Assembly (NCBI GenBank): GCA_001664005.1
Contig: CP016093.1
Span: 1,805,001 to 1,869,000 of the forward strand
DNA length: 64,000 nt
From: Rhizobiales bacterium NRL2
GTDB lineage: Bacteria > Pseudomonadota > Alphaproteobacteria > Minwuiales > Minwuiaceae
Direction of reading: 5' to 3'
The translations under genes and the position numbers were made by a program. How positions within the stretch are numbered: position 1 is the stretch's first letter; every line of letters starts with the position of its first letter. This document shows, in pieces, positions 1 to 64,000 of this stretch. The notes under the pieces are model-generated. The model saw nothing but the letters and a program-made list of their open reading frames with translations. It searched no databases and was not told the DNA's origin.

Positions 1-2
1 TC

Positions 3-716
3 ATGAGCTACTTTCGGAAATACTGGGACCTGGCGCTGGCGGGGCTGATCTACAATGTTGCGATCTGGGTCGACAAATGGGTGATGTGGAGCGCGCCCCA
101 ACGCGAGGTCACCGCAGCCGGCTTCGTCACCTACCCGGCCTATGACGGCGCCATGTTCCTGGCCTATCTCACCATCGTACCGGCCATGGCGATCTTCATC
201 GTCAACATCGAAACCCGCTTCTTCGAGCACTACCAGCGCTTCTACCGGGACATCGAGCACCACGCGAACTACCAGCGCATCGACAGCAACCATCGCAACA
301 TCATCCAGGCGCTGCTGATGGCCTCGCGCAATGTCGTGATCCTGCAGTTCTGCATCTGCGTCACCGTGATCCTGGTGGCCGGCCGGCTGTTCGACGTGCT
401 GTCCTTCCCGCCGCTGCAGCTCGGCATCTTCCGTTTCGGCGTGCTGGGCTCGCTGTTTCACGTCCTGCTGATGTTCGTCGGCATTGTGCTGGCCTATTTC
501 GACCTGAGGCGGGTGATGCTGCTGGTGCAGGTGGTCTTCCTGCTGACCAACGGTCTGTTCACCTGGGCGACGATGGAAATGGGCTTCGCCTGGTATGGCT
601 ATGGCTACTTCATGGCTTCGCTGGTGACGTTCGTCCTCGGCTACGGCCTGTGCGCCTGGTATGTCGGGCGGCTACCCTTCCTCACCTTCGTGCAGAACAA
701 CACCTCGGTCCGGTAG
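3..716 (+). CDS. pelG: PelG-like exopolysaccharide transporter, C-terminal part (5' partial)
   Basis: The reading frame is open from the window edge, so the true start lies upstream and only the last 237 residues are present; PelG is usually about 450 residues. The protein is strongly hydrophobic with about six membrane segments, and the opening stretch with DLALAGLIYNVAIWVDKWV is typical of PelG, the polytopic inner-membrane protein of the Pel polysaccharide export machinery (MATE/MOP-like fold). Its 3' end overlaps the convergent pdeM gene by 45 bp. No other pel genes are visible, since the operon would lie to the left. The family call rests on recognition of the sequence. Confidence 0.8.
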   Translation: MSYFRKYWDLALAGLIYNVAIWVDKWVMWSAPQREVTAAGFVTYPAYDGAMFLAYLTIVPAMAIFIVNIETRFFEHYQRFYRDIEHHANYQRIDSNHRNIIQALLMASRNVVILQFCICVTVILVAGRLFDVLSFPPLQLGIFRFGVLGSLFHVLLMFVGIVLAYFDLRRVMLLVQVVFLLTNGLFTWATMEMGFAWYGYGYFMASLVTFVLGYGLCAWYVGRLPFLTFVQNNTSVR

Positions 717-1391
717 TTCCGGGCCACGCCGCGCCAGCCGGGCGGACGGCACGGCGTAGACCTTTTCGGGCAGCAGCATCCAGGCATGGTAGGTGCGCCG
801 GAACAGCGGCCGGAAGGCCAGGTCGGTGACGTCCAGGCCGCCGGTGTAGGCGCCGAAGGCCGGCATGACGACGCGGCTCATGTCGGTCGCGAAGCAGCGC
901 GCGGTGACGCTCCGGCCGCGGCGGCGGATGCGCGCCTTCGGGTGCAGGTGACCGGCGACCTCGCCCGGCGCGGGGCCCGGACGCGGTTCGTGACGGAAAA
1001 CCAGCGGTCCGATGGCGATCTCCTCGCAGACGGTCCCCGCCAGTTCTGCCGGCGGTTCGGGGTCGTGGTTGCCGGCGATCCAGACCGTCGCCTGCGCCCG
1101 GCTCAGCTTTGCGATGCGTTCCCGCTCGGCGGGGGAGAGCCGGGCCCAGGCTCCCTGGTCATGAAAGGAATCGCCCAGACAGATCAGCGTCGCCGGCGCG
1201 TAGCGCTGCACCAGCAACTCGATCCGCCGAACCGTCTCGGCGGTGTCGTAGGGCGGAAGCAGGCCGTGGCCGCGGGCCGCCATGGCCGAGCCCTTCTCGA
1301 AGTGCAGGTCCGAGACTGCCAGCAGCCGTTCAGCCGGCCAGTAGAGCGCCCCGGAAGGGTCCGCCTGCAGATGCGCGCCGTTCACCAGCAT
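672..1391 (-). CDS. pdeM: Ligase-associated DNA damage response endonuclease PdeM
   Basis: A 239-residue calcineurin-like metallophosphoesterase. Metal-binding motifs are in order: SDLHFEKG near residue 27, GDSFHDQG near 73, GNHDPEP near 107, and the GHLHPKAR block near 147. These match PdeM, the phosphoesterase linked to an ATP-dependent ligase, an Lhr-type helicase and an exonuclease in bacterial repair operons. It lies 17 bp downstream of the helicase on the same strand, which supports an operon, and a GGGAG sits upstream of the ATG. The ligase and exonuclease partners are not in this window. The 3' end overlaps pelG on the other strand. Confidence 0.88.
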   Translation of the reverse strand: MLVNGAHLQADPSGALYWPAERLLAVSDLHFEKGSAMAARGHGLLPPYDTAETVRRIELLVQRYAPATLICLGDSFHDQGAWARLSPAERERIAKLSRAQATVWIAGNHDPEPPAELAGTVCEEIAIGPLVFRHEPRPGPAPGEVAGHLHPKARIRRRGRSVTARCFATDMSRVVMPAFGAYTGGLDVTDLAFRPLFRRTYHAWMLLPEKVYAVPSARLARRGPELPDRGVVLHEGEEG

Positions 1392-1408
1392 CGTCTACGC
1401 TACTCCCA

Positions 1409-3841
1409 TCAGATCAGCAGGCTCGCCTCGGCCATCAGGTCGTCGGCGGCCTCGCGCACGAGGTCTTCCATGGCCTCGCCATAGACGGGTTCCTTGCCGA
1501 TTTCCAGCATCACCGGGACGGCGAGCGGCGAGATGCGCTCCAGGCGTTTCACCCGGATATGACCGGCGACGCGGACCAGCATGTCGCCCAGACGCCGGAT
1601 ATCCAGCAGGCCCGTCGCCGCGTCGGCCCAGGTGGCGCGGAGCAGCACGTGGTCGGGCTCATGCTCGCGCAGGACGTCATAGATCAGGTCGGAGGAGACG
1701 GTCATCTGCCGCCCCGACTTCTCCTTGCCGGGGAAGCGCCGTTCGATCAGACCTGCGATGGTCGCGACGTTGCGGAAGGTCCGCTTCAGCAGCACCGATT
1801 CATTCAGCCAGCTTTCCAGGTCGTCGCCCAGCATGTCGCGGTCGAACAGCGCGTCCACGTCCTTCACGGGCCGGAGCGACCACACCGCCAGCGCATAGTC
1901 GGAGGCGACGAAGCCCATCGGCCGGAGCCGCATCCGCTCCATACGCCGGGTCAGCAGCATGCCCAGGGTCTGGTGCGCCAGCCGGCCCTCAAAGGGGTAG
2001 GCGACGAGGTAGAACTTGTCGGCCCGCGGGAAGATCTCGACCAGCAGTTCGTCCGGGCGCGGCAGGACCGAGCGCCGGTTCTGGATGCGGAGCCACTGCA
2101 GCGTCTGGTCGGAAAGGCCGGGATGCGCGCCCGGATCGGCCAGGATGCGGCGGACCTTTTCGGCGAGAAAGGTCGACAGCGGGAACTTGCCGCCCATGTA
2201 GCTCGGCACGCTCGCCTCCGCGCCCGGCGCGCGGGTGACGATGGCCGTGGTCTCGCGCACGGCCTCGAAGCGCAGCACCTCCCCGGCGAAGACGAAGGTG
2301 TCGCCCTGGGCGAGCTGCTCGATGAAATATTCCTCGATCTCGCCCAGTTGCCGGCCGCCGCACAGCCGCACCTTCAGCATTGGCGCCTCGACGATGGTGC
2401 CGACGTTCAGCCTGTACTGCTGGGCTATGCGGGGGTGGGCGACGCGCAGCCGTCCGTCGCCGGTCTCCCGCAGGCGGTTGTAGCGTTCGTAGCGCTTCAG
2501 CGCGTAGCCCCCGTTGGCGACGAAATCGACCACACGGTCGAAGGTGGCCCGGTCGAGACCGGCATAGGGTTCGGTGCGGATCACCTCGGCGTAGAGTCCG
2601 TCGGGACGGAAGGGCGCCCCGCAGGCCACACCGAGCACGTGCTGGGCCAGCACGTCGAGCCCGCCCTCGCGGCCGTCCGGCCCGTCCACCTCGCCGCTGC
2701 CCAGCGCCTCCAGCGCCGCGAGACATTCCATCTCCTCGAAGCGGTTGGCCGGTGCGAACAGGGCGCGGCTCGGGTCGTCGAGGCGGTGGTTGGCGCGGCC
2801 GATCCGCTGCAGCGTGCGCGCGGCGCCCTTCGGCGCGCCGATCTGGATGACGAGATCGACATCGCCCCAGTCGATACCGAGGTCGAGCGTCGAGGTGCAG
2901 ACCACGGCGCGAAGCTGGCCGCGGGCCATGGCGGTCTCCACCTTGCGCCGGCGCTCCACGTCCAGGCTGCCATGGTGCAGCGCGATGGGCAGCGCCGCCT
3001 CGTTGGCGCGCCAGAGTTCCTGGAAGACGAGCTCCGCCTGGCTGCGGGTGTTGACGAAGATCAGCACCGTGCGCGCCGCCTGGATGGCGCGGTAGATGTC
3101 GGGGATGGCGTGGCGGGCGCTGTGGCCGGCCCAGGGAATGCGGCCTTCGGCGCGAAGAATGCCGACGTCCGGCTTCGGGCCGGGCGGTCCCCTGACCACC
3201 GTCGCCCCGGCGCCCGCCAGGCCGATGAAGCGGGCAAGGCGGTCCGGGTCGGCGATGGTCGCCGACAGCCCGACCCGGCGGTGTTCTGGCGCCAGGGCGG
3301 CCAGCCGCGCCAGCCCCAGTGCCAGCAGATCGCCGCGCTTGGAATCGGCGAAGGCGTGCAGTTCGTCGACGATGACGGTGCGGAGATGGCGGAAGATCTC
3401 CAGCGTCTCCCGGGAGGCCAGCATCAGCGCGAGCTGTTCCGGCGTCGTCAGCAGCAGGTTGGGCGGGTTGCGCCGCTGGCGGGCGCGCTTGGACTGCGGT
3501 GTGTCGCCGGTCCGGGTCTCCAGCGTCAGGCCGAGGCCCATCTCGCTCACCGGCATCTCCAGATTGCGCTGGATGTCGTAGGTCAGCGCCTTCAGCGGCG
3601 AGATGTAAAGCGTGTGCAGGCCCTGCTTCGGCTGCTCCGCCAGGTCGACGAGGCTGGGCAGGAAGCCGGCCAGCGTCTTGCCGCCGCCGGTGGGCGCGAT
3701 CAGCAGCGCGTTCTCCCGCGCCCGCGAAAGCGCCAGCAGGCGCAACTGATGCGGCCGGGGCCGCCAGCCGCGCGCGGCGAACCAGTCCCCGAAAAGCGGG
3801 GGCAGAAGGTCGGTGTCGCTCAATCCGGTCGATACGCTCAC
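1409..3841 (-). CDS. Ligase-associated DNA damage response DEXH-box helicase (Lhr family)
   Basis: A superfamily 2 helicase of 810 residues. Walker A is APTGGGKT (about residue 50) and the DEXH box is VDELH (about 160). The SAT motif (LSATIAD), the QRIGRANHR motif VI and a C-terminal Lhr-core region follow. Lhr-type enzymes move 3'-5' on single-stranded DNA in repair. The frame is open further up to a TTG, but the GTG at 3841 follows an AGGG-type ribosome site and gives a normal N-terminus (MSVSTGLSDTD). pdeM follows directly, forming the helicase-nuclease pair seen in many Alphaproteobacteria. Confidence 0.88.
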   Translation of the reverse strand: MSVSTGLSDTDLLPPLFGDWFAARGWRPRPHQLRLLALSRARENALLIAPTGGGKTLAGFLPSLVDLAEQPKQGLHTLYISPLKALTYDIQRNLEMPVSEMGLGLTLETRTGDTPQSKRARQRRNPPNLLLTTPEQLALMLASRETLEIFRHLRTVIVDELHAFADSKRGDLLALGLARLAALAPEHRRVGLSATIADPDRLARFIGLAGAGATVVRGPPGPKPDVGILRAEGRIPWAGHSARHAIPDIYRAIQAARTVLIFVNTRSQAELVFQELWRANEAALPIALHHGSLDVERRRKVETAMARGQLRAVVCTSTLDLGIDWGDVDLVIQIGAPKGAARTLQRIGRANHRLDDPSRALFAPANRFEEMECLAALEALGSGEVDGPDGREGGLDVLAQHVLGVACGAPFRPDGLYAEVIRTEPYAGLDRATFDRVVDFVANGGYALKRYERYNRLRETGDGRLRVAHPRIAQQYRLNVGTIVEAPMLKVRLCGGRQLGEIEEYFIEQLAQGDTFVFAGEVLRFEAVRETTAIVTRAPGAEASVPSYMGGKFPLSTFLAEKVRRILADPGAHPGLSDQTLQWLRIQNRRSVLPRPDELLVEIFPRADKFYLVAYPFEGRLAHQTLGMLLTRRMERMRLRPMGFVASDYALAVWSLRPVKDVDALFDRDMLGDDLESWLNESVLLKRTFRNVATIAGLIERRFPGKEKSGRQMTVSSDLIYDVLREHEPDHVLLRATWADAATGLLDIRRLGDMLVRVAGHIRVKRLERISPLAVPVMLEIGKEPVYGEAMEDLVREAADDLMAEASLLI

Positions 3842-3882
3842 ATGGCGCACCCTACCCAATTCCGCGCCTCGATGTTCCTATT

Positions 3883-4521
3883 TTATTCGGGATTCTTGTA
3901 GTTGACGCAGATGCGTGCGGCGTCGTCGCTGTCCAGCGCTTCGCCGGTGACGCCGCAGCGGCCGACCTCGCCCTTGCCGCAGCCTTCGTTGGGGCTGAGA
4001 TGGCGGCAGCAGGCGACGCAGACGCCGAACAGCGGCGCGTCGGCGTCGGCCTGTACGGCCGCCAGCAGACGGCTGAGACCCTGGACCATGGCGGCGCCGG
4101 TGGGACCGTCCATGGCGCCGACGGCCTGCTCGATCCGGCGCACCGGATCGCGGGTGATCAGAGCCTTGCCCTTCTCGGTCAGGTCGATCAGGCAGACGCG
4201 CTTGTCGCGGTTGCTGGGGCGGCGCTCCAGCAGGCCCTTGTTCTCCAGCGCCGTGATGGTCTGGGAAATGGTGCCCTTGGTGCAGCCGAGGAACTGCGCC
4301 ACCGCGCCCGGCGTCCGCGAATACCTGTTCGCGCGGCTGAGGAAACGCAGCGCTTCCCATTGGGCGGGGTTGAGGCCGTCCACATACTGCAGTTCCCGCG
4401 TCAGACGGCTGAGGCGATCGATGAGTTCGGCCACACGCGGCCCGGGCCCGCCGGCCAACTCCGGGTCGGCCAAGTTTTCGTATGGTTTCGACTCGAAATT
4501 TTTCACTTGTGAGCCTGTCAT
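3883..4521 (-). CDS. MarR family regulator with cysteine-rich tail
   Basis: The central part (about residues 45-140) is a winged helix with LNPAQWEALRFLSRANR, GCTKGTISQTITALENKG and the wing RRPSNRDKRVC, all typical of MarR dimeric repressors. The last 45 residues are unusual for the family: six cysteines, beginning CVACC and including CGKGEVGRC, which could bind a metal or sense oxidation. The gene is divergent from rpoH across a 114 bp gap, so it may control itself and/or that sigma factor (inference). GTG 4524 and ATG 4521 are adjacent possible starts and neither has a good ribosome site. Confidence 0.82.
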   Translation of the reverse strand: MTGSQVKNFESKPYENLADPELAGGPGPRVAELIDRLSRLTRELQYVDGLNPAQWEALRFLSRANRYSRTPGAVAQFLGCTKGTISQTITALENKGLLERRPSNRDKRVCLIDLTEKGKALITRDPVRRIEQAVGAMDGPTGAAMVQGLSRLLAAVQADADAPLFGVCVACCRHLSPNEGCGKGEVGRCGVTGEALDSDDAARICVNYKNPE

Positions 4522-4635
4522 CACCCGTTAACGTATCGAGGCGAAACCAAATGTCCAGCGCCGTCGGCGTATGGACGCCGCCCCGAAGGCCGCAGACATG
4601 GGTCGGCGGGGCGGTAAAGGGAACGGGAAAGCGCC

Positions 4636-5532
4636 ATGATTCATGATGATTCGATCCATTCCGCACGGCAGGAGCAGCGGTTCATCTCGACAGCGATGTC
4701 GACGCCCCTTCTGTCACACGAACATGAACAGGATCTTGCCTTCCGCTGGCGCGACAATGGCGACGAGCGGGCGCTGCACGAACTGGTGCAGGCCTATATG
4801 CGCCTTGTCGTCTCCATAGCGTCGAAGTTCCGCGCCTACGGCCTGCCCCGCGCCGACATGGTGCAGGAAGGCTGCGTCGGCCTGATGCAGGCGGCCGCCC
4901 GGTTCGAGCCGGAACGGGGCGTGCGCTTTTCCACCTACGCCACCTGGTGGATCCGCTCCTCGATGCAGGAATACGTGCTGCGCAACTGGTCCATCGTCCG
5001 CTCCGGCACCAGCGCGGCGCAGAAGGCGCTGTTCTTCAACCTGCGCCGGCTGCGCGCCCAGATCGACGGCGCGGGCGCCACGGCGCTCTCCGAGGAAGCG
5101 CGGGAGACGATCTCCCAGCGCCTCAAAGTCTCGGTGCGCGAGGTGACGGCGATGTCCGACCGTCTGTCGTCGCGCGACCAGTCGCTGAATGCGCCGGCCG
5201 GCGAGGAAAGCACCGACGAGTGGGGCGATTTCCTGGTCGACGACCGGCCGAGCCCCGAAGAGGTCTCGATGCGCTTTCTGGACGGCGGCACGCGCGGCCG
5301 CTGGCTGAAGGCCGCACTGGACGACCTGACGGACCGCGAGCGTCTGATCGTCACGGAGCGCAAGCTCAATGAGGAGAAGGTGACCCTGGAGGAGCTGGGC
5401 GAACAGCTCGGCGTGACCAAGGAGCGGGTGCGCCAGATCGAGCACAAGGCGCTGCAGAAGCTGAGCGACGGGGTGTTGCGCCGCGCACGGGAGGCCGCCG
5501 GCGGCAAGGCGGGTGGCGAACTGGCCGCCTGA
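4636..5532 (+). CDS. rpoH: RNA polymerase sigma-32 factor, RpoH2-like
   Basis: A 298-residue group 3 sigma factor. Region 2 contains QEGCVGLMQAAARFEPERG and FSTYATWWIRSSMQEYVLR; the RpoH-box region SAAQKALFFNLRRLRAQI follows; region 4.2 ends with VTKERVRQIEHKALQKL. Many Alphaproteobacteria have two or more RpoH proteins, and the RpoH2 branch serves oxidative or photo-oxidative stress. The peroxiredoxin directly downstream fits that role. An in-frame ATG at 4696 is an alternative start, but the 4636 start follows a GGGAA-rich leader. Divergent from the MarR gene. Confidence 0.92.
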   Translation: MIHDDSIHSARQEQRFISTAMSTPLLSHEHEQDLAFRWRDNGDERALHELVQAYMRLVVSIASKFRAYGLPRADMVQEGCVGLMQAAARFEPERGVRFSTYATWWIRSSMQEYVLRNWSIVRSGTSAAQKALFFNLRRLRAQIDGAGATALSEEARETISQRLKVSVREVTAMSDRLSSRDQSLNAPAGEESTDEWGDFLVDDRPSPEEVSMRFLDGGTRGRWLKAALDDLTDRERLIVTERKLNEEKVTLEELGEQLGVTKERVRQIEHKALQKLSDGVLRRAREAAGGKAGGELAA

Positions 5533-5590
5533 TCCGACGTCCGCACGGACCAGTTTCGTGCCGACTGCAACGACCTATCGGGAGAGAGAC

Positions 5591-6103
5591 GTGAATTCGA
5601 AGATTCCAGCGGGTGCAAGGTTTCCCGAAATCGACCTGCCGAAGGTCGGCGGCGGCAATGTGAAGATCGGCGGCGACGGACGGTGGCAGATGGCCATCGT
5701 CTATCGCGGCAAGCACTGCCCGCTCTGCAAGAAGTATCTGGGCGGTCTGGACGCCCTGAAGGACAAGATCAGGGATGCCGGCATCGAGGTCGTGGCGCTT
5801 TCCGCCGATACGGCGGAACAGGCCACGGACTTTGCGGCTGAGGTCGGCCTGGATGTGCCCGTGGGCTATGGCCTGAACGAGGCGCAGATGAAACAGCTCG
5901 GCCTCTACATCTCGTCCCCCCGGCCCAACGAGACCGATCACGATTTCCCCGAACCCGGGCTTTTCGTCATCAATCCGGACGGCAATGTCCAGGTGGTCGA
6001 TATCTCGAACGCGCCGTTCGCCCGCCCGGATATCGACAGCCTGCTGAACGGCATCGCCTTCATTCAGGCGAAGGGCTATCCGATCCGCGGCACGGCCGGC
6101 TGA
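5591..6103 (+). CDS. Peroxiredoxin-like (AhpC/TSA) thiol protein
   Basis: A thioredoxin-fold protein of 170 residues. The active-site stretch GKHCPLCKKYLGG has a CxxC pair; further conserved parts are EVVALSADTAEQA and the late PGLFVINPDG strand. Such proteins reduce peroxides or act as thiol oxidoreductases in the cytoplasm; the substrate is not evident. The frame is open back into rpoH, but the GTG at 5591 sits next to GGAGAGAG and is the better start. It is 58 bp downstream of rpoH and probably co-regulated with it. Confidence 0.82.
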   Translation: MNSKIPAGARFPEIDLPKVGGGNVKIGGDGRWQMAIVYRGKHCPLCKKYLGGLDALKDKIRDAGIEVVALSADTAEQATDFAAEVGLDVPVGYGLNEAQMKQLGLYISSPRPNETDHDFPEPGLFVINPDGNVQVVDISNAPFARPDIDSLLNGIAFIQAKGYPIRGTAG

Positions 6104-6228
6104 GTTCCGCGCGTTTGCCTGCCGCGGCGGGTCCAGGCGGCGTCCCGGCGCCGCCTATTCCCGGCTTTCGCTTTGCGCGGCCGGCGGGTAGTTCTACCCG
6201 CACGGGGCGAGGGAAAGCGGGAAGAACC

Positions 6229-6612
6229 ATGGCCGACAGAAACGAACCCACCTTGCGGGCGGCGCCGATGCCGTCCGACTGCAATGCCAATGGCGACATC
6301 TTCGGCGGCTGGGTGCTGGCGCAGATGGACATTGCCGGCGGCATTGCCGCATCGCGTTTCATGCAGAAACGCTGCGTGACGCGCGCCATCGAGGCCATGA
6401 CCTTCGAGGCCCCGATCCGGGTCGGCGACGTCGTCTCCCTCTACACCCGGGTGAGCCGCGCCGGCCGTACGTCGGTGACCGTGCATATCGACACCATCGT
6501 GCAGCGCAAGTTCGGCGCCGAATCCGTGAAGGTCACCGAAGGCGACTTCGTCTTCGTGGCCATCGACGATGAGGGCCGTCCCACCACTTACGGGCCGAAT
6601 ACCGGGATCTGA
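6229..6612 (+). CDS. Acyl-CoA thioesterase, YciA-type hotdog fold
   Basis: A single hotdog domain of 127 residues. The motif NANGDIFGGWVLAQMD (about residues 18-33) is the conserved active-site loop and helix of YciA/BACH thioesterases, followed by AIEAMTFEAPIRVGD and the core strands. These enzymes hydrolyse short to medium acyl-CoAs to free acid and CoA. The frame is open further upstream, but the ATG at 6229 follows GGGAAG and gives the normal family N-terminus. It is 125 bp downstream of the peroxiredoxin. Confidence 0.88.
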   Translation: MADRNEPTLRAAPMPSDCNANGDIFGGWVLAQMDIAGGIAASRFMQKRCVTRAIEAMTFEAPIRVGDVVSLYTRVSRAGRTSVTVHIDTIVQRKFGAESVKVTEGDFVFVAIDDEGRPTTYGPNTGI

Positions 6613-6823
6613 GGCGCAACCCTGTGTTGCAAGCGGGCCGGGCGCTTTTCGGTCGCCTGACGCCGGGTCAACTGTCATACTGAACGGGAAAAGCCAAGAA
6701 GAACGGGGCGCGACGGACGCCCCGACCGGTCCGCGCGGGAAGCGCGTGGCGACACAGGAACCAAGGCGCTTCCGGCGGATGGCCGGGCATCCGCGTGTCC
6801 CCCAGTGGATGGAGGATAGCGCC

Positions 6824-7255
6824 ATGCTTGTTGCTTCGATGCTTCGGGCCAAGGGCAATACGATCGGCACCATCAGACCGGATGTCGACGTGATGGCGGT
6901 CTGCGCCAAGCTGAAGGAACTCAGGGTCGGCGCGCTGATCGTCAGCGAGGACGGCGAGAAGATTCAGGGCATCGTCTCGGAACGCGACGTCGTCCGCGCC
7001 GTTGCCGCCCAGGGCGCGGCCGCCCTGCAGCGCGGCGTGACCGAGATCATGACCGGCGATGTGGTGACCTGCGATCCGGGCGACAACATCGGCGACCTGA
7101 TGCGGATGATGACCGAGAACCGCGTACGGCATCTGCCGGTCGTCAATCAGGGCCGGATGATCGGCCTCGTCTCCATCGGCGACGTGGTCAAGTACCGCGT
7201 CGACGAGCTGGAGCACGAGACGCAGGCCATGCAGGAGTACATCCAGACCGGCTGA
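6824..7255 (+). CDS. CBS-domain pair protein
   Basis: A compact 143-residue protein made of two CBS motifs, roughly residues 8-65 and 75-130. Visible signatures are GALIVSEDGEKIQGIVSERD, then IMTGDVVTCDPGD and VRHLPVVNQGRMIGLVSIGD. CBS pairs bind adenosine nucleotides and act as energy sensors; the partner is unknown. The start at 6824 follows GGAGGA, which excludes the open frame upstream. A short charged helix (ELEHETQAMQEY) ends the protein. Confidence 0.88.
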   Translation: MLVASMLRAKGNTIGTIRPDVDVMAVCAKLKELRVGALIVSEDGEKIQGIVSERDVVRAVAAQGAAALQRGVTEIMTGDVVTCDPGDNIGDLMRMMTENRVRHLPVVNQGRMIGLVSIGDVVKYRVDELEHETQAMQEYIQTG

Positions 7256-7269
7256 GGCCGATTGCCTGG

Positions 7270-8418
7270 CTACGCCCTCAGCGCGTGAGGTTCGTGGAGA
7301 TACTCCTGGCTCTGCATTTCCATCAGCCGGCTTGCGGTGCGGTGGAACTCGAAGCTGCCGTCGCCTGACGGATACAGCTCGTCCGGGGTCGCGCCGGCTG
7401 AACAGATCAGCTTGGTGCGATGTTCGTAGAGCGCGTCGATCAGGGTGACGAAACGCTTGGCCTCGTTGCGCTTCTCGCGCGTCATCTTCGGCACGTCGGC
7501 CAGGATCACCGTGTGGAACTCGGCCGCCAGCGCCAGGTAGTCGGCGGCGCCCAGCGGTTGCCCGCAGAAGTCGGGGAAGCCGATGAAGGCGACGCCCTTG
7601 GCCGCCCGCGGAACGGTCGTGCGGCGTCCCTGTACCTCGATCGTCGCCGGCGCCGGCTCCTCGCCCTCGGTCAGGGCCTGGAAGTCCTTTTCCAGCGCCG
7701 CATCCGCTTCCGGCCCCAGCGGCGTGACGTAGACCGGCATCTGGTTCAGGCGGTCCATGCGGTAGTCGGTCTGGCTGTCGAGATGCAGCACGTCCAGCTT
7801 CTGCTTCAGCAATTCGATGAACGGCAGGAAGAGCTGGCGGTTGAGCCCGTCCTTGTAGAGATCGTCGGGCGGCCGGTTGGAGGTCGAGACCACCACCACG
7901 CCCCGTTCGAACAGCGCCGTGAACAGCCGCCCCAGGATCATGGCGTCGGCCACGTCGCTGACCTGGAATTCGTCGAAGCAGAGCAGCGTGGCCTGGCCCG
8001 CCACCCGGTCGGCAATGGGTGGAATGGGGTCGGTCGCTTCCTTCTCGCCCTTCGTCTTCTGGCGGAAGGCGTGGGCGTCGGCATGCACCTCCAGCATGAA
8101 CTGGTGGAAGTGGATGCGGCGTTTCCGTTCGACGGGCGCGGTATCGTAGAACAGGTCCATCAGCATCGACTTGCCACGGCCCACGCCGCCATACATGTAC
8201 AGCCCGGACGGCACCTCGCCGCGCTTCTTCTTCGCGCCGAACTGGAACAGCTTGCGCAGTCCCGTGTCGGCCTTGGGATCATAGGTCTTCAACCGGTGAT
8301 GCAGGGCCTGCAGCTTTTCCGCCGCCAGTTCCTGCGCCGTGTCATGGTTTATTTCCCCGGCCCGGACCAGGTTGCGGTAGCTGTGGATCGGGCCGTCGGG
8401 GGACAGATGCTCGCTCAT
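7270..8418 (-). CDS. zapE: Cell division protein ZapE (AFG1-like ATPase)
   Basis: A 382-residue P-loop ATPase of the AFG1/ZapE family. Walker A is GGVGRGKSMLMD (about residue 75), Walker B is LLCFDEFQVSDVADA (about 140), and sensor-type STSNRPPDDLYKDGLNR follows. ZapE acts at the division ring in Gram-negative bacteria and destabilises FtsZ polymers. The start codon overlaps the pqqB stop (ATGA), so the two are translationally coupled. Length is normal for the family. Confidence 0.93.
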   Translation of the reverse strand: MSEHLSPDGPIHSYRNLVRAGEINHDTAQELAAEKLQALHHRLKTYDPKADTGLRKLFQFGAKKKRGEVPSGLYMYGGVGRGKSMLMDLFYDTAPVERKRRIHFHQFMLEVHADAHAFRQKTKGEKEATDPIPPIADRVAGQATLLCFDEFQVSDVADAMILGRLFTALFERGVVVVSTSNRPPDDLYKDGLNRQLFLPFIELLKQKLDVLHLDSQTDYRMDRLNQMPVYVTPLGPEADAALEKDFQALTEGEEPAPATIEVQGRRTTVPRAAKGVAFIGFPDFCGQPLGAADYLALAAEFHTVILADVPKMTREKRNEAKRFVTLIDALYEHRTKLICSAGATPDELYPSGDGSFEFHRTASRLMEMQSQEYLHEPHALRA

Positions 8419-9341
8419 GGGCGGACCGTCATGCCGTCATGAGCCACCTCCCAGCCCGCCGCCTCGATCTCGCGGCGCTCCGGCGCGTCGGCGCGGAGCA
8501 CGGGATTGGTGTTGTTGAGATGGATGAAGATCCTGCGGCCGATGTTCAGGTCCCGGAAGGCGGCCATCGTGCCCTTGGGTCCGGAAATCGACATGTGGCC
8601 CATGCGCTGGCCCGTCTTCATGCCGACTCCCTGACGGATCATCTCGTCGTCGGTCCAGAGTGTCCCGTCGAAGAAGACCGCGTCGGCGCCTTCGAGACGA
8701 CGGGCCAGGTCGTCGGTCATCCGCGCGCAGCCGGGAATGTAGTAGACCCGACGGCCGTCGCCATCGGCGATCTCCAGGCCCACCGTGTCCTCGTCCACGG
8801 TGCCGAAGTTGTCGCCCGCCGCACTGTCCTCCAGCCAGAGGGCTACCTTGCCCGGCACGGGGAAGACCGTGAGGCGCAGACCCATCGGCGTGCCGTCCCT
8901 TTCAGCCAGATCCACGCCCTCGCCCAGGCGGAAGGCCCGGCGGTCGACGAAATCGGGGTTGAGCACGTTGAAGACCGTGTTGGCGCGCAGCACCTCGTGG
9001 ATGCGGCCCGTGGCGTAGAGCGCCAGCGGCTGGCTCTCGCGCAGGTTCAGCAGGCCAGCCACATGGTCGACATCGCCATTGGTGAGCACTGCGGCGCGGA
9101 TCGGGCTGTCGCGCAGGCCATCCCGCGGATGCAGCGCAGGGTTGCGTTCGATCTGCTGGCGCAGGTCCGGCGAGGCGTTGAACAGGCAGAATCGCCGCCC
9201 GTCGGCGGAGACGGCGATCGAGGACTGGGTCTGCGCCACCAGCCCCGGCTCGCCGGCCCAAAAACCGCGGCAGTTATGGCAGTTGCAGTTCCACTGCGGA
9301 AAGCCGCCGCCGGCCGCCGCGCCGAGTACGAGTATCTCCAT
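8415..9341 (-). CDS. pqqB: PqqB, MBL-fold protein of PQQ biosynthesis
   Basis: The N-terminus MEILVLGAAAGGGFPQWNCN with NCHNC is diagnostic of PqqB. The beta-lactamase fold follows with LTNGDVDHVAGL, FFDGTLWTDDEM and MGHMSISGP, and FIHLNNTNP near the end. PqqB is a non-haem iron hydroxylase/carrier-like step of pyrroloquinoline quinone synthesis. The start at 9341 matches the 300-310 residue family length; the longer open frame is rejected. No pqqA, C, D or E is near, so this is an isolated copy, unusually coupled to zapE. Confidence 0.92.
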   Translation of the reverse strand: MEILVLGAAAGGGFPQWNCNCHNCRGFWAGEPGLVAQTQSSIAVSADGRRFCLFNASPDLRQQIERNPALHPRDGLRDSPIRAAVLTNGDVDHVAGLLNLRESQPLALYATGRIHEVLRANTVFNVLNPDFVDRRAFRLGEGVDLAERDGTPMGLRLTVFPVPGKVALWLEDSAAGDNFGTVDEDTVGLEIADGDGRRVYYIPGCARMTDDLARRLEGADAVFFDGTLWTDDEMIRQGVGMKTGQRMGHMSISGPKGTMAAFRDLNIGRRIFIHLNNTNPVLRADAPERREIEAAGWEVAHDGMTVRP

Positions 9342-9511
9342 GCCGCCCCGTCGATCCCTCTGCCGCCGCTCCTCTGGCACGCCGCCCAACATCACGTGAA
9401 GCGGTGCTGCGGGCAAGGGGGCATGAGGGCCACGCGGCATCCGCGATTGACCTTTGCCCGGCCGTGCCCGAGATTCGCTGCATTGCGGAAAATCCTGAGC
9501 GGAGCGTCCTG

Positions 9512-10579
9512 TTGAACAGTTTTCCCGTCAAACCCGAGCTCGACTATGTCTTCGGCGACGCCCGTCCCGAAGGCGCCGCAACCATGGAGGTCGCGCCGGG
9601 CGTGCACTGGATCCGCATGGCGATCCCGATCCCGGGGCTGGACTACATCAATCTCTGGCTGCTGGAGGACGGCGATGGCTGGACCATCGTCGACACCGGC
9701 ATCAAGAGCCGGGACATCACGGCCTGGTGGGAGGAGATATTCGAGACCAAGCTGGCCGGCAAGCCGGTGAAGCGGGTGATCTGCACCCACTTCCACACCG
9801 ACCATGTCGGGCAGGCGGGCTGGCTGACCGACCGCTGGAACTGCATGCTGTGGATGTCTCTGGGCGAGTGGGCCTTCGGGCGCACCATGGCCCTGGACGT
9901 CGCCGAGCGCGTGCCGGAGGACGTTATCGACCACTACCGCCGCATCGGCTATTCGGAGGAAATGCTGGAGGCGTTGCGCGAGCGCGGATTCCATCGCGTC
10001 TCCAAGATGATGACGCCGATTCCGCGCGCGTTCCGGCGGCTGACCCACGAGCAGCGCTTCAAGATCGGCCCCAACACCTGGCGAGTCATCGTCGGCCGGG
10101 GCCATTCGCCCGAGCACGTGGCGCTGTTCTGCGAGAACCTGAACGTGCTGATCTCAGGCGACCAGGTCCTGCCGGCGATCACGCCGCATATCGGCGTCTA
10201 CCCGGCGGAGCCCGACGCCAACCCGCTGGCGCTCTACCTGGAGACGCTGGACAATTTCCGCCCGCTGCCGGACGACGTGCTCGTCCTGCCGGCGCACGGC
10301 GATCCGTTCCGCAACCTGCATGCCCGCATCAACTATCTGCAGGATCATCACCGGGCCCGGCTGAAGGCGCTGTGGCACGCCGCGCCGGAATGGGCCTCGA
10401 TCCGCGAGCTGCTGCCATACCTGTTCCGTCGCGAGCTGGGACCCGAAGACATGCCGCTCGCCTTCTCCGAGGCCATCAGCCATATCCACATGCTGATCGC
10501 CCGCGGCCGGATGGAGCGCCGGATGGGCGAGGACGGCGTCTACCGCTATCGCTCGGCCGGGCTGGACAAGGCCGCCTGA
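9512..10579 (+). CDS. MBL-fold metallo-hydrolase
   Basis: A 355-residue beta-lactamase-superfamily hydrolase. The metal motif is CTHFHTDHVGQAGW (about residue 91), with further ligands in GRGHSPEHV (about 197) and VLPAHGDPF (about 268). A C-terminal helical region (HAAPEWASIRELLPYLFRR) resembles that of MBL hydrolases fused to a winged-helix tail. The TTG at 9512 has GGAGCG five bases upstream and is preferred over the distant ATG at 9404; ATG 9584 is another option. The substrate is unknown. Divergent from pqqB. Confidence 0.85.
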   Translation: MNSFPVKPELDYVFGDARPEGAATMEVAPGVHWIRMAIPIPGLDYINLWLLEDGDGWTIVDTGIKSRDITAWWEEIFETKLAGKPVKRVICTHFHTDHVGQAGWLTDRWNCMLWMSLGEWAFGRTMALDVAERVPEDVIDHYRRIGYSEEMLEALRERGFHRVSKMMTPIPRAFRRLTHEQRFKIGPNTWRVIVGRGHSPEHVALFCENLNVLISGDQVLPAITPHIGVYPAEPDANPLALYLETLDNFRPLPDDVLVLPAHGDPFRNLHARINYLQDHHRARLKALWHAAPEWASIRELLPYLFRRELGPEDMPLAFSEAISHIHMLIARGRMERRMGEDGVYRYRSAGLDKAA

Positions 10580-10660
10580 ATTCCCTCGGCGCCGGGGCTG
10601 GCAAGGCCGGCGGCAGACCCCATATCTGAGGTCCGCGACAATCGATCACGGAGTATCCCG

Positions 10661-10897
10661 TTGCTTGAAATCGGCTTTTTCGGCTGGGCCGTCGTTGCCG
10701 GCATTCTGTTCGTGCTGCCGATCTGGCGCATCTGCGAGCGGGTGGGGCTGAATCCGGCAATCTCGCTGTTCGCTCTGATTCCGGTGGCCGGGCTGCCGAT
10801 CGCCCTCGGCATGGTCGCGTTCAAGTCCTGGCCCAGCGGCGAGAGCCGGGTGCGCGGTCCGTTCAAGGAATTCGAACGCCTGCAGGGTGAGCGCTGA
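10661..10897 (+). CDS. Small membrane protein, two predicted membrane segments
   Basis: A 78-residue protein with two hydrophobic segments (about residues 5-22 and 33-50) and a short basic tail. It starts with TTG behind a GGAG. The stop overlaps the start of the next small gene (ATGA), and the two proteins resemble each other in layout (WRICERVGLNP versus WRIAAKAGYSG), suggesting an ancient tandem pair. I do not recognise a function; a role in the inner membrane is inferred. Confidence 0.68.
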   Translation: MLEIGFFGWAVVAGILFVLPIWRICERVGLNPAISLFALIPVAGLPIALGMVAFKSWPSGESRVRGPFKEFERLQGER

Positions 10898-11157
10898 TGG
10901 AACATCTCTGGCCCGGCTCTCCGCTGGTCTTCCTGCTCGCCTGGTTCGGCTGGCGCATCGCCGCCAAGGCCGGCTATTCGGGCTTCTGGGGCCTGACGGC
11001 GCTGTTTCCGCCGCTCGGGCTGCTGATGCTCTGGATTCTCGCCGCCTCGAAGGACTGGCCCAAGGCCGCGAAGCCTGGTGGCCGGGGCGAGGGGGCGCGG
11101 ACCCGGGATGGCGGGATCACCATCCGCCGGCCCGGCTCCGAGATCAAGGAACGCTAG
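10897..11157 (+). CDS. Small membrane protein, partner of the preceding gene
   Basis: An 86-residue protein with two hydrophobic stretches (about residues 8-22 and 32-48) followed by a polar, glycine- and arginine-rich tail of about 35 residues (GGRGEGARTRDGG). The start codon overlaps the upstream stop, so it is translationally coupled to the 78-residue membrane protein. Function not recognised. Confidence 0.68.
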   Translation: MEHLWPGSPLVFLLAWFGWRIAAKAGYSGFWGLTALFPPLGLLMLWILAASKDWPKAAKPGGRGEGARTRDGGITIRRPGSEIKER

Positions 11158-11188
11158 CTCGTTCCAAAGTCTGTTTGAACCGACTGCT

Positions 11189-11347
11189 CTACCGGCGGGG
11201 TTCCGAGTTCGGGACGGGCGTCCGATGGATCGCCTTGTCGGCGCTTTCCTCGGCCGGCGAGTCCTTCTCGCCTCCCTGCTTCTCGCGGATTTTCCGGTTG
11301 GCCTCCGGGGCCTCCTCGCGTCTGGAATCGCCGTCGCTCATCGCCAT
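11189..11347 (-). CDS. Candidate small, highly charged protein (52 residues)
   Basis: A short reading frame in the gap between a membrane-protein pair and the DUF4112 gene. The protein is almost entirely charged or polar (begins MAMSDGDSRREEAPEANRK) with no hydrophobic segment. Nearly all third codon positions are G or C, as in the real genes around it, and GTGAGGT precedes the ATG. A longer overlapping frame exists on the same strand, so this is a tentative call; no family is recognised. Confidence 0.4.
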   Translation of the reverse strand: MAMSDGDSRREEAPEANRKIREKQGGEKDSPAEESADKAIHRTPVPNSEPRR

Positions 11348-11380
11348 GTACCTCACTGTCAGCGTTTGGAGTGATCGTCG

Positions 11381-11764
11381 ATGACCGACAGGTCGGAACC
11401 TGCGCGCCGGTCCGCAAGGGCGGCGCGCGATGCGGACATGGCGCGGGTCGAGCGCCTGGCGCGTCTGCTGGATTCGGAGTTCCGCGTGCCAGGCACGGGC
11501 TTGCGGTTCGGCCTGGACGGTCTGCTCGGCCTGCTGCCCGGCGTGGGCGACACGGCGACACTGCTGATGGCGCTCTACCTGGTGGCCGAGGCGCGGCGGC
11601 TCGGCGCGTCCTTCGCGACTGTCCTGCGGATGCTGTTCAATGTCGTGCTGGACTGGCTGGTCGGACTGATTCCGTTCGTCGGCGACATCTTCGACTTCGG
11701 CTTCAAGTGCAACCGCCGCAATGTCGACCTGCTGCGCCGCGATCTGCGGCGCCGGCGCTACTGA
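11381..11764 (+). CDS. DUF4112 domain membrane protein
   Basis: A 127-residue protein whose core (residues 20-125) carries the DUF4112 signature: LARLLDSEFRVPGTGLRFG, then LLGLLPGVGDTATLL and LIPFVGDIFDFGFKCN. Two hydrophobic segments suggest an inner-membrane location. Its function is unknown in the family. GGAG precedes the start. The last 7 bp overlap the convergent holin-family gene. Confidence 0.85.
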   Translation: MTDRSEPARRSARAARDADMARVERLARLLDSEFRVPGTGLRFGLDGLLGLLPGVGDTATLLMALYLVAEARRLGASFATVLRMLFNVVLDWLVGLIPFVGDIFDFGFKCNRRNVDLLRRDLRRRRY

Positions 11765-12216
11765 TCGTCCTTCGAGATCATGCCGCTGACCACGCCGACG
11801 GCGAGCGCGCCGGCCAGCAGGGCAAGCGGCGGCACGCCGGTGGCCTGGATGCCGCCCACCAGCTTCAGCAGGTCGGCGTTGACGGTGGCGCGGGCGGCTT
11901 CGGCCCGGGCCTTCGCCTGCAGCGCCTTCCGGCGGTTCACGAAATACATGGCCAGCCCCAGCGACAGGCAGGCGACGCCGGCCAGCCCCGCCGCCACGAT
12001 GGCCGCAGCCGAAAGCGGCGACACATGGGCGGTAAGATGAACATACAGGCCCACACCGAGGAACATCAGCGCCGCGAAGCCGAGCAGCGCGGCGAACAGC
12101 CCGACGCCGGAGCGGATGGCCGCGCCACGCGCCCTGACCTGGACCCGGTTGCCCTCGGCCTCCAGCAGCTTCTGGAGATCGCCCAGCAGTTCGGGCGGCA
12201 GGAACTGACTCAGCAT
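11758..12216 (-). CDS. Phage-holin-family (holin-X-like) membrane protein
   Basis: A 152-residue protein with an N-terminal amphipathic region (DLQKLLEAEGNRVQVRARG), two long adjacent membrane segments (about residues 38-60 and 68-90), and a basic linker followed by a third hydrophobic stretch near the C-terminus. This layout matches the chromosomal holin-X superfamily, usually found beside DUF883 proteins, as here. These are envelope-stress-type proteins rather than lysis genes. It is 7 bp downstream of the DUF883 gene. Confidence 0.75.
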   Translation of the reverse strand: MLSQFLPPELLGDLQKLLEAEGNRVQVRARGAAIRSGVGLFAALLGFAALMFLGVGLYVHLTAHVSPLSAAAIVAAGLAGVACLSLGLAMYFVNRRKALQAKARAEAARATVNADLLKLVGGIQATGVPPLALLAGALAVGVVSGMISKDDQ

Positions 12217-12223
12217 CGGGAGA

Positions 12224-12502
12224 TCAGCGGCTGAGCATCCGGCCCAGCACCATGCCGACGCCGAAGGCGATGCCGAGCGACATCAGCGGTTTCTCCTGCA
12301 CCTGGCCGTTGACCCAGTCATGGCCCTCATGGACCTTCTGTTCGCCGTAGCGGCGGGCGTCGGCATAGGTGCGCTGCGCGGAATTCCGCGCCTGATCCTT
12401 CATCTGGCCCGTGAGCGCGGCCATGTCGGCGCGCATCTGATCCAGGTCGGCTTTCAGATCCTCGACGGTGACTTCGTTGTTCGCACTGCTTCGCGTGGCC
12501 AT
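12224..12502 (-). CDS. DUF883/ElaB-YqjD family protein
   Basis: A 92-residue protein: a coiled-coil N-terminal half (TVEDLKADLDQMRADMAALT), a linker, and a C-terminal glycine-rich membrane anchor (SLGIAFGVGMVLGRMLSR). This is the ElaB/YqjD/DUF883 arrangement, inner-membrane proteins that in E. coli associate with ribosomes in stationary phase. The start at 12502 follows AAGAAGGGA. It heads a two-gene unit with the holin-X-like gene. Confidence 0.85.
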   Translation of the reverse strand: MATRSSANNEVTVEDLKADLDQMRADMAALTGQMKDQARNSAQRTYADARRYGEQKVHEGHDWVNGQVQEKPLMSLGIAFGVGMVLGRMLSR

Positions 12503-12643
12503 GGGATTTCCCTTCTTCTTTACCGTTGAACAGACCCTGACCGTCATATGGGTAAGATCATGCGCTTCGCAAACCGACGGCGTTGGTTCAATACGGCCGG
12601 GGATTGCTCTAGGTTGCGCCGAACGCCGGGGAGGATTCACAGG

Positions 12644-13246
12644 ATGATGTTTGGCTGCCGAACCGCCATGGCGCTGTCGCTGCTTGCGGTGGCCATCCCC
12701 CAGGGCTCTGCCGTGGCGCAGCGTCTCGCGGGCGAGATGAAGGCTGAAGTGGTGCGTGAAGCGGCGCTGCCCGAGCGGCTCCACGTCCGCCTGGACCGTC
12801 AGGTCGACGGCGCCGAGAAGGTGCGGGCGATCTTCCACGATGTCCTCGTCGGCCTCGGCTATCGCATCGACGCCGCCTCCGACTACGAACTTCTGGTGCG
12901 CTGGGACGGCCGGCTGGAGGGTGGGGGCTTCAAGTCGCGCTTCCAGCCGGAGGCGAAAGGCGGCAGCAGTTCCGACACCTCGCTGGGGCTCAGCATTCTG
13001 CTGAGCCGGCCGTCGGCCGGCGACGGCGAGGAAACCTTTACTGTGGGCTGCCTGCTCAGCGATGCGGACGGACCGGTCTGGAAGGCCAAGATCGTGGCGG
13101 TCTCGGCGGATCGGGACCGGGAGCGTATCGTACGTATCCTGGCCGAGCGTCTGATCGAGAGGATGGGGAAGGCGGTGGAGACGACCGCATTCGACACGAC
13201 GAAGCCGGACCAGGGCCGGCCCGGATTGATGGAGAGCGAAGAGTGA
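12644..13246 (+). CDS. Exported protein of unknown function
   Basis: A 200-residue protein with a clear signal peptide (basic start, hydrophobic MALSLLAVAIPQG, cleavage near AVAQ). The mature part has alternating strands and a conserved-looking LRVRLD/VDGAEKVRAIF region; I do not recognise a domain. It is probably periplasmic or a surface lipoprotein-like protein without a lipobox. A GGGGAGG lies upstream of the ATG pair at 12644. Its stop codon overlaps the GTG start of the CinA-family gene. Confidence 0.7.
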   Translation: MMFGCRTAMALSLLAVAIPQGSAVAQRLAGEMKAEVVREAALPERLHVRLDRQVDGAEKVRAIFHDVLVGLGYRIDAASDYELLVRWDGRLEGGGFKSRFQPEAKGGSSSDTSLGLSILLSRPSAGDGEETFTVGCLLSDADGPVWKAKIVAVSADRDRERIVRILAERLIERMGKAVETTAFDTTKPDQGRPGLMESEE

Positions 13247-13755
13247 GCGAACTGATGGACGAACTCTGGCGCGCGGGGGAGCGCGCCGGAGAGCTGCTGA
13301 AACAGCGCGGTGAAAAGGTCGCCGTGGTGGAAAGCTCGGCCGGCGGACTGATCTCGGCGGCCCTGCTGCGCGTGCCGGGCGCTTCCGGCTACTACGAGGG
13401 CGGCGCGGTGATCTACACCCGCACCTCGATCCGTGAGGTCGCCGGCCTGGACATGAAGAAGCTGTGGAAGGAGCAGGGCATCCGCTCCAGCTCCGAACCC
13501 TTCGCGCAGCTGCTCTCGGAACGCATCCGGGAAACTCACGAGACCGTCTGGGGTCTGGGCGAGACCGGCGCTGCCGGGCCCGGCAACGGCTATGGCGATC
13601 CGGCCGGCCACAGCTGTCAGGCCGTGGCGGGTCCGGACCCGATCGTCACCACGCTCCGCACAGGCAAGGAAGACCGCGGCGAGAACATGGTGCTCTTCGC
13701 GATCAATGCGCTGAACCTGCTGTCCGCCCAGCTCGAGAAGCCCGTGACTACGTGA
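13243..13755 (+). CDS. CinA-family nicotinamide-nucleotide amidohydrolase
   Basis: A 170-residue stand-alone CinA C-terminal domain. Signatures are VAVVESSAGGLISAALLRVPGAS, YYEGGAVIYT and the late GETGAAGPGNGYGDP loop, corresponding to the PncC active-site regions that deamidate NMN. The catalytic Ser-containing loop usually reads TAESCTGG; here it is VVESSAGG, a variant. The GTG start overlaps the preceding stop, so the genes are coupled. Confidence 0.82.
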   Translation: MSELMDELWRAGERAGELLKQRGEKVAVVESSAGGLISAALLRVPGASGYYEGGAVIYTRTSIREVAGLDMKKLWKEQGIRSSSEPFAQLLSERIRETHETVWGLGETGAAGPGNGYGDPAGHSCQAVAGPDPIVTTLRTGKEDRGENMVLFAINALNLLSAQLEKPVTT

Positions 13756-13773
13756 CGAGACGGGCGTGCCTGG

Positions 13774-14073
13774 TCAAAGTCCCGTCGTCTCGCTCACCAC
13801 GTAGCGCTTCACGTCGCGGCTGAGGATTTCGAGGCTGCCCAGCTTGGCGCGGAATTCCTTCATGTGCGGGGCGTCGAAGTGGGCCTTCAGCGCGTCGTCG
13901 CTCTCCCATTCCTCGAAGACGCGGAACGTCGTCGGGCTCTCGATCGACTGGAAGAACGCATAGGTGATACAGCCCTTCTCGCCGCGGGTGTCCTCGGCCA
14001 TCTCGGCCATGGCGGCCCTGGCGGTCTCGACGCTGGCATGGCCCAGTTCGAAAGTGCCGCTGACGACGATCAT
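13774..14073 (-). CDS. Antibiotic biosynthesis monooxygenase (ABM) family protein
   Basis: A 99-residue ferredoxin-like dimeric alpha-beta barrel protein. The pattern GCITYAFFQSIESPTTFRVFEEW followed by AHFDAPHMKEF is the ABM/YgiN quinol-monooxygenase signature, shared with small haem- or quinone-acting enzymes. The ATG at 14073 has GGGAGGC upstream. It is convergent with the CinA gene and separate from the MFS gene on its own strand. Confidence 0.85.
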   Translation of the reverse strand: MIVVSGTFELGHASVETARAAMAEMAEDTRGEKGCITYAFFQSIESPTTFRVFEEWESDDALKAHFDAPHMKEFRAKLGSLEILSRDVKRYVVSETTGL

Positions 14074-14140
14074 GATGCTGCCTCCCTGATGTTTCCGGGA
14101 GAGCATAGCGGACTGATTGTCCCTGTCAGCCCGCCAGCCT

Positions 14141-15397
14141 CTACGCGGTCACCGGCCCGGAGCGGCGGCGGTTGAGCAGCAGCCAGAGCGCCACCGACAT
14201 GTTGACCAGGTTGAACAGGATGCCGTTCAGGAACGCGACCTGGTAGGAGCCGGTGAGATCGTGGATCTCGCCTGACATCCAGCCGCCGATGGCCATGCCG
14301 ACGACCGTCGCCATCAGCACCAGGCTGACCCGGGTGCCCGCTTCCGAGGGCCGGAAATAGTCGCGCACGATCAGCGCGTAGCTGGGCACGATGCCGCCCT
14401 GGCTGAGGCCGAACAGCGCCGAGACGAGGTAGAGCGAGGCCAGACCGTCGAAGGGCAGGTAGAACATCAGCGCCAGGCACTGCAGCGTCGAGCCGAGCAG
14501 CAGCGTACCCAGCCCGCCGATGCGGTCGGCGATGAGCCCGGAGATCAGCCGGCTGACGACGCCGAAGCCCAGCATCAGCGACAGCATCTCCGCGCCGCGC
14601 GCCGCGCCGTAACCCAGGTCGGCGCAATAGGCGACAATGTGGACCTGGGGCATGGACATGGCGATGCAGCAGCTCAGCCCCGCCGCGACCAGCAGGATCT
14701 GCAGCGCTCGGGGACTGAGGCCGGCTTGCTCGGGCCGGGCCACGGGGCCGGCTCCGCCTGTCGCGGCGTTGGCCTGAAGGTCGTCGGCGTCGAGCGGCGC
14801 GCGGCGGCGCATCAGCAGGCTGAGCGGCAGCATGGTGACGAAACAGACGGCGCCGACCATCATGTGCGCCTCCCGCCAGCCGAACTCGGCCATGGCCCAG
14901 CTCAGCACCGGCGGCCAGACCGTCCCGGCCAGATAGTTACCGCTGGCCACGATGGCGACGGCCAGGCCGCGCCGGCGGCGGAACCAGAAGGTGATGTCGG
15001 CGACCAGCGGCCCGAAGGTGGCGGAACTGCCCAGCATGCCGATGATCAGCGCCTGGGCGGCGATGAACTGCCAGATCGACTGGGCCTGGGAGGCTGCGAA
15101 GTAGCCGATGCCCAGCATGACGCCGGCGATCATCAGCGGGCGCTGGATGCCGTGGCGGTCGGCGATCCGGCCCATCAGCACGCCGCCCACGGCGAAGCCG
15201 GCCATGGTCGCCATGTAGGGCAGGGAGGCGCCGCCCCGGTCGACGCCGAAGGCCGCCTCGACTGTCGGCAGGGCGATCACCACCGACCAGAGACCGACGC
15301 CGCCGATGGTGGCGAAGGTCATCGACAGCGCCAGCCGCCACCACGCATAGGGGCTGTCGGCCCTGTCCGCGCCTTCCAGAACGAATCCCCTCGCCAT
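14141..15397 (-). CDS. MFS transporter (monocarboxylate-type)
   Basis: A 418-residue, 12-segment permease with the MFS loop GRIADRHGIQRP between segments 2 and 3 and the second-half equivalent SGLIADRIGG. The N-terminal half (GVGLWSVVIALPTVEAAFGVDR) resembles the oxalate/formate and monocarboxylate transporter group. Substrate unknown. The start at 15397 is chosen because the extra residues of the longer frame are not membrane-protein-like. Confidence 0.85.
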   Translation of the reverse strand: MARGFVLEGADRADSPYAWWRLALSMTFATIGGVGLWSVVIALPTVEAAFGVDRGGASLPYMATMAGFAVGGVLMGRIADRHGIQRPLMIAGVMLGIGYFAASQAQSIWQFIAAQALIIGMLGSSATFGPLVADITFWFRRRRGLAVAIVASGNYLAGTVWPPVLSWAMAEFGWREAHMMVGAVCFVTMLPLSLLMRRRAPLDADDLQANAATGGAGPVARPEQAGLSPRALQILLVAAGLSCCIAMSMPQVHIVAYCADLGYGAARGAEMLSLMLGFGVVSRLISGLIADRIGGLGTLLLGSTLQCLALMFYLPFDGLASLYLVSALFGLSQGGIVPSYALIVRDYFRPSEAGTRVSLVLMATVVGMAIGGWMSGEIHDLTGSYQVAFLNGILFNLVNMSVALWLLLNRRRSGPVTA

Positions 15398-15433
15398 GAC
15401 CCTTGATCCTCCCCCGAAGCCCGTTACGTCAGG

Positions 15434-15538
15434 ATGCGCGCGACCGCAAGCAGAGAGACGCGGCCGCATGCAAAACCGCATGCCCATTTGTCGGTCGATG
15501 CGGCGTTTGCCCGGGGCCTGGTGTTCGGGCCGGGCGCG
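15434..15538 (+). promoter_or_regulatory. Intergenic element copy A, upstream of the GNAT gene
   Basis: This stretch shares about 60 aligned bases, at roughly three-quarters identity by eye, with the interval 17259-17343 upstream of the thiolase gene. Shared parts are GCGCGACCGCA at the 5' end, CGCATGCCC in the middle, and CTGGTGTT then GGGC at the 3' end. Both copies end some 30-40 bp before the start codon of a gene on the + strand, so they are probably related promoters or a regulator site. Confidence 0.45.
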
Positions 15539-15577
15539 ATCCTGCTGCATCTGCTGTCAACGGAATGGCGCAACTCG

Positions 15578-16144
15578 ATGGAGAGAGATATCCGGATACG
15601 CGACGCCAGGAGGGAAGACGTCGACGCGATCATGATTCTGCTCGTGCGCCTCGACGCGCACGTGGCCGGCGTCCCGGCCGACGAGCTGGCTCTGAGCGAG
15701 TCGGGCGAGGCGCATCTCCGCCGCAACACGCAACGCTTCCTGGACGCCGATGACAGACGCCTCGTCGTGGCCGAGGCGCCCGACGGGACGGTGGTCGGCA
15801 TGGGCAGCATCGAGATCTGGTATTATGAAAATACCTGGCTGAACCCCGAACGGCGTGACCTCAGGGCCGCCAACATCGACGATTTCTGGGTCGAGCCGGA
15901 CTGGCGCGGTCATGGCATCGCACGCCGGATTGTCGCACGATTGCTGTCCTTCGCCGCTGAATCGGAGGTCGAGGAACTCGTGCTCGAATACGCCCTGCAC
16001 AATACAGAGGCCGCCAGTTTCTGGGAGCGGCTGGGCTTCCGGCCCTCGGGCGTCCGGGCCGCGGCGCGCCTCTCGGAGGTGTTGCCGAAGCTCCCGGCGC
16101 CGGAGGAAACCGGGCGCCGGCGGAAGAAGAAGGAAAAGAAATGA
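15578..16144 (+). CDS. GNAT family N-acetyltransferase
   Basis: A 188-residue acetyltransferase. The core includes VAEAPDGTVVGMGSIEIW (strands 3-4), the acetyl-CoA-binding turn EPDWRGHGIARRIVARLL, and YALHNTEAASFWERLGFRPSG. It ends in a lysine-rich tail. The stop overlaps the next start (ATGA), coupling it to a deacetylase-family enzyme; an acetylation/deacetylation pair acting on a shared small molecule or protein is an attractive inference. Confidence 0.82.
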   Translation: MERDIRIRDARREDVDAIMILLVRLDAHVAGVPADELALSESGEAHLRRNTQRFLDADDRRLVVAEAPDGTVVGMGSIEIWYYENTWLNPERRDLRAANIDDFWVEPDWRGHGIARRIVARLLSFAAESEVEELVLEYALHNTEAASFWERLGFRPSGVRAAARLSEVLPKLPAPEETGRRRKKKEKK

Positions 16145-17238
16145 GCAGATGCAGGGACGTGCTTGTCCTCTACGACGACCGCATGCTTGCCCACAAGCCG
16201 CAGCTCCACGATCCCTTCCTTCCGGGCCGGCTGGAGAAGCGGGTGCGCGAGATCCTGGCCGGGCTCGACATGAAATGGAGCTATCCGGAGCATCCCGGTC
16301 GGCTGACCGTCATTCGCGACCTGCTCCAGGCGGAACCGATCGAGGGGCTGCGGTTCGCCGACGGCGCCGTGGCGACGCGTGAGCAGATCGGCCGCGTCCA
16401 CACCGCCGGCTATCTCGACCACATCTTCGCCATGCGCGGCGGCAGCGCCTGGCTCGACGTCGACACGACCGCCGTCTCCCGGGGCAGCGTGGAGGCGGCG
16501 GAAGTTGCGGCCGGCACGGCGGTCGCGGCGGTCGAAGCCGTCGTTTCGGGCCAGGCCGAGAACGCCTTCGCGCTCATCCGGCCGCCGGGCCATCACGCCG
16601 AACCGGGCCGCGCACGCGGTTTCTGCCTCTTCAACAACATCGCGATCGCGGCGGCCCATGCGCGGGCGCAACTGGGTTGTTCGCGCGTCATGATCGTCGA
16701 TTGGGATGCCCACCACGGCAACGGGACCCAGGACATCTTCTGGGCCGATCCGGACGTGCTGTTCTTCGATATCCACCGCGCTGCGCCGTACTATCCGGGA
16801 TCGGGCCTGCTGGAAGATGTCGGAGCCGGCCTGGGTGAAGGAACGACGGTCAACGTGCCGATGCCCGACGGCGCCGGCGACGTCGCTTATGTCAAGGCGT
16901 TCCGCGAGATCCTCGTGCCGGCCGCGGACTGGTTCAAGCCGGACCTGCTGCTGGTTTCCGCCGGAATCGACCCGCACCGTTTGGACCTGGCGCTCAATCT
17001 CGGCTACGAGGGGTTTGCCGCCATGACCGGGATCCTGCAAGAGGTGGCCGACCGTCATTGCGGCGGTCGCCTCGCGATGGTTCTGGAGGGCGGCTATCAC
17101 CTGGAAGCGCTCGCGCGCGGCGTCCACACGGTCCTCAAGGTGATGGCCGGGGCCAGTCCCGACGAGGTCAGCGAATGCGGCGTGGCCGAGGCCGTGGCCG
17201 CCGCCGCGTTCCACCGCGACGCCTTCACCGAGAACTGA
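16141..17238 (+). CDS. Histone deacetylase superfamily amidohydrolase
   Basis: A 365-residue zinc enzyme of the HDAC/AcuC/acetylpolyamine-amidohydrolase family. The active site is complete: IRPPGHHAEPGRARGFCLFN with the paired histidines, VDWDAHHGNGTQDIF with zinc ligands, and SAGIDPHRLD and LEGGYH near the C-terminus. It removes acetyl groups from lysine, polyamines or related amines. It is coupled to the upstream GNAT gene by a 4 bp overlap. Confidence 0.9.
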   Translation: MSRCRDVLVLYDDRMLAHKPQLHDPFLPGRLEKRVREILAGLDMKWSYPEHPGRLTVIRDLLQAEPIEGLRFADGAVATREQIGRVHTAGYLDHIFAMRGGSAWLDVDTTAVSRGSVEAAEVAAGTAVAAVEAVVSGQAENAFALIRPPGHHAEPGRARGFCLFNNIAIAAAHARAQLGCSRVMIVDWDAHHGNGTQDIFWADPDVLFFDIHRAAPYYPGSGLLEDVGAGLGEGTTVNVPMPDGAGDVAYVKAFREILVPAADWFKPDLLLVSAGIDPHRLDLALNLGYEGFAAMTGILQEVADRHCGGRLAMVLEGGYHLEALARGVHTVLKVMAGASPDEVSECGVAEAVAAAAFHRDAFTEN

Positions 17239-17256
17239 AGCGCCGTCGTTGCCGCG

Positions 17257-17343
17257 GAATGCGCGACCGCAGGCGAAGTCGCATGCCCCATGCGTCAGGC
17301 GATGTGGCGCTCGCCCGTGACTTGGTGTTTAAGTCGGGCCAGC
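17257..17343 (+). promoter_or_regulatory. Intergenic element copy B, upstream of the thiolase gene
   Basis: The second copy of the element described at 15434, shorter by an internal gap of about 20 bases. It lies between the deacetylase stop and the thiolase ribosome site. The most conserved block runs from CGCATGCCC through GATGTGGCG to TTGGTGTTTAAGTCGGGC. Function not known; a shared regulator of both transcription units would explain it. Confidence 0.45.
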
Positions 17344-17373
17344 AGACAGATGGAGCGGACAAGGAGAGAGACT

Positions 17374-18546
17374 ATGGCTACCGCCTATATCGTAGACGCC
17401 GTTCGCACCGCCGGCGGCCGCCGCGGCGGCCGGCTGGCCGGCTGGCATCCCGCCGACATGGGCGGCGCCGTGCTTGACGCGCTGGTCGACCGCACCGGCA
17501 TCGACCCGGCCGCGGTCGAGGACGTGATCATGGGCTGCGTCGGCCAGGCCGGCGAGCAGAGCTTCCACATCGGACGCAACTGCGTGCTGGCCTCCAAGCT
17601 GCCCGAGAGCGTGCCGGCGGTCTCGATCGACCGCCAGTGCGGCTCCTCGCAGCAGTCGCTGCACTTCGCCGCCCAGGCGGTGATGTCGGGGACCATGGAC
17701 GTGGTCATCGCCGCGGGCGTCGAGAGCATGACCCGCGTGCCGATGGGCAGCCCGACGAAGCTGGCCATGGAAGCCGGTCTCGGCGGGCCGAAGAGCCCGA
17801 AGATGGAAGAGCGTTATCCGGGCATCAACTTCAGCCAGTTCATGGGCGCGGAGATGATGGCCGAGAAGTACCAGTTCACCCGCGAACAGCTCGACACCTT
17901 CGCGCTGGAGAGCCACAGGCGCGCCATGCGGGCCACCGATGCGGGCGACTTCCGCAACGAGATCGTGCCGCTGGAGATCGAGACCGAGGATGGCCGGGAG
18001 ATCCACGACAGGGACGAGGGCATCCGCTACGACGCGTCGATGGAATCGATCGGCTCGGTCAAGCTGCTGAAGGAGGGCGGGCGCATCACCGCCGCCAACG
18101 CCAGCCAGATCTGCGACGGCTCCTCGGGTGCGCTGATCGTCTCGGAGGAGGCGCTGAAGCGCCATAACCTGACGCCGATCGCGCGCATCCACAACCTGAC
18201 GGTCACCGGCGGCGATCCGGTCATCATGCTCGAAGAGCCGATCGGCGCGACGAAGCGCGCGCTGGAGCGGGCCGGCATGAAGATCGAGGACATCGATCTC
18301 TACGAGGTCAACGAGGCCTTCGCGCCGGTGCCCCTGGCCTGGATGAAGGTGATCGGCGCGGACCACGAGAAGCTGAACGTCAATGGCGGCGCCATCGCGC
18401 TGGGCCATCCGCTGGGCGCTTCCGGCACCAAGCTGATGGCGACGCTGCTCAACGCCATGAAGGGCCGCAAGGCGAAATACGGCCTGCAGACCATGTGCGA
18501 AGGCGGCGGCCTGGCGAACGTCACCATCGTCGAATCGCTGCAGTAG
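17374..18546 (+). CDS. Acetyl-CoA C-acyltransferase (thiolase)
   Basis: A 390-residue thiolase of the degradative FadA/PcaF type. The nucleophilic cysteine is in IDRQCGSSQQSLH (about residue 88); the NEAF motif is EVNEAFAPV; the second active-site histidine is in GGAIALGHPLGASG; the last cysteine is in MCEGGGLAN. It joins or cleaves beta-ketoacyl-CoA with CoA. The start at 17374 follows AAGGAGAGAG; the longer frame runs through intergenic element B. A strong terminator follows. Confidence 0.93.
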   Translation: MATAYIVDAVRTAGGRRGGRLAGWHPADMGGAVLDALVDRTGIDPAAVEDVIMGCVGQAGEQSFHIGRNCVLASKLPESVPAVSIDRQCGSSQQSLHFAAQAVMSGTMDVVIAAGVESMTRVPMGSPTKLAMEAGLGGPKSPKMEERYPGINFSQFMGAEMMAEKYQFTREQLDTFALESHRRAMRATDAGDFRNEIVPLEIETEDGREIHDRDEGIRYDASMESIGSVKLLKEGGRITAANASQICDGSSGALIVSEEALKRHNLTPIARIHNLTVTGGDPVIMLEEPIGATKRALERAGMKIEDIDLYEVNEAFAPVPLAWMKVIGADHEKLNVNGGAIALGHPLGASGTKLMATLLNAMKGRKAKYGLQTMCEGGGLANVTIVESLQ

Positions 18547-18573
18547 TCAGCAGTCCCCTTTGCGGGGGTCGGG

Positions 18574-18607
18574 GAAGGGCGGAGCCGTGAGGCTCTGCCC
18601 TTTTTTC
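18574..18607 (+). terminator. Rho-independent terminator after the thiolase gene
   Basis: A stem of about ten pairs (GGGCGGAGCC against GGCTCTGCCC, one G-T pair) closes a GTGA loop and is followed directly by six T residues. It lies 28 bp after the thiolase stop on the + strand. Confidence 0.85.
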
Positions 18608-18625
18608 GTAGGAGGTTCTCCGCTC

Positions 18626-19567
18626 TCAGCGGCCCCAGCGCGCTGCCTGTCCCCGGCCGTCGATATGGACGAACGGGCCATGCACGGCATTGGCGCGGTA
18701 GGCGCCGAGTCCGCCCCGGGGCAGTTCCGGCCGGTCGGAAAAGGCGCCGGCGGAGAAGTCGAAGAGCCAGTTGGCGTCCTGCTTCGTCACCCGTCCGTCG
18801 CCGGAGAGATCGTCCATCATGCCGTCCGTCGGATCGTGATCGATGTAGACGTCGGCGGCGTCGCCGTACATGTGGCGCGAGCGTTTGGCGCCGTTGATGG
18901 CCGTGTTGTAGAACGGCGTGCGGAAGCCCGACATGACGAACAGCGTTTCCGCCTCCGTTCTCCGGGTTTCATGCAAGCTGGCCAGCACCGTCTCCAGACG
19001 CGTGATCAGGTCCGGCGTCAGCAGCACGTATTTCGGCCAGTGGTCGGGCTGCTGCTTGCAGAGAAACTGTCCGATGGTGAAGTGCGGCGAGACCGGCATG
19101 TCCATGTCGCCAGGCCCGTGGAGCGCGATGAAGCCTTCCGGCCTGTTGGCCGGGAAACTGCCGATCCGGTAGCCGTTCAGCCGCCCCTTGCGAACCCTGT
19201 CTGCCGGCTCCAGGACGAAAAGCGTGATCTCGTGGGCCGTCCGGCCGTTCGGCTGCTCGATGACCACGGAGGCGACGCCGGCCTTCTGAGGTGCCATCCA
19301 CCCGGTCACCCGGCCCTCCCGGGGAACGAAATGGCCGTCTATGCGCATGGCGAAGCCGGGCGGGAGGTGAAAGGACACTTCGTCGCCGGGCATCGTCGTC
19401 GCGAACCAGAGTTCGTGGGGCGGAATTTCGCCCTGAACCCGGACGGCCGTCCCGTCTTCGCCTTGCTTCCCGGATGACAGGAAGGGTGGCTGTTTCTGTG
19501 CGACTGCCGCTATGCCGCCCGCCAGAAGCAACACGGCCATTGTTGTTGTTATCAGCCTGAATTTCAT
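18626..19567 (-). CDS. Secreted M15A-type peptidase (D-Ala-D-Ala carboxypeptidase-like)
   Basis: A 313-residue exported protein. After the signal peptide (TTTMAVLLLAGGIAA) comes an uncharacterised N-terminal region of about 130 residues. A peptidase M15A domain follows with MSGFRTPFYN, SRHMYGDAADVYID (zinc His and Asp) and GPFVHIDGRG (final His). Related domains cleave D-Ala peptide bonds in peptidoglycan. It lies 3 bp downstream of an L,D-transpeptidase gene, so the two form a cell-wall remodelling operon. Confidence 0.85.
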   Translation of the reverse strand: MKFRLITTTMAVLLLAGGIAAVAQKQPPFLSSGKQGEDGTAVRVQGEIPPHELWFATTMPGDEVSFHLPPGFAMRIDGHFVPREGRVTGWMAPQKAGVASVVIEQPNGRTAHEITLFVLEPADRVRKGRLNGYRIGSFPANRPEGFIALHGPGDMDMPVSPHFTIGQFLCKQQPDHWPKYVLLTPDLITRLETVLASLHETRRTEAETLFVMSGFRTPFYNTAINGAKRSRHMYGDAADVYIDHDPTDGMMDDLSGDGRVTKQDANWLFDFSAGAFSDRPELPRGGLGAYRANAVHGPFVHIDGRGQAARWGR

Positions 19568-19570
19568 GCG

Positions 19571-21370
19571 TTATCCGTTGTTCTGGAAGTCTCCGGGGGC
19601 TTCGGAGATATTGCGGGAATGGGGATCGTGGAGTGGCGCCATGCGCGTCGCCGCCCGGATTCCGTCCTGCCGGTCATAGATGTCGCGCCAGAAATGGGCC
19701 CGGCCCTGGTCGTCCACGGTCACGGTGATGTAGGTGATGTGCACCGGAACGGGCTCCTTGACCGGCATCCAGTCGTTCTCCCGGCTGGCCAGGTTCTCCT
19801 CGATCTCCTCATCGGAGAGCTGGGGGTCGATGCCGGCGATCCAGCGCGCCATGGCGACCGGCCGCTGCAGCCGCACGCAGCCCGAGCTGAAGGCGCGCTG
19901 CGCCTCCTCGAACAGGTGCTTGTCGGGCGTGTCGTGCATGTAGACCGAGTACTGGTTGGGAAAGATGATCTTCAGCCGGCCGAGGGCGTTGGCGTCGCCC
20001 GGTCCCTGGACGATCTTGTAGCGCTCGGCGGATTCCGGATCGTGCCAGTTCACGTTGTAGGGGCTGACCTGATCACCTGTTTCGCGGTCGAAGACCTTGT
20101 AGTTGCCGCGTCGGGCATAGCCCGGATCGCGCTGCAGATTGGGCAGCTTGTCCTTGCGGGCGATGCTCACGGGCACGTTCCATTCGGGATTGGTCACGAC
20201 ATATTCGACCTGGTCGCTGAACAGCGGCGTCCGGCGGTCCGGCCGCCCGACGATCGTCTTCATGCTTATTTCGCGGCGGCCGTCGTTCCACCCCTCGGCA
20301 GTGAAGGAGGGCACATTCACCCAGACGTGACGGCGGCCCATGTCGCCCTGCAGCCGCCAGCGGTGCATGGCGTCGGCAATGCGGTCGAGCTTGGATTCGA
20401 CGCTTTCGTTCAGCGCCTCGAGCGTGTTCGGGCCCACCACGCCGTCCGGCTTCAGTCCGTGGCGGCGCTGGAACTCCTTCAGATCCGCCGCAAGTTGCCA
20501 GTCCAGCCGGTCCAGACGGCTCCCGGGCGTTTGGCCAACGGTATGGAAGCCTTCGGCCGCCAGACGTTCGCGCAGGGCCGGGATGCGCGGGTCGCGCTGG
20601 CCCCGGTAGACGAGTTCGCCCTGCGGGATGGCAGGCCAGCCGCCGTCCGCGGCGATTTCACGGTAGTGTTTCATCGCCTCTTTCAGCCGGTCGTACTGAC
20701 TGTGCCCGGGGTCGATCTTGCCCAGGGCCGCATCGACGTCGCCGGCGCCTGCGCTGAGGATGAGTTCGGTCAGCAGGGCGCGGTTGGGTCCATGCCGGCG
20801 CGGCCGGACCGCCTCGCCCTCGTCGCTCAGGCCGCCGCTGACCAGCGAGGCCAGCCGCACGAATGCGGTGGTCAGTTCGACGTCGGCTTCTGCGGCCCGT
20901 TCCGGTTCGTCGCCGAAACGCGCGCGGATCATTCCGTCCAGCGCCTGCAGGGTGACTGCCTCCACGACCAGACCGCGATCGAAATTGCTGGCGACGGCGT
21001 CGTAGAAGTCGAAGGCGCCCTCGCGTGTCCAGATCGGTTCGAAGACATGCCGCGCATAGGCCTGACGAATGGCGATCATCGCACCATGGCCGACCTCGCC
21101 CTCCAGACGCGCTTCGACGCCTTCGGCAGTGACAAGATCCTCGATCAGTCTGCGGATCGGCTCGGAGGGCGGGGCGCCGAGCATCTTGTCTTCGACGGCC
21201 GGCGCGGCGGCGATCTCCATGCCGGGTGGCGGCTGGTGCTGGCCCTGTGCCTGGCCGGCGGCAAGCGTCGCTGCCGCCAGGACGAGCAGGCCGGCGGAGG
21301 CCAATGGCAGGGGCGTCATGCGCCCTCCGTCGCGCGGGGCGACTGTGTCGGATATCCGGTTCTTGTACAT
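19571..21370 (-). CDS. L,D-transpeptidase, YcbB/LdtD-like
   Basis: A 599-residue periplasmic enzyme with a signal sequence (LPLASAGLLVLAAATLAAG). A helical scaffold region follows, then a peptidoglycan-binding domain (LKEFQRRHGLKPDGVVGPNTLEAL trimmed core at about residues 270-320). The C-terminal YkuD-type catalytic domain ends in SVYMHDTP and FSSGCVRLQ, where the cysteine is the nucleophile. It makes 3-3 cross-links in peptidoglycan. GTG 21376 is two codons upstream of the ATG chosen here; neither has a clear ribosome site. Operon with the M15A peptidase. Confidence 0.88.
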   Translation of the reverse strand: MYKNRISDTVAPRDGGRMTPLPLASAGLLVLAAATLAAGQAQGQHQPPPGMEIAAAPAVEDKMLGAPPSEPIRRLIEDLVTAEGVEARLEGEVGHGAMIAIRQAYARHVFEPIWTREGAFDFYDAVASNFDRGLVVEAVTLQALDGMIRARFGDEPERAAEADVELTTAFVRLASLVSGGLSDEGEAVRPRRHGPNRALLTELILSAGAGDVDAALGKIDPGHSQYDRLKEAMKHYREIAADGGWPAIPQGELVYRGQRDPRIPALRERLAAEGFHTVGQTPGSRLDRLDWQLAADLKEFQRRHGLKPDGVVGPNTLEALNESVESKLDRIADAMHRWRLQGDMGRRHVWVNVPSFTAEGWNDGRREISMKTIVGRPDRRTPLFSDQVEYVVTNPEWNVPVSIARKDKLPNLQRDPGYARRGNYKVFDRETGDQVSPYNVNWHDPESAERYKIVQGPGDANALGRLKIIFPNQYSVYMHDTPDKHLFEEAQRAFSSGCVRLQRPVAMARWIAGIDPQLSDEEIEENLASRENDWMPVKEPVPVHITYITVTVDDQGRAHFWRDIYDRQDGIRAATRMAPLHDPHSRNISEAPGDFQNNG

Positions 21371-21426
21371 GGTCACTCGTTTTGTTTTTGTTGGTGACGT
21401 TGTTCCTCACGTGGGGGCGGTCACCG

Positions 21427-21486
21427 GCCGCGCCAATTGACGATCTGTCGCGCCGATTGACGGTCTGGAAGGCGCTGGTGTAACTG
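21427..21486 (+). promoter_or_regulatory. Putative tRNA promoter with duplicated -35 region
   Basis: Two nearly identical 20 bp units (CGCGCCRATTGACGRTCTG) lie head to tail at about 21429-21467, each containing TTGACG. The second TTGACG (21457) is 18 bp from a weak -10-like TAACTG (21481), placing a start about 15 bp before the tRNA. Promoter assignment is an inference. Confidence 0.4.
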
Positions 21487-21508
21487 AACCGCTCGCACGT
21501 TCCCCAAC

Positions 21509-21585
21509 GGGCCTGTAGCTCAACTGGTTAGAGCCGGCCGCTCATAACGGTCTGGTTGCAGGTTCGAGTCCTGCCGGGCCCACCA
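21509..21585 (+). tRNA. tRNA with CAT anticodon, probably tRNA-Ile(CAU)
   Basis: A complete 77-base cloverleaf: acceptor GGGCCTG pairs with CGGGCCC, D-arm with TAGCTC, anticodon loop CTCATAA (anticodon CAT at 21543-21545), T-arm GGTTCGAGTC and an encoded CCA end. The anticodon stem lacks the three G-C pairs of an initiator tRNA. The GGGCC acceptor start with a CTCATAA loop is characteristic of the lysidine-modified isoleucine tRNA, though elongator Met is not formally excluded. Its 3' end is the left boundary of the island. Confidence 0.9.
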
Positions 21586-21782
21586 TTTCTTCTCACACAC
21601 CCGCGCGTCCAGACTGCATGGGTGCGTGGGCGCGGCAATTCCCGGCCTTTGCGGGCTCCTTTGGCTGATCGCAAGGGCGCCAGAGACGGTTCTCCGGGGC
21701 CGCAGAGCCACTAAAAGGTCACGGGTCTCTGCGGTCCGATTTGGGCGTCCAAACCATCATTTTTGGGCATTGGGGGAAGCTC

Positions 21783-21809
<27 letters not shown>
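21580..21809. repeat. Left flanking direct repeat of the island (attL-like)
   Basis: About 230 bp, close to 90 % identical by eye to 59871-60102. It starts with CCACCATTTCTTCTCACAC, whose first six bases are the tRNA 3' end, and ends within the last codons of the serine recombinase. The best-conserved inner block includes CACTAAAAGGTCACGGGTCT and GGGCGTCCAAACCATCAT. Confidence 0.85.
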
Positions 21810-23580
<1,771 letters not shown>

Positions 23581-23588
<8 letters not shown>

Positions 23589-24252
23589 CGCCGTGGTCCT
23601 CGCGCGCCATGGTGATGTCGGTCTGCCGACCGCCCTGTTGCCGGTTCTGACCATGCCTGCTCGGACCTGCGCCTGCTTTCGTCGCATTCAGACCGAAGAA
23701 GCGCGGGCCGGACCAGTGGGCGCCAGTGATCGTGCGGGCGATGGATGTCAGCGAAGTGAATTGCTGGCCCTCGTAGATAAAGCCGCCCTCGACCACCTCG
23801 ACGACATGGCTGCGGCCCTGCCACTGCCGGATCAACCGGCTGCCGGGACGGAGGCGACGACGGCCAGAAGCTGCGCCCGCAGCGACCGGTGGAGCGTCAT
23901 TCACTACTTCCTCGCCGCTCCCGTTCGACCGCGCCAGTGCATCGAGGCGGCGGCGGGTCGCTGCCGTCAGCCCGCCTGACGCTTCGGCCTGCAGCAGCCA
24001 CGCAGCGTTGCATTCCAGCAGACGGCGGCTCAGTCCCTTTGGCGGCGGACGACGCCAGTGCCGCTGCCAGAGCACGGCAAGGTCATCGCGGGACAGGGCC
24101 CGGACGCAGGTCTCAACGTTGTCTGCAGACGACGGGGTGGATGGTGACGGCGTTGATCTCCTGCTCTGATCGCTTCGGCTCGATCTTGCGATCGTGTCGC
24201 GGGCGGCGACGTTGCCGTCGCCGCCCGCGCGGATGGTGTTGTCCCTTCGCAT
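23581..24252 (-). CDS. DUF2924 domain protein, recombinase-associated
   Basis: A 223-residue protein. The DUF2924 core includes LAVLWQRHWRRPPPKGLSRR, then RRLRPGSRLIRQWQGRSHVV and ARTITGAHWSGPRFFGL. DUF2924 genes regularly sit between a DUF3489 gene and a serine recombinase in Alphaproteobacteria, as here; they are thought to help the recombinase bind or choose direction, which is unproven. The start at 24252 is chosen for the MRRDNTIRAG N-terminus. The stop overlaps the recombinase start region. Confidence 0.85.
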
Positions 24253-24265
24253 GATCGGAGTGCCG

Positions 24266-24805
24266 TCAGTAGGCCATCGCGTCCGCGTTGGCCGGCAGCG
24301 TAGCCCGGTAGACACTGACGCCGTTGCCTTCCTTGGTGCGGCTCACCTCGATGCCGCGCTTCCGGAATCCGGTCAGCACTGCCCGGACACTGTGCGGCTG
24401 CCAGCCGGTGAACTGCACCATCTCGTCGATATCGGCGCCTTCGTCGCGCTGCAGCAGATCGAGGAGCTGTGCCTGCCGCGTGCCGGACCGGAAAAGCGGC
24501 TTAGCCGCGTCGTGGTTGTCACCTGCATTCGGGTCCGCGGTCGCCGCCTGCGGTGCCGCGTTCTCGTCGTCCCGGTCGCCGGCCTCAGTTGCGGCCGTTC
24601 CCACCGCTGCACGGCCGGCCTCGGTGAGGATCCAGACGTCATCCGCCGAGTGCTCGGCCAGGCCGCGGCGCTCCAGGGCCTGCAGCGTGGCAGTGAGCGC
24701 GCCGCCCTTCAGCGGCATGTCTTGCGGGAGCGGCAGCACCGAGCCGTCGGCACGTTCCGCCGCATTGGCGAGGATGGCGGTCTGCTTGTCATTGAGCTTC
24801 GTCAA
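24266..24805 (-). CDS. DUF3489 domain protein, recombinase-associated
   Basis: A 179-residue protein. It opens with a winged-helix-like region (KLNDKQTAILANAAERADGS ... ALERRGLAE) and ends with the DUF3489 core RQAQLLDLLQRDEGADIDEM, TGWQPHSVRAVLTGFRKRG. The TTG at 24805 with GGGAGA upstream gives the usual N-terminus. It is the first gene of the DUF3489-DUF2924-recombinase unit, probably a DNA-binding accessory factor (inference). Confidence 0.82.
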   Translation of the reverse strand: MTKLNDKQTAILANAAERADGSVLPLPQDMPLKGGALTATLQALERRGLAEHSADDVWILTEAGRAAVGTAATEAGDRDDENAAPQAATADPNAGDNHDAAKPLFRSGTRQAQLLDLLQRDEGADIDEMVQFTGWQPHSVRAVLTGFRKRGIEVSRTKEGNGVSVYRATLPANADAMAY

Positions 24806-24940
24806 GGTCGGTCTCCCTGGTTTCGTTACGCGCCGGCCCGACGCCGGCGCTGTCACCAGGACAAGCCCGGACCGCGATGCGGAGGCCGGGCCGGGGCCGG
24901 CCGCGCACACCCAGGCACCGCCGATCCCGAGAGCATGCAT

Positions 24941-25500
24941 GCTTCCTTGCGGCGAAAGGTCCAGCCGAATTCGAGGGTTACGTTCAAGTTGATAACGTTA
25001 GTGAATTGGAATTGTCGCTGGCCCAAGTACCCTAGTTGTATTGGAAACACGCGCGGCACAAGACACTCGGCACGTGTGACGAGTAGATGCGCATCCGATG
25101 GTGCTCACGCTAATTTTCGATCACCAATTTCATCGACGGATCAATGGGTTAAGCCCATTCGGGATATCCAGCGCTCCGACCTCTATAAGTGTGCGACTGT
25201 TGACTGGATCGCAACGAGGGCAAAATCATATCGACAAGGCCGCAAATAATGAGGTCGTCCAGATTCTAAAGGCGATTCCTGAAGTAATTAACGAGAGTTG
25301 CGAGACTCCGTGACCTGCCCCTTTGGAGCCTCAAGGTTAGTGAGATTCCACGGTTGGTGTGGTGCGGTCACATTCTATGGGCCGTCGGAGTGTGCCTGGG
25401 TGAGAGAGGCCTGCATCATTGCAGATTGTGAATGTAAACACTCGCTAACCGTGGGCTTCGATTGATCCTGAGTCTCGCTAGAGTAGTCTTTCTTGACCGA
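24941..25500. other. Low-GC intergenic stretch with possible gene remnant
   Basis: About 560 bp between the DUF3489 gene and the toxin gene, clearly poorer in GC than the flanks. A 71-codon frame on the + strand (25098-25313) ends in a protein-like stretch (NEVVQILKAIPEVINESCE), which may be the tail of a deleted gene. I recognise no family. It also contains one copy of the repeat that recurs at 31074. Confidence 0.4.
25314..25350. repeat. Left cassette-flanking repeat
   Basis: CCTGCCC, a 7 bp insertion, then CCTCAAGGTTAGTGAGATTC. The copy at 31074-31100 reads CCTGCCC immediately followed by CCTCAAGGATAGTGAGATTC. The two lie in the same orientation on either side of the toxin-antitoxin/nucleotide-modification cassette. 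Confidence 0.55.
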
Positions 25501-25511
25501 TATATCATGAT

Positions 25512-25549
25512 CCCTATAAGGGAGCAATTGACATTGGTCCCTTATAGGG
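25512..25549. promoter_or_regulatory. Operator/promoter of the higBA-type operon
   Basis: A perfect 12 bp inverted repeat (CCCTATAAGGGA, 14 bp spacer, TCCCTTATAGGG); each arm is itself nearly palindromic. A TTGACA (-35) lies in the spacer at 25528, and a TATATG-like -10 lies 16 bp later at 25550. The overlap of a symmetric site with the promoter is what is expected for antitoxin autorepression. Confidence 0.7.
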
Positions 25550-25567
25550 TATATGGAGAGGCATGGA

Positions 25568-25861
25568 ATGCGGATCATCGCTCGTCGGACACTTCGCGAA
25601 TTTGGCGATGGGGCTCCGGATGCGAAGTCCGCGCTCGACGCTTGGTATCACGAAGCAAGAAAGGCCGATTGGAAAACGCCGAACGACGTCAAGGAACAAT
25701 ACCGCCACGCCAGCATCGTTGGAAAAAACCGTTTCGTTTTCAACATTGCGGGCAACAAGTACCGGCTCGTGGTTCGGATCGACTATAGCGCGGGCATCAT
25801 CTTCGTCAGGTTTGTCGGCACCCATGCCGACTACGATAAGATCGATGTGGAGGAGATATGA
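25568..25861 (+). CDS. higB: HigB-type mRNA interferase toxin
   Basis: A 97-residue protein of the HigB_toxin (RelE-like) family. It opens MRIIARRTLREF and ends with the family core NRFVFNIAGNKYRLVVRIDY, IIFVRFVGTHADYDKID. HigB proteins cleave mRNA on the ribosome. The ATG at 25568 is 7 bp after GGAGAGG; the ATG at 25563 is in another frame. It overlaps the next gene by 4 bp and comes first, as in classic higBA operons. A symmetric operator precedes it. Confidence 0.88.
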   Translation: MRIIARRTLREFGDGAPDAKSALDAWYHEARKADWKTPNDVKEQYRHASIVGKNRFVFNIAGNKYRLVVRIDYSAGIIFVRFVGTHADYDKIDVEEI

Positions 25862-27078
25862 TGAGCACAGTTCGCCCTATTCGAGATGATGCCGATTACG
25901 ACGCTGCACTTGCTCGTATCGATTGTCTTATGGACGCTACTGACGGCAGCCCGGAACGTGACGAGCTCGACGTGTTGACCACTCTGGTCGAGGTCTATGA
26001 AGACGAGCACTATCCGATCGATCTGCCGACACCCATTGAGGCAATACAGTTTAGGATGGAGCAGGCTAACCTCAGCCAAGCCGATCTTGTTCCTTATTTC
26101 GGCAGCCGCGCCAAGGTTTCGGAAGTGTTGTCCGGCAAGCGCACGCTGACTTTGAAAATGATCCGTGCACTGAATACACATCTCGGCATTCCCGCCGACG
26201 TGCTGATCGGCGACATGAGCGTTGCCGATTTCGACCGCGAGACAGACCATATCCGATGGGGGCGGTTTCCGATCCGGGAACTGATGAAGCGCCAGTGGCT
26301 GCCTTCCGTCCGCAACGCCACTGAGGCGGCTGAAGAGCTGATGAGCAGTCTGATCGAGCGGGCCGGCGGACGTGATGCTGTCCCACAGACATTTTATCGC
26401 AAGAATGATGTAGCGCGCCAAAACGCGCGCATGGATCCCTATGCGTTACAGGCGTGGTGTCTTCACGTCCTCGCGACCGTGCGCGAACGGACGCTGCATA
26501 CGACCTATCGCGACGGCGCCATCGATCCGGAGTTTCTCCGTTTTCTCGCGACACTAAGCCGATTGCCTGACGGCCCGAAACGCGCGGTCGAAGCGCTCGA
26601 ACAACAGGGCGTAGCTGTCGTCTATGCCAAGCACCTTCCGAAAACCCATCTGGATGGCGCCGCCATGCGCACAAAGGAGGGTGTGCCGGTGATCGGACTC
26701 ACGCTCCGGTATGACCGTCTTGACAATTTCTGGTTCTGTCTCTTGCACGAGACCGTCCATGTGTGGCGGCATCTGAACGATGAAGGAGCCTTCTTCGTTG
26801 ACGACCTCAAACTGGACGTTTCGGATCATTCAGAAGACTGGTCCTTTGAAGACGAGGCGGACACGCTCGCCCAGGAAGCGCTTATTCCGTCGGAAGATTG
26901 GGATGCAGCGGAGCTTCTGAAAGCGGCAACGCCCTCGCGTGTCATCGCCTTTGCGCAATCGGTGAACGTCCACCCGGCCATTGTGGCCGGGAGAGTGCGG
27001 CGTGAAACCGGAAACTACCGGCTGCTATCGCAATTCGTAGGTTCGAATGAGGTGCGCCCGCATTTTGAGGAGATTTAG
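25858..27078 (+). CDS. HigA-type antitoxin fused to an ImmA/IrrE metalloprotease
   Basis: A 406-residue two-part protein. Residues about 1-120 are a HigA-like antitoxin: an acidic N-terminal segment, then a helix-turn-helix (EQANLSQADLVPYFGSRAKV, EVLSGKRTLTLKMIRALN). Residues about 250-380 are a COG2856 ImmA/IrrE-type zinc peptidase with HETVHVWRH (HExxH) and a downstream EDEADTLAQEALI helix supplying the third ligand. Usual HigA proteins are 100-140 residues, so this is a large extension. The protease could remove the antitoxin or a phage repressor on a signal (inference). It is coupled to higB by a 4 bp overlap. Confidence 0.85.
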   Translation: MMSTVRPIRDDADYDAALARIDCLMDATDGSPERDELDVLTTLVEVYEDEHYPIDLPTPIEAIQFRMEQANLSQADLVPYFGSRAKVSEVLSGKRTLTLKMIRALNTHLGIPADVLIGDMSVADFDRETDHIRWGRFPIRELMKRQWLPSVRNATEAAEELMSSLIERAGGRDAVPQTFYRKNDVARQNARMDPYALQAWCLHVLATVRERTLHTTYRDGAIDPEFLRFLATLSRLPDGPKRAVEALEQQGVAVVYAKHLPKTHLDGAAMRTKEGVPVIGLTLRYDRLDNFWFCLLHETVHVWRHLNDEGAFFVDDLKLDVSDHSEDWSFEDEADTLAQEALIPSEDWDAAELLKAATPSRVIAFAQSVNVHPAIVAGRVRRETGNYRLLSQFVGSNEVRPHFEEI

Positions 27079-27081
27079 TAA

Positions 27082-27117
27082 AGCAGTCGGAACCGGAAAT
27101 CTCCGGCTCCGACTGCT
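27082..27117 (+). terminator. Hairpin after the antitoxin-protease gene
   Basis: AGCAGTCGGA pairs perfectly with TCCGACTGCT, and inside it CCGGA pairs with TCCGG around an AATC loop, with one A-C mismatch. The hairpin starts 4 bp after the stop codon. There is no T-run, so it may be a Rho-dependent end or an RNA-stabilising hairpin. Confidence 0.5.
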
Positions 27118-27165
27118 AAGCAGATTACCCGATGGTGCAAGCGCCGCCCGGAGGGACGCCAGACG

Positions 27166-27204
27166 AGCAGATAACCCGCCCTGAACAAGCCTCTGTTATC
27201 TGCT
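27166..27204. promoter_or_regulatory. Inverted repeat upstream of the nucleotide-modification operon
   Basis: AGCAGATAAC and GTTATCTGCT form a perfect 10 bp inverted repeat with a 19 bp spacer, ending 51 bp before the 148-residue gene. It could be the binding site of a dimeric regulator such as the antitoxin-protease encoded just upstream, though it differs from the operator at 25512. Confidence 0.45.
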
Positions 27205-27255
27205 TCGACCGCCACTGACAACACGACAATACCGGCGCGATAGGAGATTGGTCGA

Positions 27256-27702
27256 ATGAGCCAGAATGATCAGCGCCGTGTCTTCGTGGCGCAAGCAGAA
27301 GGCAAGTCGCTACCGGAAATCGACATACTCAAGCTTCTTTCGTCGGCGGAGATCGACCTCGGTGCGGTAAAGTTTGTCGGCAGTGCAGGCGACCTTGAAA
27401 GTATGACCTCGAACGATGCTCTCGTGATAATCCTGCATGATGATGCGGGCGAGAGCGCGCTGCTAGATGCGGCGGCGTTCGCAGGCGCACAGAAAGGTGT
27501 CTGCAATATCGTCGGAATATGGGCGCCCGACCAGGCTCAGACCGGCATTCATCCCGCTGTGGCAAAATTCAGCACGGCACAAGTTCCGTGGGATGCAGAA
27601 AAGGTCAAAGGAGAGTTGGGCTCCGATTGCGAAAATGCCTTCCTGACGCCCGCAGGCGAAAATGCCGATCCGAATGAGGTTGAGCCGAATGAATGCGAAT
27701 AA
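27256..27702 (+). CDS. Unknown 148-residue protein in the nucleotide-modification operon
   Basis: The protein opens with a strand (RRVFVAQAEGK) and contains a Rossmann-like stretch NDALVIILHDDAGESALLDA, then an FAGAQKG helix and a NIVGIWAP strand. This resembles TIR-like or nucleoside-2-deoxyribosyltransferase-like alpha/beta folds, but no catalytic signature is certain. The tail is acidic. It overlaps the Nmad2 gene by 14 bp, so it belongs to that operon. Function unknown. Confidence 0.7.
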   Translation: MSQNDQRRVFVAQAEGKSLPEIDILKLLSSAEIDLGAVKFVGSAGDLESMTSNDALVIILHDDAGESALLDAAAFAGAQKGVCNIVGIWAPDQAQTGIHPAVAKFSTAQVPWDAEKVKGELGSDCENAFLTPAGENADPNEVEPNECE

Positions 27703-28354
27703 CCGTCCGCGGCGCCTCTACCGATATGTCATCGACCATGACAAGGGATTTGCGCCGAACCCGTTTTTCAAGGTCTGCACGCTGGCATGCTGCAAGCCAA
27801 AAATCAGGCAGTATGCCGAGATTGGAGATGTCATCGTTGGGTACGGTCCCGCCAAACACGGCCTCAGCCGCCAAATCATATACTGGATGTTAGTCGATGA
27901 GATTTCAAATTTCGACGATTATTGGCACGATCCACGATTTCGCAGCAAACGCCCGAAAATGGGCGGTTCTCTCATGCTGAGCTATGGCGACAATATCTAC
28001 CATCGCCATCAGGGCAGAGGCGATTGGATTCAGGAGCCATCATTTCATAGCGACCGAAACAGTCTCATTGGTGAGGGGAATCTGCGGCGCGACACAGCAA
28101 CGACCGACAAGGTGCTGATCGGTCGGGATTATGCCTATTGGGGATCGAACGGGCCGCGGCCACCAGATGTCTACCGTCCATTCGTCAAAACTGGCCGCGG
28201 TCATGAATACACGGTTGAAGATGAGGCGTTGAAAAAGGCCTTTATTGAATGGCTTCGAGGCCTGCCTGATCGCGGTCTGATCCATGATCCAGCCGACTGG
28301 ACACACGACAAGAAACTTCGCCGGATGATAGCCGCCGAGGTGCTCGCATGCTGA
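27689..28354 (+). CDS. Nucleotide modification associated domain 2 (Nmad2) protein
   Basis: A 221-residue protein matching the Nmad2 family: LYRYVIDHDKGFAPNPFFKV, CTLACCKPKIRQYAEIGDVI, then DEISNFDDYWHDPRFRSKRP. The family was predicted by Aravind and co-workers in gene neighbourhoods of modified-nucleotide metabolism in phages and bacteria; its chemistry is not established. The ATG at 27689 has GAGGTTGA upstream; two earlier in-frame ATGs lack that. It overlaps both neighbours and so is translated as part of a three-gene operon. Confidence 0.82.
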   Translation: MNANNRPRRLYRYVIDHDKGFAPNPFFKVCTLACCKPKIRQYAEIGDVIVGYGPAKHGLSRQIIYWMLVDEISNFDDYWHDPRFRSKRPKMGGSLMLSYGDNIYHRHQGRGDWIQEPSFHSDRNSLIGEGNLRRDTATTDKVLIGRDYAYWGSNGPRPPDVYRPFVKTGRGHEYTVEDEALKKAFIEWLRGLPDRGLIHDPADWTHDKKLRRMIAAEVLAC

Positions 28355-29667
28355 TCGAACGGTACGCAGCTTTTGTTGCGCGCACGGATCAATTTTCCGC
28401 AGAATATGGTGCGGACGTCATAGACGCCGCAGATCCGCGCGAAATTGCGATTTTCGGCCTAGCCAGCGAGATCGGCTCCGTCATTTCCGCCATAAAAAAG
28501 GAGTGGCTGAGAGAAGGCGGTGCATTGTCTTCACCGCTCGCCAAGGCAGAGTTGGAAGAAGAACTCGGCGATGCAATGTGGTACGCCTTCGCTCTTGCGC
28601 GGATTGAGGAAGCGGGACACAACCCGAACATTCTGATCTCTGATATTGAACACTTGCAATCAGAAGTAACCGACCCGAGCAAGCGTGGCGATCAGATTCG
28701 CCAGGTCCTGCCCCCAGATGATCTAGAAGATTTTCTGAATGGCGCTGAGATGTTCAAGAGGAATTCGCGGCGGACCCTGTCCGACTACCAGTCGTTGGCG
28801 TACAAAACCGCGCGAACCGATAAACATGTCCTCTTGCAGGTCTGCGCTGCTGTACTGACACAATTGTCTGCGCAATTAATGCGTCATTTGTTCCCTGAAA
28901 TCGAAACGAAACTGAATACGCAGTTGAAGGATCGCCCGATTGGTGTTGTTCTGGGAGAAATCGCTTGGCATCTGTGCGCAATCGCCTCGCTTTACGGCAT
29001 CGATATGGATGAGGTCGGAGCGAAGAATGTGGAGAAGGCGAAGGCTAGGCAAAACCATGGCAAGCCAACACCGCTCCATGATGCGAGCGCTCCAGACGGT
29101 CAGAAGTTTCCGCGGAATTTTGAGGTTGAGTTTCGCTCGGCCGACTCTGAGACGGTTGAAATATATTGGGAAGGAGCGCGCCGCGGCGACCCGCTGCGAG
29201 ATCAGTATTCGATCGAGGACGGATACCGGTTTCATGATGTTATCCATCTCGCAAATGTTGCGGTGCTGGGATGGTCGCCGGTCTTACGGGATCTTTTTAA
29301 GATCAAGCGCATAGGAAAGACCAAACTGGAGGAGGATGGCGGTCGGTCGGCGGTTGTGGAAGAACTCGTGATCAAGTTTATTCATTGGGAAGCTTCACGG
29401 CGCGCCAAAGAGCTGCACGGTGATTTGCGCGCATATGAGCGCCCACTTTTTCCAGACAACGAGGAAATCCCATTTTCGTTGCTCAAGGAGGTTCGCGAAC
29501 TCACGTTCGGACACGAAGTCTACAAGAATAAATATTGGGAGTGGGAGCGCGCCATTCGTGAAGGGTATCGCGTTTTCGAATTACTCAAACAGCATCGAGG
29601 CGGCTTCGTCATTGTCGACCTTGAGAGACGCGGTCTCGACTTTAAGCCATCTTCAGATACCTCTTAG
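28348..29667 (+). CDS. Double-MazG nucleotide pyrophosphohydrolase with MazG_C-type tail
   Basis: A 439-residue protein. Residues about 30-100 form a MazG domain with the metal-binding acids in LASEIGSVISAIKK and ELEEELGDAMWYAFALARIEE. A second, weaker MazG-like region (about 190-240) has LGEIAWHLCAIASLYGIDMD. The C-terminal part (about 270-400) with YRFHDVIHLANVAVLGWSP resembles the MazG_C family found with base-modification genes. The expected reaction is hydrolysis of a nucleoside triphosphate to monophosphate, perhaps a modified one. It overlaps Nmad2 by 7 bp and the convergent kinase-like gene by 4 bp. Confidence 0.82.
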   Translation: MLIERYAAFVARTDQFSAEYGADVIDAADPREIAIFGLASEIGSVISAIKKEWLREGGALSSPLAKAELEEELGDAMWYAFALARIEEAGHNPNILISDIEHLQSEVTDPSKRGDQIRQVLPPDDLEDFLNGAEMFKRNSRRTLSDYQSLAYKTARTDKHVLLQVCAAVLTQLSAQLMRHLFPEIETKLNTQLKDRPIGVVLGEIAWHLCAIASLYGIDMDEVGAKNVEKAKARQNHGKPTPLHDASAPDGQKFPRNFEVEFRSADSETVEIYWEGARRGDPLRDQYSIEDGYRFHDVIHLANVAVLGWSPVLRDLFKIKRIGKTKLEEDGGRSAVVEELVIKFIHWEASRRAKELHGDLRAYERPLFPDNEEIPFSLLKEVRELTFGHEVYKNKYWEWERAIREGYRVFELLKQHRGGFVIVDLERRGLDFKPSSDTS

Positions 29668-30782
29668 TGTGTCCCCAATTCTTCAACGATCCTTTGGTTC
29701 AGCCCCCAATTCGGCGGGTAGAATGGAGCGGGCAAACGTCCTGCGGGCCTGAACTTTTGTTTGATTCGTGATCGACCGGATAACCCTTTTATATCGGGGA
29801 AGATCACTCGGGCATATTTCGAGATCTCACAGAACAAGTTCTGGCAGTCAATGAGCTGCAGGGGACGACCCCACAGGTCAGAGAACTCGATTTCGAACAT
29901 GTCAAAATAGCGACCTTGGTTTGCCGACATATGTTGGATGATTTCCTCTGCTGTGACACCTTTTGTCGAAACGAAGCACTTGGATACGCCGTCCAAAGCG
30001 CCAGGGCCGGCCTTAACAAATTCCATTTCGGAGAATGATGTCAGTGGCCCATAATTCAAATCCGTGGCGAATTGATAGGCAAGGAAAGGTCCAATAGACG
30101 GCGCTGCAACCATAAGCGCAAATGCATCTCCCATTGATCGGCATTTCCTGAGACGGGCCGGGTAATCCTCTGCAATCATCCATTCCAACAATCTCAAATG
30201 GTTCGCATGTTTGGTACGATGACCAAACACCGATCCAGCCGACGGCATGATGTAGGCGGCCGAATAGTTCCGTTCGCCTGCGGATTGACGTTTCGAAAGC
30301 AGGCCGTCGAAGGCTCGGAAACTATAGCTTTCCCACGAGATCTCGCCGAGTTCGTTTTGGAGTGTTTCCCAAGTTCCAATGCGGTTGAAGATTTTAAACA
30401 ACAGTATACGAAAGAAACGATCTTCATCTGACCACTTACCCTCGTCGGTCCATATGACTCTATTGATGAGATATTGGCTCACACGGTCAGACGCTCTGTA
30501 GCTGTTGGTAAAACGGTACGAGGAGAGAACCAGGTCGTCGGAAACGCCCGGATCGTTCGCACCTTTCAGGCGCTGGAAAAAGACGCTTTGGCGTTTGGCT
30601 GCAAACCGCCAGTAGGCTTCAAAAACAGGTGTAGTTTCCAAGCTTACACCAGAAATTTTGATACTATTGAGCTTTTGTGAAACTCTGATTGCTGGTTGAT
30701 TCAAGCAAACAACTTCAAACAGATCGTCTTGACCGTAGGCCAGTCCAGCCTCCCATTGTCTTTGTCGTTTTACAGCCATCAT
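29664..30782 (-). CDS. 5-hmdU DNA kinase-like helical protein (HMUDK_hel / base hypermodification)
   Basis: A 372-residue protein. The region from about residue 55 on (EAYWRFAAKRQSVFFQRL, SSYRFTNSYRASDRVSQYLI, FFRILLFKIFNRIGTWETL) matches the helical domain found in 5-hydroxymethyl-dU DNA kinases and in the alpha-glutamyl/putrescinyl-thymine pyrophosphorylase group of phage hypermodification proteins. No P-loop kinase motif is visible, so it may be the stand-alone helical, DNA-glycosylase-like form. It is convergent with the MazG gene (4 bp overlap). ATGs at 30782 and 30779 are both possible starts. Confidence 0.78.
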   Translation of the reverse strand: MMAVKRQRQWEAGLAYGQDDLFEVVCLNQPAIRVSQKLNSIKISGVSLETTPVFEAYWRFAAKRQSVFFQRLKGANDPGVSDDLVLSSYRFTNSYRASDRVSQYLINRVIWTDEGKWSDEDRFFRILLFKIFNRIGTWETLQNELGEISWESYSFRAFDGLLSKRQSAGERNYSAAYIMPSAGSVFGHRTKHANHLRLLEWMIAEDYPARLRKCRSMGDAFALMVAAPSIGPFLAYQFATDLNYGPLTSFSEMEFVKAGPGALDGVSKCFVSTKGVTAEEIIQHMSANQGRYFDMFEIEFSDLWGRPLQLIDCQNLFCEISKYARVIFPDIKGLSGRSRIKQKFRPAGRLPAPFYPPNWGLNQRIVEELGTH

Positions 30783-31287
30783 AGGCGTTCATCATAGCTG
30801 AAAAGCACAAACTAGGGGGCTGTCCCAGGCAATCCGGAATTTCTTTTTTGGGCGCCCCTAACAGGCGAATCGGCCAACCTAGGAGCAGATTAGCGATCAG
30901 GCTCATTTTACCAACGACCGCCGCATGACAGGGACTTAGAATATTTGGCGATAACCGATTGGCCGATTCCACCCGCGCCGTCTATTTCCGGCCCGAACAT
31001 CTCCTCCAGAATATCCCGAACCATGGCTCGATGACCTCCACCTCTTCGGGATTCGCAGGGACCTTCTCCCTATCCTGCCCCCTCAAGGATAGTGAGATTC
31101 GCTGGTCGCGGATAGGGTTGCCACTGAAACGACTTTGACATGCGAACCCTAGCCGCGCCTGCTCATTTGGTTCCATAGAAGACGGAATGCGATTGGCTTC
31201 CTGAATGGAGGAGCCGCTTCAGGGAAGAGATCACAGCGAAGGCCGGTTATCTCCCGATTTCGGGATACTGCAAGCACGGGGCAGAGT
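30783..31287. other. Intergenic stretch with no recognised gene
   Basis: About 500 bp between the kinase-like gene and the MFS gene. Short open frames on the minus strand exist (one ATG at 31024 has GGAGG upstream and encodes only 38 residues), but none is recognisable. The right copy of the cassette repeat lies here, at 31074-31100. Confidence 0.5.
31074..31100. repeat. Right cassette-flanking repeat
   Basis: CCTGCCC followed by CCTCAAGGATAGTGAGATTC. It matches the copy at 25314-25350 (22 of the last 23 aligned bases from CCTCAAGG through GAGATTC and its neighbours), in direct orientation. Confidence 0.55.
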
Positions 31288-32529
31288 TCAGCCGGACCGA
31301 TCGCGCTTGTCCCTAGCTCTCGTCAGGGCGAGGGCGGACACGATCAGCGCCCCGACGAAGGTTGCGAACAGCCAGCGGTAGGCATCGAGCGGTGCCGTCG
31401 CAGGGTCCGCTGAGAACTGGCCGATCAGAAGGCCGCTGAACTGCTGGAAACAGGCAGCGCCCAGGAAGAATGCCAGGTTCATCAGACCAAGTGCACTGCC
31501 GCGCAACTCCGGCGGCGCGGAGCGGTTGACGAGGGCATAGGCGGGCATCCAGCAGCCGTTCATCAGGGCGAGATACAGGAACAGTGGAAACAGGGCGTCT
31601 ACCGGCAACGCCGATGGCGCCATGGCCAGCCACAGCCATGGCAGGATGTGCAGGATGACACTGGCGAGCATCGTGCGCTTGTCGGAACGCAGCAGGCGGT
31701 CAGCGACATAACCCCAGGCCGGCAGCGCCACGAGCAGGCCGATCGACCAGGCCTGCAGCACGTCGGTCGCAGCCGGCGGGGACAGCGAATAGGCCGTGCC
31801 CAGAAATGGCAGTGTCCAGAGACCCTGCATGGCGCTGAGTATGCCGAGAGCGACGAAGGCGTGCGCCGCGCAGGGCCAGAGGTTGCGCAGGCGTGCCGCG
31901 CGCACGAGACCGCGGAAGGCCTCGCCCATGCTTAGCCCCGCGCGCCGGGCAGCCGGCCCCGGCAGGGTCAGAACGGCCGCCAGGGCGGTCAGCAGCAGCC
32001 AGCCGGCCACGATGACAAAGGCTGTGCGCCATCCGAACGCCTCCGCCAACGCAGCCAGCGGATGCGCCGCCAGCAATCCTCCGATCGGGCCGGTGGCGGC
32101 GAAGAGGCCAGCGATCGTGCCGAAATGCCGGTCGCCGAACCATCGGGCGAGCAGGCTGAAGGCGATCACCAGGACGATACCGACGCCTGCGCCGCCCAGC
32201 GCGCGGCCGATGAGAGCGAGCGGATAGCTCGGCGCAAGCGCAAACAGAAGGGTGCCCAGGCCTGCCACTGCGAGCCAGAAGGCGAAGGTGCGGCGCGGCC
32301 CCCAGAGATCGGACTGGACCCCGGCGAAGGGCTGCATCGCGGCATAGGGCCAGAAATAGGCGGCGGCGAGGGCGCCCAGAGCAGCCGGATCGGCGCCGAA
32401 GTCGGCCTGGAAGCCAGGCAGCACGACAGCCGTCCCGTAGCGCAGCAGCCAGGCCAGCAGCGAGCCCGACACGAGGATGACAATGCTCGCCACGATACGC
32501 CCGATGCCCGCACCGCTTCGCGCGGTCAT
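31288..32529 (-). CDS. MFS transporter
   Basis: A 413-residue, 12-segment permease. After the first segment (RIVASIVILVSGSLLAWLLRY) comes FQADFGADPAALGALAAAYF, the YaaA-like start of the nitrate/glycerol-phosphate side of the MFS. The loop between segments 2 and 3 is the degenerate QSDLWGPRRTF. The second half contains YVADRLLRSDKRTM. Substrate unknown. No neighbouring gene is coupled to it. Confidence 0.85.
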   Translation of the reverse strand: MTARSGAGIGRIVASIVILVSGSLLAWLLRYGTAVVLPGFQADFGADPAALGALAAAYFWPYAAMQPFAGVQSDLWGPRRTFAFWLAVAGLGTLLFALAPSYPLALIGRALGGAGVGIVLVIAFSLLARWFGDRHFGTIAGLFAATGPIGGLLAAHPLAALAEAFGWRTAFVIVAGWLLLTALAAVLTLPGPAARRAGLSMGEAFRGLVRAARLRNLWPCAAHAFVALGILSAMQGLWTLPFLGTAYSLSPPAATDVLQAWSIGLLVALPAWGYVADRLLRSDKRTMLASVILHILPWLWLAMAPSALPVDALFPLFLYLALMNGCWMPAYALVNRSAPPELRGSALGLMNLAFFLGAACFQQFSGLLIGQFSADPATAPLDAYRWLFATFVGALIVSALALTRARDKRDRSG

Positions 32530-32751
32530 GTAATCAACGCCGGCGCGGCCCGCAGGGCTGACGACATGATCCTCTCCTGATCTGCCTCAAGATCGAAACT
32601 GCGTTGGAACAATCATGAAACTTGAGGCCTGGCTATCCGGTTCTTGGCAGCGAGCCGGAATCAGGCACAGACCAAGATCAGTGGCACCGTCGACGCCATA
32701 GAGTTAGAGGCAATCGCGCCGACGATGCAGAACCGGCCAAATTGATGTGTA

Positions 32752-33015
32752 TCAGTCGACCAGAATCTGCTCGATGATTTCAACAGCGCCATACAGCGCG
32801 ACGGCCGTCGCCGCAGAGATGAAAAGCATCCAGAGGATGAGACCAACATTCGGTGCCTTCCTGAGGGTCTCAGGATGCCGTGTCAGATTTACGTACAAGA
32901 TCGCTGCGACGACACCGGACAAAAACCAAGGATCAAGATCACCAAGCGCGATCCCTATGATCGCAATATGGGCCAATAAGAAAGCCCACTTTCTGATTAG
33001 CGGACGTGGTTGCAT
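32752..33015 (-). CDS. Small membrane protein (87 residues)
   Basis: Two hydrophobic segments (about residues 10-42 and 58-80) separated by a polar loop (NLTRHPETLRKAPN). A weak AAGGGAT precedes the ATG. No family is recognised. It lies alone between the MFS gene and a repeat-rich gap, so it could be a remnant of a larger unit. Confidence 0.5.
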   Translation of the reverse strand: MQPRPLIRKWAFLLAHIAIIGIALGDLDPWFLSGVVAAILYVNLTRHPETLRKAPNVGLILWMLFISAATAVALYGAVEIIEQILVD

Positions 33016-33126
33016 CCGGAATCCCTTGAATTACATTTTTGTACTGCCATAGATCGGCTATTTAAAAAAAGTATATACTTTTTCTGACGTGAAGGCCTGA
33101 AATTCTGCCACGGGAATGGGTAGATT

Positions 33127-33158
33127 CCGTCGGTCCGTCGGTCCGTCGGTCCGTCGGT
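33127..33158. repeat. Tandem octamer repeat
   Basis: Four perfect head-to-tail copies of CCGTCGGT (32 bp), in a gap beside an IS-end remnant. Such a perfect short tandem array is likely to vary in copy number between strains. Confidence 0.8.
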
Positions 33159-33180
33159 CTGTTGGACTTCAACCCGTCTT

Positions 33181-33223
33181 TGGTCCGCCGGATCGTGGAG
33201 TTTTCCGGCTCTATCACGGTGAC
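33181..33223. mobile_element. IS3-type terminal remnant
   Basis: This 43 bp segment (begins TGGTCCGCCGGATCGTGGAG) matches the end of the broken IS3 element at 43794-43836 in the same orientation, and in inverse the one at 53429-53457. No transposase gene is attached, so an IS has been lost from here. It abuts the 3' end of the EamA gene. Confidence 0.6.
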
Positions 33224-34191
33224 AGACTGGAGCTCGTTCCGGTCGGTCGCGCTTCAGCGTCCCGGTTCGGCTTCCGGCGCCGCTCGCGATAGGTGATGTA
33301 GAGTCCCGAGACGACCACCACGGCTGAGCCGACCCAGGTCCATAGGTCGGGAATTTCGGCAAAAATTAGGTAGCCGAACAGGCCGGCAACGACGAGCTGG
33401 ATGTACGTGATCGGCGCCACAACCGACGCGAGGCTGTACTGGAAGGCCTTGACCACGAAGTACTGGCCGAAGCCGCCGAACACCCCGAGCAGGAAGTACA
33501 GGAACCAGTGCCAGGCCGAGACGGGCCAGACCCCCGGCTCGACCACGAAGAAGAGACCGGCGGCCACGGAGCCGACCAGCGCCGTGTAGGTGATCGTCGT
33601 CTCGGGAGTGTCGTCCGCGGCGATCTTCCGCGTGAGGATCTGGTAGACGGAGAACATGAACATGTTGGCGACGACCAGGAGCATCGCCCAGTGGAAGCCG
33701 GCGCCGCCGGGCTGGATGATGATCAGCGCTCCTGCGAAACCGACCGCGACCGCGGCCCAGCGCCTCGACCCGACCTTCTCGCTCAGAAAGGGTACGGAAA
33801 GCGCGGTGACCACGATCGGCGTCGTGAAGACGATTGCCATGGCCACCGCGAGTTCAAGGTAACGCAGCGCGTAGACGAAGAATGCCGTCGAGACGAACAG
33901 CAGCAGCGACCGCACCAGCTGGATGCCCGGTCGTTGGCTTCGGAACAGGCCGGTGCCGTGCCACGGCAGGAAGACGACGATCATGACCAGGAGATGACCG
34001 GCATAGCGGGCCCACACGATCTGGCCGCTGGGGTAGAAGTCGTTGAGGTACTTGACGCCGGCATTCATGGCCGGCAGGACCAAGCTGGCCAGGAGCATGA
34101 ATGCAATGCCCACGAGATTCTCGCGCGGCGTCGGATCGGCCCGGAAATGATGCCTCGGGCGGGCGGCGCCCCTGGATCGCGGCATGCTCAT
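33214..34191 (-). CDS. EamA/DMT family transporter, island copy
   Basis: A 325-residue, ten-segment permease with two EamA repeats. Recognisable parts are NAGVKYLNDFYPSGQIVWARY, AIVFTTPIVVTALSVPF and the second-half FQYSLASVVAPITYIQLV. These transporters export amino acids or other metabolites. The gene is a close duplicate of 62880-63854: about the first 130 residues are identical, while the C-terminal third differs at many positions. The duplication extends at least 130 bp upstream of the start. Confidence 0.88.
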   Translation of the reverse strand: MSMPRSRGAARPRHHFRADPTPRENLVGIAFMLLASLVLPAMNAGVKYLNDFYPSGQIVWARYAGHLLVMIVVFLPWHGTGLFRSQRPGIQLVRSLLLFVSTAFFVYALRYLELAVAMAIVFTTPIVVTALSVPFLSEKVGSRRWAAVAVGFAGALIIIQPGGAGFHWAMLLVVANMFMFSVYQILTRKIAADDTPETTITYTALVGSVAAGLFFVVEPGVWPVSAWHWFLYFLLGVFGGFGQYFVVKAFQYSLASVVAPITYIQLVVAGLFGYLIFAEIPDLWTWVGSAVVVVSGLYITYRERRRKPNRDAEARPTGTSSSLSP

Positions 34192-34584
34192 GACTCACGA
34201 GCCGTGAACGGCACGGAAAATTCGGCTGAATAGCCCATCGTTTCTGGTCTCCCCGCTCATCGATAACGCGCAAGAAGGCCGCCAGGCCATGCCGAATATG
34301 CAGAGGCACCGGACATCCGGTTGTCAGGCAGGCCTTGGCTGAAGGCCCGGCCGATGCAATGTGCGCCAGGTTGGCTTTCCGACCGGCTCTCAGCGGCGCT
34401 TGAATGATCGTCGAACCTTTTCGACGACAGAAGGGCAGGCTCGTTCCGCCCGAATGTCACCGTCGTTTCCGGGCCTTCGCGGCCCGGGTTGGCCCGGATC
34501 CGGGCCATGACCAAAAGTTCCTTGCTCCGACCATCCCGACCGGCTGGGTCCCGCCACAATGGGTTCACGGCCTGAGCGAATGGA
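34192..34584. other. Intergenic stretch, partly duplicated
   Basis: About 390 bp between divergent EamA and dehydrogenase genes. Positions 34192-34330 are nearly identical to 63855-63993 and form the upstream part of the EamA duplication. No gene is recognised in the rest. Confidence 0.6.
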
Positions 34585-35691
34585 ATGAAGATCGGATTTT
34601 CTGCCCATGCGGGCGCTGAGTTGGAGCCGGATGCAGTGCCGAATGTCCTGACGCTTGTGCCGCTATCCGATACCGACCGGCAACGGATCGAGGCCGTCGA
34701 TCCGTCGGTCCGACTTGTTGACGCCGGCGGCTGGTTCGATGGCGAGTACCGCGAGACCTGGCCCCGATACGCGGTCGACCTCTATGTCGCGCCCGACAGT
34801 GCCGGCAAGGCCTCCCGCTCCGAACGCGATGCCCTGCTTGCCGAGGCCGGGATCGTTCTCGGCGGCTGGCCGTTCCCGCTCGATCTGCGCGCCCGGGCGC
34901 CGGGGCTCCGTTGGTTCCACCAGCGCCCGGCCGGGGCAAGCAACCTCCGGCTCGGCGATCTCTGGGGCAGTGACGTCATTGTCACGACTTCCCGCGGCCT
35001 GGCCAACGCGCTGCCGGCCGCGGAGTATGTCGTCGGCGGCATCCTGCACTTCGCCAGGGCCTTCGATCGGGCTGCGGCGGACCAGGCCAGCCGCCACGTC
35101 GACCGGCACGCCTATCGACCATGGCTGTTGGCGGGCAAGATTGTCTGCATTGTCGGCGCAGGCGGCATCGGCGCCGAAGCCGGCCGGCTGTGCGCCGCGC
35201 TCGGCATGCGCGTCGTGGGCACGCGGCGCCGTCCGCCCGAAGATGCCGATGACCGGCCGGAGGGCTTTGCCGAGATTGGCGGACCAAGGGACCTTCACAG
35301 GCTGCTGGAACAAAGCGATGTCGTGGCGATCTGCTGCCAGTGGACGCCCGAGACCACCCGCCTGGTCGATGCGGCAGCGCTGGCGGCGATGAAGCCAGGC
35401 GGGATCGTGATCAACATCGCCCGAGGGGAAATCGTCGACGAGGACGCGCTGGTTCAGGCGCTCGATGCCGGACAGCTCGGCGGGGCAGTGCTCGACGTCT
35501 ATGTGGGCGAGTTCGAGCATCCGCCGCCCGAACGGCTCTGGGCCCATCCGCGCATCCTCATGACGCCGCATACCTCGACCGGCAGCGATGTGAACCGCCA
35601 CCGGTCGATCGATCTCTTCTGCGAGAACCTTCGCGCATGGCTCGCGGGGCGCCCGCTTGCAAACGTCGTCGACTGGAGACGGGGCTATTGA
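34585..35691 (+). CDS. D-2-hydroxyacid dehydrogenase, NAD(P)-dependent
   Basis: A 368-residue enzyme. The NAD-binding domain has the Rossmann loop IVCIVGAGGIGAEAGRLCAA (about residue 185), the arginine-bearing VVINIARGEIVDEDAL-type motif, and the catalytic pair region near MTPHTSTGS with the active-site histidine. It interconverts a 2-oxoacid and a D-2-hydroxyacid. The N-terminal catalytic domain is longer than usual. It neighbours the Liv-type transporter on the opposite strand, so it may act on the imported compound (inference). Confidence 0.85.
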   Translation: MKIGFSAHAGAELEPDAVPNVLTLVPLSDTDRQRIEAVDPSVRLVDAGGWFDGEYRETWPRYAVDLYVAPDSAGKASRSERDALLAEAGIVLGGWPFPLDLRARAPGLRWFHQRPAGASNLRLGDLWGSDVIVTTSRGLANALPAAEYVVGGILHFARAFDRAAADQASRHVDRHAYRPWLLAGKIVCIVGAGGIGAEAGRLCAALGMRVVGTRRRPPEDADDRPEGFAEIGGPRDLHRLLEQSDVVAICCQWTPETTRLVDAAALAAMKPGGIVINIARGEIVDEDALVQALDAGQLGGAVLDVYVGEFEHPPPERLWAHPRILMTPHTSTGSDVNRHRSIDLFCENLRAWLAGRPLANVVDWRRGY

Positions 35692-35767
35692 TCCGACATG
35701 GATTCCGGTCTAGCCGCCGCCGTATCAAGACTCGGCGGGAGAGGATCAGCCCGACCCGGAACAGCGC

Positions 35768-35822
35768 CAACTGTAGGTTAAATCCTCGTCAAACCTGTCC
35801 AACGGACAGGGTATATCTCACA
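35768..35822. repeat. IS-end-like repeat, left copy
   Basis: About 50 bp matching 44352-44405 in inverted orientation at about 80 % identity, including the exact block CAAACCTGTCCAACGGA. The right copy is joined to a broken IS3 transposase gene, so this is probably the end of a lost element. The two copies bracket the Liv cluster and its regulator. Confidence 0.55.
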
Positions 35823-35841
35823 CAGTATCTGGATTGATCCA

Positions 35842-36933
35842 CTAATTCGTCGAGTGAACTTCCTCACTGTCTCGCTTCAGGCGCAGGCGCAGTCTTCCGA
35901 CGATGCCCATTGGAAAGAAATAGACGCTGAGGATAAACAGGACGCCGAGCCAGAGTAGCCAGCGGTCGGGCTGCAGTAGCCCGGGGAGGAACGGCAAATC
36001 GCTGGTCGCCTCGGCGGCGGCACCCATCAGGCCCTGTAGGTAGTTCCGGGCTAGAACGAGGATCGTCGCGCCCAAAACGGCTCCGTACATGGTCCCCATT
36101 CCGCCGATGACTACCATCAGCAGGATGTCGATCATGATGTCGAGCGAGAGTGTGGTCTGGGGGCCGGTATAGCGCAGCCACAACGCCATCAGGACGCCGG
36201 CAACGGCCGCCATCGCGGCGGAGAGGCAAGTGGCGATGGTGCGGTAGTGAACGGTGCGGTAGCCGACGGCTTCGGCACGGAAGGCGTTCTCGCGAATTGC
36301 CAGCAACACCCGCCCGAAGGGAGAGTTGACAACGCGGAGCATGAACAGGAAGGCGGCGAGCGAAACGGTCACGACGAGGTAGTAGGAAATCAGCTTGCCG
36401 TCGAGCCGGACACCAAAAAGGCGTCCTTCGGCCCATTTGAAGCCCGGCGTCAGCTCCCGTGGTACACTGTAGCTCAGCCCGTCTTCGCCACCGGTCAGTT
36501 GGTAGAGTTGCGAAACCAGGATCGCAAAGGCGCTGGCGACGGCGAGTGTCACCATGGCGAAGAAGATCGCCTTCACCCGGAGCGAGAAGAGCCCGATGAC
36601 GAAGGCGAGAACCACGGCGAGCAGGATCCCACCGGCGGCGCCGAGTGCCACGGCGCCCCAGATTGGACCCGAATTGGTCAGCGACAGGGCAACGCCATAG
36701 GCGCCAATGCCGAAGAACATGGTATGTGCGAACGAGACAATGCCGGTATAGCCCAGCAGCAGGTCGTAGCTGCCAACCAGCACGATGAAAATGGCAATTC
36801 GTGCGGCGGTGTCGAGCGAGCGCGTGCCGGGAAACAGAAACGGCGCCAGGACGAGGCCGATGAGGATCGCCAGAAGGACCACGGTGAGCGCGCGGCTGCG
36901 GGGCAGGTCGCCGGAAAGGAGTCGTGTCAGCAT
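35842..36933 (-). CDS. livM: Branched-chain amino-acid-type ABC transporter permease LivM
   Basis: A 363-residue permease with about ten membrane segments. Typical parts are AARIAIFIVLVGSYDLLLGYTG, the SFAHTMFFGIGAYG start of the LivM fold, and the cytoplasmic coupling loop FGRVLLAIRENAFRAEAVGY. It is the last gene of a five-gene Liv-type cluster, 10 bp after livH. The true substrate is unknown; Liv-type systems also import amides, aromatics and urea. Confidence 0.9.
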   Translation of the reverse strand: MLTRLLSGDLPRSRALTVVLLAILIGLVLAPFLFPGTRSLDTAARIAIFIVLVGSYDLLLGYTGIVSFAHTMFFGIGAYGVALSLTNSGPIWGAVALGAAGGILLAVVLAFVIGLFSLRVKAIFFAMVTLAVASAFAILVSQLYQLTGGEDGLSYSVPRELTPGFKWAEGRLFGVRLDGKLISYYLVVTVSLAAFLFMLRVVNSPFGRVLLAIRENAFRAEAVGYRTVHYRTIATCLSAAMAAVAGVLMALWLRYTGPQTTLSLDIMIDILLMVVIGGMGTMYGAVLGATILVLARNYLQGLMGAAAEATSDLPFLPGLLQPDRWLLWLGVLFILSVYFFPMGIVGRLRLRLKRDSEEVHSTN

Positions 36934-36943
36934 CGGGCGTTCC

Positions 36944-37981
36944 TCACTGGCTGCCGGCGACGGGATAGAGACCTTGGGGCCGCCACATCAGAATCAGCAC
37001 CATCAGCAGGATGTTGGAACCGAGCGCAACCGTGGGCGCCAGGTAGCCGGTGTAGTTGGCAATCAGGCCGACAAGAAGAGCGCCGATGAAGCAGCCCTCG
37101 ACCGAGCCCAGCCCGCCGATGATCACGACGATGAAGACGAGAATCATGTTGTCCATGCCCATGCGGGCAAATACCAGCTGGTCGTATAGCCCCCACATCA
37201 CGCCACCGAGGCCAGCGAGTGCCGAGCCGGCGACGAAGACGGCGACGAACACCAGAGTGACGCGGTAACCCAGCGCCTCGACCATCTCGCGGTTTTCGAC
37301 CCCGGCGCGGATGATCAGGCCGATCTTGGTGCGCTTCAGCACCGCGCGCAGGCCGAGAAAGATGCCGATCCCCAGGAGCGCGGCGAACAGTCGGTACTTT
37401 TCGAAGCCGAACTCGCCCATGGTGAAGGAACCGCGGAGGGTCGCCGGTTGCTCGATCGGAATCTCGTTCGGGCCCCAGACCACGTGGATGAGCTGCTCGA
37501 CTACGATCAGTCCGCCCATGGTGATGAGGATCTGCTTAAGGTGATGGCCGTAGACGGGCATGACGATCACACGCTCGAAGACCCATCCCAGCGCGCCAGT
37601 TACCAGCGCTGCCGCAGTGATCGCGGCGGCCATGGCGACCAGGTTCAGCGTCACCGAGTCGGCGGCTAGATATTCGGGGAAAACGCCGCGCAATACCGTT
37701 ACGCCGACGAAGGCCCCCAGGGCGATGAAGGCCCCGTGGCCGAAGTTCAGCACGTCCATCAGGCCGAAGACCAGCGTCAGGCCGGAGGCCATGACGAAGA
37801 TCATCATACCCATGGCGAGGCCCGCCAGGGTCAGCGTCAGCCAAGTCGGCAGGGAGCCGATGGCCAGCAGCGCGGCCAGGGCGAGGATGATTGGCGCCAG
37901 CACCGGCAAAGCCTCGCCGGTCAGGCGGTCCATCAGCGGCGCGCGCGGCGCCGAATCGTCGTTGCGGTTCATCACACTCAC
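36944..37981 (-). CDS. livH: Branched-chain amino-acid-type ABC transporter permease LivH
   Basis: A 345-residue permease with about nine membrane segments. LivH marks include SGLTLVFGLMDVLNFGHGAF, the loop LKRTKIGLIIRAGVENREMV and VFIVVIIGGLGSVEGCFIGA. The GTG start at 37981 has GGAGGG upstream and overlaps the livF stop; ATG 37972 is an alternative. It has a longer N-terminus than E. coli LivH. Confidence 0.9.
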   Translation of the reverse strand: MSVMNRNDDSAPRAPLMDRLTGEALPVLAPIILALAALLAIGSLPTWLTLTLAGLAMGMMIFVMASGLTLVFGLMDVLNFGHGAFIALGAFVGVTVLRGVFPEYLAADSVTLNLVAMAAAITAAALVTGALGWVFERVIVMPVYGHHLKQILITMGGLIVVEQLIHVVWGPNEIPIEQPATLRGSFTMGEFGFEKYRLFAALLGIGIFLGLRAVLKRTKIGLIIRAGVENREMVEALGYRVTLVFVAVFVAGSALAGLGGVMWGLYDQLVFARMGMDNMILVFIVVIIGGLGSVEGCFIGALLVGLIANYTGYLAPTVALGSNILLMVLILMWRPQGLYPVAGSQ

Positions 37982-38703
37982 AGGGAGCCCTCCAACGAAA
38001 GGCCCAGCAGCCGCCCCTGCAACTCCGGATCGGCGGCCAGTTCGGCCATTGCGCCGGCGTGGACGATATGACCGTCATCCATTACTGCGACGCTGTCGCC
38101 GACGCGTTCGGCCATGTGAAAGCTCTGCTCGACCATGAGGACCGTGGTTTCCTGCTTCAGCTCGCTGAAGGCGTCGATCAGCGCGCCGACGATGGCGGGG
38201 GCGAGACCCTTGGTGGGTTCGTCGACCAGCAATAGCCGGCAGGGCTCGATCACCGCGCGCGCGACCGCCAGCATCTGCTTCTGACCGCCTGAGAGATTGC
38301 CGGCCGGCCAGTCCCAGAACTTCTTCAGGGCTGGAAACACTCCCCAGATCCAGTCCAGGCGGTCGGAGTCCATGGGGCCGGAGCGGGCGGCGAGGCTCAT
38401 GTTCTCGCGTACGGTCAGCCCGGCGAAGATGCCCATGTTCTCCGGCACGTAGGCGATGCCCAGCCGCGCGATCGCCGGTGTCGGAATCGCCTGAATCGGC
38501 TGGCCGTCAAAGATCACCTCACCGGCGGAGGCGCGCCAGAGGCCCATGATCGTGCGCATGGTCGTGGTCTTTCCGGCGCCGTTGCGGCCCAGCAGCATCG
38601 AAACGCCGCCCCGGGGAACCTGAAAATCCACGCCCTGCAGGATGTGGTAGTGGCCGATATGGGTGTGGACGCCGGAGAGACGGAGGATGGGATCGTCAGA
38701 CAC
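37978..38703 (-). CDS. livF: Liv-type ABC transporter ATP-binding protein LivF
   Basis: A 241-residue ATPase with Walker A LLGRNGAGKTTTMRTIMG, signature NLSGGQKQMLAVARA and Walker B LLLVDEPTKGLAP. Short length, and the LSGGQKQ form with GLAP after Walker B, fit LivF. The start overlaps livG by 8 bp. It supplies one of the two nucleotide-binding sites. Confidence 0.92.
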   Translation of the reverse strand: MSDDPILRLSGVHTHIGHYHILQGVDFQVPRGGVSMLLGRNGAGKTTTMRTIMGLWRASAGEVIFDGQPIQAIPTPAIARLGIAYVPENMGIFAGLTVRENMSLAARSGPMDSDRLDWIWGVFPALKKFWDWPAGNLSGGQKQMLAVARAVIEPCRLLLVDEPTKGLAPAIVGALIDAFSELKQETTVLMVEQSFHMAERVGDSVAVMDDGHIVHAGAMAELAADPELQGRLLGLSLEGSL

Positions 38704-39472
38704 GATCGGCCACCCCCGTGCCCAAATAGGCCTCTTGCACGATCGGCGAATTCATCACCTCGGCGGGATCGCCGTCGGCGACCAGGTAGCCGTGATGCAG
38801 CACGACGATACGGTCGGCCAGGGTGCGGATCACGTCCATCTTGTGCTCCACCAGAAGAATGGTGCGGTTGGCGTCGGCCTTCATCTGCTGGATCAGATTC
38901 AGAATGACCGGCACCTCATCCATGCTCATGCCCGCTGTCGGTTCGTCGAACATCAGCACTTGACGGTCCAGCGCGATCAAGATGGCGACCTCCAGCTTGC
39001 GCTGATCGCCGTGGGGTAGGGAAGCGGCGGCAGCGTCAGCGCGCGCCAGCAGGCCAACGCGATCGAGCACAGCCTCGGCTTCCTCGATCAGGCCCGTGTT
39101 GCGGGACGCCATGGACAGCAGGTCGAAGCCCAGCCCCTTGCGCGCCTGCACCGCCAGCCGCACGTTCTCCCTCACAGTCAGGTTCGGGAACAGGTTGGTG
39201 AGCTGGAAGGCCCGGCCCATGCCGCGGCGGGTCCGTGCGGGCGCCGAGAGGCGGGTGACATCCTCGCCGTTCAGCAGCACCTGTCCGGTATGGGCCGGTA
39301 GCTGCCCGGACATGAGGTTGAAATAGGTCGTCTTGCCGGCCCCGTTGGGTCCGACGATCGCGGTCAGTGTGCCGCGGCCGAAGGCACAGCTCACGTTGTT
39401 GACCGCGATATGGCCACCGAAGCGGATCGTCAGGCCGCGGGTTTCCACGACCGGCTGCTGGTCATTCGCCAT
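38696..39472 (-). CDS. livG: Liv-type ABC transporter ATP-binding protein LivG
   Basis: A 258-residue ATPase with Walker A IVGPNGAGKTTYFNLMSG and Walker B VLMFDEPTAGMS. The signature motif is degenerate: LPHGDQRKLEVA replaces the usual LSGGQQR-like form, as is common in LivG. The terminal extension after the D-loop is present. A hairpin separates it from the binding-protein gene upstream. Confidence 0.92.
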   Translation of the reverse strand: MANDQQPVVETRGLTIRFGGHIAVNNVSCAFGRGTLTAIVGPNGAGKTTYFNLMSGQLPAHTGQVLLNGEDVTRLSAPARTRRGMGRAFQLTNLFPNLTVRENVRLAVQARKGLGFDLLSMASRNTGLIEEAEAVLDRVGLLARADAAAASLPHGDQRKLEVAILIALDRQVLMFDEPTAGMSMDEVPVILNLIQQMKADANRTILLVEHKMDVIRTLADRIVVLHHGYLVADGDPAEVMNSPIVQEAYLGTGVADRV

Positions 39473-39504
39473 GGCTCGGCGTCTCTCCCCTCGCGGGCCA
39501 AGGA

Positions 39505-39534
39505 CCGCCCCGGGCGTAGATTTACCCGGGGCGG
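39505..39534 (-). terminator. Hairpin between binding protein and livG (attenuator)
   Basis: CCGCCCCGGG pairs perfectly with CCCGGGGCGG around a 10-base loop. Hairpins in this position commonly protect or partly end the message after the binding-protein gene, giving it higher expression than the membrane parts. Confidence 0.6.
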
Positions 39535-39553
39535 CCGGTCCTCCGGCGTGATC

Positions 39554-40735
39554 CTAGTTCCGGACCGGGACATCCATCTCGTCGATCTCGATGACGTCGA
39601 CGAGCTTAGGCACGGCCCACTCGACGCCCTCTTCGATCGCGATCTTGAAGTGATACATTTCCTGCAATGCCTGATGATCCTCGGCGCGGAAGATCATCTT
39701 GCCCTTGGGCGTCTGGAACTCCATACCTTCCATGGCATTGATCAGCGCCTCGGTCTCGGTCGAGCCGGCCTTGCGGATCGCCTCGACGATGGCGATGCCA
39801 GCCGCCATGCCGCCGGCTGTGAAGAAGTCCGGCGGGCTGTCGAACCGCTCCTGGTGGGTCTTCACCAGCCAGTCGTTAACCGGGTTCTGCGGGATCTCGT
39901 AGTAGTAGTAGGCGGCGCCTTCCATGCCGGGCGCGACTTTGTAGGCCACCAGGGCGGGCAGGATATTGCCGCCGGTCGCCAGTTCGATGCCGAAGCGGCT
40001 CGGTTCCATCGCTGCCAGCTTGCCCAGCGGGTTGCCCTTCCCGGCCCAGATCATCCAGATGATCTTGCGGCCTTCCTCGTCCTTCAGCGCGTCGAAGATG
40101 CGCTGTGCATGAGAGGTGAAGTCCGTGGTGTCCTGGGGCGCGTACTCCTCATGCACCAGCTCGGCCCCGGAACCCGCCAGCGCTTCCTTGAAGGCGGCGA
40201 CGCCGTCGCGGCCGAAGGCGTAGTCCTGCGCGAGGGTGGCGATCTTCACGCCCGGCTTGCCGATGGCGACCGCATTGGCGATGGCGTCCTGCGAGGAATT
40301 GCGGCCAGTCCGGAAGATGTAGCGGTTCCAGGCGCTGCCGGTGATGCTGTCGGCCACCGCCGGCTCGACCAGCAAGATCTTCTGGTACTCCTGCGCGACC
40401 GGCAGCATGGCCAGCGCCACACCCGAACTCACGGGGCCGATGGCTATGTCAGCCTCGTCGTCGCCATAGGCTTCGGCTAGCAGTGCGCGGCCCTGGTCCG
40501 GCTTCAGCTGGGTGTCCTTCTCTATCACCTCGATCTTCTGGCCCAGGACCTCCATGGTCCCCTCGGTGGCGTACTCGAGGCCCAGCATCAGTCCCCGGTG
40601 CGACTGCTGGGCGTAGGCTTCAAGCGGGCCGGTCTTGCCGTAGATGTGGGCGATCTTGACGGTGTCGTCGGCCAGCGACATGCCGGCCCCAACCATTGTG
40701 GCGGCCATCGCGGCGGCGCCGAGCAAGCGTCTCAT
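39554..40735 (-). CDS. Liv-type periplasmic substrate-binding protein
   Basis: A 393-residue Peripla_BP_6-type protein. A signal peptide (RRLLGAAAMAATMVGAG) is followed by VKIAHIYGKTGPLEAYAQQS, VIEKDTQLKPDQGRALLAEA and VEAIRKAGS. It captures the substrate for the Liv-type transporter. The ATG at 40735 follows GGAGGAAA; longer upstream codons are a read-through. Just upstream is a sigma-54 promoter and two palindromic sites, so this gene leads the operon. Confidence 0.9.
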   Translation of the reverse strand: MRRLLGAAAMAATMVGAGMSLADDTVKIAHIYGKTGPLEAYAQQSHRGLMLGLEYATEGTMEVLGQKIEVIEKDTQLKPDQGRALLAEAYGDDEADIAIGPVSSGVALAMLPVAQEYQKILLVEPAVADSITGSAWNRYIFRTGRNSSQDAIANAVAIGKPGVKIATLAQDYAFGRDGVAAFKEALAGSGAELVHEEYAPQDTTDFTSHAQRIFDALKDEEGRKIIWMIWAGKGNPLGKLAAMEPSRFGIELATGGNILPALVAYKVAPGMEGAAYYYYEIPQNPVNDWLVKTHQERFDSPPDFFTAGGMAAGIAIVEAIRKAGSTETEALINAMEGMEFQTPKGKMIFRAEDHQALQEMYHFKIAIEEGVEWAVPKLVDVIEIDEMDVPVRN

Positions 40736-40795
40736 TGGGTTTCCTCCACTTATCTCCCTTGGCCGCACGCGCATGGCGTGAGGCTGGACACCAGT

Positions 40796-40812
40796 TGGCA
40801 AGCCGCGTGCCA
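40796..40812 (-). promoter_or_regulatory. Sigma-54 (-24/-12) promoter of the Liv cluster
   Basis: On the minus strand the sequence reads TGGCACGCGGCTTGCCA: TGGCAC, a 5 bp gap, then TTGC, the canonical RpoN spacing. It lies about 60 bp before the binding-protein start codon. The adjacent gene encodes a sigma-54 activator. Confidence 0.8.
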
Positions 40813-40877
40813 TAGCATTGATGCCAATCTTTTCAATGACTTGGACCGTCACTGCCCCGATAAGTCGACAGGGCTGA

Positions 40878-40895
40878 TGTCCGTTCTGCCGGACG
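40878..40895. promoter_or_regulatory. Proximal palindromic activator site (putative)
   Basis: TGTCCG-N6-CGGACG, about 66 bp upstream of the sigma-54 promoter. It shares its arms with the 40978 site, exactly 100 bp away. Confidence 0.55.
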
Positions 40896-40960
40896 GCCGC
40901 AAGAAAAGCGGATAAATCACTTAGTGAAATCAACGCGGTGGCTTCTGATTGTCTGGAAGA

Positions 40961-42481
40961 TCAGACAGCTTTCCGCCTGTCCGATGTTTCGGACATGATG
41001 CCGTGGCTGGCGAGCTTGGCGTAGAACTGGGCCCGGGATATTCCGAGGCGCCGGGCCGCTTCGGCCTTGACGCCATTGGTCTGTTCCAGCGCGTGACGGA
41101 TAGCGGCGTCCTCCGCTTCTGCCAGCACCTCACGCATCGGCCGGATCTCCCCGGCCGGCTTCGTTGAGACCTGCTGAGCGGCCGATCGGGGCCGGGGCAG
41201 CAGGCCGTCGAAATCATCGGGGCCGAGAACATCCGTGTCGACGGCGGCCGCGGCCTGTTCCAGTACATTGCGCAGCTCGCGCACATTGCCAGGCCAGTTG
41301 TGCGCGGCCAGGCGATGGAAGGCGTCGGCGGCAACGTCGCGGGGCGCACCGCCGGCCCGGTGTGCCATGTCTTCGAGCAGCGTCTCGCACAGCAGGGGCA
41401 GATCGTTCAGCCGTTCGCGCAGCGGCGGCACCGTGACCGGCAGGACATTTAGACGATAGTAGAGATCGGCCCGGAACTCGCCGCGGTCAACCATGGCCTT
41501 CAGGTCACGGCTAGTGGCGCTGATGATCCGCACGTCCACGGCGATTACCCTGTTGGCGCCCAGCGGCTCGATCTCCTGCTCTTGCAGCACACGCAGCAGC
41601 TTGGCTTGCAGGGGAGGCGGCATGTCGCCGATCTCGTCGAGAAAGAGCGTGCCGCCGTCGGCGAGCAGGATCTTCCCTTCGCGACCCTGGCGGCCGACGC
41701 CGGTATAGGCACCGGGGGCCGCTCCGAACAGTTCCGATTCCAGAAGGGTTTCCGGAATCGCGGCTACATTGACGCGCACCATGGGACGTTGCGCACGAGG
41801 AGAGGTGGCGTGGATCGCGTGTGCCAGCAGTTCCTTGCCGGTGCCTGTTTCACCATAGAGCAGCACCGCCGCGTCCCGCTCGGCCGCCCGGCGGGCGTGG
41901 CGCTTGAGTTGACGGACGGCGTCCGTGGCGCCGACGAAGCTGCCGAAGCGATACTTTGCGCGCCGGCTCTCGGCCAGTTCCCGGCGGGTGGTCTCCAGTT
42001 CGCTCTGGAGTTGCTGGAAGCGGTTGACCAGCGGCTTCAGTGACTGCAGACGGTCGAACAGGATCACCCCTATGGCGCCCAGCAGCCGACCGTCCTCGCC
42101 GCGCAGGGGAATGCGGGAGACGGTAAGCTGACGGTTGCCCAGGTCGATGATGTCCAGCAGATCGGCGCGTCCAGAATCCAAGACACGGCGCATCTCCGAA
42201 TGCGGGATGACGTCTTCGACCGGCTTGCCCTCCACCGGATCGACGCCGTTCCATCCCAACAGCGCCTTGAACTTGTCGTTCATCCAGGAAATGCGGCCGC
42301 GCGTATCGACGGCGAAGGCGCCCTCGTACATGGAATCGAACAGGTCGATCATCGCCTGTGCCGCTTGGCGTCGAATCTCCGCCTCACCGATCGCGCGAAA
42401 GCCCAAGCCTGTCCTCTCTGTCGGAATGCGGACCCAGGACAGCAATGTCTGGATTCCCGAACAATCTAGGCGCCGGGCCAT
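40961..42481 (-). CDS. Sigma-54-dependent transcriptional activator (PAS-AAA+-Fis)
   Basis: A 506-residue NtrC-family regulator. A PAS domain (about residues 45-150, with MYEGAFAVDTRGRISWMN) is followed by the AAA+ domain: Walker A LYGETGTGKELLAHAIH, the sigma-54 contact loop as GAYTGV rather than GAFTGA, and Walker B GTLFLDEIGDMP. The C-terminal Fis-type helix-turn-helix is KAEAARRLGISRAQFYAKL. The start is uncertain: ATG 42481 is chosen, with a longer frame upstream. It most likely activates the adjacent Liv operon. Confidence 0.88.
   Translation of the reverse strand: MARRLDCSGIQTLLSWVRIPTERTGLGFRAIGEAEIRRQAAQAMIDLFDSMYEGAFAVDTRGRISWMNDKFKALLGWNGVDPVEGKPVEDVIPHSEMRRVLDSGRADLLDIIDLGNRQLTVSRIPLRGEDGRLLGAIGVILFDRLQSLKPLVNRFQQLQSELETTRRELAESRRAKYRFGSFVGATDAVRQLKRHARRAAERDAAVLLYGETGTGKELLAHAIHATSPRAQRPMVRVNVAAIPETLLESELFGAAPGAYTGVGRQGREGKILLADGGTLFLDEIGDMPPPLQAKLLRVLQEQEIEPLGANRVIAVDVRIISATSRDLKAMVDRGEFRADLYYRLNVLPVTVPPLRERLNDLPLLCETLLEDMAHRAGGAPRDVAADAFHRLAAHNWPGNVRELRNVLEQAAAAVDTDVLGPDDFDGLLPRPRSAAQQVSTKPAGEIRPMREVLAEAEDAAIRHALEQTNGVKAEAARRLGISRAQFYAKLASHGIMSETSDRRKAV
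40978..40995. promoter_or_regulatory. Distal palindromic activator site (putative)
   Basis: TGTCCGATGTTTCGGACA, a perfect palindrome with 6 bp arms and a 6 bp centre. It falls within the last codons of the activator gene, about 166 bp upstream of the sigma-54 promoter, a usual distance for an enhancer site. Confidence 0.55.
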
Positions 42482-42777
42482 CCTTGTGACAACTCTATTC
42501 TGGGTCGATGGATCGTCCGTCCACACACATCCTTGGGCGATCAGCCACCGGCCCCGAAACGATCGTCCCAGCTGATCCAGCCTCCCACTGTGTGAAGATC
42601 TTGGCCCGGTCAGCCGTCCCTGGAGAATGCCGCGATGCTTACATAAGCCGTGGCTGCGCCTCCGGGGTCTCGTCAACGGCAGATTGGCGCGAGCGACGTC
42701 AGCGGCGTAAGTGTCAAGTCTTCAGCAAAAATCGACGAGATCCTCGCGTTCACGCCGGTAATGGCGGATGCGGTGGT

Positions 42778-43194
42778 TTAGGGTCGCAACGGAGGGGACG
42801 TAAAACCGGCGGCCTTGCAGGCATGGTCGAACTGGCGTTGGATTTCAGTCTCACGGGTGTCGTCCCCGCAGATGGTCGGCAGCGTCGCCTTCCACCTGGC
42901 CCAGATGTCGAAGAGATAGAACAGCAGTATGTCCCGACCTTTGGAGCCCCGCGGGCCGAACCGGGGTCTCTCTGCGAACGCCGCGGCGCGCTCCAGTATG
43001 GGCACGTCCGCGGGGCCACAGGCTGAGAGGAACTGCCTCGGAGAGAGGTGAGTAAATGGCTGCTGCTCTGAGTCTGAGGCAAGGGGTATCTCGTCCAGTG
43101 CCATGGCAATCCACAGCAGGACGCCGTCCGGCCAATGGCGGTTGCCGACGATGTCCGGTTCGCAGTAGGTGATGGTGCCGATCTCGTAATCAGC
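42778..43194 (-). pseudogene. Truncated unknown gene (start lost)
   Basis: An open frame on the minus strand of about 138 codons. An internal ATG at 43104 would give 108 residues, but the protein-like sequence continues upstream (EIGTITYCEPDIVGN) to a stop with no usable start, so the N-terminus was probably lost. Later parts (DILLFYLFDIWARWKATLP, TEIQRQFDHACKAAGF) look like a real globular protein. No family is recognised. Confidence 0.45.
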
Positions 43195-43338
43195 GGGTCA
43201 CAGATTCGAATACTGTTGAGAGCAACAATAATTTCGATGATCTATTATAAAAATCAATCAACCTCAAAAATAATTCTTAAGCGCATAGTAATTGAAAATG
43301 GCAACTTCGACGTATGCGGCGAGGCGGGGAATGAACGG
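43195..43338. other. AT-rich gap with no gene
   Basis: A markedly AT-rich stretch between the truncated gene and the small exported protein, with runs such as CTATTATAAAAATCAATCAA. No gene or clear signal is seen; the composition suggests foreign origin. Confidence 0.4.
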
Positions 43339-43581
43339 CTAATCCGTCCAACTTGTGCATCTGACGCCTGGGCCATTTGCCGAACTAAATCCGAAACACC
43401 AAGAAACACGCCCGGTGTTCGTGTCGAGACGAAATGCTCCTTGCTGATTTCCGCCTGAGGGCACCAATTGGTATCGGGCCACGTCGGCCGAATCGCTCTC
43501 TGCCTCGTTGGTGACTGTAATCAAGAGTGCTGCGATTGTCGCAGCCGATACTGCAGCTATTGTCAGGTTACGAACCATCAT
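43339..43581 (-). CDS. Small exported protein (80 residues)
   Basis: It has a signal or anchor segment (VRNLTIAAVSAATIAALLITV) and a short mature part, YQLVPSGGNQQGAFRLDTNT-type, with a cysteine pair later. The strand-rich, disulphide-capable tail (GRVSWCFGFSS, RCTSW) resembles small periplasmic proteins seen near transport genes. CAGGAGAG gives a good ribosome site. Function unknown. Confidence 0.68.
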   Translation of the reverse strand: MMVRNLTIAAVSAATIAALLITVTNEAESDSADVARYQLVPSGGNQQGAFRLDTNTGRVSWCFGFSSANGPGVRCTSWTD

Positions 43582-43793
43582 GAGTGCTCTCCTGCGTTAT
43601 CCCTTGCCAGCGTTTGCGCTGGGACTTCGAAATCAGAGCGCGTCCTTCCGCCGTATTCGACAGCGCACTTTCCTTTCGACCGCCGTGGCTTGGCAGGGGA
43701 AACCCTCGCCGGGTACGCGCGCCGTGACGTGAGCCCCATTCTTCATCCTCTCGAAGGTAGAGTCTGGTCTGCATTTGCGCTGGGCCCCAACAC

Positions 43794-44352
43794 TGGACCA
43801 CCGGATTGTGGAGTTTTTCGGTTCTATCACGGTGACGAGCTGGTATCGCCGCCGAAATTGTGCCGCGCAATCGGCACCTTGCAACCGATCGCGCTGTGAG
43901 GCCTGACTTCGTTGTAGTCGCTGCGCCAATCCTCAAGCTTTTCGCGGGCATCGGCAAGGCTCATGAACTCAGTGGGCGTTCAGACATTCCGCTCGGAGCA
44001 TGCTGTTAAACGCCTCGATGAAGCCATTGTCGGTGGGTTTGCCGGGCCGGGAGAAGTCCAGCGTCACCTCGTTCGCATAGGCCCAGAGACCCAGGTCCCG
44101 CGAGATGAATTCGCTCCCGTTGTCGACACGAATGGTCTTCGGATAGCCGATGCTGGCACAGACCCGTTCCAAGGTGTAGACTACATTCTCTCCCCCTATG
44201 AGCGAAGCGCGGATCGACCGCGGGACAGTGCCGGGAGTGCGTGTCCACCACGGTCAGAATGCGTAGTCTCCTGCCCGTTGCCAGATGGTCGTGAACGAAG
44301 TCGAGCGCCCAAACGTAGTTTGGCCCGACCGCTTCCCGGCGGTCCTCACAGT
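43794..44352 (-). pseudogene. Broken IS3-family transposase (orfB) and right terminus
   Basis: The rve-type integrase parts are readable but in different frames: YVWALDFVHDHLATGRRL, VVDTHSRHCPAVDPRF, then IGYPKTIRVDNGSEFISRD, FSRPGKPTDNGFIEAFN, then KLEDW-like and VPIALR-like ends. At least two frameshifts and a stop disrupt it. The terminus begins at 43794 (TGGACCACCGG) and pairs with 53429-53457. Sequence upstream of 44352 is unrelated, so the 5' half has been separated from it. Confidence 0.8.
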
Positions 44353-44405
44353 GAGCTATTCCCCTTCCGTTGGACAGGTTTGAGAACGATTTAAACTACA
44401 GCTGG
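44352..44405. repeat. IS-end-like repeat, right copy
   Basis: Inverted partner of 35768-35822, directly joined to the IS3 transposase fragment. The shared block includes TCCGTTGGACAGGTTTG. Confidence 0.55.
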
Positions 44406-44565
44406 GGCCTGCCGATCGCGCTGCACAATCGCGGCAGCGATACCCGCCCGTCACCGTGATCAGAGCCGAAAACTCCAGGATCCGGCGATCCAGGGGCTCA
44501 GAGCACAAACGGAATGACTCTCGTTCTGAACGAGGGAACCAAGGGGCTCAGACCACAGGGCTGCC

Positions 44566-44724
44566 ATGGATTTCCTGAGGCGGGCGCTGAAACGCTTCGG
44601 CTCAACACGCACCATCGTCACCGACCGCCTGCGTTCCTACCGCGCGGCATTCTCGAGCCTCGGCATAGGCGACCGCCAGGACACCACGCGTTGGCGGAAC
44701 AACCGGGCGGAAAATTCCCATCAG
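44566..44724 (+). pseudogene. IS6-family transposase fragment
   Basis: About 53 codons of the catalytic core: DFLRRALKRFG, TIVTDRLRSYRAAFSSLG (second catalytic Asp), WRNNRAENSHQP (final Glu). The N-terminal half and the C-terminus are missing. It marks a further old insertion event at the left edge of the TRAP cluster. Confidence 0.8.
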
Positions 44725-44727
44725 CCG

Positions 44728-44952
44728 TCTGACCTCAACCAGATACAGCTCTGCTGCGCCGGGGTCAGATTGCACTGACAATGCCCCTGCGGGAATGTCG
44801 ACCTCTACGAGATGACCCGGGAAGCGAACCTCGACTCCTACCACCTGGAGCCCCGCCGGGCGGATCGTCGTAGGAGCGCCTGATCCTCACACGGCAGGCG
44901 GCTGCGCCGGGGCCCGTGTCGCCCCGGCCCGCACCGCCGCAGCGGTGCCCGC
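44728..44952. other. Intergenic remnant region
   Basis: About 220 bp between the IS6 fragment and dctM. A GC-rich hairpin (GCCGGGGC / GCCCCGGC at 44906-44928) could end the TRAP operon transcript but has no T-run. A short protein-like tail (NVDLYEMTREANLDSYHLEP) is present in one + frame. Confidence 0.35.
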
Positions 44953-46236
44953 TCAGTACATCTGCCGTGGCAGCCAGAGCGCGATGTCGGGGAAGGCCAC
45001 CAGCAGGCCGACGCCGATCAACAGCAGCAGCACGAATGGCAGGGCGCCGCGCGCCACCTCCAGCACGTTGGTCAGCCCCGGTATCAGCCCCTGGATGGTG
45101 TAGAGATTGATGCCGACCGGCGGGGTGATCAGGCCTATCTCCAGCAGCATCACCAGCACCACGCCGAACCAGACCGGGTCGTAGCCGAGCCCGGTGACGA
45201 TAGGAAACACCACCGACAGGGTCAGCACCATCATCGACAGCGCGTCGATGAACATGCCGAGCACCAGGTAGATCAGCACAATGACGCCCAACACCACCAC
45301 CGGCGCCACCGCAAGGTCGGCGACCCAGCTCGTCGCCTCCCGCGTCATGCCCCACGCGAACAGCGCGTAGGAGAAGATGTGCGCGCCGATGATGACGAAC
45401 ATCAGCATCGACGTGAAGGTGACTGCGGCGACCACCGACTCGCGGATCACCGTCCAGGTCAGCCGGCGATAGGCCGCGGCGACCACCAGGGCGATCAGCA
45501 CGCCTAGCGCCGCCACCTCGGTCGGCGTGGCCCAGCCGAAATAAATCCCGCCCAGAACCACCAAGATGATCGCCAGGACCGGCAACACGTCGCCGATGGA
45601 GCCGAGCAGTTCGCGCCTGCGGGTGCGGGTCTCGTCCAGCGGCACCGGCGGCGACACGGCAGGGTCGCGCCAAGCCCGCCAGCCGATATAGGCGGCGAAC
45701 AACACCAGCATCATCAGCCCCGGCACGGCGGCAGCGATGAACAGCCGCCCGAGCGAGACCTCGACTAGCGCCGCGTAGATGATCAGCGGGATGCTGGGCG
45801 GGATCAGGATGCCCAGCGTTCCGCCGGCGGCCAGCGTGCCGAAGATCAAGCGCCGGTCGTAGCCGAGCGCCATCAGGTTGGGGATCGCCGCCGTGCCGAT
45901 GGTCGCGGCGGTGGCGACGCTGGAGCCACTGACAGCCGAGAAGACGCCGCAGGCGCCGATATTGGCGTGCAGCAGCCCGCCGGGCAGCCAGCGCAGCCAC
46001 AGGCTCATCGCCCGATAGAAGCGCTGGGCGATGTCGGAGCGCTGGATGATCTCGCCCATCAGCAGGAACAGCGGCACGCTGATCAAGATGTAGTTGTCGG
46101 CGATGTTCCAGAGCGCGTAGCCGGCGCCGCGCAGGTGCGCGGGGTTCAGGATCACGAGCCAGACGAGGCCGCTGCCGCCCAGCGTCACTGCGATGGGGAC
46201 GCCGAGGAACAGCGGAACCAGGATCGAGATCATCAT
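44953..46236 (-). CDS. dctM: TRAP transporter large permease (DctM)
   Basis: A 427-residue, about 12-segment permease. Family features are LFLGVPIAVTLGGSGLVWL at the start, NIGACGVFSAVSGSSVATAATIG, LIPPSIPLIIYA and the late GLITPPVGINLYTIQGL. It drives sodium- or proton-coupled uptake of an organic acid. The first ATG lies without a good ribosome site; a GAGGGAG lies about 28 bp upstream, so the real start may be a non-ATG codon nearer to dctQ. Confidence 0.9.
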   Translation of the reverse strand: MMISILVPLFLGVPIAVTLGGSGLVWLVILNPAHLRGAGYALWNIADNYILISVPLFLLMGEIIQRSDIAQRFYRAMSLWLRWLPGGLLHANIGACGVFSAVSGSSVATAATIGTAAIPNLMALGYDRRLIFGTLAAGGTLGILIPPSIPLIIYAALVEVSLGRLFIAAAVPGLMMLVLFAAYIGWRAWRDPAVSPPVPLDETRTRRRELLGSIGDVLPVLAIILVVLGGIYFGWATPTEVAALGVLIALVVAAAYRRLTWTVIRESVVAAVTFTSMLMFVIIGAHIFSYALFAWGMTREATSWVADLAVAPVVVLGVIVLIYLVLGMFIDALSMMVLTLSVVFPIVTGLGYDPVWFGVVLVMLLEIGLITPPVGINLYTIQGLIPGLTNVLEVARGALPFVLLLLIGVGLLVAFPDIALWLPRQMY

Positions 46237-46267
46237 GAGGATCAGGGTTTCGATCGCTGCCGCTCCC

Positions 46268-46774
46268 TCACGCCGCCGTATCGGCGCCGACGTGCAACGC
46301 CGTCACGACCGAGCGGGCCAGCTCCACCGAGGCGCGAAGCAGCATCAGCCCCAGCCCCACCATCATGCCGACCTGCGGATAGAACAGTGGCGTCATCATC
46401 AGGCCCTGGCTGCGGATGTTCTCGGCGAAGGAGTTGGCCGTGACGGTCCAGCCGACATAGAACAGCGCCGCGACGTAGAGCACCAAGAACAGCGACGCGC
46501 CGAGCGCGGTCACCCAGGCGCCCAAGCGCGGGTTCATCCGCTCGACCAGGAAGTCGGCGGCGATGTGGGTCCGCCGCCGGGTCACCTCGGCCAGCGGTAA
46601 GAAGATTAGCCAGGCCATCGCCAGGCTGCTGTATTCCGAAGTGAAGGGCAGGCCGCTGCCGGCCGCCCGGACGGTGATTTCGGCCAGCACCAGCACCAGG
46701 ATGACCACTACTGCCAGCCCGCCGACGATCAGGGCGAGCCGGTCCAGGATGCGCAGGGTACGTGTGGAGGACAT
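46268..46774 (-). CDS. dctQ: TRAP transporter small permease (DctQ)
   Basis: A 168-residue protein with four membrane segments. The family stretch LAMAWLIFLPLAEVTRRRTHI with the following DFLVERMNP is clear. DctQ assists DctM and contacts the binding protein. It lies between an amidohydrolase gene and dctM in one operon. Confidence 0.88.
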   Translation of the reverse strand: MSSTRTLRILDRLALIVGGLAVVVILVLVLAEITVRAAGSGLPFTSEYSSLAMAWLIFLPLAEVTRRRTHIAADFLVERMNPRLGAWVTALGASLFLVLYVAALFYVGWTVTANSFAENIRSQGLMMTPLFYPQVGMMVGLGLMLLRASVELARSVVTALHVGADTAA

Positions 46775-46790
46775 CGTCGAACCACGCCGC

Positions 46791-47663
46791 TCAGTGAGCG
46801 AAGTAGAGAGCGGTCGGGTTGTCCACCAGGATCTTGCGGCGGGTCGCGTCGTCGCGCGCCCAGACGCCGAGCAGGTCGAACAGATCGCCGTCGTTCGGCG
46901 CCTGCCCCGGGAAGCCGGAATGCGGCCAGTCGGTGCCCCATACGCACCGGTCGGGATTGGCGTCGATCAGGCGGTGTGCCCGCTCGGCCAGCGCGTCGTC
47001 CGGTTCGTGGAGTGCGGTGGAGAGCTTCACCCAGGCACGCCCGTCCCGCATCAGCTCCAGCAGCATCTTGAAGCCTTCTTCGTCGGTGCCGCTGTCGGCC
47101 TGAATCCGGGCCATGTGGTCGAACACGACCGGGATGTCGAGACTGACAACGGAATCCACCAAGTCCGGCAGGGTGCGAGCGTCGATGAAGAACTGGATGT
47201 GCCAGCCATATTGCTTGATGCGCTGGGCGACCGGGGCGAACTGGGCGAGCGTCAGCCCGCCCTTGACCGAAGGGTTGATCCGTACGCCGCGGGCGCCGCG
47301 TTGGTGCATCGCCGCGACGTCCGCCTCAGGGATGTCGCCATGGATGGCGACCACCGCACGGCCGTTGGCTCCGAGCCGCTCGGTCGATTCCAGCGTGCAG
47401 CTGTTGTCGGTGCCGTAGAAGCTCGGCTGGACGATCACCACGCGCCTGACGCCGATGGTCTCGATCATCCGGACATAGTCCCCGTAGAGACCTTCGAGGG
47501 GCGTCAGTGCGCGGTTCTCCCCCAGGGGATAGCGGTCGAACGGCCCGACGATGTGCATGTGGCAGTCGCAGGCGCCGGGGAAGGTGCGCAGCTTCGGCTT
47601 TCGCGTGTCGCGCACATGGCCCGATTCGTTGCCTAACTTGCCCTCCAGCTTGATCTCCACCAT
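46791..47663 (-). CDS. Amidohydrolase-superfamily TIM-barrel hydrolase (PDC hydrolase-like)
   Basis: A 290-residue amidohydrolase_2-type enzyme. The N-terminal metal motif is DCHMHIVGPFDRYPLG, later VIVQPSFYGTDNS, VFDHMARIQ and WGTDWPHSG (catalytic Asp). This resembles 2-pyrone-4,6-dicarboxylate lactonase (LigI) and relatives acting on lactones or dicarboxylates. It is in a TRAP operon with another amidohydrolase, so a cyclic carboxylate substrate is likely (inference). Confidence 0.85.
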   Translation of the reverse strand: MVEIKLEGKLGNESGHVRDTRKPKLRTFPGACDCHMHIVGPFDRYPLGENRALTPLEGLYGDYVRMIETIGVRRVVIVQPSFYGTDNSCTLESTERLGANGRAVVAIHGDIPEADVAAMHQRGARGVRINPSVKGGLTLAQFAPVAQRIKQYGWHIQFFIDARTLPDLVDSVVSLDIPVVFDHMARIQADSGTDEEGFKMLLELMRDGRAWVKLSTALHEPDDALAERAHRLIDANPDRCVWGTDWPHSGFPGQAPNDGDLFDLLGVWARDDATRRKILVDNPTALYFAH

Positions 47664-47693
47664 CGCTGCGTCCCTCCCCGTTGACCGACTTGC

Positions 47694-49379
47694 TTAGTTG
47701 AACTTGTCCAGCACCGACCCCGGGCCGGTGCGATGTTCGACATAGTCCTTGCCGTCGAACACCTGCCGGCCGTTGCACCAGACGCCGTGCATACCGAGCG
47801 GCTCGCGGATCGCCCGCATGCCGCCGCCGGGCAGGTCGGGGACCCGCTTGGGCGGCGAAATACCGACCTTGTCGGGGTCGAACAGCATCAAGTCGGCGTA
47901 GCCGCCCGGTACGATTCGGCCACGGCCCTGAAGGCCGTAGAGGTCCGCGGGGTGGCTGGTCAGCCGCCGCACGGCCTCGGGCAGGGCGAGATCGCCGCGT
48001 TCCCGCACCCAGCGGCCGAGCACATACAGGCCGAGGCCGGCGTCGCACATGAAGATCAGATGGGCACCCGCGTCCGAGAGCGCGATCACGCCGGCATCAT
48101 GCTTGAGCAGCGGCGCCGCGCCGTCCTCGTTCACGTTCAAGAACTTGCCGACCATGACCGTCTTCAGGTCCTCCTCGAGCCAGAGGTCGAAGAGGGTGTC
48201 CAGCGGGTCGGCACCCCGTTCCCGCGCGATCTCCGCGATCGACCTGTTGGTCAGGCCCTCGTTCTTCTTCAGCGCCGGCACGGCGACCGAGACCCGCTCC
48301 CAGTTGCCGGTGAAGAAGACGCCGGCCTTCGGGTGGGCGAGGTTCTGGCGCAGCCCTTCGCGGAACTCGGGGTCGGCATAGGTCTTCTTCAGCGTCACCG
48401 CGTCGGCGGCCTTGTAGGGCGCGAACGCGTCGTGGCTGTGCAGCGGATAGGCGCTGGTGCCGGTGAAGTCCATCGACAGCGGCTGGGCCGTGACCTGATG
48501 GTACATGCGGTGGCCGCGGCCGATCGCCTGGGCGCAGCGGTCCAACGCGTCATAGGCCCCGGTGGGGTTGGCGTCGTTGAACATGCTGTTGACCGAGGAG
48601 AGGCTCAGCGTCGCCCCGGTCTTCGCCGCCAGGTCTTCCAGCCAGTCGAGGCTCAGCTTCAGCCCGTAGGCGCACTGGAACACGCCGTGGTTGTATTCGC
48701 CCAGCACGCCGACGAGCTTGGCCAACTCGCCCTCAGTGGCGATGGTCGAGGGCATCGGGATGCCGTCATAGCCGCTGTGGTTCGGCGAGAACGAGGAGGC
48801 GAAGCCGATCGCACCGCCGTTCATCGCCTGGCGGATCAGGTCCTCCATCGCCTTCATCTCGTCCTCGGTCGCCTCCTTGCGCTGCCAGGCGTCCTCGCCC
48901 ATCACCACCGTGCGGATGGTCGAATGGCCGACGAAGGCGGCGACGTTGGCGTAGATGCCGCGGCTGCGGACGAATTCGAGATATTCGGGGAAGGTCTCGA
49001 AGCCCCAGTTCACTCCGGCAAGCAGGGCCTCTAGGTCCATGCCCTCTACCACCGAGAGGTTCTTGAGGACCGTTTCGTTGTACTGGTGCGGGCAGGGCGC
49101 GACCGTGAAGCCGCAATTGCCCATCACCACGGTGGTCACGCCGAGCGAGGGCGACGGGGACAGGGTCTGGTCCCACGTCACCTGCGCGTCGTAGTGGGTG
49201 TGGATGTCGACGATGCCCGGTGCCAGCACCAGACCGTCGGCGTCCACCGTCTCGGCGGCCGCGTCGGAGAGACGACCGATCTCGGTCACTCGGCCGTCCT
49301 TGACGCCTACGTCCGCCAGCTGCTCCGCGGCGCCCGTGCCATCCAGCACGCGAGCGTTCTTGATCACGAGGTCGAGCAT
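47694..49379 (-). CDS. N-acyl-D-amino-acid deacylase-type amidohydrolase
   Basis: A 561-residue enzyme of the D-aminoacylase group. The metal site begins with PGIVDIHTHYDAQVTWD; GNCGFTVAPC supplies the cysteine ligand typical of these enzymes; later GHSTIRTVVMG, and LSDAGAHLIFMCD with the catalytic Asp. It ends in a beta-sandwich domain (GRGRIVPGGYADLMLFD). The ATG at 49379 follows GGAGGAG; the much longer open frame upstream overlaps dctP and is rejected. Confidence 0.88.
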   Translation of the reverse strand: MLDLVIKNARVLDGTGAAEQLADVGVKDGRVTEIGRLSDAAAETVDADGLVLAPGIVDIHTHYDAQVTWDQTLSPSPSLGVTTVVMGNCGFTVAPCPHQYNETVLKNLSVVEGMDLEALLAGVNWGFETFPEYLEFVRSRGIYANVAAFVGHSTIRTVVMGEDAWQRKEATEDEMKAMEDLIRQAMNGGAIGFASSFSPNHSGYDGIPMPSTIATEGELAKLVGVLGEYNHGVFQCAYGLKLSLDWLEDLAAKTGATLSLSSVNSMFNDANPTGAYDALDRCAQAIGRGHRMYHQVTAQPLSMDFTGTSAYPLHSHDAFAPYKAADAVTLKKTYADPEFREGLRQNLAHPKAGVFFTGNWERVSVAVPALKKNEGLTNRSIAEIARERGADPLDTLFDLWLEEDLKTVMVGKFLNVNEDGAAPLLKHDAGVIALSDAGAHLIFMCDAGLGLYVLGRWVRERGDLALPEAVRRLTSHPADLYGLQGRGRIVPGGYADLMLFDPDKVGISPPKRVPDLPGGGMRAIREPLGMHGVWCNGRQVFDGKDYVEHRTGPGSVLDKFN

Positions 49380-49408
49380 CGTCTTCTCCTCCGTTTCGGT
49401 AGCGACAA

Positions 49409-50458
49409 TCAGCCTTCCGGCGTCTCCACGGCCTTCAGCACGTCGGCGAGCACCGCCTCGGCACCCTCGCCGGCCCGCTCCAGCCATTTCGGCCACACCC
49501 GCTCCTGCGCGATGGCACGGAGCTTCTGATATTCCTCGGGCGTGGCGGTCGCCATCTTGAAGCCGAAGACCTCCTCGGCTTCCGTGCGCTTCTCCTGGTC
49601 GCGGGCTTCCAGGGTCGAGGCGATCTCCTCGACCACTGCCCGCATCTCCTCGTCGAGGACATTCTTGAGCGCGTCGGGAAGGGCCCCGTAGCGCTCCTTG
49701 TTCACGATGGGCCAAGCCGAGATGTACATCGGGTCGGCGATGTAGCCGGCGTTCAGAACCTCGTGGAACTTGGAGCCCTTGATGTTGCCCGAGCCGGTAA
49801 TCAGACCGTCCAGCAGGTTGCGCTGCAGAGCGGCATAGACCTCGTGCGACTGCATCGTGACAGGGTTTGCGCCCAGTCCGAGTATCAGTTCCGAGAGCTC
49901 GGGCGTGAAGACGCGCATCTTCTTGCCTTGGAAGCTGTCGAGCGTTGGCGTCTCGTGCTCGACGAACCAGAAGTTCATCGGCTCGTAGTAATAACGCACG
50001 CCGAAATCCACGGCTTTGTGGGCACCGAGGATCTTGTTGACGGCCTCGGACATCGCCGGGCTTTCCCATGCGGCGTTGGTGGCGTCCTGGCCGGCCGAGA
50101 CGTTAATCTTCTCGGGGAACAGGAACGGCATCTCCGGAGCCACCAGGATTGGATAGGTGCCGGCCACGAAGGAGGGTACCCAGTCGCCGCCCTCGATCAA
50201 GCCGTCGCGCACAACCGTCATCACTTCGCCGAACTTGTAGGGCGTCTCGGCAATGAAGACGTACTGGATGTCCAACTCGCCGTCGGTCCGCTCGCGGATC
50301 TTGTCGAAGGCCTTGGCCAGCAGTTGCGGATAGTCGTGGGTCATGGGTAGACCGCCGACATAGCGCCACTTCTCCGCCGCCGCAGCGCTACCGCTCAGGG
50401 CGACAGCTGCCATGGCCGCACCCGTCAGTGCCGCCGCCACGCTCTTCCAGGTCTTCAT
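49409..50458 (-). CDS. dctP: TRAP transporter substrate-binding protein (DctP)
   Basis: A 349-residue periplasmic protein with a signal peptide (AAALTGAAMAAVALSGSAAAA). The DctP family part includes LLAKAFDKIRERTDGELDIQ, FQGKKMRVFTPE (arginine of the substrate carboxylate site) and AALQRNLLDGLITGSGNIKG. It delivers the ligand to DctQM. GGGGAAGAG precedes the ATG. It sits 29 bp upstream of the deacylase gene in the same operon. Confidence 0.9.
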   Translation of the reverse strand: MKTWKSVAAALTGAAMAAVALSGSAAAAEKWRYVGGLPMTHDYPQLLAKAFDKIRERTDGELDIQYVFIAETPYKFGEVMTVVRDGLIEGGDWVPSFVAGTYPILVAPEMPFLFPEKINVSAGQDATNAAWESPAMSEAVNKILGAHKAVDFGVRYYYEPMNFWFVEHETPTLDSFQGKKMRVFTPELSELILGLGANPVTMQSHEVYAALQRNLLDGLITGSGNIKGSKFHEVLNAGYIADPMYISAWPIVNKERYGALPDALKNVLDEEMRAVVEEIASTLEARDQEKRTEAEEVFGFKMATATPEEYQKLRAIAQERVWPKWLERAGEGAEAVLADVLKAVETPEG

Positions 50459-50492
50459 TGGACTCTTCCCCGCTTGATGTTGGTTGTTGGGT

Positions 50493-51308
50493 TCATGCCG
50501 CGCCACCTCGCCGGTCGATAAACGACGCGAGTGCCGCCGCGCCTAGCGCCGCGCCTGACAGGACCAGCCCGTGCCGATGGCCGGTGAAGCGCTGCATCTC
50601 GGCGTCCTTGAGCCGCGAGAGCAGGTCGGCCGCCACCGTCGGAGGCACGAACGGACTGCCCTGCGGCGCCAGGATCAGCACCGGGCATTCGATCGTGCCG
50701 AGTACGTCGCCGATGTCCTGTTCCATGATGTAGTCGAACATCGCCGCGAGCATTTTCGCGCTGCAGGCGAGCTGGGCCTCGTGGACCCACTGCTTCAGCT
50801 CGGGGGCGGCGTCCGCCATGAACCGCCCCTCGACCATGCGCTCCGACCACGCCTCGATGCGGCCGTCGCGCAGCATGTCGGGAAAGGTTTCGATGTTCGG
50901 AACCAGCCGGCCGGCATAAGTGGTCGACATCACCGTGACCGACTGGGCGCGGCCCCGCTGCCCCGCCGCCCAGGCCAAGCCAATAGTGCCGCCCCAGGAC
51001 TCGCCGACGAAATGGCAGCGTTCCACGCCCTCCCGGTCCAGCACCGCGTTCACGTCGGCGATCAGCGCGTCGGTGGCCCAGCGCGGCTCCGGGTCGGCGG
51101 CGCCGGAGCCGCCGTGGCCGCGCATGTCGGTGCGGATGACGCGGAAGCCGCGGCCTAGCAGAGTCCGCAGCCAGAGCCGCCACGCCTCATGGTTGAAGCC
51201 CAGGCCGTGGTGCATGAATACGGTGACCGGCGCAGAATCCCAGACCGGCGCCGTGTTGTCGACCGTATACGAAATCCGTGTTCCGTCGGCGCTGGCCACC
51301 GTCGGCAT
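50493..51308 (-). CDS. Alpha/beta hydrolase
   Basis: A 271-residue hydrolase. The oxyanion region is MHHGLGFNHEAW, the nucleophile elbow FVGESWGGTIGLAW (Ser about residue 99), the acid follows PVLILAPQGSPFVPP, and the histidine is in TGHRHGLVLSG. Resembles 3-oxoadipate enol-lactonase-like enzymes. The ATG at 51308 follows GGGAGGGA. It lies 34 bp upstream of dctP and so is part of the operon. Confidence 0.85.
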   Translation of the reverse strand: MPTVASADGTRISYTVDNTAPVWDSAPVTVFMHHGLGFNHEAWRLWLRTLLGRGFRVIRTDMRGHGGSGAADPEPRWATDALIADVNAVLDREGVERCHFVGESWGGTIGLAWAAGQRGRAQSVTVMSTTYAGRLVPNIETFPDMLRDGRIEAWSERMVEGRFMADAAPELKQWVHEAQLACSAKMLAAMFDYIMEQDIGDVLGTIECPVLILAPQGSPFVPPTVAADLLSRLKDAEMQRFTGHRHGLVLSGAALGAAALASFIDRRGGAA

Positions 51309-51477
51309 GCGCGATCCCTCCCCCAAGTCGCCCGTCTGTCCGGAATTCTTCTCGATTGCGCCGGCTCGCCCTCCGATGCCAATACCACGCTGCCTGAGCA
51401 AGCATCCAGCTTTATCTGAAAAGTGCAGGCCTGCCCTCTACGCGCCGCATGTCTCTGAGATTGAATTGAATGTTGGA

Positions 51478-52521
51478 TCAATTCTCGGTCTGCAACCGAT
51501 AGACGCGGCCGGCAGTGCCGCTGAACAGCGACTTCTTTTCGTTCTCCGAACATCCCGCCGTCAATCGCTTGAACGCATTCCACAACGATCGATAGGTGCA
51601 CATCCCTTTGTCAACGGGAAAATTGCTTTCGAACATGCATCTCTCCGGCCCGAAGGCGGCGATGCAGGTCTCAACATAGGGCTTCCAGGCGGCCGCCAGG
51701 GTTGCCGAGTCGGGCGGGGCGGGCCGTTCGTGGAAGGCGAAGCCGACGATCCGCATGCAGAGGCCGCCGAGCTTCACGGTCAGGTTCGGAAACTGCGCCA
51801 GTTCCAGGATCCTCGCACGCCATTCGGCGAAGACCTCGTCGCGGCGGCCGGCGAACGGGCCGACGCCGATCGGCCCGCCGACATGGTCGAGGACGATTGC
51901 GGTGTCGGGGAAGGCCCGCACCAGGTCGGCCACCTCGTCGAGCTGGGTGTGCAGCGCCCAGACGTCGAAGCTCAGCCCGAGCGGCGCCAGCGCCGCGAAG
52001 CCGGTCCGGAAGGCCGGATCCATCATCAATCCGGGCGGCGGCGCGGCGGTGGTGCCGCGTACGTCCTTGTGCCAAGCGGCACCGTTGCGGATGCCGCGGA
52101 ACCGGCCGTCGGCCGCCGCGACATGCGCTTCCAGCACCGGCCGGGCGCGGTCGCCCAGCCGGAGGTCAACATTGCCGACGATGCCGGCGCAGATGCCGTG
52201 GCGCCCGCGCGCCGCGGCCTCGGTGCCGACGTCCCGAATAAACTCGGTCTCACCCAGCGAACGCAGCTCCGGGGGCCCGTCCGGTCGGTACCAGGCGCGG
52301 CACTCGACGAATACGGTCGCGGCGATCCGGTGGCCCGCGTCGAGGTCGGCCAGCAGTTCCTCAGCCGGATAGTGGGAGCCGGGCAGTTCCCACAGATGGT
52401 GGTGGGCGTCTACGATCGGTAGGTCCGGTTCCAGCACCGGCTCGCCGGCCAGCGCCAGCCAGTCCGGGTCGAGGTCGATCAGCGGCCGGCCGGGGCTCTT
52501 GTCGTCGTGCAGGTCGGTCAT
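51478..52521 (-). CDS. Amidohydrolase-superfamily TIM-barrel hydrolase
   Basis: A 347-residue amidohydrolase_2 enzyme: PIVDAHHHLWELPGSHYP at the metal site, RGIRNGAAWHK, FDVWALHTQLDEVADL, IVLDHVGGPIGVG and MFESNFPVDKG (catalytic Asp). Similar to L-fucono-lactonase and LigI-like hydrolases. It is the first gene of the TRAP operon, 169 bp before the hydrolase gene, so a promoter may also lie in that gap. Confidence 0.85.
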   Translation of the reverse strand: MTDLHDDKSPGRPLIDLDPDWLALAGEPVLEPDLPIVDAHHHLWELPGSHYPAEELLADLDAGHRIAATVFVECRAWYRPDGPPELRSLGETEFIRDVGTEAAARGRHGICAGIVGNVDLRLGDRARPVLEAHVAAADGRFRGIRNGAAWHKDVRGTTAAPPPGLMMDPAFRTGFAALAPLGLSFDVWALHTQLDEVADLVRAFPDTAIVLDHVGGPIGVGPFAGRRDEVFAEWRARILELAQFPNLTVKLGGLCMRIVGFAFHERPAPPDSATLAAAWKPYVETCIAAFGPERCMFESNFPVDKGMCTYRSLWNAFKRLTAGCSENEKKSLFSGTAGRVYRLQTEN

Positions 52522-52656
52522 GGGGCGCGTATCCCTCGCCGGGGTTTTGTCAGACTAAATTTCGGAGCATCTCCAAATAGCATCCGGTAGGCTGGCCGGA
52601 TGGGCAACCCCTTCCGCTATTTCAACAGTTCTCCGGCGGAAATCCACCAGCGAAAC

Positions 52657-52749
52657 TGTCAACGCCGGACTAAAAATGCATCACCCGGCCGGAGTAAAAA
52701 TGCATCACTTGTGATCGAGAGAGGGGTCCCGCGGGACCCCTCTCTCGAT
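52657..52749. mobile_element. IS21-type terminal repeats and perfect palindrome
   Basis: TGTCAACGCC begins a terminus with two 18 bp copies of GGACTAAAAATGCATCAC (one base different) at 52667 and 52691, typical of IS21 ends. Next to it (52714-52749) is a perfect 36 bp palindrome with 18 bp arms beginning ATCGAGAGAGGGGTCCCG. Confidence 0.7.
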
Positions 52750-52759
52750 TGCGCGCCGT

Positions 52760-52937
52760 TCAGTCCCGGGCGGTGTCTTTTGATCGCCTCTGCGCCTGCT
52801 TGAGACGGTAGCTTTCGCCGTTCATCTCAAGGATATGGACGTGATGCGTCAGCCGGTCGAGCAGCGCCGGTGAGGCGCTCGGAGCCGAAGACGGACGTCC
52901 ATTCGTCGAAGGGCAGGTTGCTCGTGACGATGGTCGA
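52760..52937 (-). pseudogene. IS21 helper ATPase (IstB) C-terminal fragment
   Basis: The last 60 or so codons of an IstB-like protein: STIVTSNLPFDEWTSVFGSE, then after a 1-2 base frameshift DRLTHHVHILEMNGESYRLK to a stop. It is joined in frame to the IS3 OrfA fragment upstream, giving a meaningless chimera. The rest of IS21 is absent. Confidence 0.8.
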
Positions 52938-53219
52938 CTCCGCGCGCAGCTCCTTTACCTCGGGGCTGCTGGCCTGGCGGGCCGTGTCGCCGGCCAGGCG
53001 CCGCTTGCCTGCCTCCAGGAACTCCTTCGACCAGGAATAATACAGGCTCGTGGCGATCCCCTCGCCCCGGCAGAGCTCGGCGATACTCTCCTCGCCTCGC
53101 AGCCCCTCCAGAACGATCCTGATCTTTTCCTCGGCTGAATGGTGCTTGCGGGTGTTGCGGCGGATGTCCTTCACGGCCTGGTCGACCGTGGCTCTTTGCT
53201 TACCGAATTCCTGTCTCAT
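52938..53219 (-). pseudogene. IS3-family transposase OrfA fragment
   Basis: About 94 codons from MRQEFGKQRATVDQAVKDIR through KHHSAEEKIRIVLEGLRGEE to YYSWSKEFLEAGKRRLAGDT. The end is cut at the junction with the IstB fragment. Its terminus is probably 53429-53457, matching in inverse the orfB-side terminus at 43794. Confidence 0.82.
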
Positions 53220-53267
53220 CTCTACTCCTCGGCGGTTACGATGAGCCAGAAATCCTCCGTCAGGCAA

Positions 53268-53631
53268 TCACATCAAAAAGGCCCAAGAGCGCTGATGGGG
53301 GACAATCGTCACGCCGCTATGGCGTGCTCACGGATTTCAGCTTGTTAGCGCTTCGGTTGCAGTGAGAGCACCGGACCAATGGCTGGAGACCGATCAGTCT
53401 GTCTCCTCTCCCAGCCCGGTGAAATCTAGTGGAAAACTCTACCGTCCGGCGGTCCGAGGTCTCGGCGCGGGGAGGGCGAGTACTTGCCATTAAAATGAGA
53501 AAAATACGGGGCGCATGCCAGTTATGATTACATGCCGTTTGACGGGTGGTTTCAGAACAAAGACTGTTTTATCGCTGACCGGGTTAGGGGAGTGACTCGG
53601 GTAATGTCAATTTTTTGGGGAGGAGATCGAC
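53268..53631. other. Gap with IS3 terminus and promoter region
   Basis: About 360 bp. It contains the inverted IS3 terminus (53429-53457, GGAAAACTCTACCGTCCGG) and no gene. The rest, with an AT-rich part (TTAAAATGAGAAAAATACGG), presumably carries the promoter of the next gene; no ribosome site other than GGGGAGGAG at 53614-53622 stands out. Confidence 0.5.
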
Positions 53632-54762
53632 ATGGCTCTACGCCATCTGCTTATCACTGGCGCCGTCGCGGCCGGCATCGCACTAGCCGGCCCGGCTGCG
53701 GCGCGGGAGTTTCAAATGGCCAATTTCGTTGGCCCCAAGGGCGTCATCGCCGACGGCAACGACGTCTTCATGAAGATGATGAACGAAGGCACAGACGGCG
53801 AATTCACCTTCGAGAATTCCTATGGCGGCCTCTTGCTGGACGCCACCCAGATGCTGGAAGGCGTGCCCAATGGTGTCGCCGACATCGGCTATCTGAACGC
53901 ACCCTACTTCCAGGGCGAGTTCCCCGAGTTCAACCTCATCGCCAACATGGGCCTCGTCGGGAAGGACGCCGCCGCCATGGGCGGCGCCATCATGGAGTAC
54001 GTGACCACCTGCGATCTCTGCCTCGCCGAGCTGCACGGCAACGGCCACGTCTATCTCGGTTCCCACTCGACGCTTGCCTATCGGATGCAGGGCAGGTCCG
54101 GCTTTTCGAACGCCGAGGAGCTCAAGGGCCTGAAGCTCCGCACCGCGCTCCCGTCGCAGGGCCGCTGGGCCGAACACTTCGGCGCCGTGCGCGTTGCCCT
54201 GTCCGGCGGCGAGGCCTTTGAGGCGATCTCCACGGGCCTCGTCGACGGCGCGCTGGCCGCGCTGACCGAGTTCTACACGCTCAATCTCGGCGACATCGCC
54301 ACCGACATCAGCATGACGGAGGTCGGCGTCTTCAACGGGACTTCGCCGTTCAGCTTCGGTGTGCCCCAGTGGCAGGAGCTGACTGACGAGCACCGCGCCA
54401 TGTTCATCGAGGCGGCGACCTACGGCAACGCCACCATGATCGCCAATGCCTATCGTGAGGAGAGCCGCGCGCTCGCCGAAGCGGAAGAGAAGGGTATGAC
54501 CCTGCACCACCCTTCGCCCGAGTTCGTCAAGGCGCACAACGCGTTCATCGAGCAGGATGTCCAGACCGGCATCGAGGAGTCGGTCCGCACGACCGGTGTC
54601 GAGAACGCGCAAGAAAAGGTCGACCGTTATCTGGCGTTGATCGACAAGTGGCGCAAGCTGGCCGACGGGGTGGACAAGACCGACGCGGACGCACTCGGCA
54701 AGCTCTATATGGATGAGATCTGGAGCAAGGTCGATCCGGCCACATACGGCATGGGCAAGTAG
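53632..54762 (+). CDS. TRAP-type substrate-binding protein (orphan DctP)
   Basis: A 376-residue periplasmic protein with a signal peptide (LLITGAVAAGIALAGPAAA). DctP-like parts include FENSYGGLLLDATQMLEGVP, ELKGLKLRTALPSQGRWAEH and GGEAFEAISTGLVDGALAAL. It has no permease genes beside it, so it must work with a DctQM encoded elsewhere, or be a sensor. GGGGAGGAG precedes the ATG. A 13 bp terminator hairpin follows. Confidence 0.85.
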   Translation: MALRHLLITGAVAAGIALAGPAAAREFQMANFVGPKGVIADGNDVFMKMMNEGTDGEFTFENSYGGLLLDATQMLEGVPNGVADIGYLNAPYFQGEFPEFNLIANMGLVGKDAAAMGGAIMEYVTTCDLCLAELHGNGHVYLGSHSTLAYRMQGRSGFSNAEELKGLKLRTALPSQGRWAEHFGAVRVALSGGEAFEAISTGLVDGALAALTEFYTLNLGDIATDISMTEVGVFNGTSPFSFGVPQWQELTDEHRAMFIEAATYGNATMIANAYREESRALAEAEEKGMTLHHPSPEFVKAHNAFIEQDVQTGIEESVRTTGVENAQEKVDRYLALIDKWRKLADGVDKTDADALGKLYMDEIWSKVDPATYGMGK

Positions 54763-54795
54763 CACCGCATCCAACGAAGCTCGCTACCGAACCAG

Positions 54796-54826
54796 GAGCC
54801 CCGCCGTGCCAGACACGGCGGGGCTC
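54796..54826 (+). terminator. Terminator after the orphan binding-protein gene
   Basis: GAGCCCCGCCGTG pairs perfectly over 13 bp with CACGGCGGGGCTC around a CCAGA loop, followed by TTCCGTT. The T-run is weak but the stem is very stable. Confidence 0.75.
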
Positions 54827-54830
54827 TTCC

Positions 54831-55415
54831 GTTCGTCATCCGCCCGCGTTGCACCGACCATGTCTGCGGCCAATTGGGTCTCGTCATCATGTCCGTGCGG
54901 AATATGACGCTGCGTGAAGCGGTGTTGGCTGAGAATTGACACGGCCGACGCTCCTGGACCCGGAGACCGCAGACATGATCGATGCAACGGCGGGGTGGCG
55001 CGAGGGGCTCAGAAGTTCTGCCGTATCTGCTGCGTCGTGTCAGCTGGCAGTGCGGGCTCGGGTTCATCGCTCCGGCGCCGGCGCCAACATTGTGCGTCGA
55101 TGGTCTGCGAGAGAACTACGAGATCGAGCTGATCCGGATCTGGCGCTGAAGAGCATGCCGGGTCGAACACTGTTAAGCCGGCCTGACTTGGCCCGCATCA
55201 AGCCAGGCCTGCGGGGGGGCTGTTGGCCTGTTAGGGCAGCGAGGGTTTGGGGGTTGAAGCCCGGCCTCTGGCTGCGCAACAGCACCATGCCAATTCTCTC
55301 TTTCACTTCGAGATCGAGCGGCAAATCGCGACGCCGGGAATCGCTTCGTCGGCAGGGCAAGGCCAACCGCTGTGGCCTTCCCGACCACCATGCGTCAGCC
55401 CAATTCCAAAGTGCA
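54831..55415. other. Intergenic stretch with possible gene remnant
   Basis: About 580 bp without a clear gene. One + frame contains a protein-like tail (EVLPYLLRRVSWQCGLGF, LRENYEIELIRIW) that ends in a stop near 55149, perhaps the end of a deleted gene. I do not recognise its family. The remainder shows nothing. Confidence 0.4.
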
Positions 55416-56414
55416 TCAGTCGCCGTCTCCGTTAGCCTCTGCCTTCTGCCGGAGACGATCGAAGAACTCTGCGCTCAAACGGTCGATCTCCGTCTGCATC
55501 GCGGGCGAGACCAGGGACACCTCAGGCTTCGCTCGCATCAGACGGTCCTTTTCGATGGCGTAGCGTCGTTCCAGGTCGCGCCGTGTCATGCCGGCATAGT
55601 CCATCATCAGCCCAACAGCCTCCCCGTCACGCCAGCGGAACCGGCGCGGGAGAACTGCGTCTGTGAGGGTCGCGAATAAGAGCGCTGCGCAGATTCCCTC
55701 GCCTTTCGGCCGGTTCTTCCTGGCCTTGCTCGTCTTGTCCCAAAGAGCCGACTGCATCAAAGCCAGGTTCCGCAGTTCCGCCACGTGCTCAAAGACCGCG
55801 ACCTCTTCGGGAAACTCCGGCCCGTTGATCCACACCTCCGTTGTCTGGTGGTTGAGCACGATGTCGTCGGGGTGCGGCAGGAGGTCGGGTGGCGGCAGAC
55901 CCCGCCGGCGATGCGCCTCGATCGCCGCCTCCCCCTCGCGCTTGAGCGCCGACAGGCGGACATAGCGGTCGATCAGCCGTTGCTGGTGCTCCTTTTCCTT
56001 CGCTTCGATATCGTCAAGCGCATTCTTCAGGGCGATCCGGTTGCCCTTCAGGCCGAGATTGTGCTGGGCGCGACGGAGCAGTTGAGCGGTCGGCAGCTCA
56101 ACCTCCTGGCCATTCTCCCGGAACTTCACGGGACGATAGGCCTCCTCCTGCAGGAAGACGTCCGTCGGCGCGTCCGAGAGCTGAATGGGTTTCGGCTTCG
56201 GCTTTTTCGGCCGGCCACGCGGATTGCCGGACTGGCCTTTCCTGAACCGCGTCGACCTGGGCGGCTTGCCGAAGCCGACCTCGTAGTCGTCGCCGTTACC
56301 GTCATTCGGGCGATCGCCCTCCGGCTTGGCCCGACCTTGATCTTCGCCTGATCGCGCGCGCCAGCGTTGCGCGGGGCGCCGACGCTTCTGGCCGTCATCC
56401 CGACCGCCGCTCAT
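55416..56414 (-). CDS. DUF5681 domain protein
   Basis: A 332-residue protein. The N-terminus is a basic, low-complexity region, then the DUF5681 signature YEVGFGKPPRSTRFRKGQSG and NPRGRPKKPKP, a motif that recurs in phage and island proteins beside methyltransferases. A long coiled-coil region follows. It overlaps the stop of the ParB-methyltransferase gene by 4 bp (ATGA), so the two are one unit. Function unknown; the AT-hook-like GRPKK suggests DNA binding. Confidence 0.82.
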   Translation of the reverse strand: MSGGRDDGQKRRRPAQRWRARSGEDQGRAKPEGDRPNDGNGDDYEVGFGKPPRSTRFRKGQSGNPRGRPKKPKPKPIQLSDAPTDVFLQEEAYRPVKFRENGQEVELPTAQLLRRAQHNLGLKGNRIALKNALDDIEAKEKEHQQRLIDRYVRLSALKREGEAAIEAHRRRGLPPPDLLPHPDDIVLNHQTTEVWINGPEFPEEVAVFEHVAELRNLALMQSALWDKTSKARKNRPKGEGICAALLFATLTDAVLPRRFRWRDGEAVGLMMDYAGMTRRDLERRYAIEKDRLMRAKPEVSLVSPAMQTEIDRLSAEFFDRLRQKAEANGDGD

Positions 56415-57901
56415 TTCGCGGCCTCCCGGTCGGCACGGACGGCTTTGGTGCGCGGGTCCTCATCCTCGCCGGTCTCGGCGTGGTTGTCACCGGAACCAAG
56501 CTCCTCTGCGGGCCCGGGCTCGATCTCGGCCAGTCGTTCCTCCTCGACGTCCTCGAAGCGTGCGCCGGTTGCCGCGAGGGTGGGTTGCTTGCCGGTGATG
56601 CGTTCCCAGCGCCGGACGATGGTGTCGCAATAGGCCGGGTCGAACTCGAGAAGCCGGGCCTTGCGGCCGACCTGCTCGGCGGCGATCAGCGCCGTGCCCG
56701 AGCCGCCAAAGGGGTCGAGGACGATGTCGCCTCGTCTGGAGCAATCCCGGATGGCGTCCGCCACCAGGGCGACAGGCTTGACCGTCGGGTGCATGGCAAG
56801 GTCGGCGTCCCGGCTGGCGCCAAAGCTGTTGATGCCGGCATAGTCCCAGACATTGGTCCGGTAGCGCCCGGTCTCGCCGAGGCCGAAGCTGTTCACATGG
56901 GGACCACTGCCCACCTTGAAGACGAAGACCAGCTCGTGCTTGGAGCGATAGAAGGCGCCCATGCCGCCATTGGTCTTGTTCCAGACGCAGAGGTTCTTCA
57001 TCTCGTCGAAGACCGTGCGCCCGGCGGCCAGCAGTTCGCCCATGTGCCGCCAGTCCATGCAGACGAAGGCGATGGCGCCATCGCGGCAGCGGTCAGCCGC
57101 CGCGCCCAGGGTCTCGGTCAGGAAGGCAGTGAAGGCCTCCTCCGACATCTCGCCCGAGGCGAAGGCGAACTCCCGGTGGCGCACCTTGCCGAGGCCGGAG
57201 ACATGGCCGTCGATCGGCACGTTGTAGGGCGGGTCGGTGAAGACGAGATCGACCTCCTCGCCGTCCAGCAGGAGATCGTAGTCAGCCGGCGATCTGGCAT
57301 CGCCGCAGAGCACGCGATGGCGCCCGCAGCGCCATAGATCGCCCGGACGGCTGATCGCGGTCTTCGGGAGCGGTGGGATCTCGTCCTCGGGGCCGGCCGG
57401 TCCCGGCACGTCTCGTTCGCTCGCGGCATCGAGGGTAAAATCGATCTCGGCCAGCGAGAAGCCGGTGATCTCCACGTCGAAGTCGAGATCGACCAGGGCC
57501 TGCAGCTCGATCGCCAGCAGCTCCTGGTCCCAGCCCGCGTTCAGGGCGAGCTTGTTGTCGGCCAGGATATAGGCTCTGCGTTCGGCCTCGTTCATGTGCG
57601 AGAGGCGGACGGTCGGCACCTCTCTCATTCCCAGCTGCTTCGCCGCCAGCACGCGGCCATGGCCGGCGATGATGGTGTCGTCGTCGGCGATCAGCACGGG
57701 GTTGGTGAAGCCGAAGCGGTCGATGCTGTCGGCGATCTGGCGGATCTGTCGTCGCGAATGGGTCCGGGCATTGCCCTCATAGGGGCGAAGCTCCTCGATC
57801 CGGCGCATGGTGATCGTGGACGCGGCCTTCTCCCGGCTGCCGCCCCGGGCCTGGCGCGTCCGCCTGGCGCCGCCTGCGCGGCGCTGGGTTCTGGTGGTCA
57901 T
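56411..57901 (-). CDS. ParB/Srx-domain DNA methyltransferase fusion
   Basis: A 496-residue protein. Residues about 30-130 are a ParB/sulfiredoxin-type nuclease-like domain (RRIEELRPYEGNARTHS, TIIAGHGRVLAAKQLGMREV). Residues about 190-470 form a beta-class amino-methyltransferase: VFTDPPYNVP (motif IV) first, then LDPFGGSGTALIAAEQ (motif I) near the end. Such fusions methylate adenine-N6 or cytosine-N4 in short sites and are common orphan methyltransferases in alphaproteobacterial islands. ATG 57901 follows GGAGAA; ATG 57919 is an alternative. No cognate restriction gene is seen. Confidence 0.88.
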   Translation of the reverse strand: MTTRTQRRAGGARRTRQARGGSREKAASTITMRRIEELRPYEGNARTHSRRQIRQIADSIDRFGFTNPVLIADDDTIIAGHGRVLAAKQLGMREVPTVRLSHMNEAERRAYILADNKLALNAGWDQELLAIELQALVDLDFDVEITGFSLAEIDFTLDAASERDVPGPAGPEDEIPPLPKTAISRPGDLWRCGRHRVLCGDARSPADYDLLLDGEEVDLVFTDPPYNVPIDGHVSGLGKVRHREFAFASGEMSEEAFTAFLTETLGAAADRCRDGAIAFVCMDWRHMGELLAAGRTVFDEMKNLCVWNKTNGGMGAFYRSKHELVFVFKVGSGPHVNSFGLGETGRYRTNVWDYAGINSFGASRDADLAMHPTVKPVALVADAIRDCSRRGDIVLDPFGGSGTALIAAEQVGRKARLLEFDPAYCDTIVRRWERITGKQPTLAATGARFEDVEEERLAEIEPGPAEELGSGDNHAETGEDEDPRTKAVRADREAAK

Positions 57902-58025
57902 ATTCGGGTTCTCCGACATTGCGTTGGCGTTCTCGGAGCACGACCGGTCACGTTCTGTTCCGGTCGCGCCCTTCATCCACGCATTCGCTATCGGAGCGCG
58001 TTTGTCAAAGCGGGCTATCCCAAAA

Positions 58026-58055
58026 TCTGTGGAAATCCGTGGTTTTCTCCACAGA
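58026..58055. repeat. Inverted repeat with DnaA-box-like halves
   Basis: TCTGTGGA and TCCACAGA, perfect 8 bp arms with a 14 bp spacer, embedded in an AT-rich context (AAAATCTGTGG and TTTCTCCACAG). The right half is one base off the DnaA-box core TTATCCACA. Confidence 0.5.
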
Positions 58056-58088
58056 AAATTTGAGGAGATCGTCCGGCGATCTCATGAA

Positions 58089-58132
58089 CCGTCTATGAGA
58101 GGCCTATTAGAAGCCTATCAGAGGTCTATTAA
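58089..58132. repeat. Iteron-like tandem 11-mers
   Basis: Four head-to-tail 11 bp units: CCGTCTATGAG, AGGCCTATTAG, AAGCCTATCAG, AGGTCTATTAA. All share CTAT at the same place and spacing is exactly one helical turn. They lie in the gap between the divergent ParB-methyltransferase and MucR genes, next to the 58026 inverted repeat, a layout like a plasmid origin or partition site. Confidence 0.65.
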
Positions 58133-58640
58133 GGGTTTCAGGGATTCCGCCTCTCCACCGAAACATCCCCGGATTTTTTTTCGAGGTGTGGACAATCAGG
58201 AGGCGAAACAGCCCCGATTCCGACTGCGAATTGCTGGCATCGAAGCTCAATTCGGCGAATCACTTGGCGAGGCGGCGCAATCGGCCGGCGTTGAAACCGA
58301 TCTCCAGGTGGGTTCGTTTACCGGTGTCCGGCGACTGAATGACCCATTCAAGTGCTTCATGAAGCAACCAACGGAGCACCGCGTGATCCTGATCTCTTCG
58401 AACGATGTCTCGTCGAAGGCGGCCACCGTTAGAATTTGAAGAGTGAGCGATAGACGTACTACGTCGATTGATGAGTACGCGCTTCACGACTGGAACGGTG
58501 GTCAGTCTTTTCAATAAAATCGCCGCAAGGCACTATTGTCATCGGTCTGTCGATCGCTATTTTCCCGGCAAGGGCAAGCAGGCCTTTAAAATCCACAAGT
58601 GTCCCGACTGTCTTCGGGCCAGATCAGAGAGTGAGTATTG
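58133..58640. other. Rest of the methyltransferase-MucR intergenic region
   Basis: About 500 bp with short open frames only and no recognised gene. The end (58600-58640) would hold the MucR promoter. Nothing else is seen. Confidence 0.4.
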
Positions 58641-59084
58641 ATGGACAAGAACGACGCCGCGAACGAGCCAACCAGCCGCCAGGACCTGATGGAGATGACC
58701 TCCGAGATCGTGTCGGCCTATGTCGGCAATAACATCGTGCCGGCCGACGAGGTGCCGAACCTGATCAGGCGCACCTTCGACGCCCTGGATGCCGCGGATA
58801 AAGGCGAAGAGGCGGCAGCTGTGGAGCCACAGAAGCCCGCAGTTCCGATCAAGCGCTCGGTCACGCCTGAGCACCTGATCTGTCTCGAGGACGGCAAGAA
58901 GCTGAAGATGCTGAAGCGTTATCTCCGGACCAATTACGACATGACCCCGGAGCAATATCGCGCGAAGTGGAACCTGCCGGCCGACTATCCGATGGTCGCG
59001 CCGAACTACGCCAAACAGCGCGCCGAAATGGCCAAGTCCATCGGGCTCGGCCGCAAGGGACGCCAGGCCAAGGCCGCCAGATAG
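58641..59084 (+). CDS. mucR: MucR/Ros family zinc-finger regulator
   Basis: A 147-residue alphaproteobacterial MucR. After a polar N-terminus come the oligomerisation segment (LMEMTSEIVSAYVGNNIVP) and the DNA-binding part VTPEHLICLEDGKKLKMLKR, HLRTNY-equivalent YLRTNYDMTPEQYRAKWNLP and YPMVAPNYAKQRAEMAKSIG. In this protein the zinc-finger cysteines are reduced (only LICLEDG remains), as seen in some Ros-like proteins. MucR binds AT-rich DNA and silences acquired genes; this copy may control the island. Confidence 0.88.
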   Translation: MDKNDAANEPTSRQDLMEMTSEIVSAYVGNNIVPADEVPNLIRRTFDALDAADKGEEAAAVEPQKPAVPIKRSVTPEHLICLEDGKKLKMLKRYLRTNYDMTPEQYRAKWNLPADYPMVAPNYAKQRAEMAKSIGLGRKGRQAKAAR

Positions 59085-59201
59085 GCGGAACCCAAGGCGC
59101 TTCGACAGCGACCGTATTAATCCACCATGACAACCCGGCCGGCGCCATTGGGTGCTGGCCGGCTTCCTGCTCGATCGGCTGGTGCCCGGACGGTCATATC
59201 C

Positions 59202-59389
59202 GTCCCGCACTCGTCCCGGAAAACGGCAGATCCATCCCGCAATCATCGATTTCTGTCCCGGATGACGCTGGCGCCGTCCCACTTTCGTCCCGCAAAAGCG
59301 CGAAGCTGTCCCACTTAACGCCTCTTTCGTCCCACATCCGTCCCGCTTCCGCGTTCATTTGTCCCGGTTCAGGCAGCACCTGTCCCGCA
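59202..59389. repeat. Helically phased array of GTCCC motifs (11 copies)
   Basis: Eleven copies of GTCCCG, GTCCCA or ATCCCG in one orientation, with CCC starting at 59204, 215, 236, 257, 278, 289, 310, 331, 342, 363 and 384. Steps are 11, 21, 21, 21, 11, 21, 21, 11, 21 and 21 bp, i.e. one or two helical turns, so all motifs face the same side. The mix of 11 and 21 is not a multiple of three, so this is not a coding repeat. Confidence 0.85.
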
Positions 59390-59606
59390 TCCTGCGGTCC
59401 ACAGCGAGCAGACAGGTGGCTGTGGACCGCGCTGCCCACTCCTGGGCGTCGGAACCGGACGCCACCTCTCCGGGAACCCCGGAATCCTGCCAGCTCAGGC
59501 GGGGCGCGGACCGGCCTCTGACACCGGCGCCGCTCCGGGCCCGCCCGTGCACGGCATCATCGATAGCGCCGGTCTGAATTGTCGTTGAGCCGCGGAAAGG
59601 GCGGGG

Positions 59607-59831
59607 TTCCCTGGGGAATTCGCTGCTTCCGGAATCAGCGTTCCCTGCAGGCATTCACGGATTCCCTGCAAATTGGTTTCGGCTCCCTGTTCCGGGACTT
59701 GAATTCCCTGTTCCTGGTCACAGGGAATTTGGCCGAAAAGGAACCGGATTTCAGGAGGTTACGGCAACCAAATGCGCCCCACCAGGCCCGAAAAAGACGA
59801 AAATTCCCTGTTCTTCCCTGTAAACAGGGAC
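59607..59831. repeat. Array of TTCCCTG motifs, partly 21 bp phased
   Basis: TTCCCTG or close variants at CCC positions 59609, 643, 664, 685, 706, 806 and 816, with an inverted CAGGGAA at 59721-59727 and CAGGGA at 59825-59830. The central four are exactly 21 bp apart, i.e. two helical turns. Several gaps in the array hold half-sites such as TTCC. Confidence 0.7.
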
Positions 59832-59870
59832 CCACGATGCAAGAGACCGGTTCCGTGGAGACTGCCGACA

Positions 59871-60102
59871 CCACCATTTCTTCTCACACCCCCTCACGTC
59901 CAGACTGCAAGGGCGCGAGGACGCGGCAATTCCGGGCCTTTGCGGGCTCCCTTCGCGGATCGCAAGGGCGCCAGAGACGATTCCCGTGGTCCGTAGAGTC
60001 ACTAAAAGGTCACGGGTCTCTGCGGTGCGATTTGGGCGTCCAAACCATCATTCTTGGGAATTTGGTGGAAAGCTCTCAGGTCTCGAAACCGAGAAGCTGC
60101 CG
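59871..60102. repeat. Right flanking direct repeat of the island (attR-like)
   Basis: Partner of 21580-21809, starting CCACCATTTCTTCTCACAC without the rest of the tRNA. The two copies share the 3' end of the recombinase gene, so the repeat is longer than a simple core site. Confidence 0.85.
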
Positions 60103-60111
60103 CTGCTGATC
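60076..60111 (-). pseudogene. 3' remnant of a second serine recombinase gene
   Basis: Reading the minus strand gives ADQQRQLLGFET and a stop, against WAAQRQLLGFET at the end of the intact recombinase (21783). No further upstream similarity is seen, so only the last dozen codons survive. Confidence 0.6.
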
Positions 60112-60222
60112 GGCCCCGGCGATTGGTCCGGGTGCAATGTTTGTGCATGGGCGGCTTTGCCGCCAAGCGGGCTGGCCGGTGAAGCGGAGCGGAGCCTGAC
60201 GACCAGGGCGGATTGCTCCGGG

Positions 60223-62631
60223 TCAGTCCGGACCGGTCTTGCCGCGGAAACATGCGCCCTTGTCGATCAGCGCCGCGCACTGCGCTTCGGACCAGCCCAG
60301 CCAGTCGGCCAGGACCGCCTCGGAGTGCTCCCCCAGCAACGGCATCCTGTGGGTGTCCCGGCAGGGTGTCTTCGAGAGGCGAATGGGCGGACCGCCGACG
60401 GGAATGTGCCCCTGGAACGGATGCGCCACCTGGGTGATCTGCTCACGCGCCGCAAGCTGTTCGTTGGCGGACACGTCAGGGATGTTCGCCACGCGCGCCG
60501 CCGGCAATCCGGCATCGACAAGAAAGCGTTCGGCCTCTTCGGCATCGATCGCCGCGGCCCACTCGCCGACGAGACGATCGAACATCGCGGCCCCGGCATC
60601 CGTCGGCTGTCCGATCCCCGCCGCATCGAACAGCCGCGCCGTTTCGGAGTCGCTCAGGACGCCGATATGCAGGAAGCGCCTGTCGCGGCAGGGAAACGTG
60701 TTCAGCCGGCCGTCGACCCGATTGCGGATTCCACATCTCGATTGTGAAACACCCGAGCCCAGGTATTCGGGAATTGCGTCCATCAGGAACGTCGTCGCGG
60801 CGTCGAGCATCGAGACGTCGACACACAGCCTGGCGCCACTGCGCCGGCGCGACCGAAGCGCCATCAGTGCGCCGATCGCCCCGTGTACTGCCGCCAGATA
60901 GTCCCCGATGATGGTGCCGGTCAGTGTTGGCGAACCTTGCGTAGCGCCGGTCAGTTCCATGAACCCGGACAGCGCCTGCGCAATCGGGTCGTAGGATCCC
61001 CGGTCGCGCCACGGCCCGTCCTGCCCGAATCCGGAGATGCGCACCAGACTGAGTTGCGGATTGATCTCCCGCAGCCGCTCCGGGCCGAATCCCATGTCCT
61101 CGAGCACGCCGGGGCGGAAGTTCTCGACCAGAACGTCGGCCTTGGCTGCGAGAGCGGACAGAACTTCAAGCCCTTCCGCCTTCCGGAGATCAAGGACGAT
61201 GCTCCGCTTGGAACGGTTCAACGTGCTGGCGAACATGGCGTCCGGCTCGCCGAGCAGGCGGTCGATCAACCGCGTACCGTCGCCGATGCCCGGCGGTTCC
61301 ACCTTCACGACATCGCCGCCGAGATCCGCCAGTATCTGCGTGCCGTGCGGGCCGGCCACATAGCGCGTGAGGTCCAGGATCCGGACACCCTTCAGCGGCC
61401 CGCCGGCCAGTGCTGCGCGGTCTTCGGCGGTGTCATGGCCGCGGTTGTCCGGCCCGTCGTGCTTCGCGGCGGCGTCGGTCGACCGGCTCAGCCACGCGCC
61501 GAGAACCGCGTCGGTGTCGGCGCCCGGGACCGGAACGCGATAGGCGCGCGGCAGGGCCGCATCCGAATAGCGGATCGCCGGTCCGGCGACGGAAAAGCGC
61601 CCGCGGCCCGGATACTCCACGTCGACGATATGCCCGCGATGGCGGAGTTGTTCGTTCGCACAGACATCCGCGATGCTGGCGATGCGCGCGATGGCCAGCC
61701 GGGCGTCGAGGAGTCTCCGCTCGACCTCTTCCAGGTCGAGGCCGGATGTCCACTCCGTAATGATGCCGTCCACGGTGGCCTCGTGCGACTTGCGGGCCTC
61801 GATCCGGCTGAAGCGCTCGTCCGCGGCGATGTCCGGCATCCCCATGGCCTTGCAGAGCTTGACGAACTCCGGATCGCTCCAGGCGACGATGTAGATGAAC
61901 TTGCCATCGCGGCAGGGGTAGGCATTGCAGGGCACGGAAACCGGGTTCCTGTTGCCCCGCCGGGTCCGTACGTGGCCGGTCAGGCGGTATTCGGGAATGA
62001 AATGCATCAACAGGCTGGCGGCCACTTCGAGCATCGATATGTCGACCCGCTGGCCGAGGCCCGTCGTGGCCCGGGCTTCGAGCGCCGCGGTCACGCCGAT
62101 GACCCCGTGCAGCGCCGAGAAGTACTCGAAGATCTGTGTGCCGCAGGGCGTGGGCGGCCCCTCCGGGTCGCCGGTCAGCTCCATGAGGCCGCTCAACGCC
62201 TGGACGACCGAGTCGCCGCCCGGACGGTCGCGCCAGGGGCCGCTCTGGCCAAAGCTGGATATCCGCGTGAGGACAAGGCGCGAATTGATCCCATGCAGGC
62301 TTTGCCAGGACAGCCCCAGCGTCTCCAGCGTGCCGGGCCGCAGATCCTCCAGTACCACGTCGGCCCGCGCCGCCAGCTCGGCCAGCTCCGCCTTGCCGCG
62401 TTCCGACGACAGATCCAGGGCGACGCTTTTCTTGCCGCGGTCCAGCGTGGCGCCGATGGCCCCCTCGGGGTCGACTGTCAGCCTGCCGCCGAGACGCGAA
62501 CCGGCTTCCACCTCGGGCGCCTGGACCTTGACGACCTCGGCGCCGCTGTCGGCGAGCATCAGGGCGGCGTGCCGCCCCGCGACCCCCGTCGCCAGCTCGA
62601 GTATGCGAACGCCGCGGAGCGGCGCATTCAT
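60223..62631 (-). CDS. Fused double CaiB/BaiF-type CoA-transferase
   Basis: An 802-residue protein made of two tandem class III CoA-transferase units, about residues 1-380 and 400-800; one unit is normally about 400. Unit 1 begins LRGVRILELATGVAGRHAAL and unit 2 LKGVRILDLTRYVAGPHGTQ. Where the catalytic Asp is expected, unit 2 has GTIIGDYLAAVHGA but unit 1 has GTQIFEYFSALHG, i.e. Glu. So one half may be inactive or altered. A 12-codon frame with a GGGGGAGGAG site (62628-62666) ends in ATGA over this start codon, suggesting coupling; ATG 62685 is an alternative start. Substrate unknown. Confidence 0.85.
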   Translation of the reverse strand: MNAPLRGVRILELATGVAGRHAALMLADSGAEVVKVQAPEVEAGSRLGGRLTVDPEGAIGATLDRGKKSVALDLSSERGKAELAELAARADVVLEDLRPGTLETLGLSWQSLHGINSRLVLTRISSFGQSGPWRDRPGGDSVVQALSGLMELTGDPEGPPTPCGTQIFEYFSALHGVIGVTAALEARATTGLGQRVDISMLEVAASLLMHFIPEYRLTGHVRTRRGNRNPVSVPCNAYPCRDGKFIYIVAWSDPEFVKLCKAMGMPDIAADERFSRIEARKSHEATVDGIITEWTSGLDLEEVERRLLDARLAIARIASIADVCANEQLRHRGHIVDVEYPGRGRFSVAGPAIRYSDAALPRAYRVPVPGADTDAVLGAWLSRSTDAAAKHDGPDNRGHDTAEDRAALAGGPLKGVRILDLTRYVAGPHGTQILADLGGDVVKVEPPGIGDGTRLIDRLLGEPDAMFASTLNRSKRSIVLDLRKAEGLEVLSALAAKADVLVENFRPGVLEDMGFGPERLREINPQLSLVRISGFGQDGPWRDRGSYDPIAQALSGFMELTGATQGSPTLTGTIIGDYLAAVHGAIGALMALRSRRRSGARLCVDVSMLDAATTFLMDAIPEYLGSGVSQSRCGIRNRVDGRLNTFPCRDRRFLHIGVLSDSETARLFDAAGIGQPTDAGAAMFDRLVGEWAAAIDAEEAERFLVDAGLPAARVANIPDVSANEQLAAREQITQVAHPFQGHIPVGGPPIRLSKTPCRDTHRMPLLGEHSEAVLADWLGWSEAQCAALIDKGACFRGKTGPD

Positions 62632-62666
62632 TGCCCGAGGCCCGCGCGCGTGATTCCTGAAGACAT
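62628..62666 (-). other. Possible 12-codon leader frame for the CoA-transferase gene
   Basis: MSSGITRAGLGQ preceded by GGAGGAG at ideal spacing, with its TGA overlapping the ATG of the CoA-transferase (ATGA). It may be a leader peptide that couples translation, or a coincidence of a GC-rich region. Confidence 0.3.
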
Positions 62667-62879
62667 CGTTTGGCTCCTCCCCCATCCGCTGTCATTCCGA
62701 CAGGGCCAACCTAGCACTGGCGTTCCGGAACGACCCCGGTGACGTTTTCAGACCTCATGCCCGAAAAGGGTACAGCTTCGGAGTTTCTGCAGGTGCCGTT
62801 CTTGTCCATCGGAGGGGCCGGGGAGAGCGCCTTGAGCCTTCGATCCGGGCCAGTTGGTCGCGGCGTTCTCCGGTTCTGA
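62632..62879. other. Gap with no gene
   Basis: Apart from the leader frame, nothing recognisable; it separates the CoA-transferase from the EamA gene on the same strand. Confidence 0.4.
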
Positions 62880-63854
62880 TCAGGGCGGGCCGGCGCCCGG
62901 TGCGACCGGACTCGCGTCCTCGTCCCGGACCACCTGCCGGCGCCGCTCACGATAGGTGATGTAGAGCCCCGAAGCGACCACCACTGCCGAACCGATCCAG
63001 GTCCAACGGTCCGGAACCTCGGCAAAGATGAGGTAGCCGAACAGGCCGGCGATGACGAGCTGGACGTAGGTAATCGGCGCCACCACCGAGGCGAGGCTGT
63101 ACTGGAAGGCCTTGATCACGAAGTACTGGCCGAAGCCGCCGAACACCCCGAGCAGGAAGTACAGGAGCCAGTGCAAGGCGGAGACGGGCCAGATGCCCGG
63201 TTCGACCAGGAAAAAGAGACCGGCGGCCACGGCGCCGACTAGCGCGGTGTAGGTGATCGTCGTTTCGGGCGTGTCGTCCGCAGCGATCTTGCGCGTCAGG
63301 ATCTGGTAGACGGAGAACATGATCATGTTGGCGACAACCAGGAGCATCGCCCAGTGGAAGCCGGCGCCGCCGGGCTGGATGATGATCAGTGCCCCGGCGA
63401 AGCCGACCGCGACCGCGGCCCAGCGCCTGGGCCCGACCTTCTCGCTCAGAAAGGGTACGGAAAGCGCGGTGACCACGATCGGTGTCGTGAAGACGATTGC
63501 CATGGCCACCGCGAGTTCAAGGTAACGCAGCGCGTAGACGAAGAATGCCGTCGAGACGAACAGCAGCAGCGAGCGCACCAGCTGGATGCCCGGTCGTTGG
63601 CTTCGGAACAGGCCGGTGCCGTGCCACGGCAGGAAGACGACGATCATGACCAGGAGATGACCGGCATAGCGCGCCCACACGATCTGGCCGCTGGGGTAGA
63701 AGTCGTTGAGGTACTTGACGCCGGCATTCATGGCCGGCAGGACCAGGCTGGCCAGGAGCATGAATGCAATGCCCACGAGATTCTCGCGCGGCGTCGGATC
63801 GGCCCGAAAATGATGCCTCGGGCGGGCGGCGCCCCTGGATCGCGGCATGCTCAT
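62880..63854 (-). CDS. EamA/DMT family transporter, second copy
   Basis: A 324-residue ten-segment permease, duplicate of 33214-34191. About the first 130 residues are identical; after VPFLSEKVG the two diverge steadily (VVANMIMFSVYQ against VVANMFMFSVYQ, PVSALHWLLYFL against PVSAWHWFLYFL) and the last 20 residues are unrelated. The upstream 130 bp are also shared. It lies just outside the right island boundary. Confidence 0.88.
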   Translation of the reverse strand: MSMPRSRGAARPRHHFRADPTPRENLVGIAFMLLASLVLPAMNAGVKYLNDFYPSGQIVWARYAGHLLVMIVVFLPWHGTGLFRSQRPGIQLVRSLLLFVSTAFFVYALRYLELAVAMAIVFTTPIVVTALSVPFLSEKVGPRRWAAVAVGFAGALIIIQPGGAGFHWAMLLVVANMIMFSVYQILTRKIAADDTPETTITYTALVGAVAAGLFFLVEPGIWPVSALHWLLYFLLGVFGGFGQYFVIKAFQYSLASVVAPITYVQLVIAGLFGYLIFAEVPDRWTWIGSAVVVASGLYITYRERRRQVVRDEDASPVAPGAGPP

Positions 63855-64000
63855 GACTCACGAGCCGTGAACGGCACGGAAAATTCGGCTGAATGGCCCA
63901 TCGTCTCTGGCCTCCCCGCTCATCGATAACGCGCAAGAAGGCCGCCAGGCCATGCCGAATATGCAGAGGCACCGTACATCCGGTTGTCAGGCAGGCCTCG
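63855..64000. repeat. Upstream part of the EamA duplication, running to the window edge
   Basis: Nearly identical to 34192-34336, including GATAACGCGCAAGAAGGCCG. The repeat boundary on this side lies beyond the window or near 63995, where the two copies part (GGCCTCG here, GGCCTTGG there). Confidence 0.75.

Follow-up and report, generated by a model that had tools for sequence, protein, structure and literature searches.

The tRNA-Met island and its genes

The stretch of DNA analysed here (the window; 64,000 nucleotides, positions 1805001-1869000 of a 4.70 Mb single-contig genome) carries a 38.3 kb island, island 1, at the 3' end of a tRNA-Met gene (Table 1). Window positions 59862-60106 share 87.8% identity with 21571-21813, a segment that covers the tRNA-Met gene end together with the sequence flanking a large serine recombinase gene on its 3' side. 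The alignment therefore places the crossover at 21585, the last base of the tRNA, and at 59876, and island 1 thus extends from 21586 to 59876. The gene order is tRNA, recombinase (3' end outward), DUF2924, DUF3489, cargo, DUF5681, methyltransferase, mucR where present, a row of GTCCC motifs (array 1), a row of TTCCCTG motifs (array 2) and att, and this polarity was constant across all array 1 copies examined together with their recombinase. Array 1 occupies the recombinase-distal end, and its placement just inside the island end, proposed earlier from the sequence alone, is thereby supported.

Table 1 Features of island 1, the tandem island behind it and further array 1 copies (window coordinates unless marked as genome).
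Feature	Position	Strand	Remarks
tRNA-Met (CAT), target gene	21509..21585	+	Ends CCCACCA at the crossover placed by right-end junction homology
Large serine recombinase	21783..23687	-	Resolvase and Recombinase domains; extra C-terminal helical region, predicted helix-turn-helix
DUF2924 protein	23581..24315	-	Next to recombinase gene
DUF3489 protein	24266..24940	-	Weak MarR-like winged-helix resemblance, below cut-off
DUF5681 protein	55416..56414	-	Right-end gene module
DNA methyltransferase	56411..57976	-	Weak ParB-N-like N-terminus
11-bp repeats, CTATNAGAGGC-like	58093..58129	+	Upstream of methyltransferase
mucR/ros regulator gene	58638..59084	+	117 bp separate its end from array 1; island A lacks it
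Array 1, eleven [G/A]TCCC sites	59202..59386	+	Unit consensus YYGTCCCRS
Array 2, TTCCCTG sites	59607..59831	+	About 200 bp from array 1
Right-end att half-site GAGACCGGTTCCGTGGAGACTGCCGACACCACCA	59843..59876	+	Last base is the crossover at the tRNA-like CCA
Left-end sequence of second, tandem island	59877..60106	+	Homologous to 21586-21813; recombinase gene lost
Array 1 copy A	genome 677086-677270	-	Full array, same genome
Array 1 copy D	genome 3110985-3111169	+	Full array, all eleven sites exact GTCCC
Array 1 half copy C	genome ~1885956		Keeps only the final section of the array

Sequence and fold matches both place the recombinase in the large serine family, whose domains it has, and its scores against the IS607 and Ccr-like models fell far below the cut-offs. 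The extra helices at the C-terminus of its structure model are compatible with a helix-turn-helix. The DUF2924 family partially matches the RAMA DNA-binding domain (PMC11342252), and the DUF2924 structure model gave no significant fold match in the PDB. Elsewhere in island 1, Nmad2, MazG-C and 5-hmdU DNA kinase genes form a nucleotide hypermodification-like cluster (27256-30782), and a perfect tandem 8-mer, TCCGTCGG, is present in 4.2 copies at 33126-33159.

Island 1 is followed by a second island that shares its tRNA-Met target (window 59877-64000, continuing through genome positions 1869000-1886490). Its recombinase is cut down to about the last codons, and a half copy of array 1 (copy C) sits at its right end. 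An EamA transporter region is duplicated, with one copy per tandem island (33193-34335 and 62858-63998, 92.7% identity). The same arrangement occurs at a tRNA-Pro in D and at a tRNA-Ser in A; the tandem islands at B (the window copy) and D would fit integration having happened more than once. Recombinases of islands A, B, D and E and of one island in G197, another species of the genus, adjoin a tRNA, and the island right ends match the tRNA end (in island D, CGACCAACTCGTCT is found in both). Insertion is exactly at the tRNA 3' end, with a matching opposite end, at Met, Pro, Ser and Val targets.

Layout and conservation of array 1

The sequence-only reading described eleven GTCCC motifs in one orientation, spaced by 11 and 21 bp only and phased on one face of the helix. 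Eleven sites are indeed present, ten of them exact (starts at 59202, 59213, 59255, 59276, 59287, 59308, 59329, 59340, 59361 and 59382) and one a degenerate ATCCC at 59234. All lie on the + strand, in steps of 11, 21, 21, 21, 11, 21, 21, 11, 21 and 21 bp, and the phase coherence bears out the single helical face, with a vector strength of R = 0.99 at a period of 10.6 bp and 0.96 at 10.5 bp, against 0.09 at 10.0 bp and 0.36 at 11.0 bp. Such an arrangement was far above what randomized sequence produced. The observed chain of 10 GTCCC compares with at most 3 when the window was simulated with a second-order Markov model, and the best chain among all 5-mers in those simulations reached at most 4. 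The three-motif pattern matched 6 times, where dinucleotide shuffles predict 0.06 matches.

Two further full copies in the same genome (A and D) allowed the array to be compared between islands, and the step order is identical in A, B and D. Between A and B, 2/55 motif bases differ, as against 67/130 spacer bases (Fisher p = 3e-11); between A and D, the counts are 1/55 and 67/130, and neither comparison shows an indel over the 185 bp. A conserved motif, diverged spacers and the lack of indels together show, at the level of sequence comparison, that the GTCCC motif and its exact spacing are maintained by selection. Array 1 is therefore functional and almost certainly a row of protein-binding sites; the protein-binding character proposed earlier is supported, and the phasing persists in homologous islands. 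The A-B substitutions are distributed without bias over the codon positions (26/28/23). The earlier view that coding, IS ends or CRISPR do not explain the pattern is also supported. Simple tandem duplication was ruled out because the spacers are unlike one another while the spacing is kept. GTCCC arrays with a 21-bp period do arise elsewhere as tandem coding-like repeats, and array 1 might by analogy be a product of chance or an inactive tandem-repeat relic. However, its chain length far exceeds the simulations, its spacers are not repeats of one another, and its motif is more than 10-fold better conserved than the spacer between A and B; with the paralogues already contradicting it, we regard a chance or relic origin as highly improbable.

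Array 1 is kept in other species of the genus (G197, G385 and G082, with a partial copy in G386; in G082, read by eye, one 21-bp unit has been lost), and the evidence on it comes from few independent copies. Class-wide scans found the exact layout in this genus only, and a class-wide scan for four GTCCC at 21 bp likewise gave the array in this genus only, the other matches resembling tandem coding repeats or chance. In viral contigs, GTCCC arrays were simple tandem or coding-like repeats, none of them like that of the window. Two G197 islands with array 2 and closely related recombinases lack array 1, which is therefore no general requirement.

A second array phased to the att half-site

Array 2 had been passed over in the sequence-only reading, though it is widespread and we judge it more important than the GTCCC array. 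Its sites in the window start at 59607, 59619 (one mismatch), 59641, 59662, 59683 (one mismatch) and 59704, followed by an inverted copy at 59721 and by a distal trio at 59804, 59814 and, inverted, 59825 (one mismatch). It ends about 12 bp from the att half-site of the island.

A genome scan with the distal trio alone as bait, by which the spacing of the trio is conditioned and the upstream sites and att are not, found the trio at no fewer than 118 genome loci, mostly in Alphaproteobacteria, with some labelled Elusimicrobiales, Acidobacteria, Planctomycetota and others. The trio pattern gave 13 matches in 50 genomes, against 0 for the control. Upstream of the trio, a layout recurs with sites near -162, -141, -120 and -98 and an inverted site near -81. 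Over 113 nonredundant loci, these upstream sites number 282 against about 29 expected, and their phase has a vector strength of 0.51 at 10.5 bp, 0.57 at 10.75 bp and 0.58 at 11 bp. Downstream, many loci have GAGACnGGTTCG..GACTG..CCACC(A/G)CCA in common and then diverge; the att ACTG was found in 56 loci, of which 49 have it at +52 to +59 and three more have it one helical turn farther out, at +64 to +66. Conserved genes cluster on the body side of array 2, although at some loci, as in the tandem junctions of this genome, the recombinase is located on the far side of att. The shared layout, the att sequence downstream and the body-side genes identify array 2 as the inner arm of the island terminus, and its phasing to att strongly suggests that it forms an att arm. 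On neither side of array 2 did a search of the 118 loci listed reveal a phased 5-mer array with at least five members. A literature search, with subscription journals mostly outside its scope, yielded no description of either array.

Some array 2 loci are organised differently. In L193, L213, L242, L246 and L289, contigs labelled as Elusimicrobiales or other phyla, the array stands without a tRNA-like att, and in L289 a recombinase and DUF2924 nearby suggest, from gene content, a related element with another target. At L196, L212, L220 and L267, the order is different and compact: array 2 directly follows the stop codon of the recombinase gene, with a methyltransferase divergent from DUF2924-recombinase and, in some, DUF5681.

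Plasmid iterons are phased direct repeats, and the in-phase 21-bp repeats of array 1 resemble them. Array 1 could accordingly be a replication or partition site, serving the replication or segregation of the excised circular island, in which a large intergenic stretch would lie beside attP; the weak ParB-N-like N-terminus of the methyltransferase points the same way. Yet an iteron origin would have an initiator gene and DnaA boxes beside its repeats, and neither was found here: no replication initiator or partition ATPase occurs among the genes common to the islands, and the only DnaA-box-like words are scattered, carry one mismatch and are never common to the copies. The phasing of array 2 to att would also be needless for an origin. 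We consider a replication or partition site distinctly unlikely.

Candidate binding proteins

A DUF2924 match is present in 31/49 array 2 genomes, compared with 11/50 unselected relatives (p = 4e-5), and absent from 18/49, some of which are incomplete; the recombinase gene runs up to array 2 in several loci. On these associations we favour the recombinase module as the binder of array 2. The distribution of array 1 follows that of a methyltransferase with at least 85% identity (islands A, B and D and those of G197 and G385) rather than the recombinase clade, and array 1 is missing from the two G197 islands mentioned above, so the protein that binds it may be part of the methyltransferase/DUF5681 module found in this genus.

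The arrays may, alternatively, belong to different systems, array 2 being a recombination arm and array 1 serving the methyltransferase and DUF5681 as methylation target, in autoregulation or in packaging. The co-occurrence with the methyltransferase agrees with such a division, as does the spacing of the two arrays, where a 4-5 bp difference between islands A and B marks them as separate units that are not locked in mutual phase. Against it, array 1 always occurs together with array 2 and att, G082 has both arrays and no close methyltransferase match in its draft, and the copy number is small. Two separate systems seem unlikely. As to the module itself, the C-terminal half of the DUF5681 protein (55416-56091) has diverged strongly from one island copy to another, whereas its N-terminal half aligns well at the DNA level. 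The 11-bp repeats also differ in sequence between island copies with both flanks conserved (window; L026, about 7750-7950; L024, about 9500-9800 reverse), as if an operator and its regulator were diversifying.

MucR, named earlier as a candidate binder, was rejected because island A keeps array 1 without mucR. The same island weighs against a broader possibility, namely that the arrays form an operator or silencing region at which a cooperative regulator shuts off transcription at the island end. Phased operators are common, mucR adjoins array 1 in islands B and D, and the methyltransferase gene is preceded by a separate set of 11-bp repeats. However, the interval from array 1 to the island end contains no gene start in A, B or D, and the island silencing offered by the sequence-only reading is for that reason not supported. 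The GTCCC motif is moreover rich in G+C, unlike MucR/H-NS-type targets. An operator or silencing function is accordingly unlikely.

Proposed role in island recombination

Overall, we favour a reading in which an island protein binds cooperatively, wraps the island end and controls recombination, the arrays acting as an accessory arm on a serine-integrase att; we give it a probability of roughly 0.5. Silencing, MucR and a replication origin are disfavoured as explanations. The earlier suggestion of a role in recombination directionality fits the surroundings (a tRNA att, a serine recombinase and array 2 phased to att), and the role itself is what we infer from them.

Array 2, in which several sites keep a conserved geometry in phase with one another and with att, lies by the right att half-site at the tRNA CCA end and would be bound cooperatively by an island protein, with the C-terminal helix-turn-helix region of the recombinase, DUF2924 or DUF3489 as candidates. 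The bound array would be wrapped into a nucleoprotein complex at attR/attP. Array 1, with its eleven sites on one helix face, would extend the integrase-distal arm of the large-serine-recombinase island inward, and a factor linked to the methyltransferase/DUF5681 module may bind it. The resulting complex could decide if the recombinase acts at all and which way the reaction runs, for instance by permitting or blocking attL x attR excision, and the arrays probably help the island recombinase to assemble at the island end. More tentatively, and with rather less confidence than an even chance would warrant, a widespread class of large-serine-recombinase islands may use a complex att composed of the phased TTCCCTG array, extended here by GTCCC, that is bound by the recombinase C-terminus or by DUF2924/DUF3489 in a synaptic or directionality complex.

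If this is true, a major group of tRNA-targeting islands would use a nucleoprotein complex on arm sites to control its serine integrase. Such control is known for tyrosine integrases, resolvases and IS607 and is not known for large serine integrases. It would also give DUF2924 and DUF3489, genes of unknown function, a testable role, open a new way of steering integrase directionality in genome engineering and yield a sequence signature by which island ends could be recognised in many genomes.

Comparison with known systems

In bacteriophage lambda, a tyrosine integrase acts with IHF and Xis on arm-type sites at a complex attP. The island ends may work alike, with core-phased accessory sites on one arm and a wrapped complex, and the two are not homologous, the enzyme at the tRNA end here being a serine recombinase. 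Tn3/gamma-delta res is alike in that a serine recombinase is controlled by phased accessory sites; those of res are variants of the core dimer site, whereas here they are short direct repeats of another sequence than the core.

The nearest precedent is IS607/IS1535, which has in common with the islands a recombinase of the serine family and short, helically phased direct repeats near the element end, and which might share with our model a cooperative filament that pairs the ends. In IS1535, the helically phased end is filled cooperatively by the serine transposase TnpA; the transposon is small, has no tRNA target and carries four 9-bp motifs at about 20-60 bp from its end (PMC6188088). The islands differ in having a large recombinase, a length of about 34-38 kb and two arrays over about 600 bp, one of them with inverted copies, and no IS607-type TnpA with an N-terminal DNA-binding domain was found here.

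With the large serine integrases (phiC31, Bxb1, A118/LI and SPbeta, and Ccr of SCC), the island enzyme has in common the catalytic and recombinase domains and a short att half-site. The serine integrases studied use att sites of 40-50 bp and need no auxiliary DNA (PMC3783163), which speaks against the accessory-arm model; the islands are set apart from them by phased, conserved arrays outside the half-site and by a recombinase with an extra C-terminal helical region.
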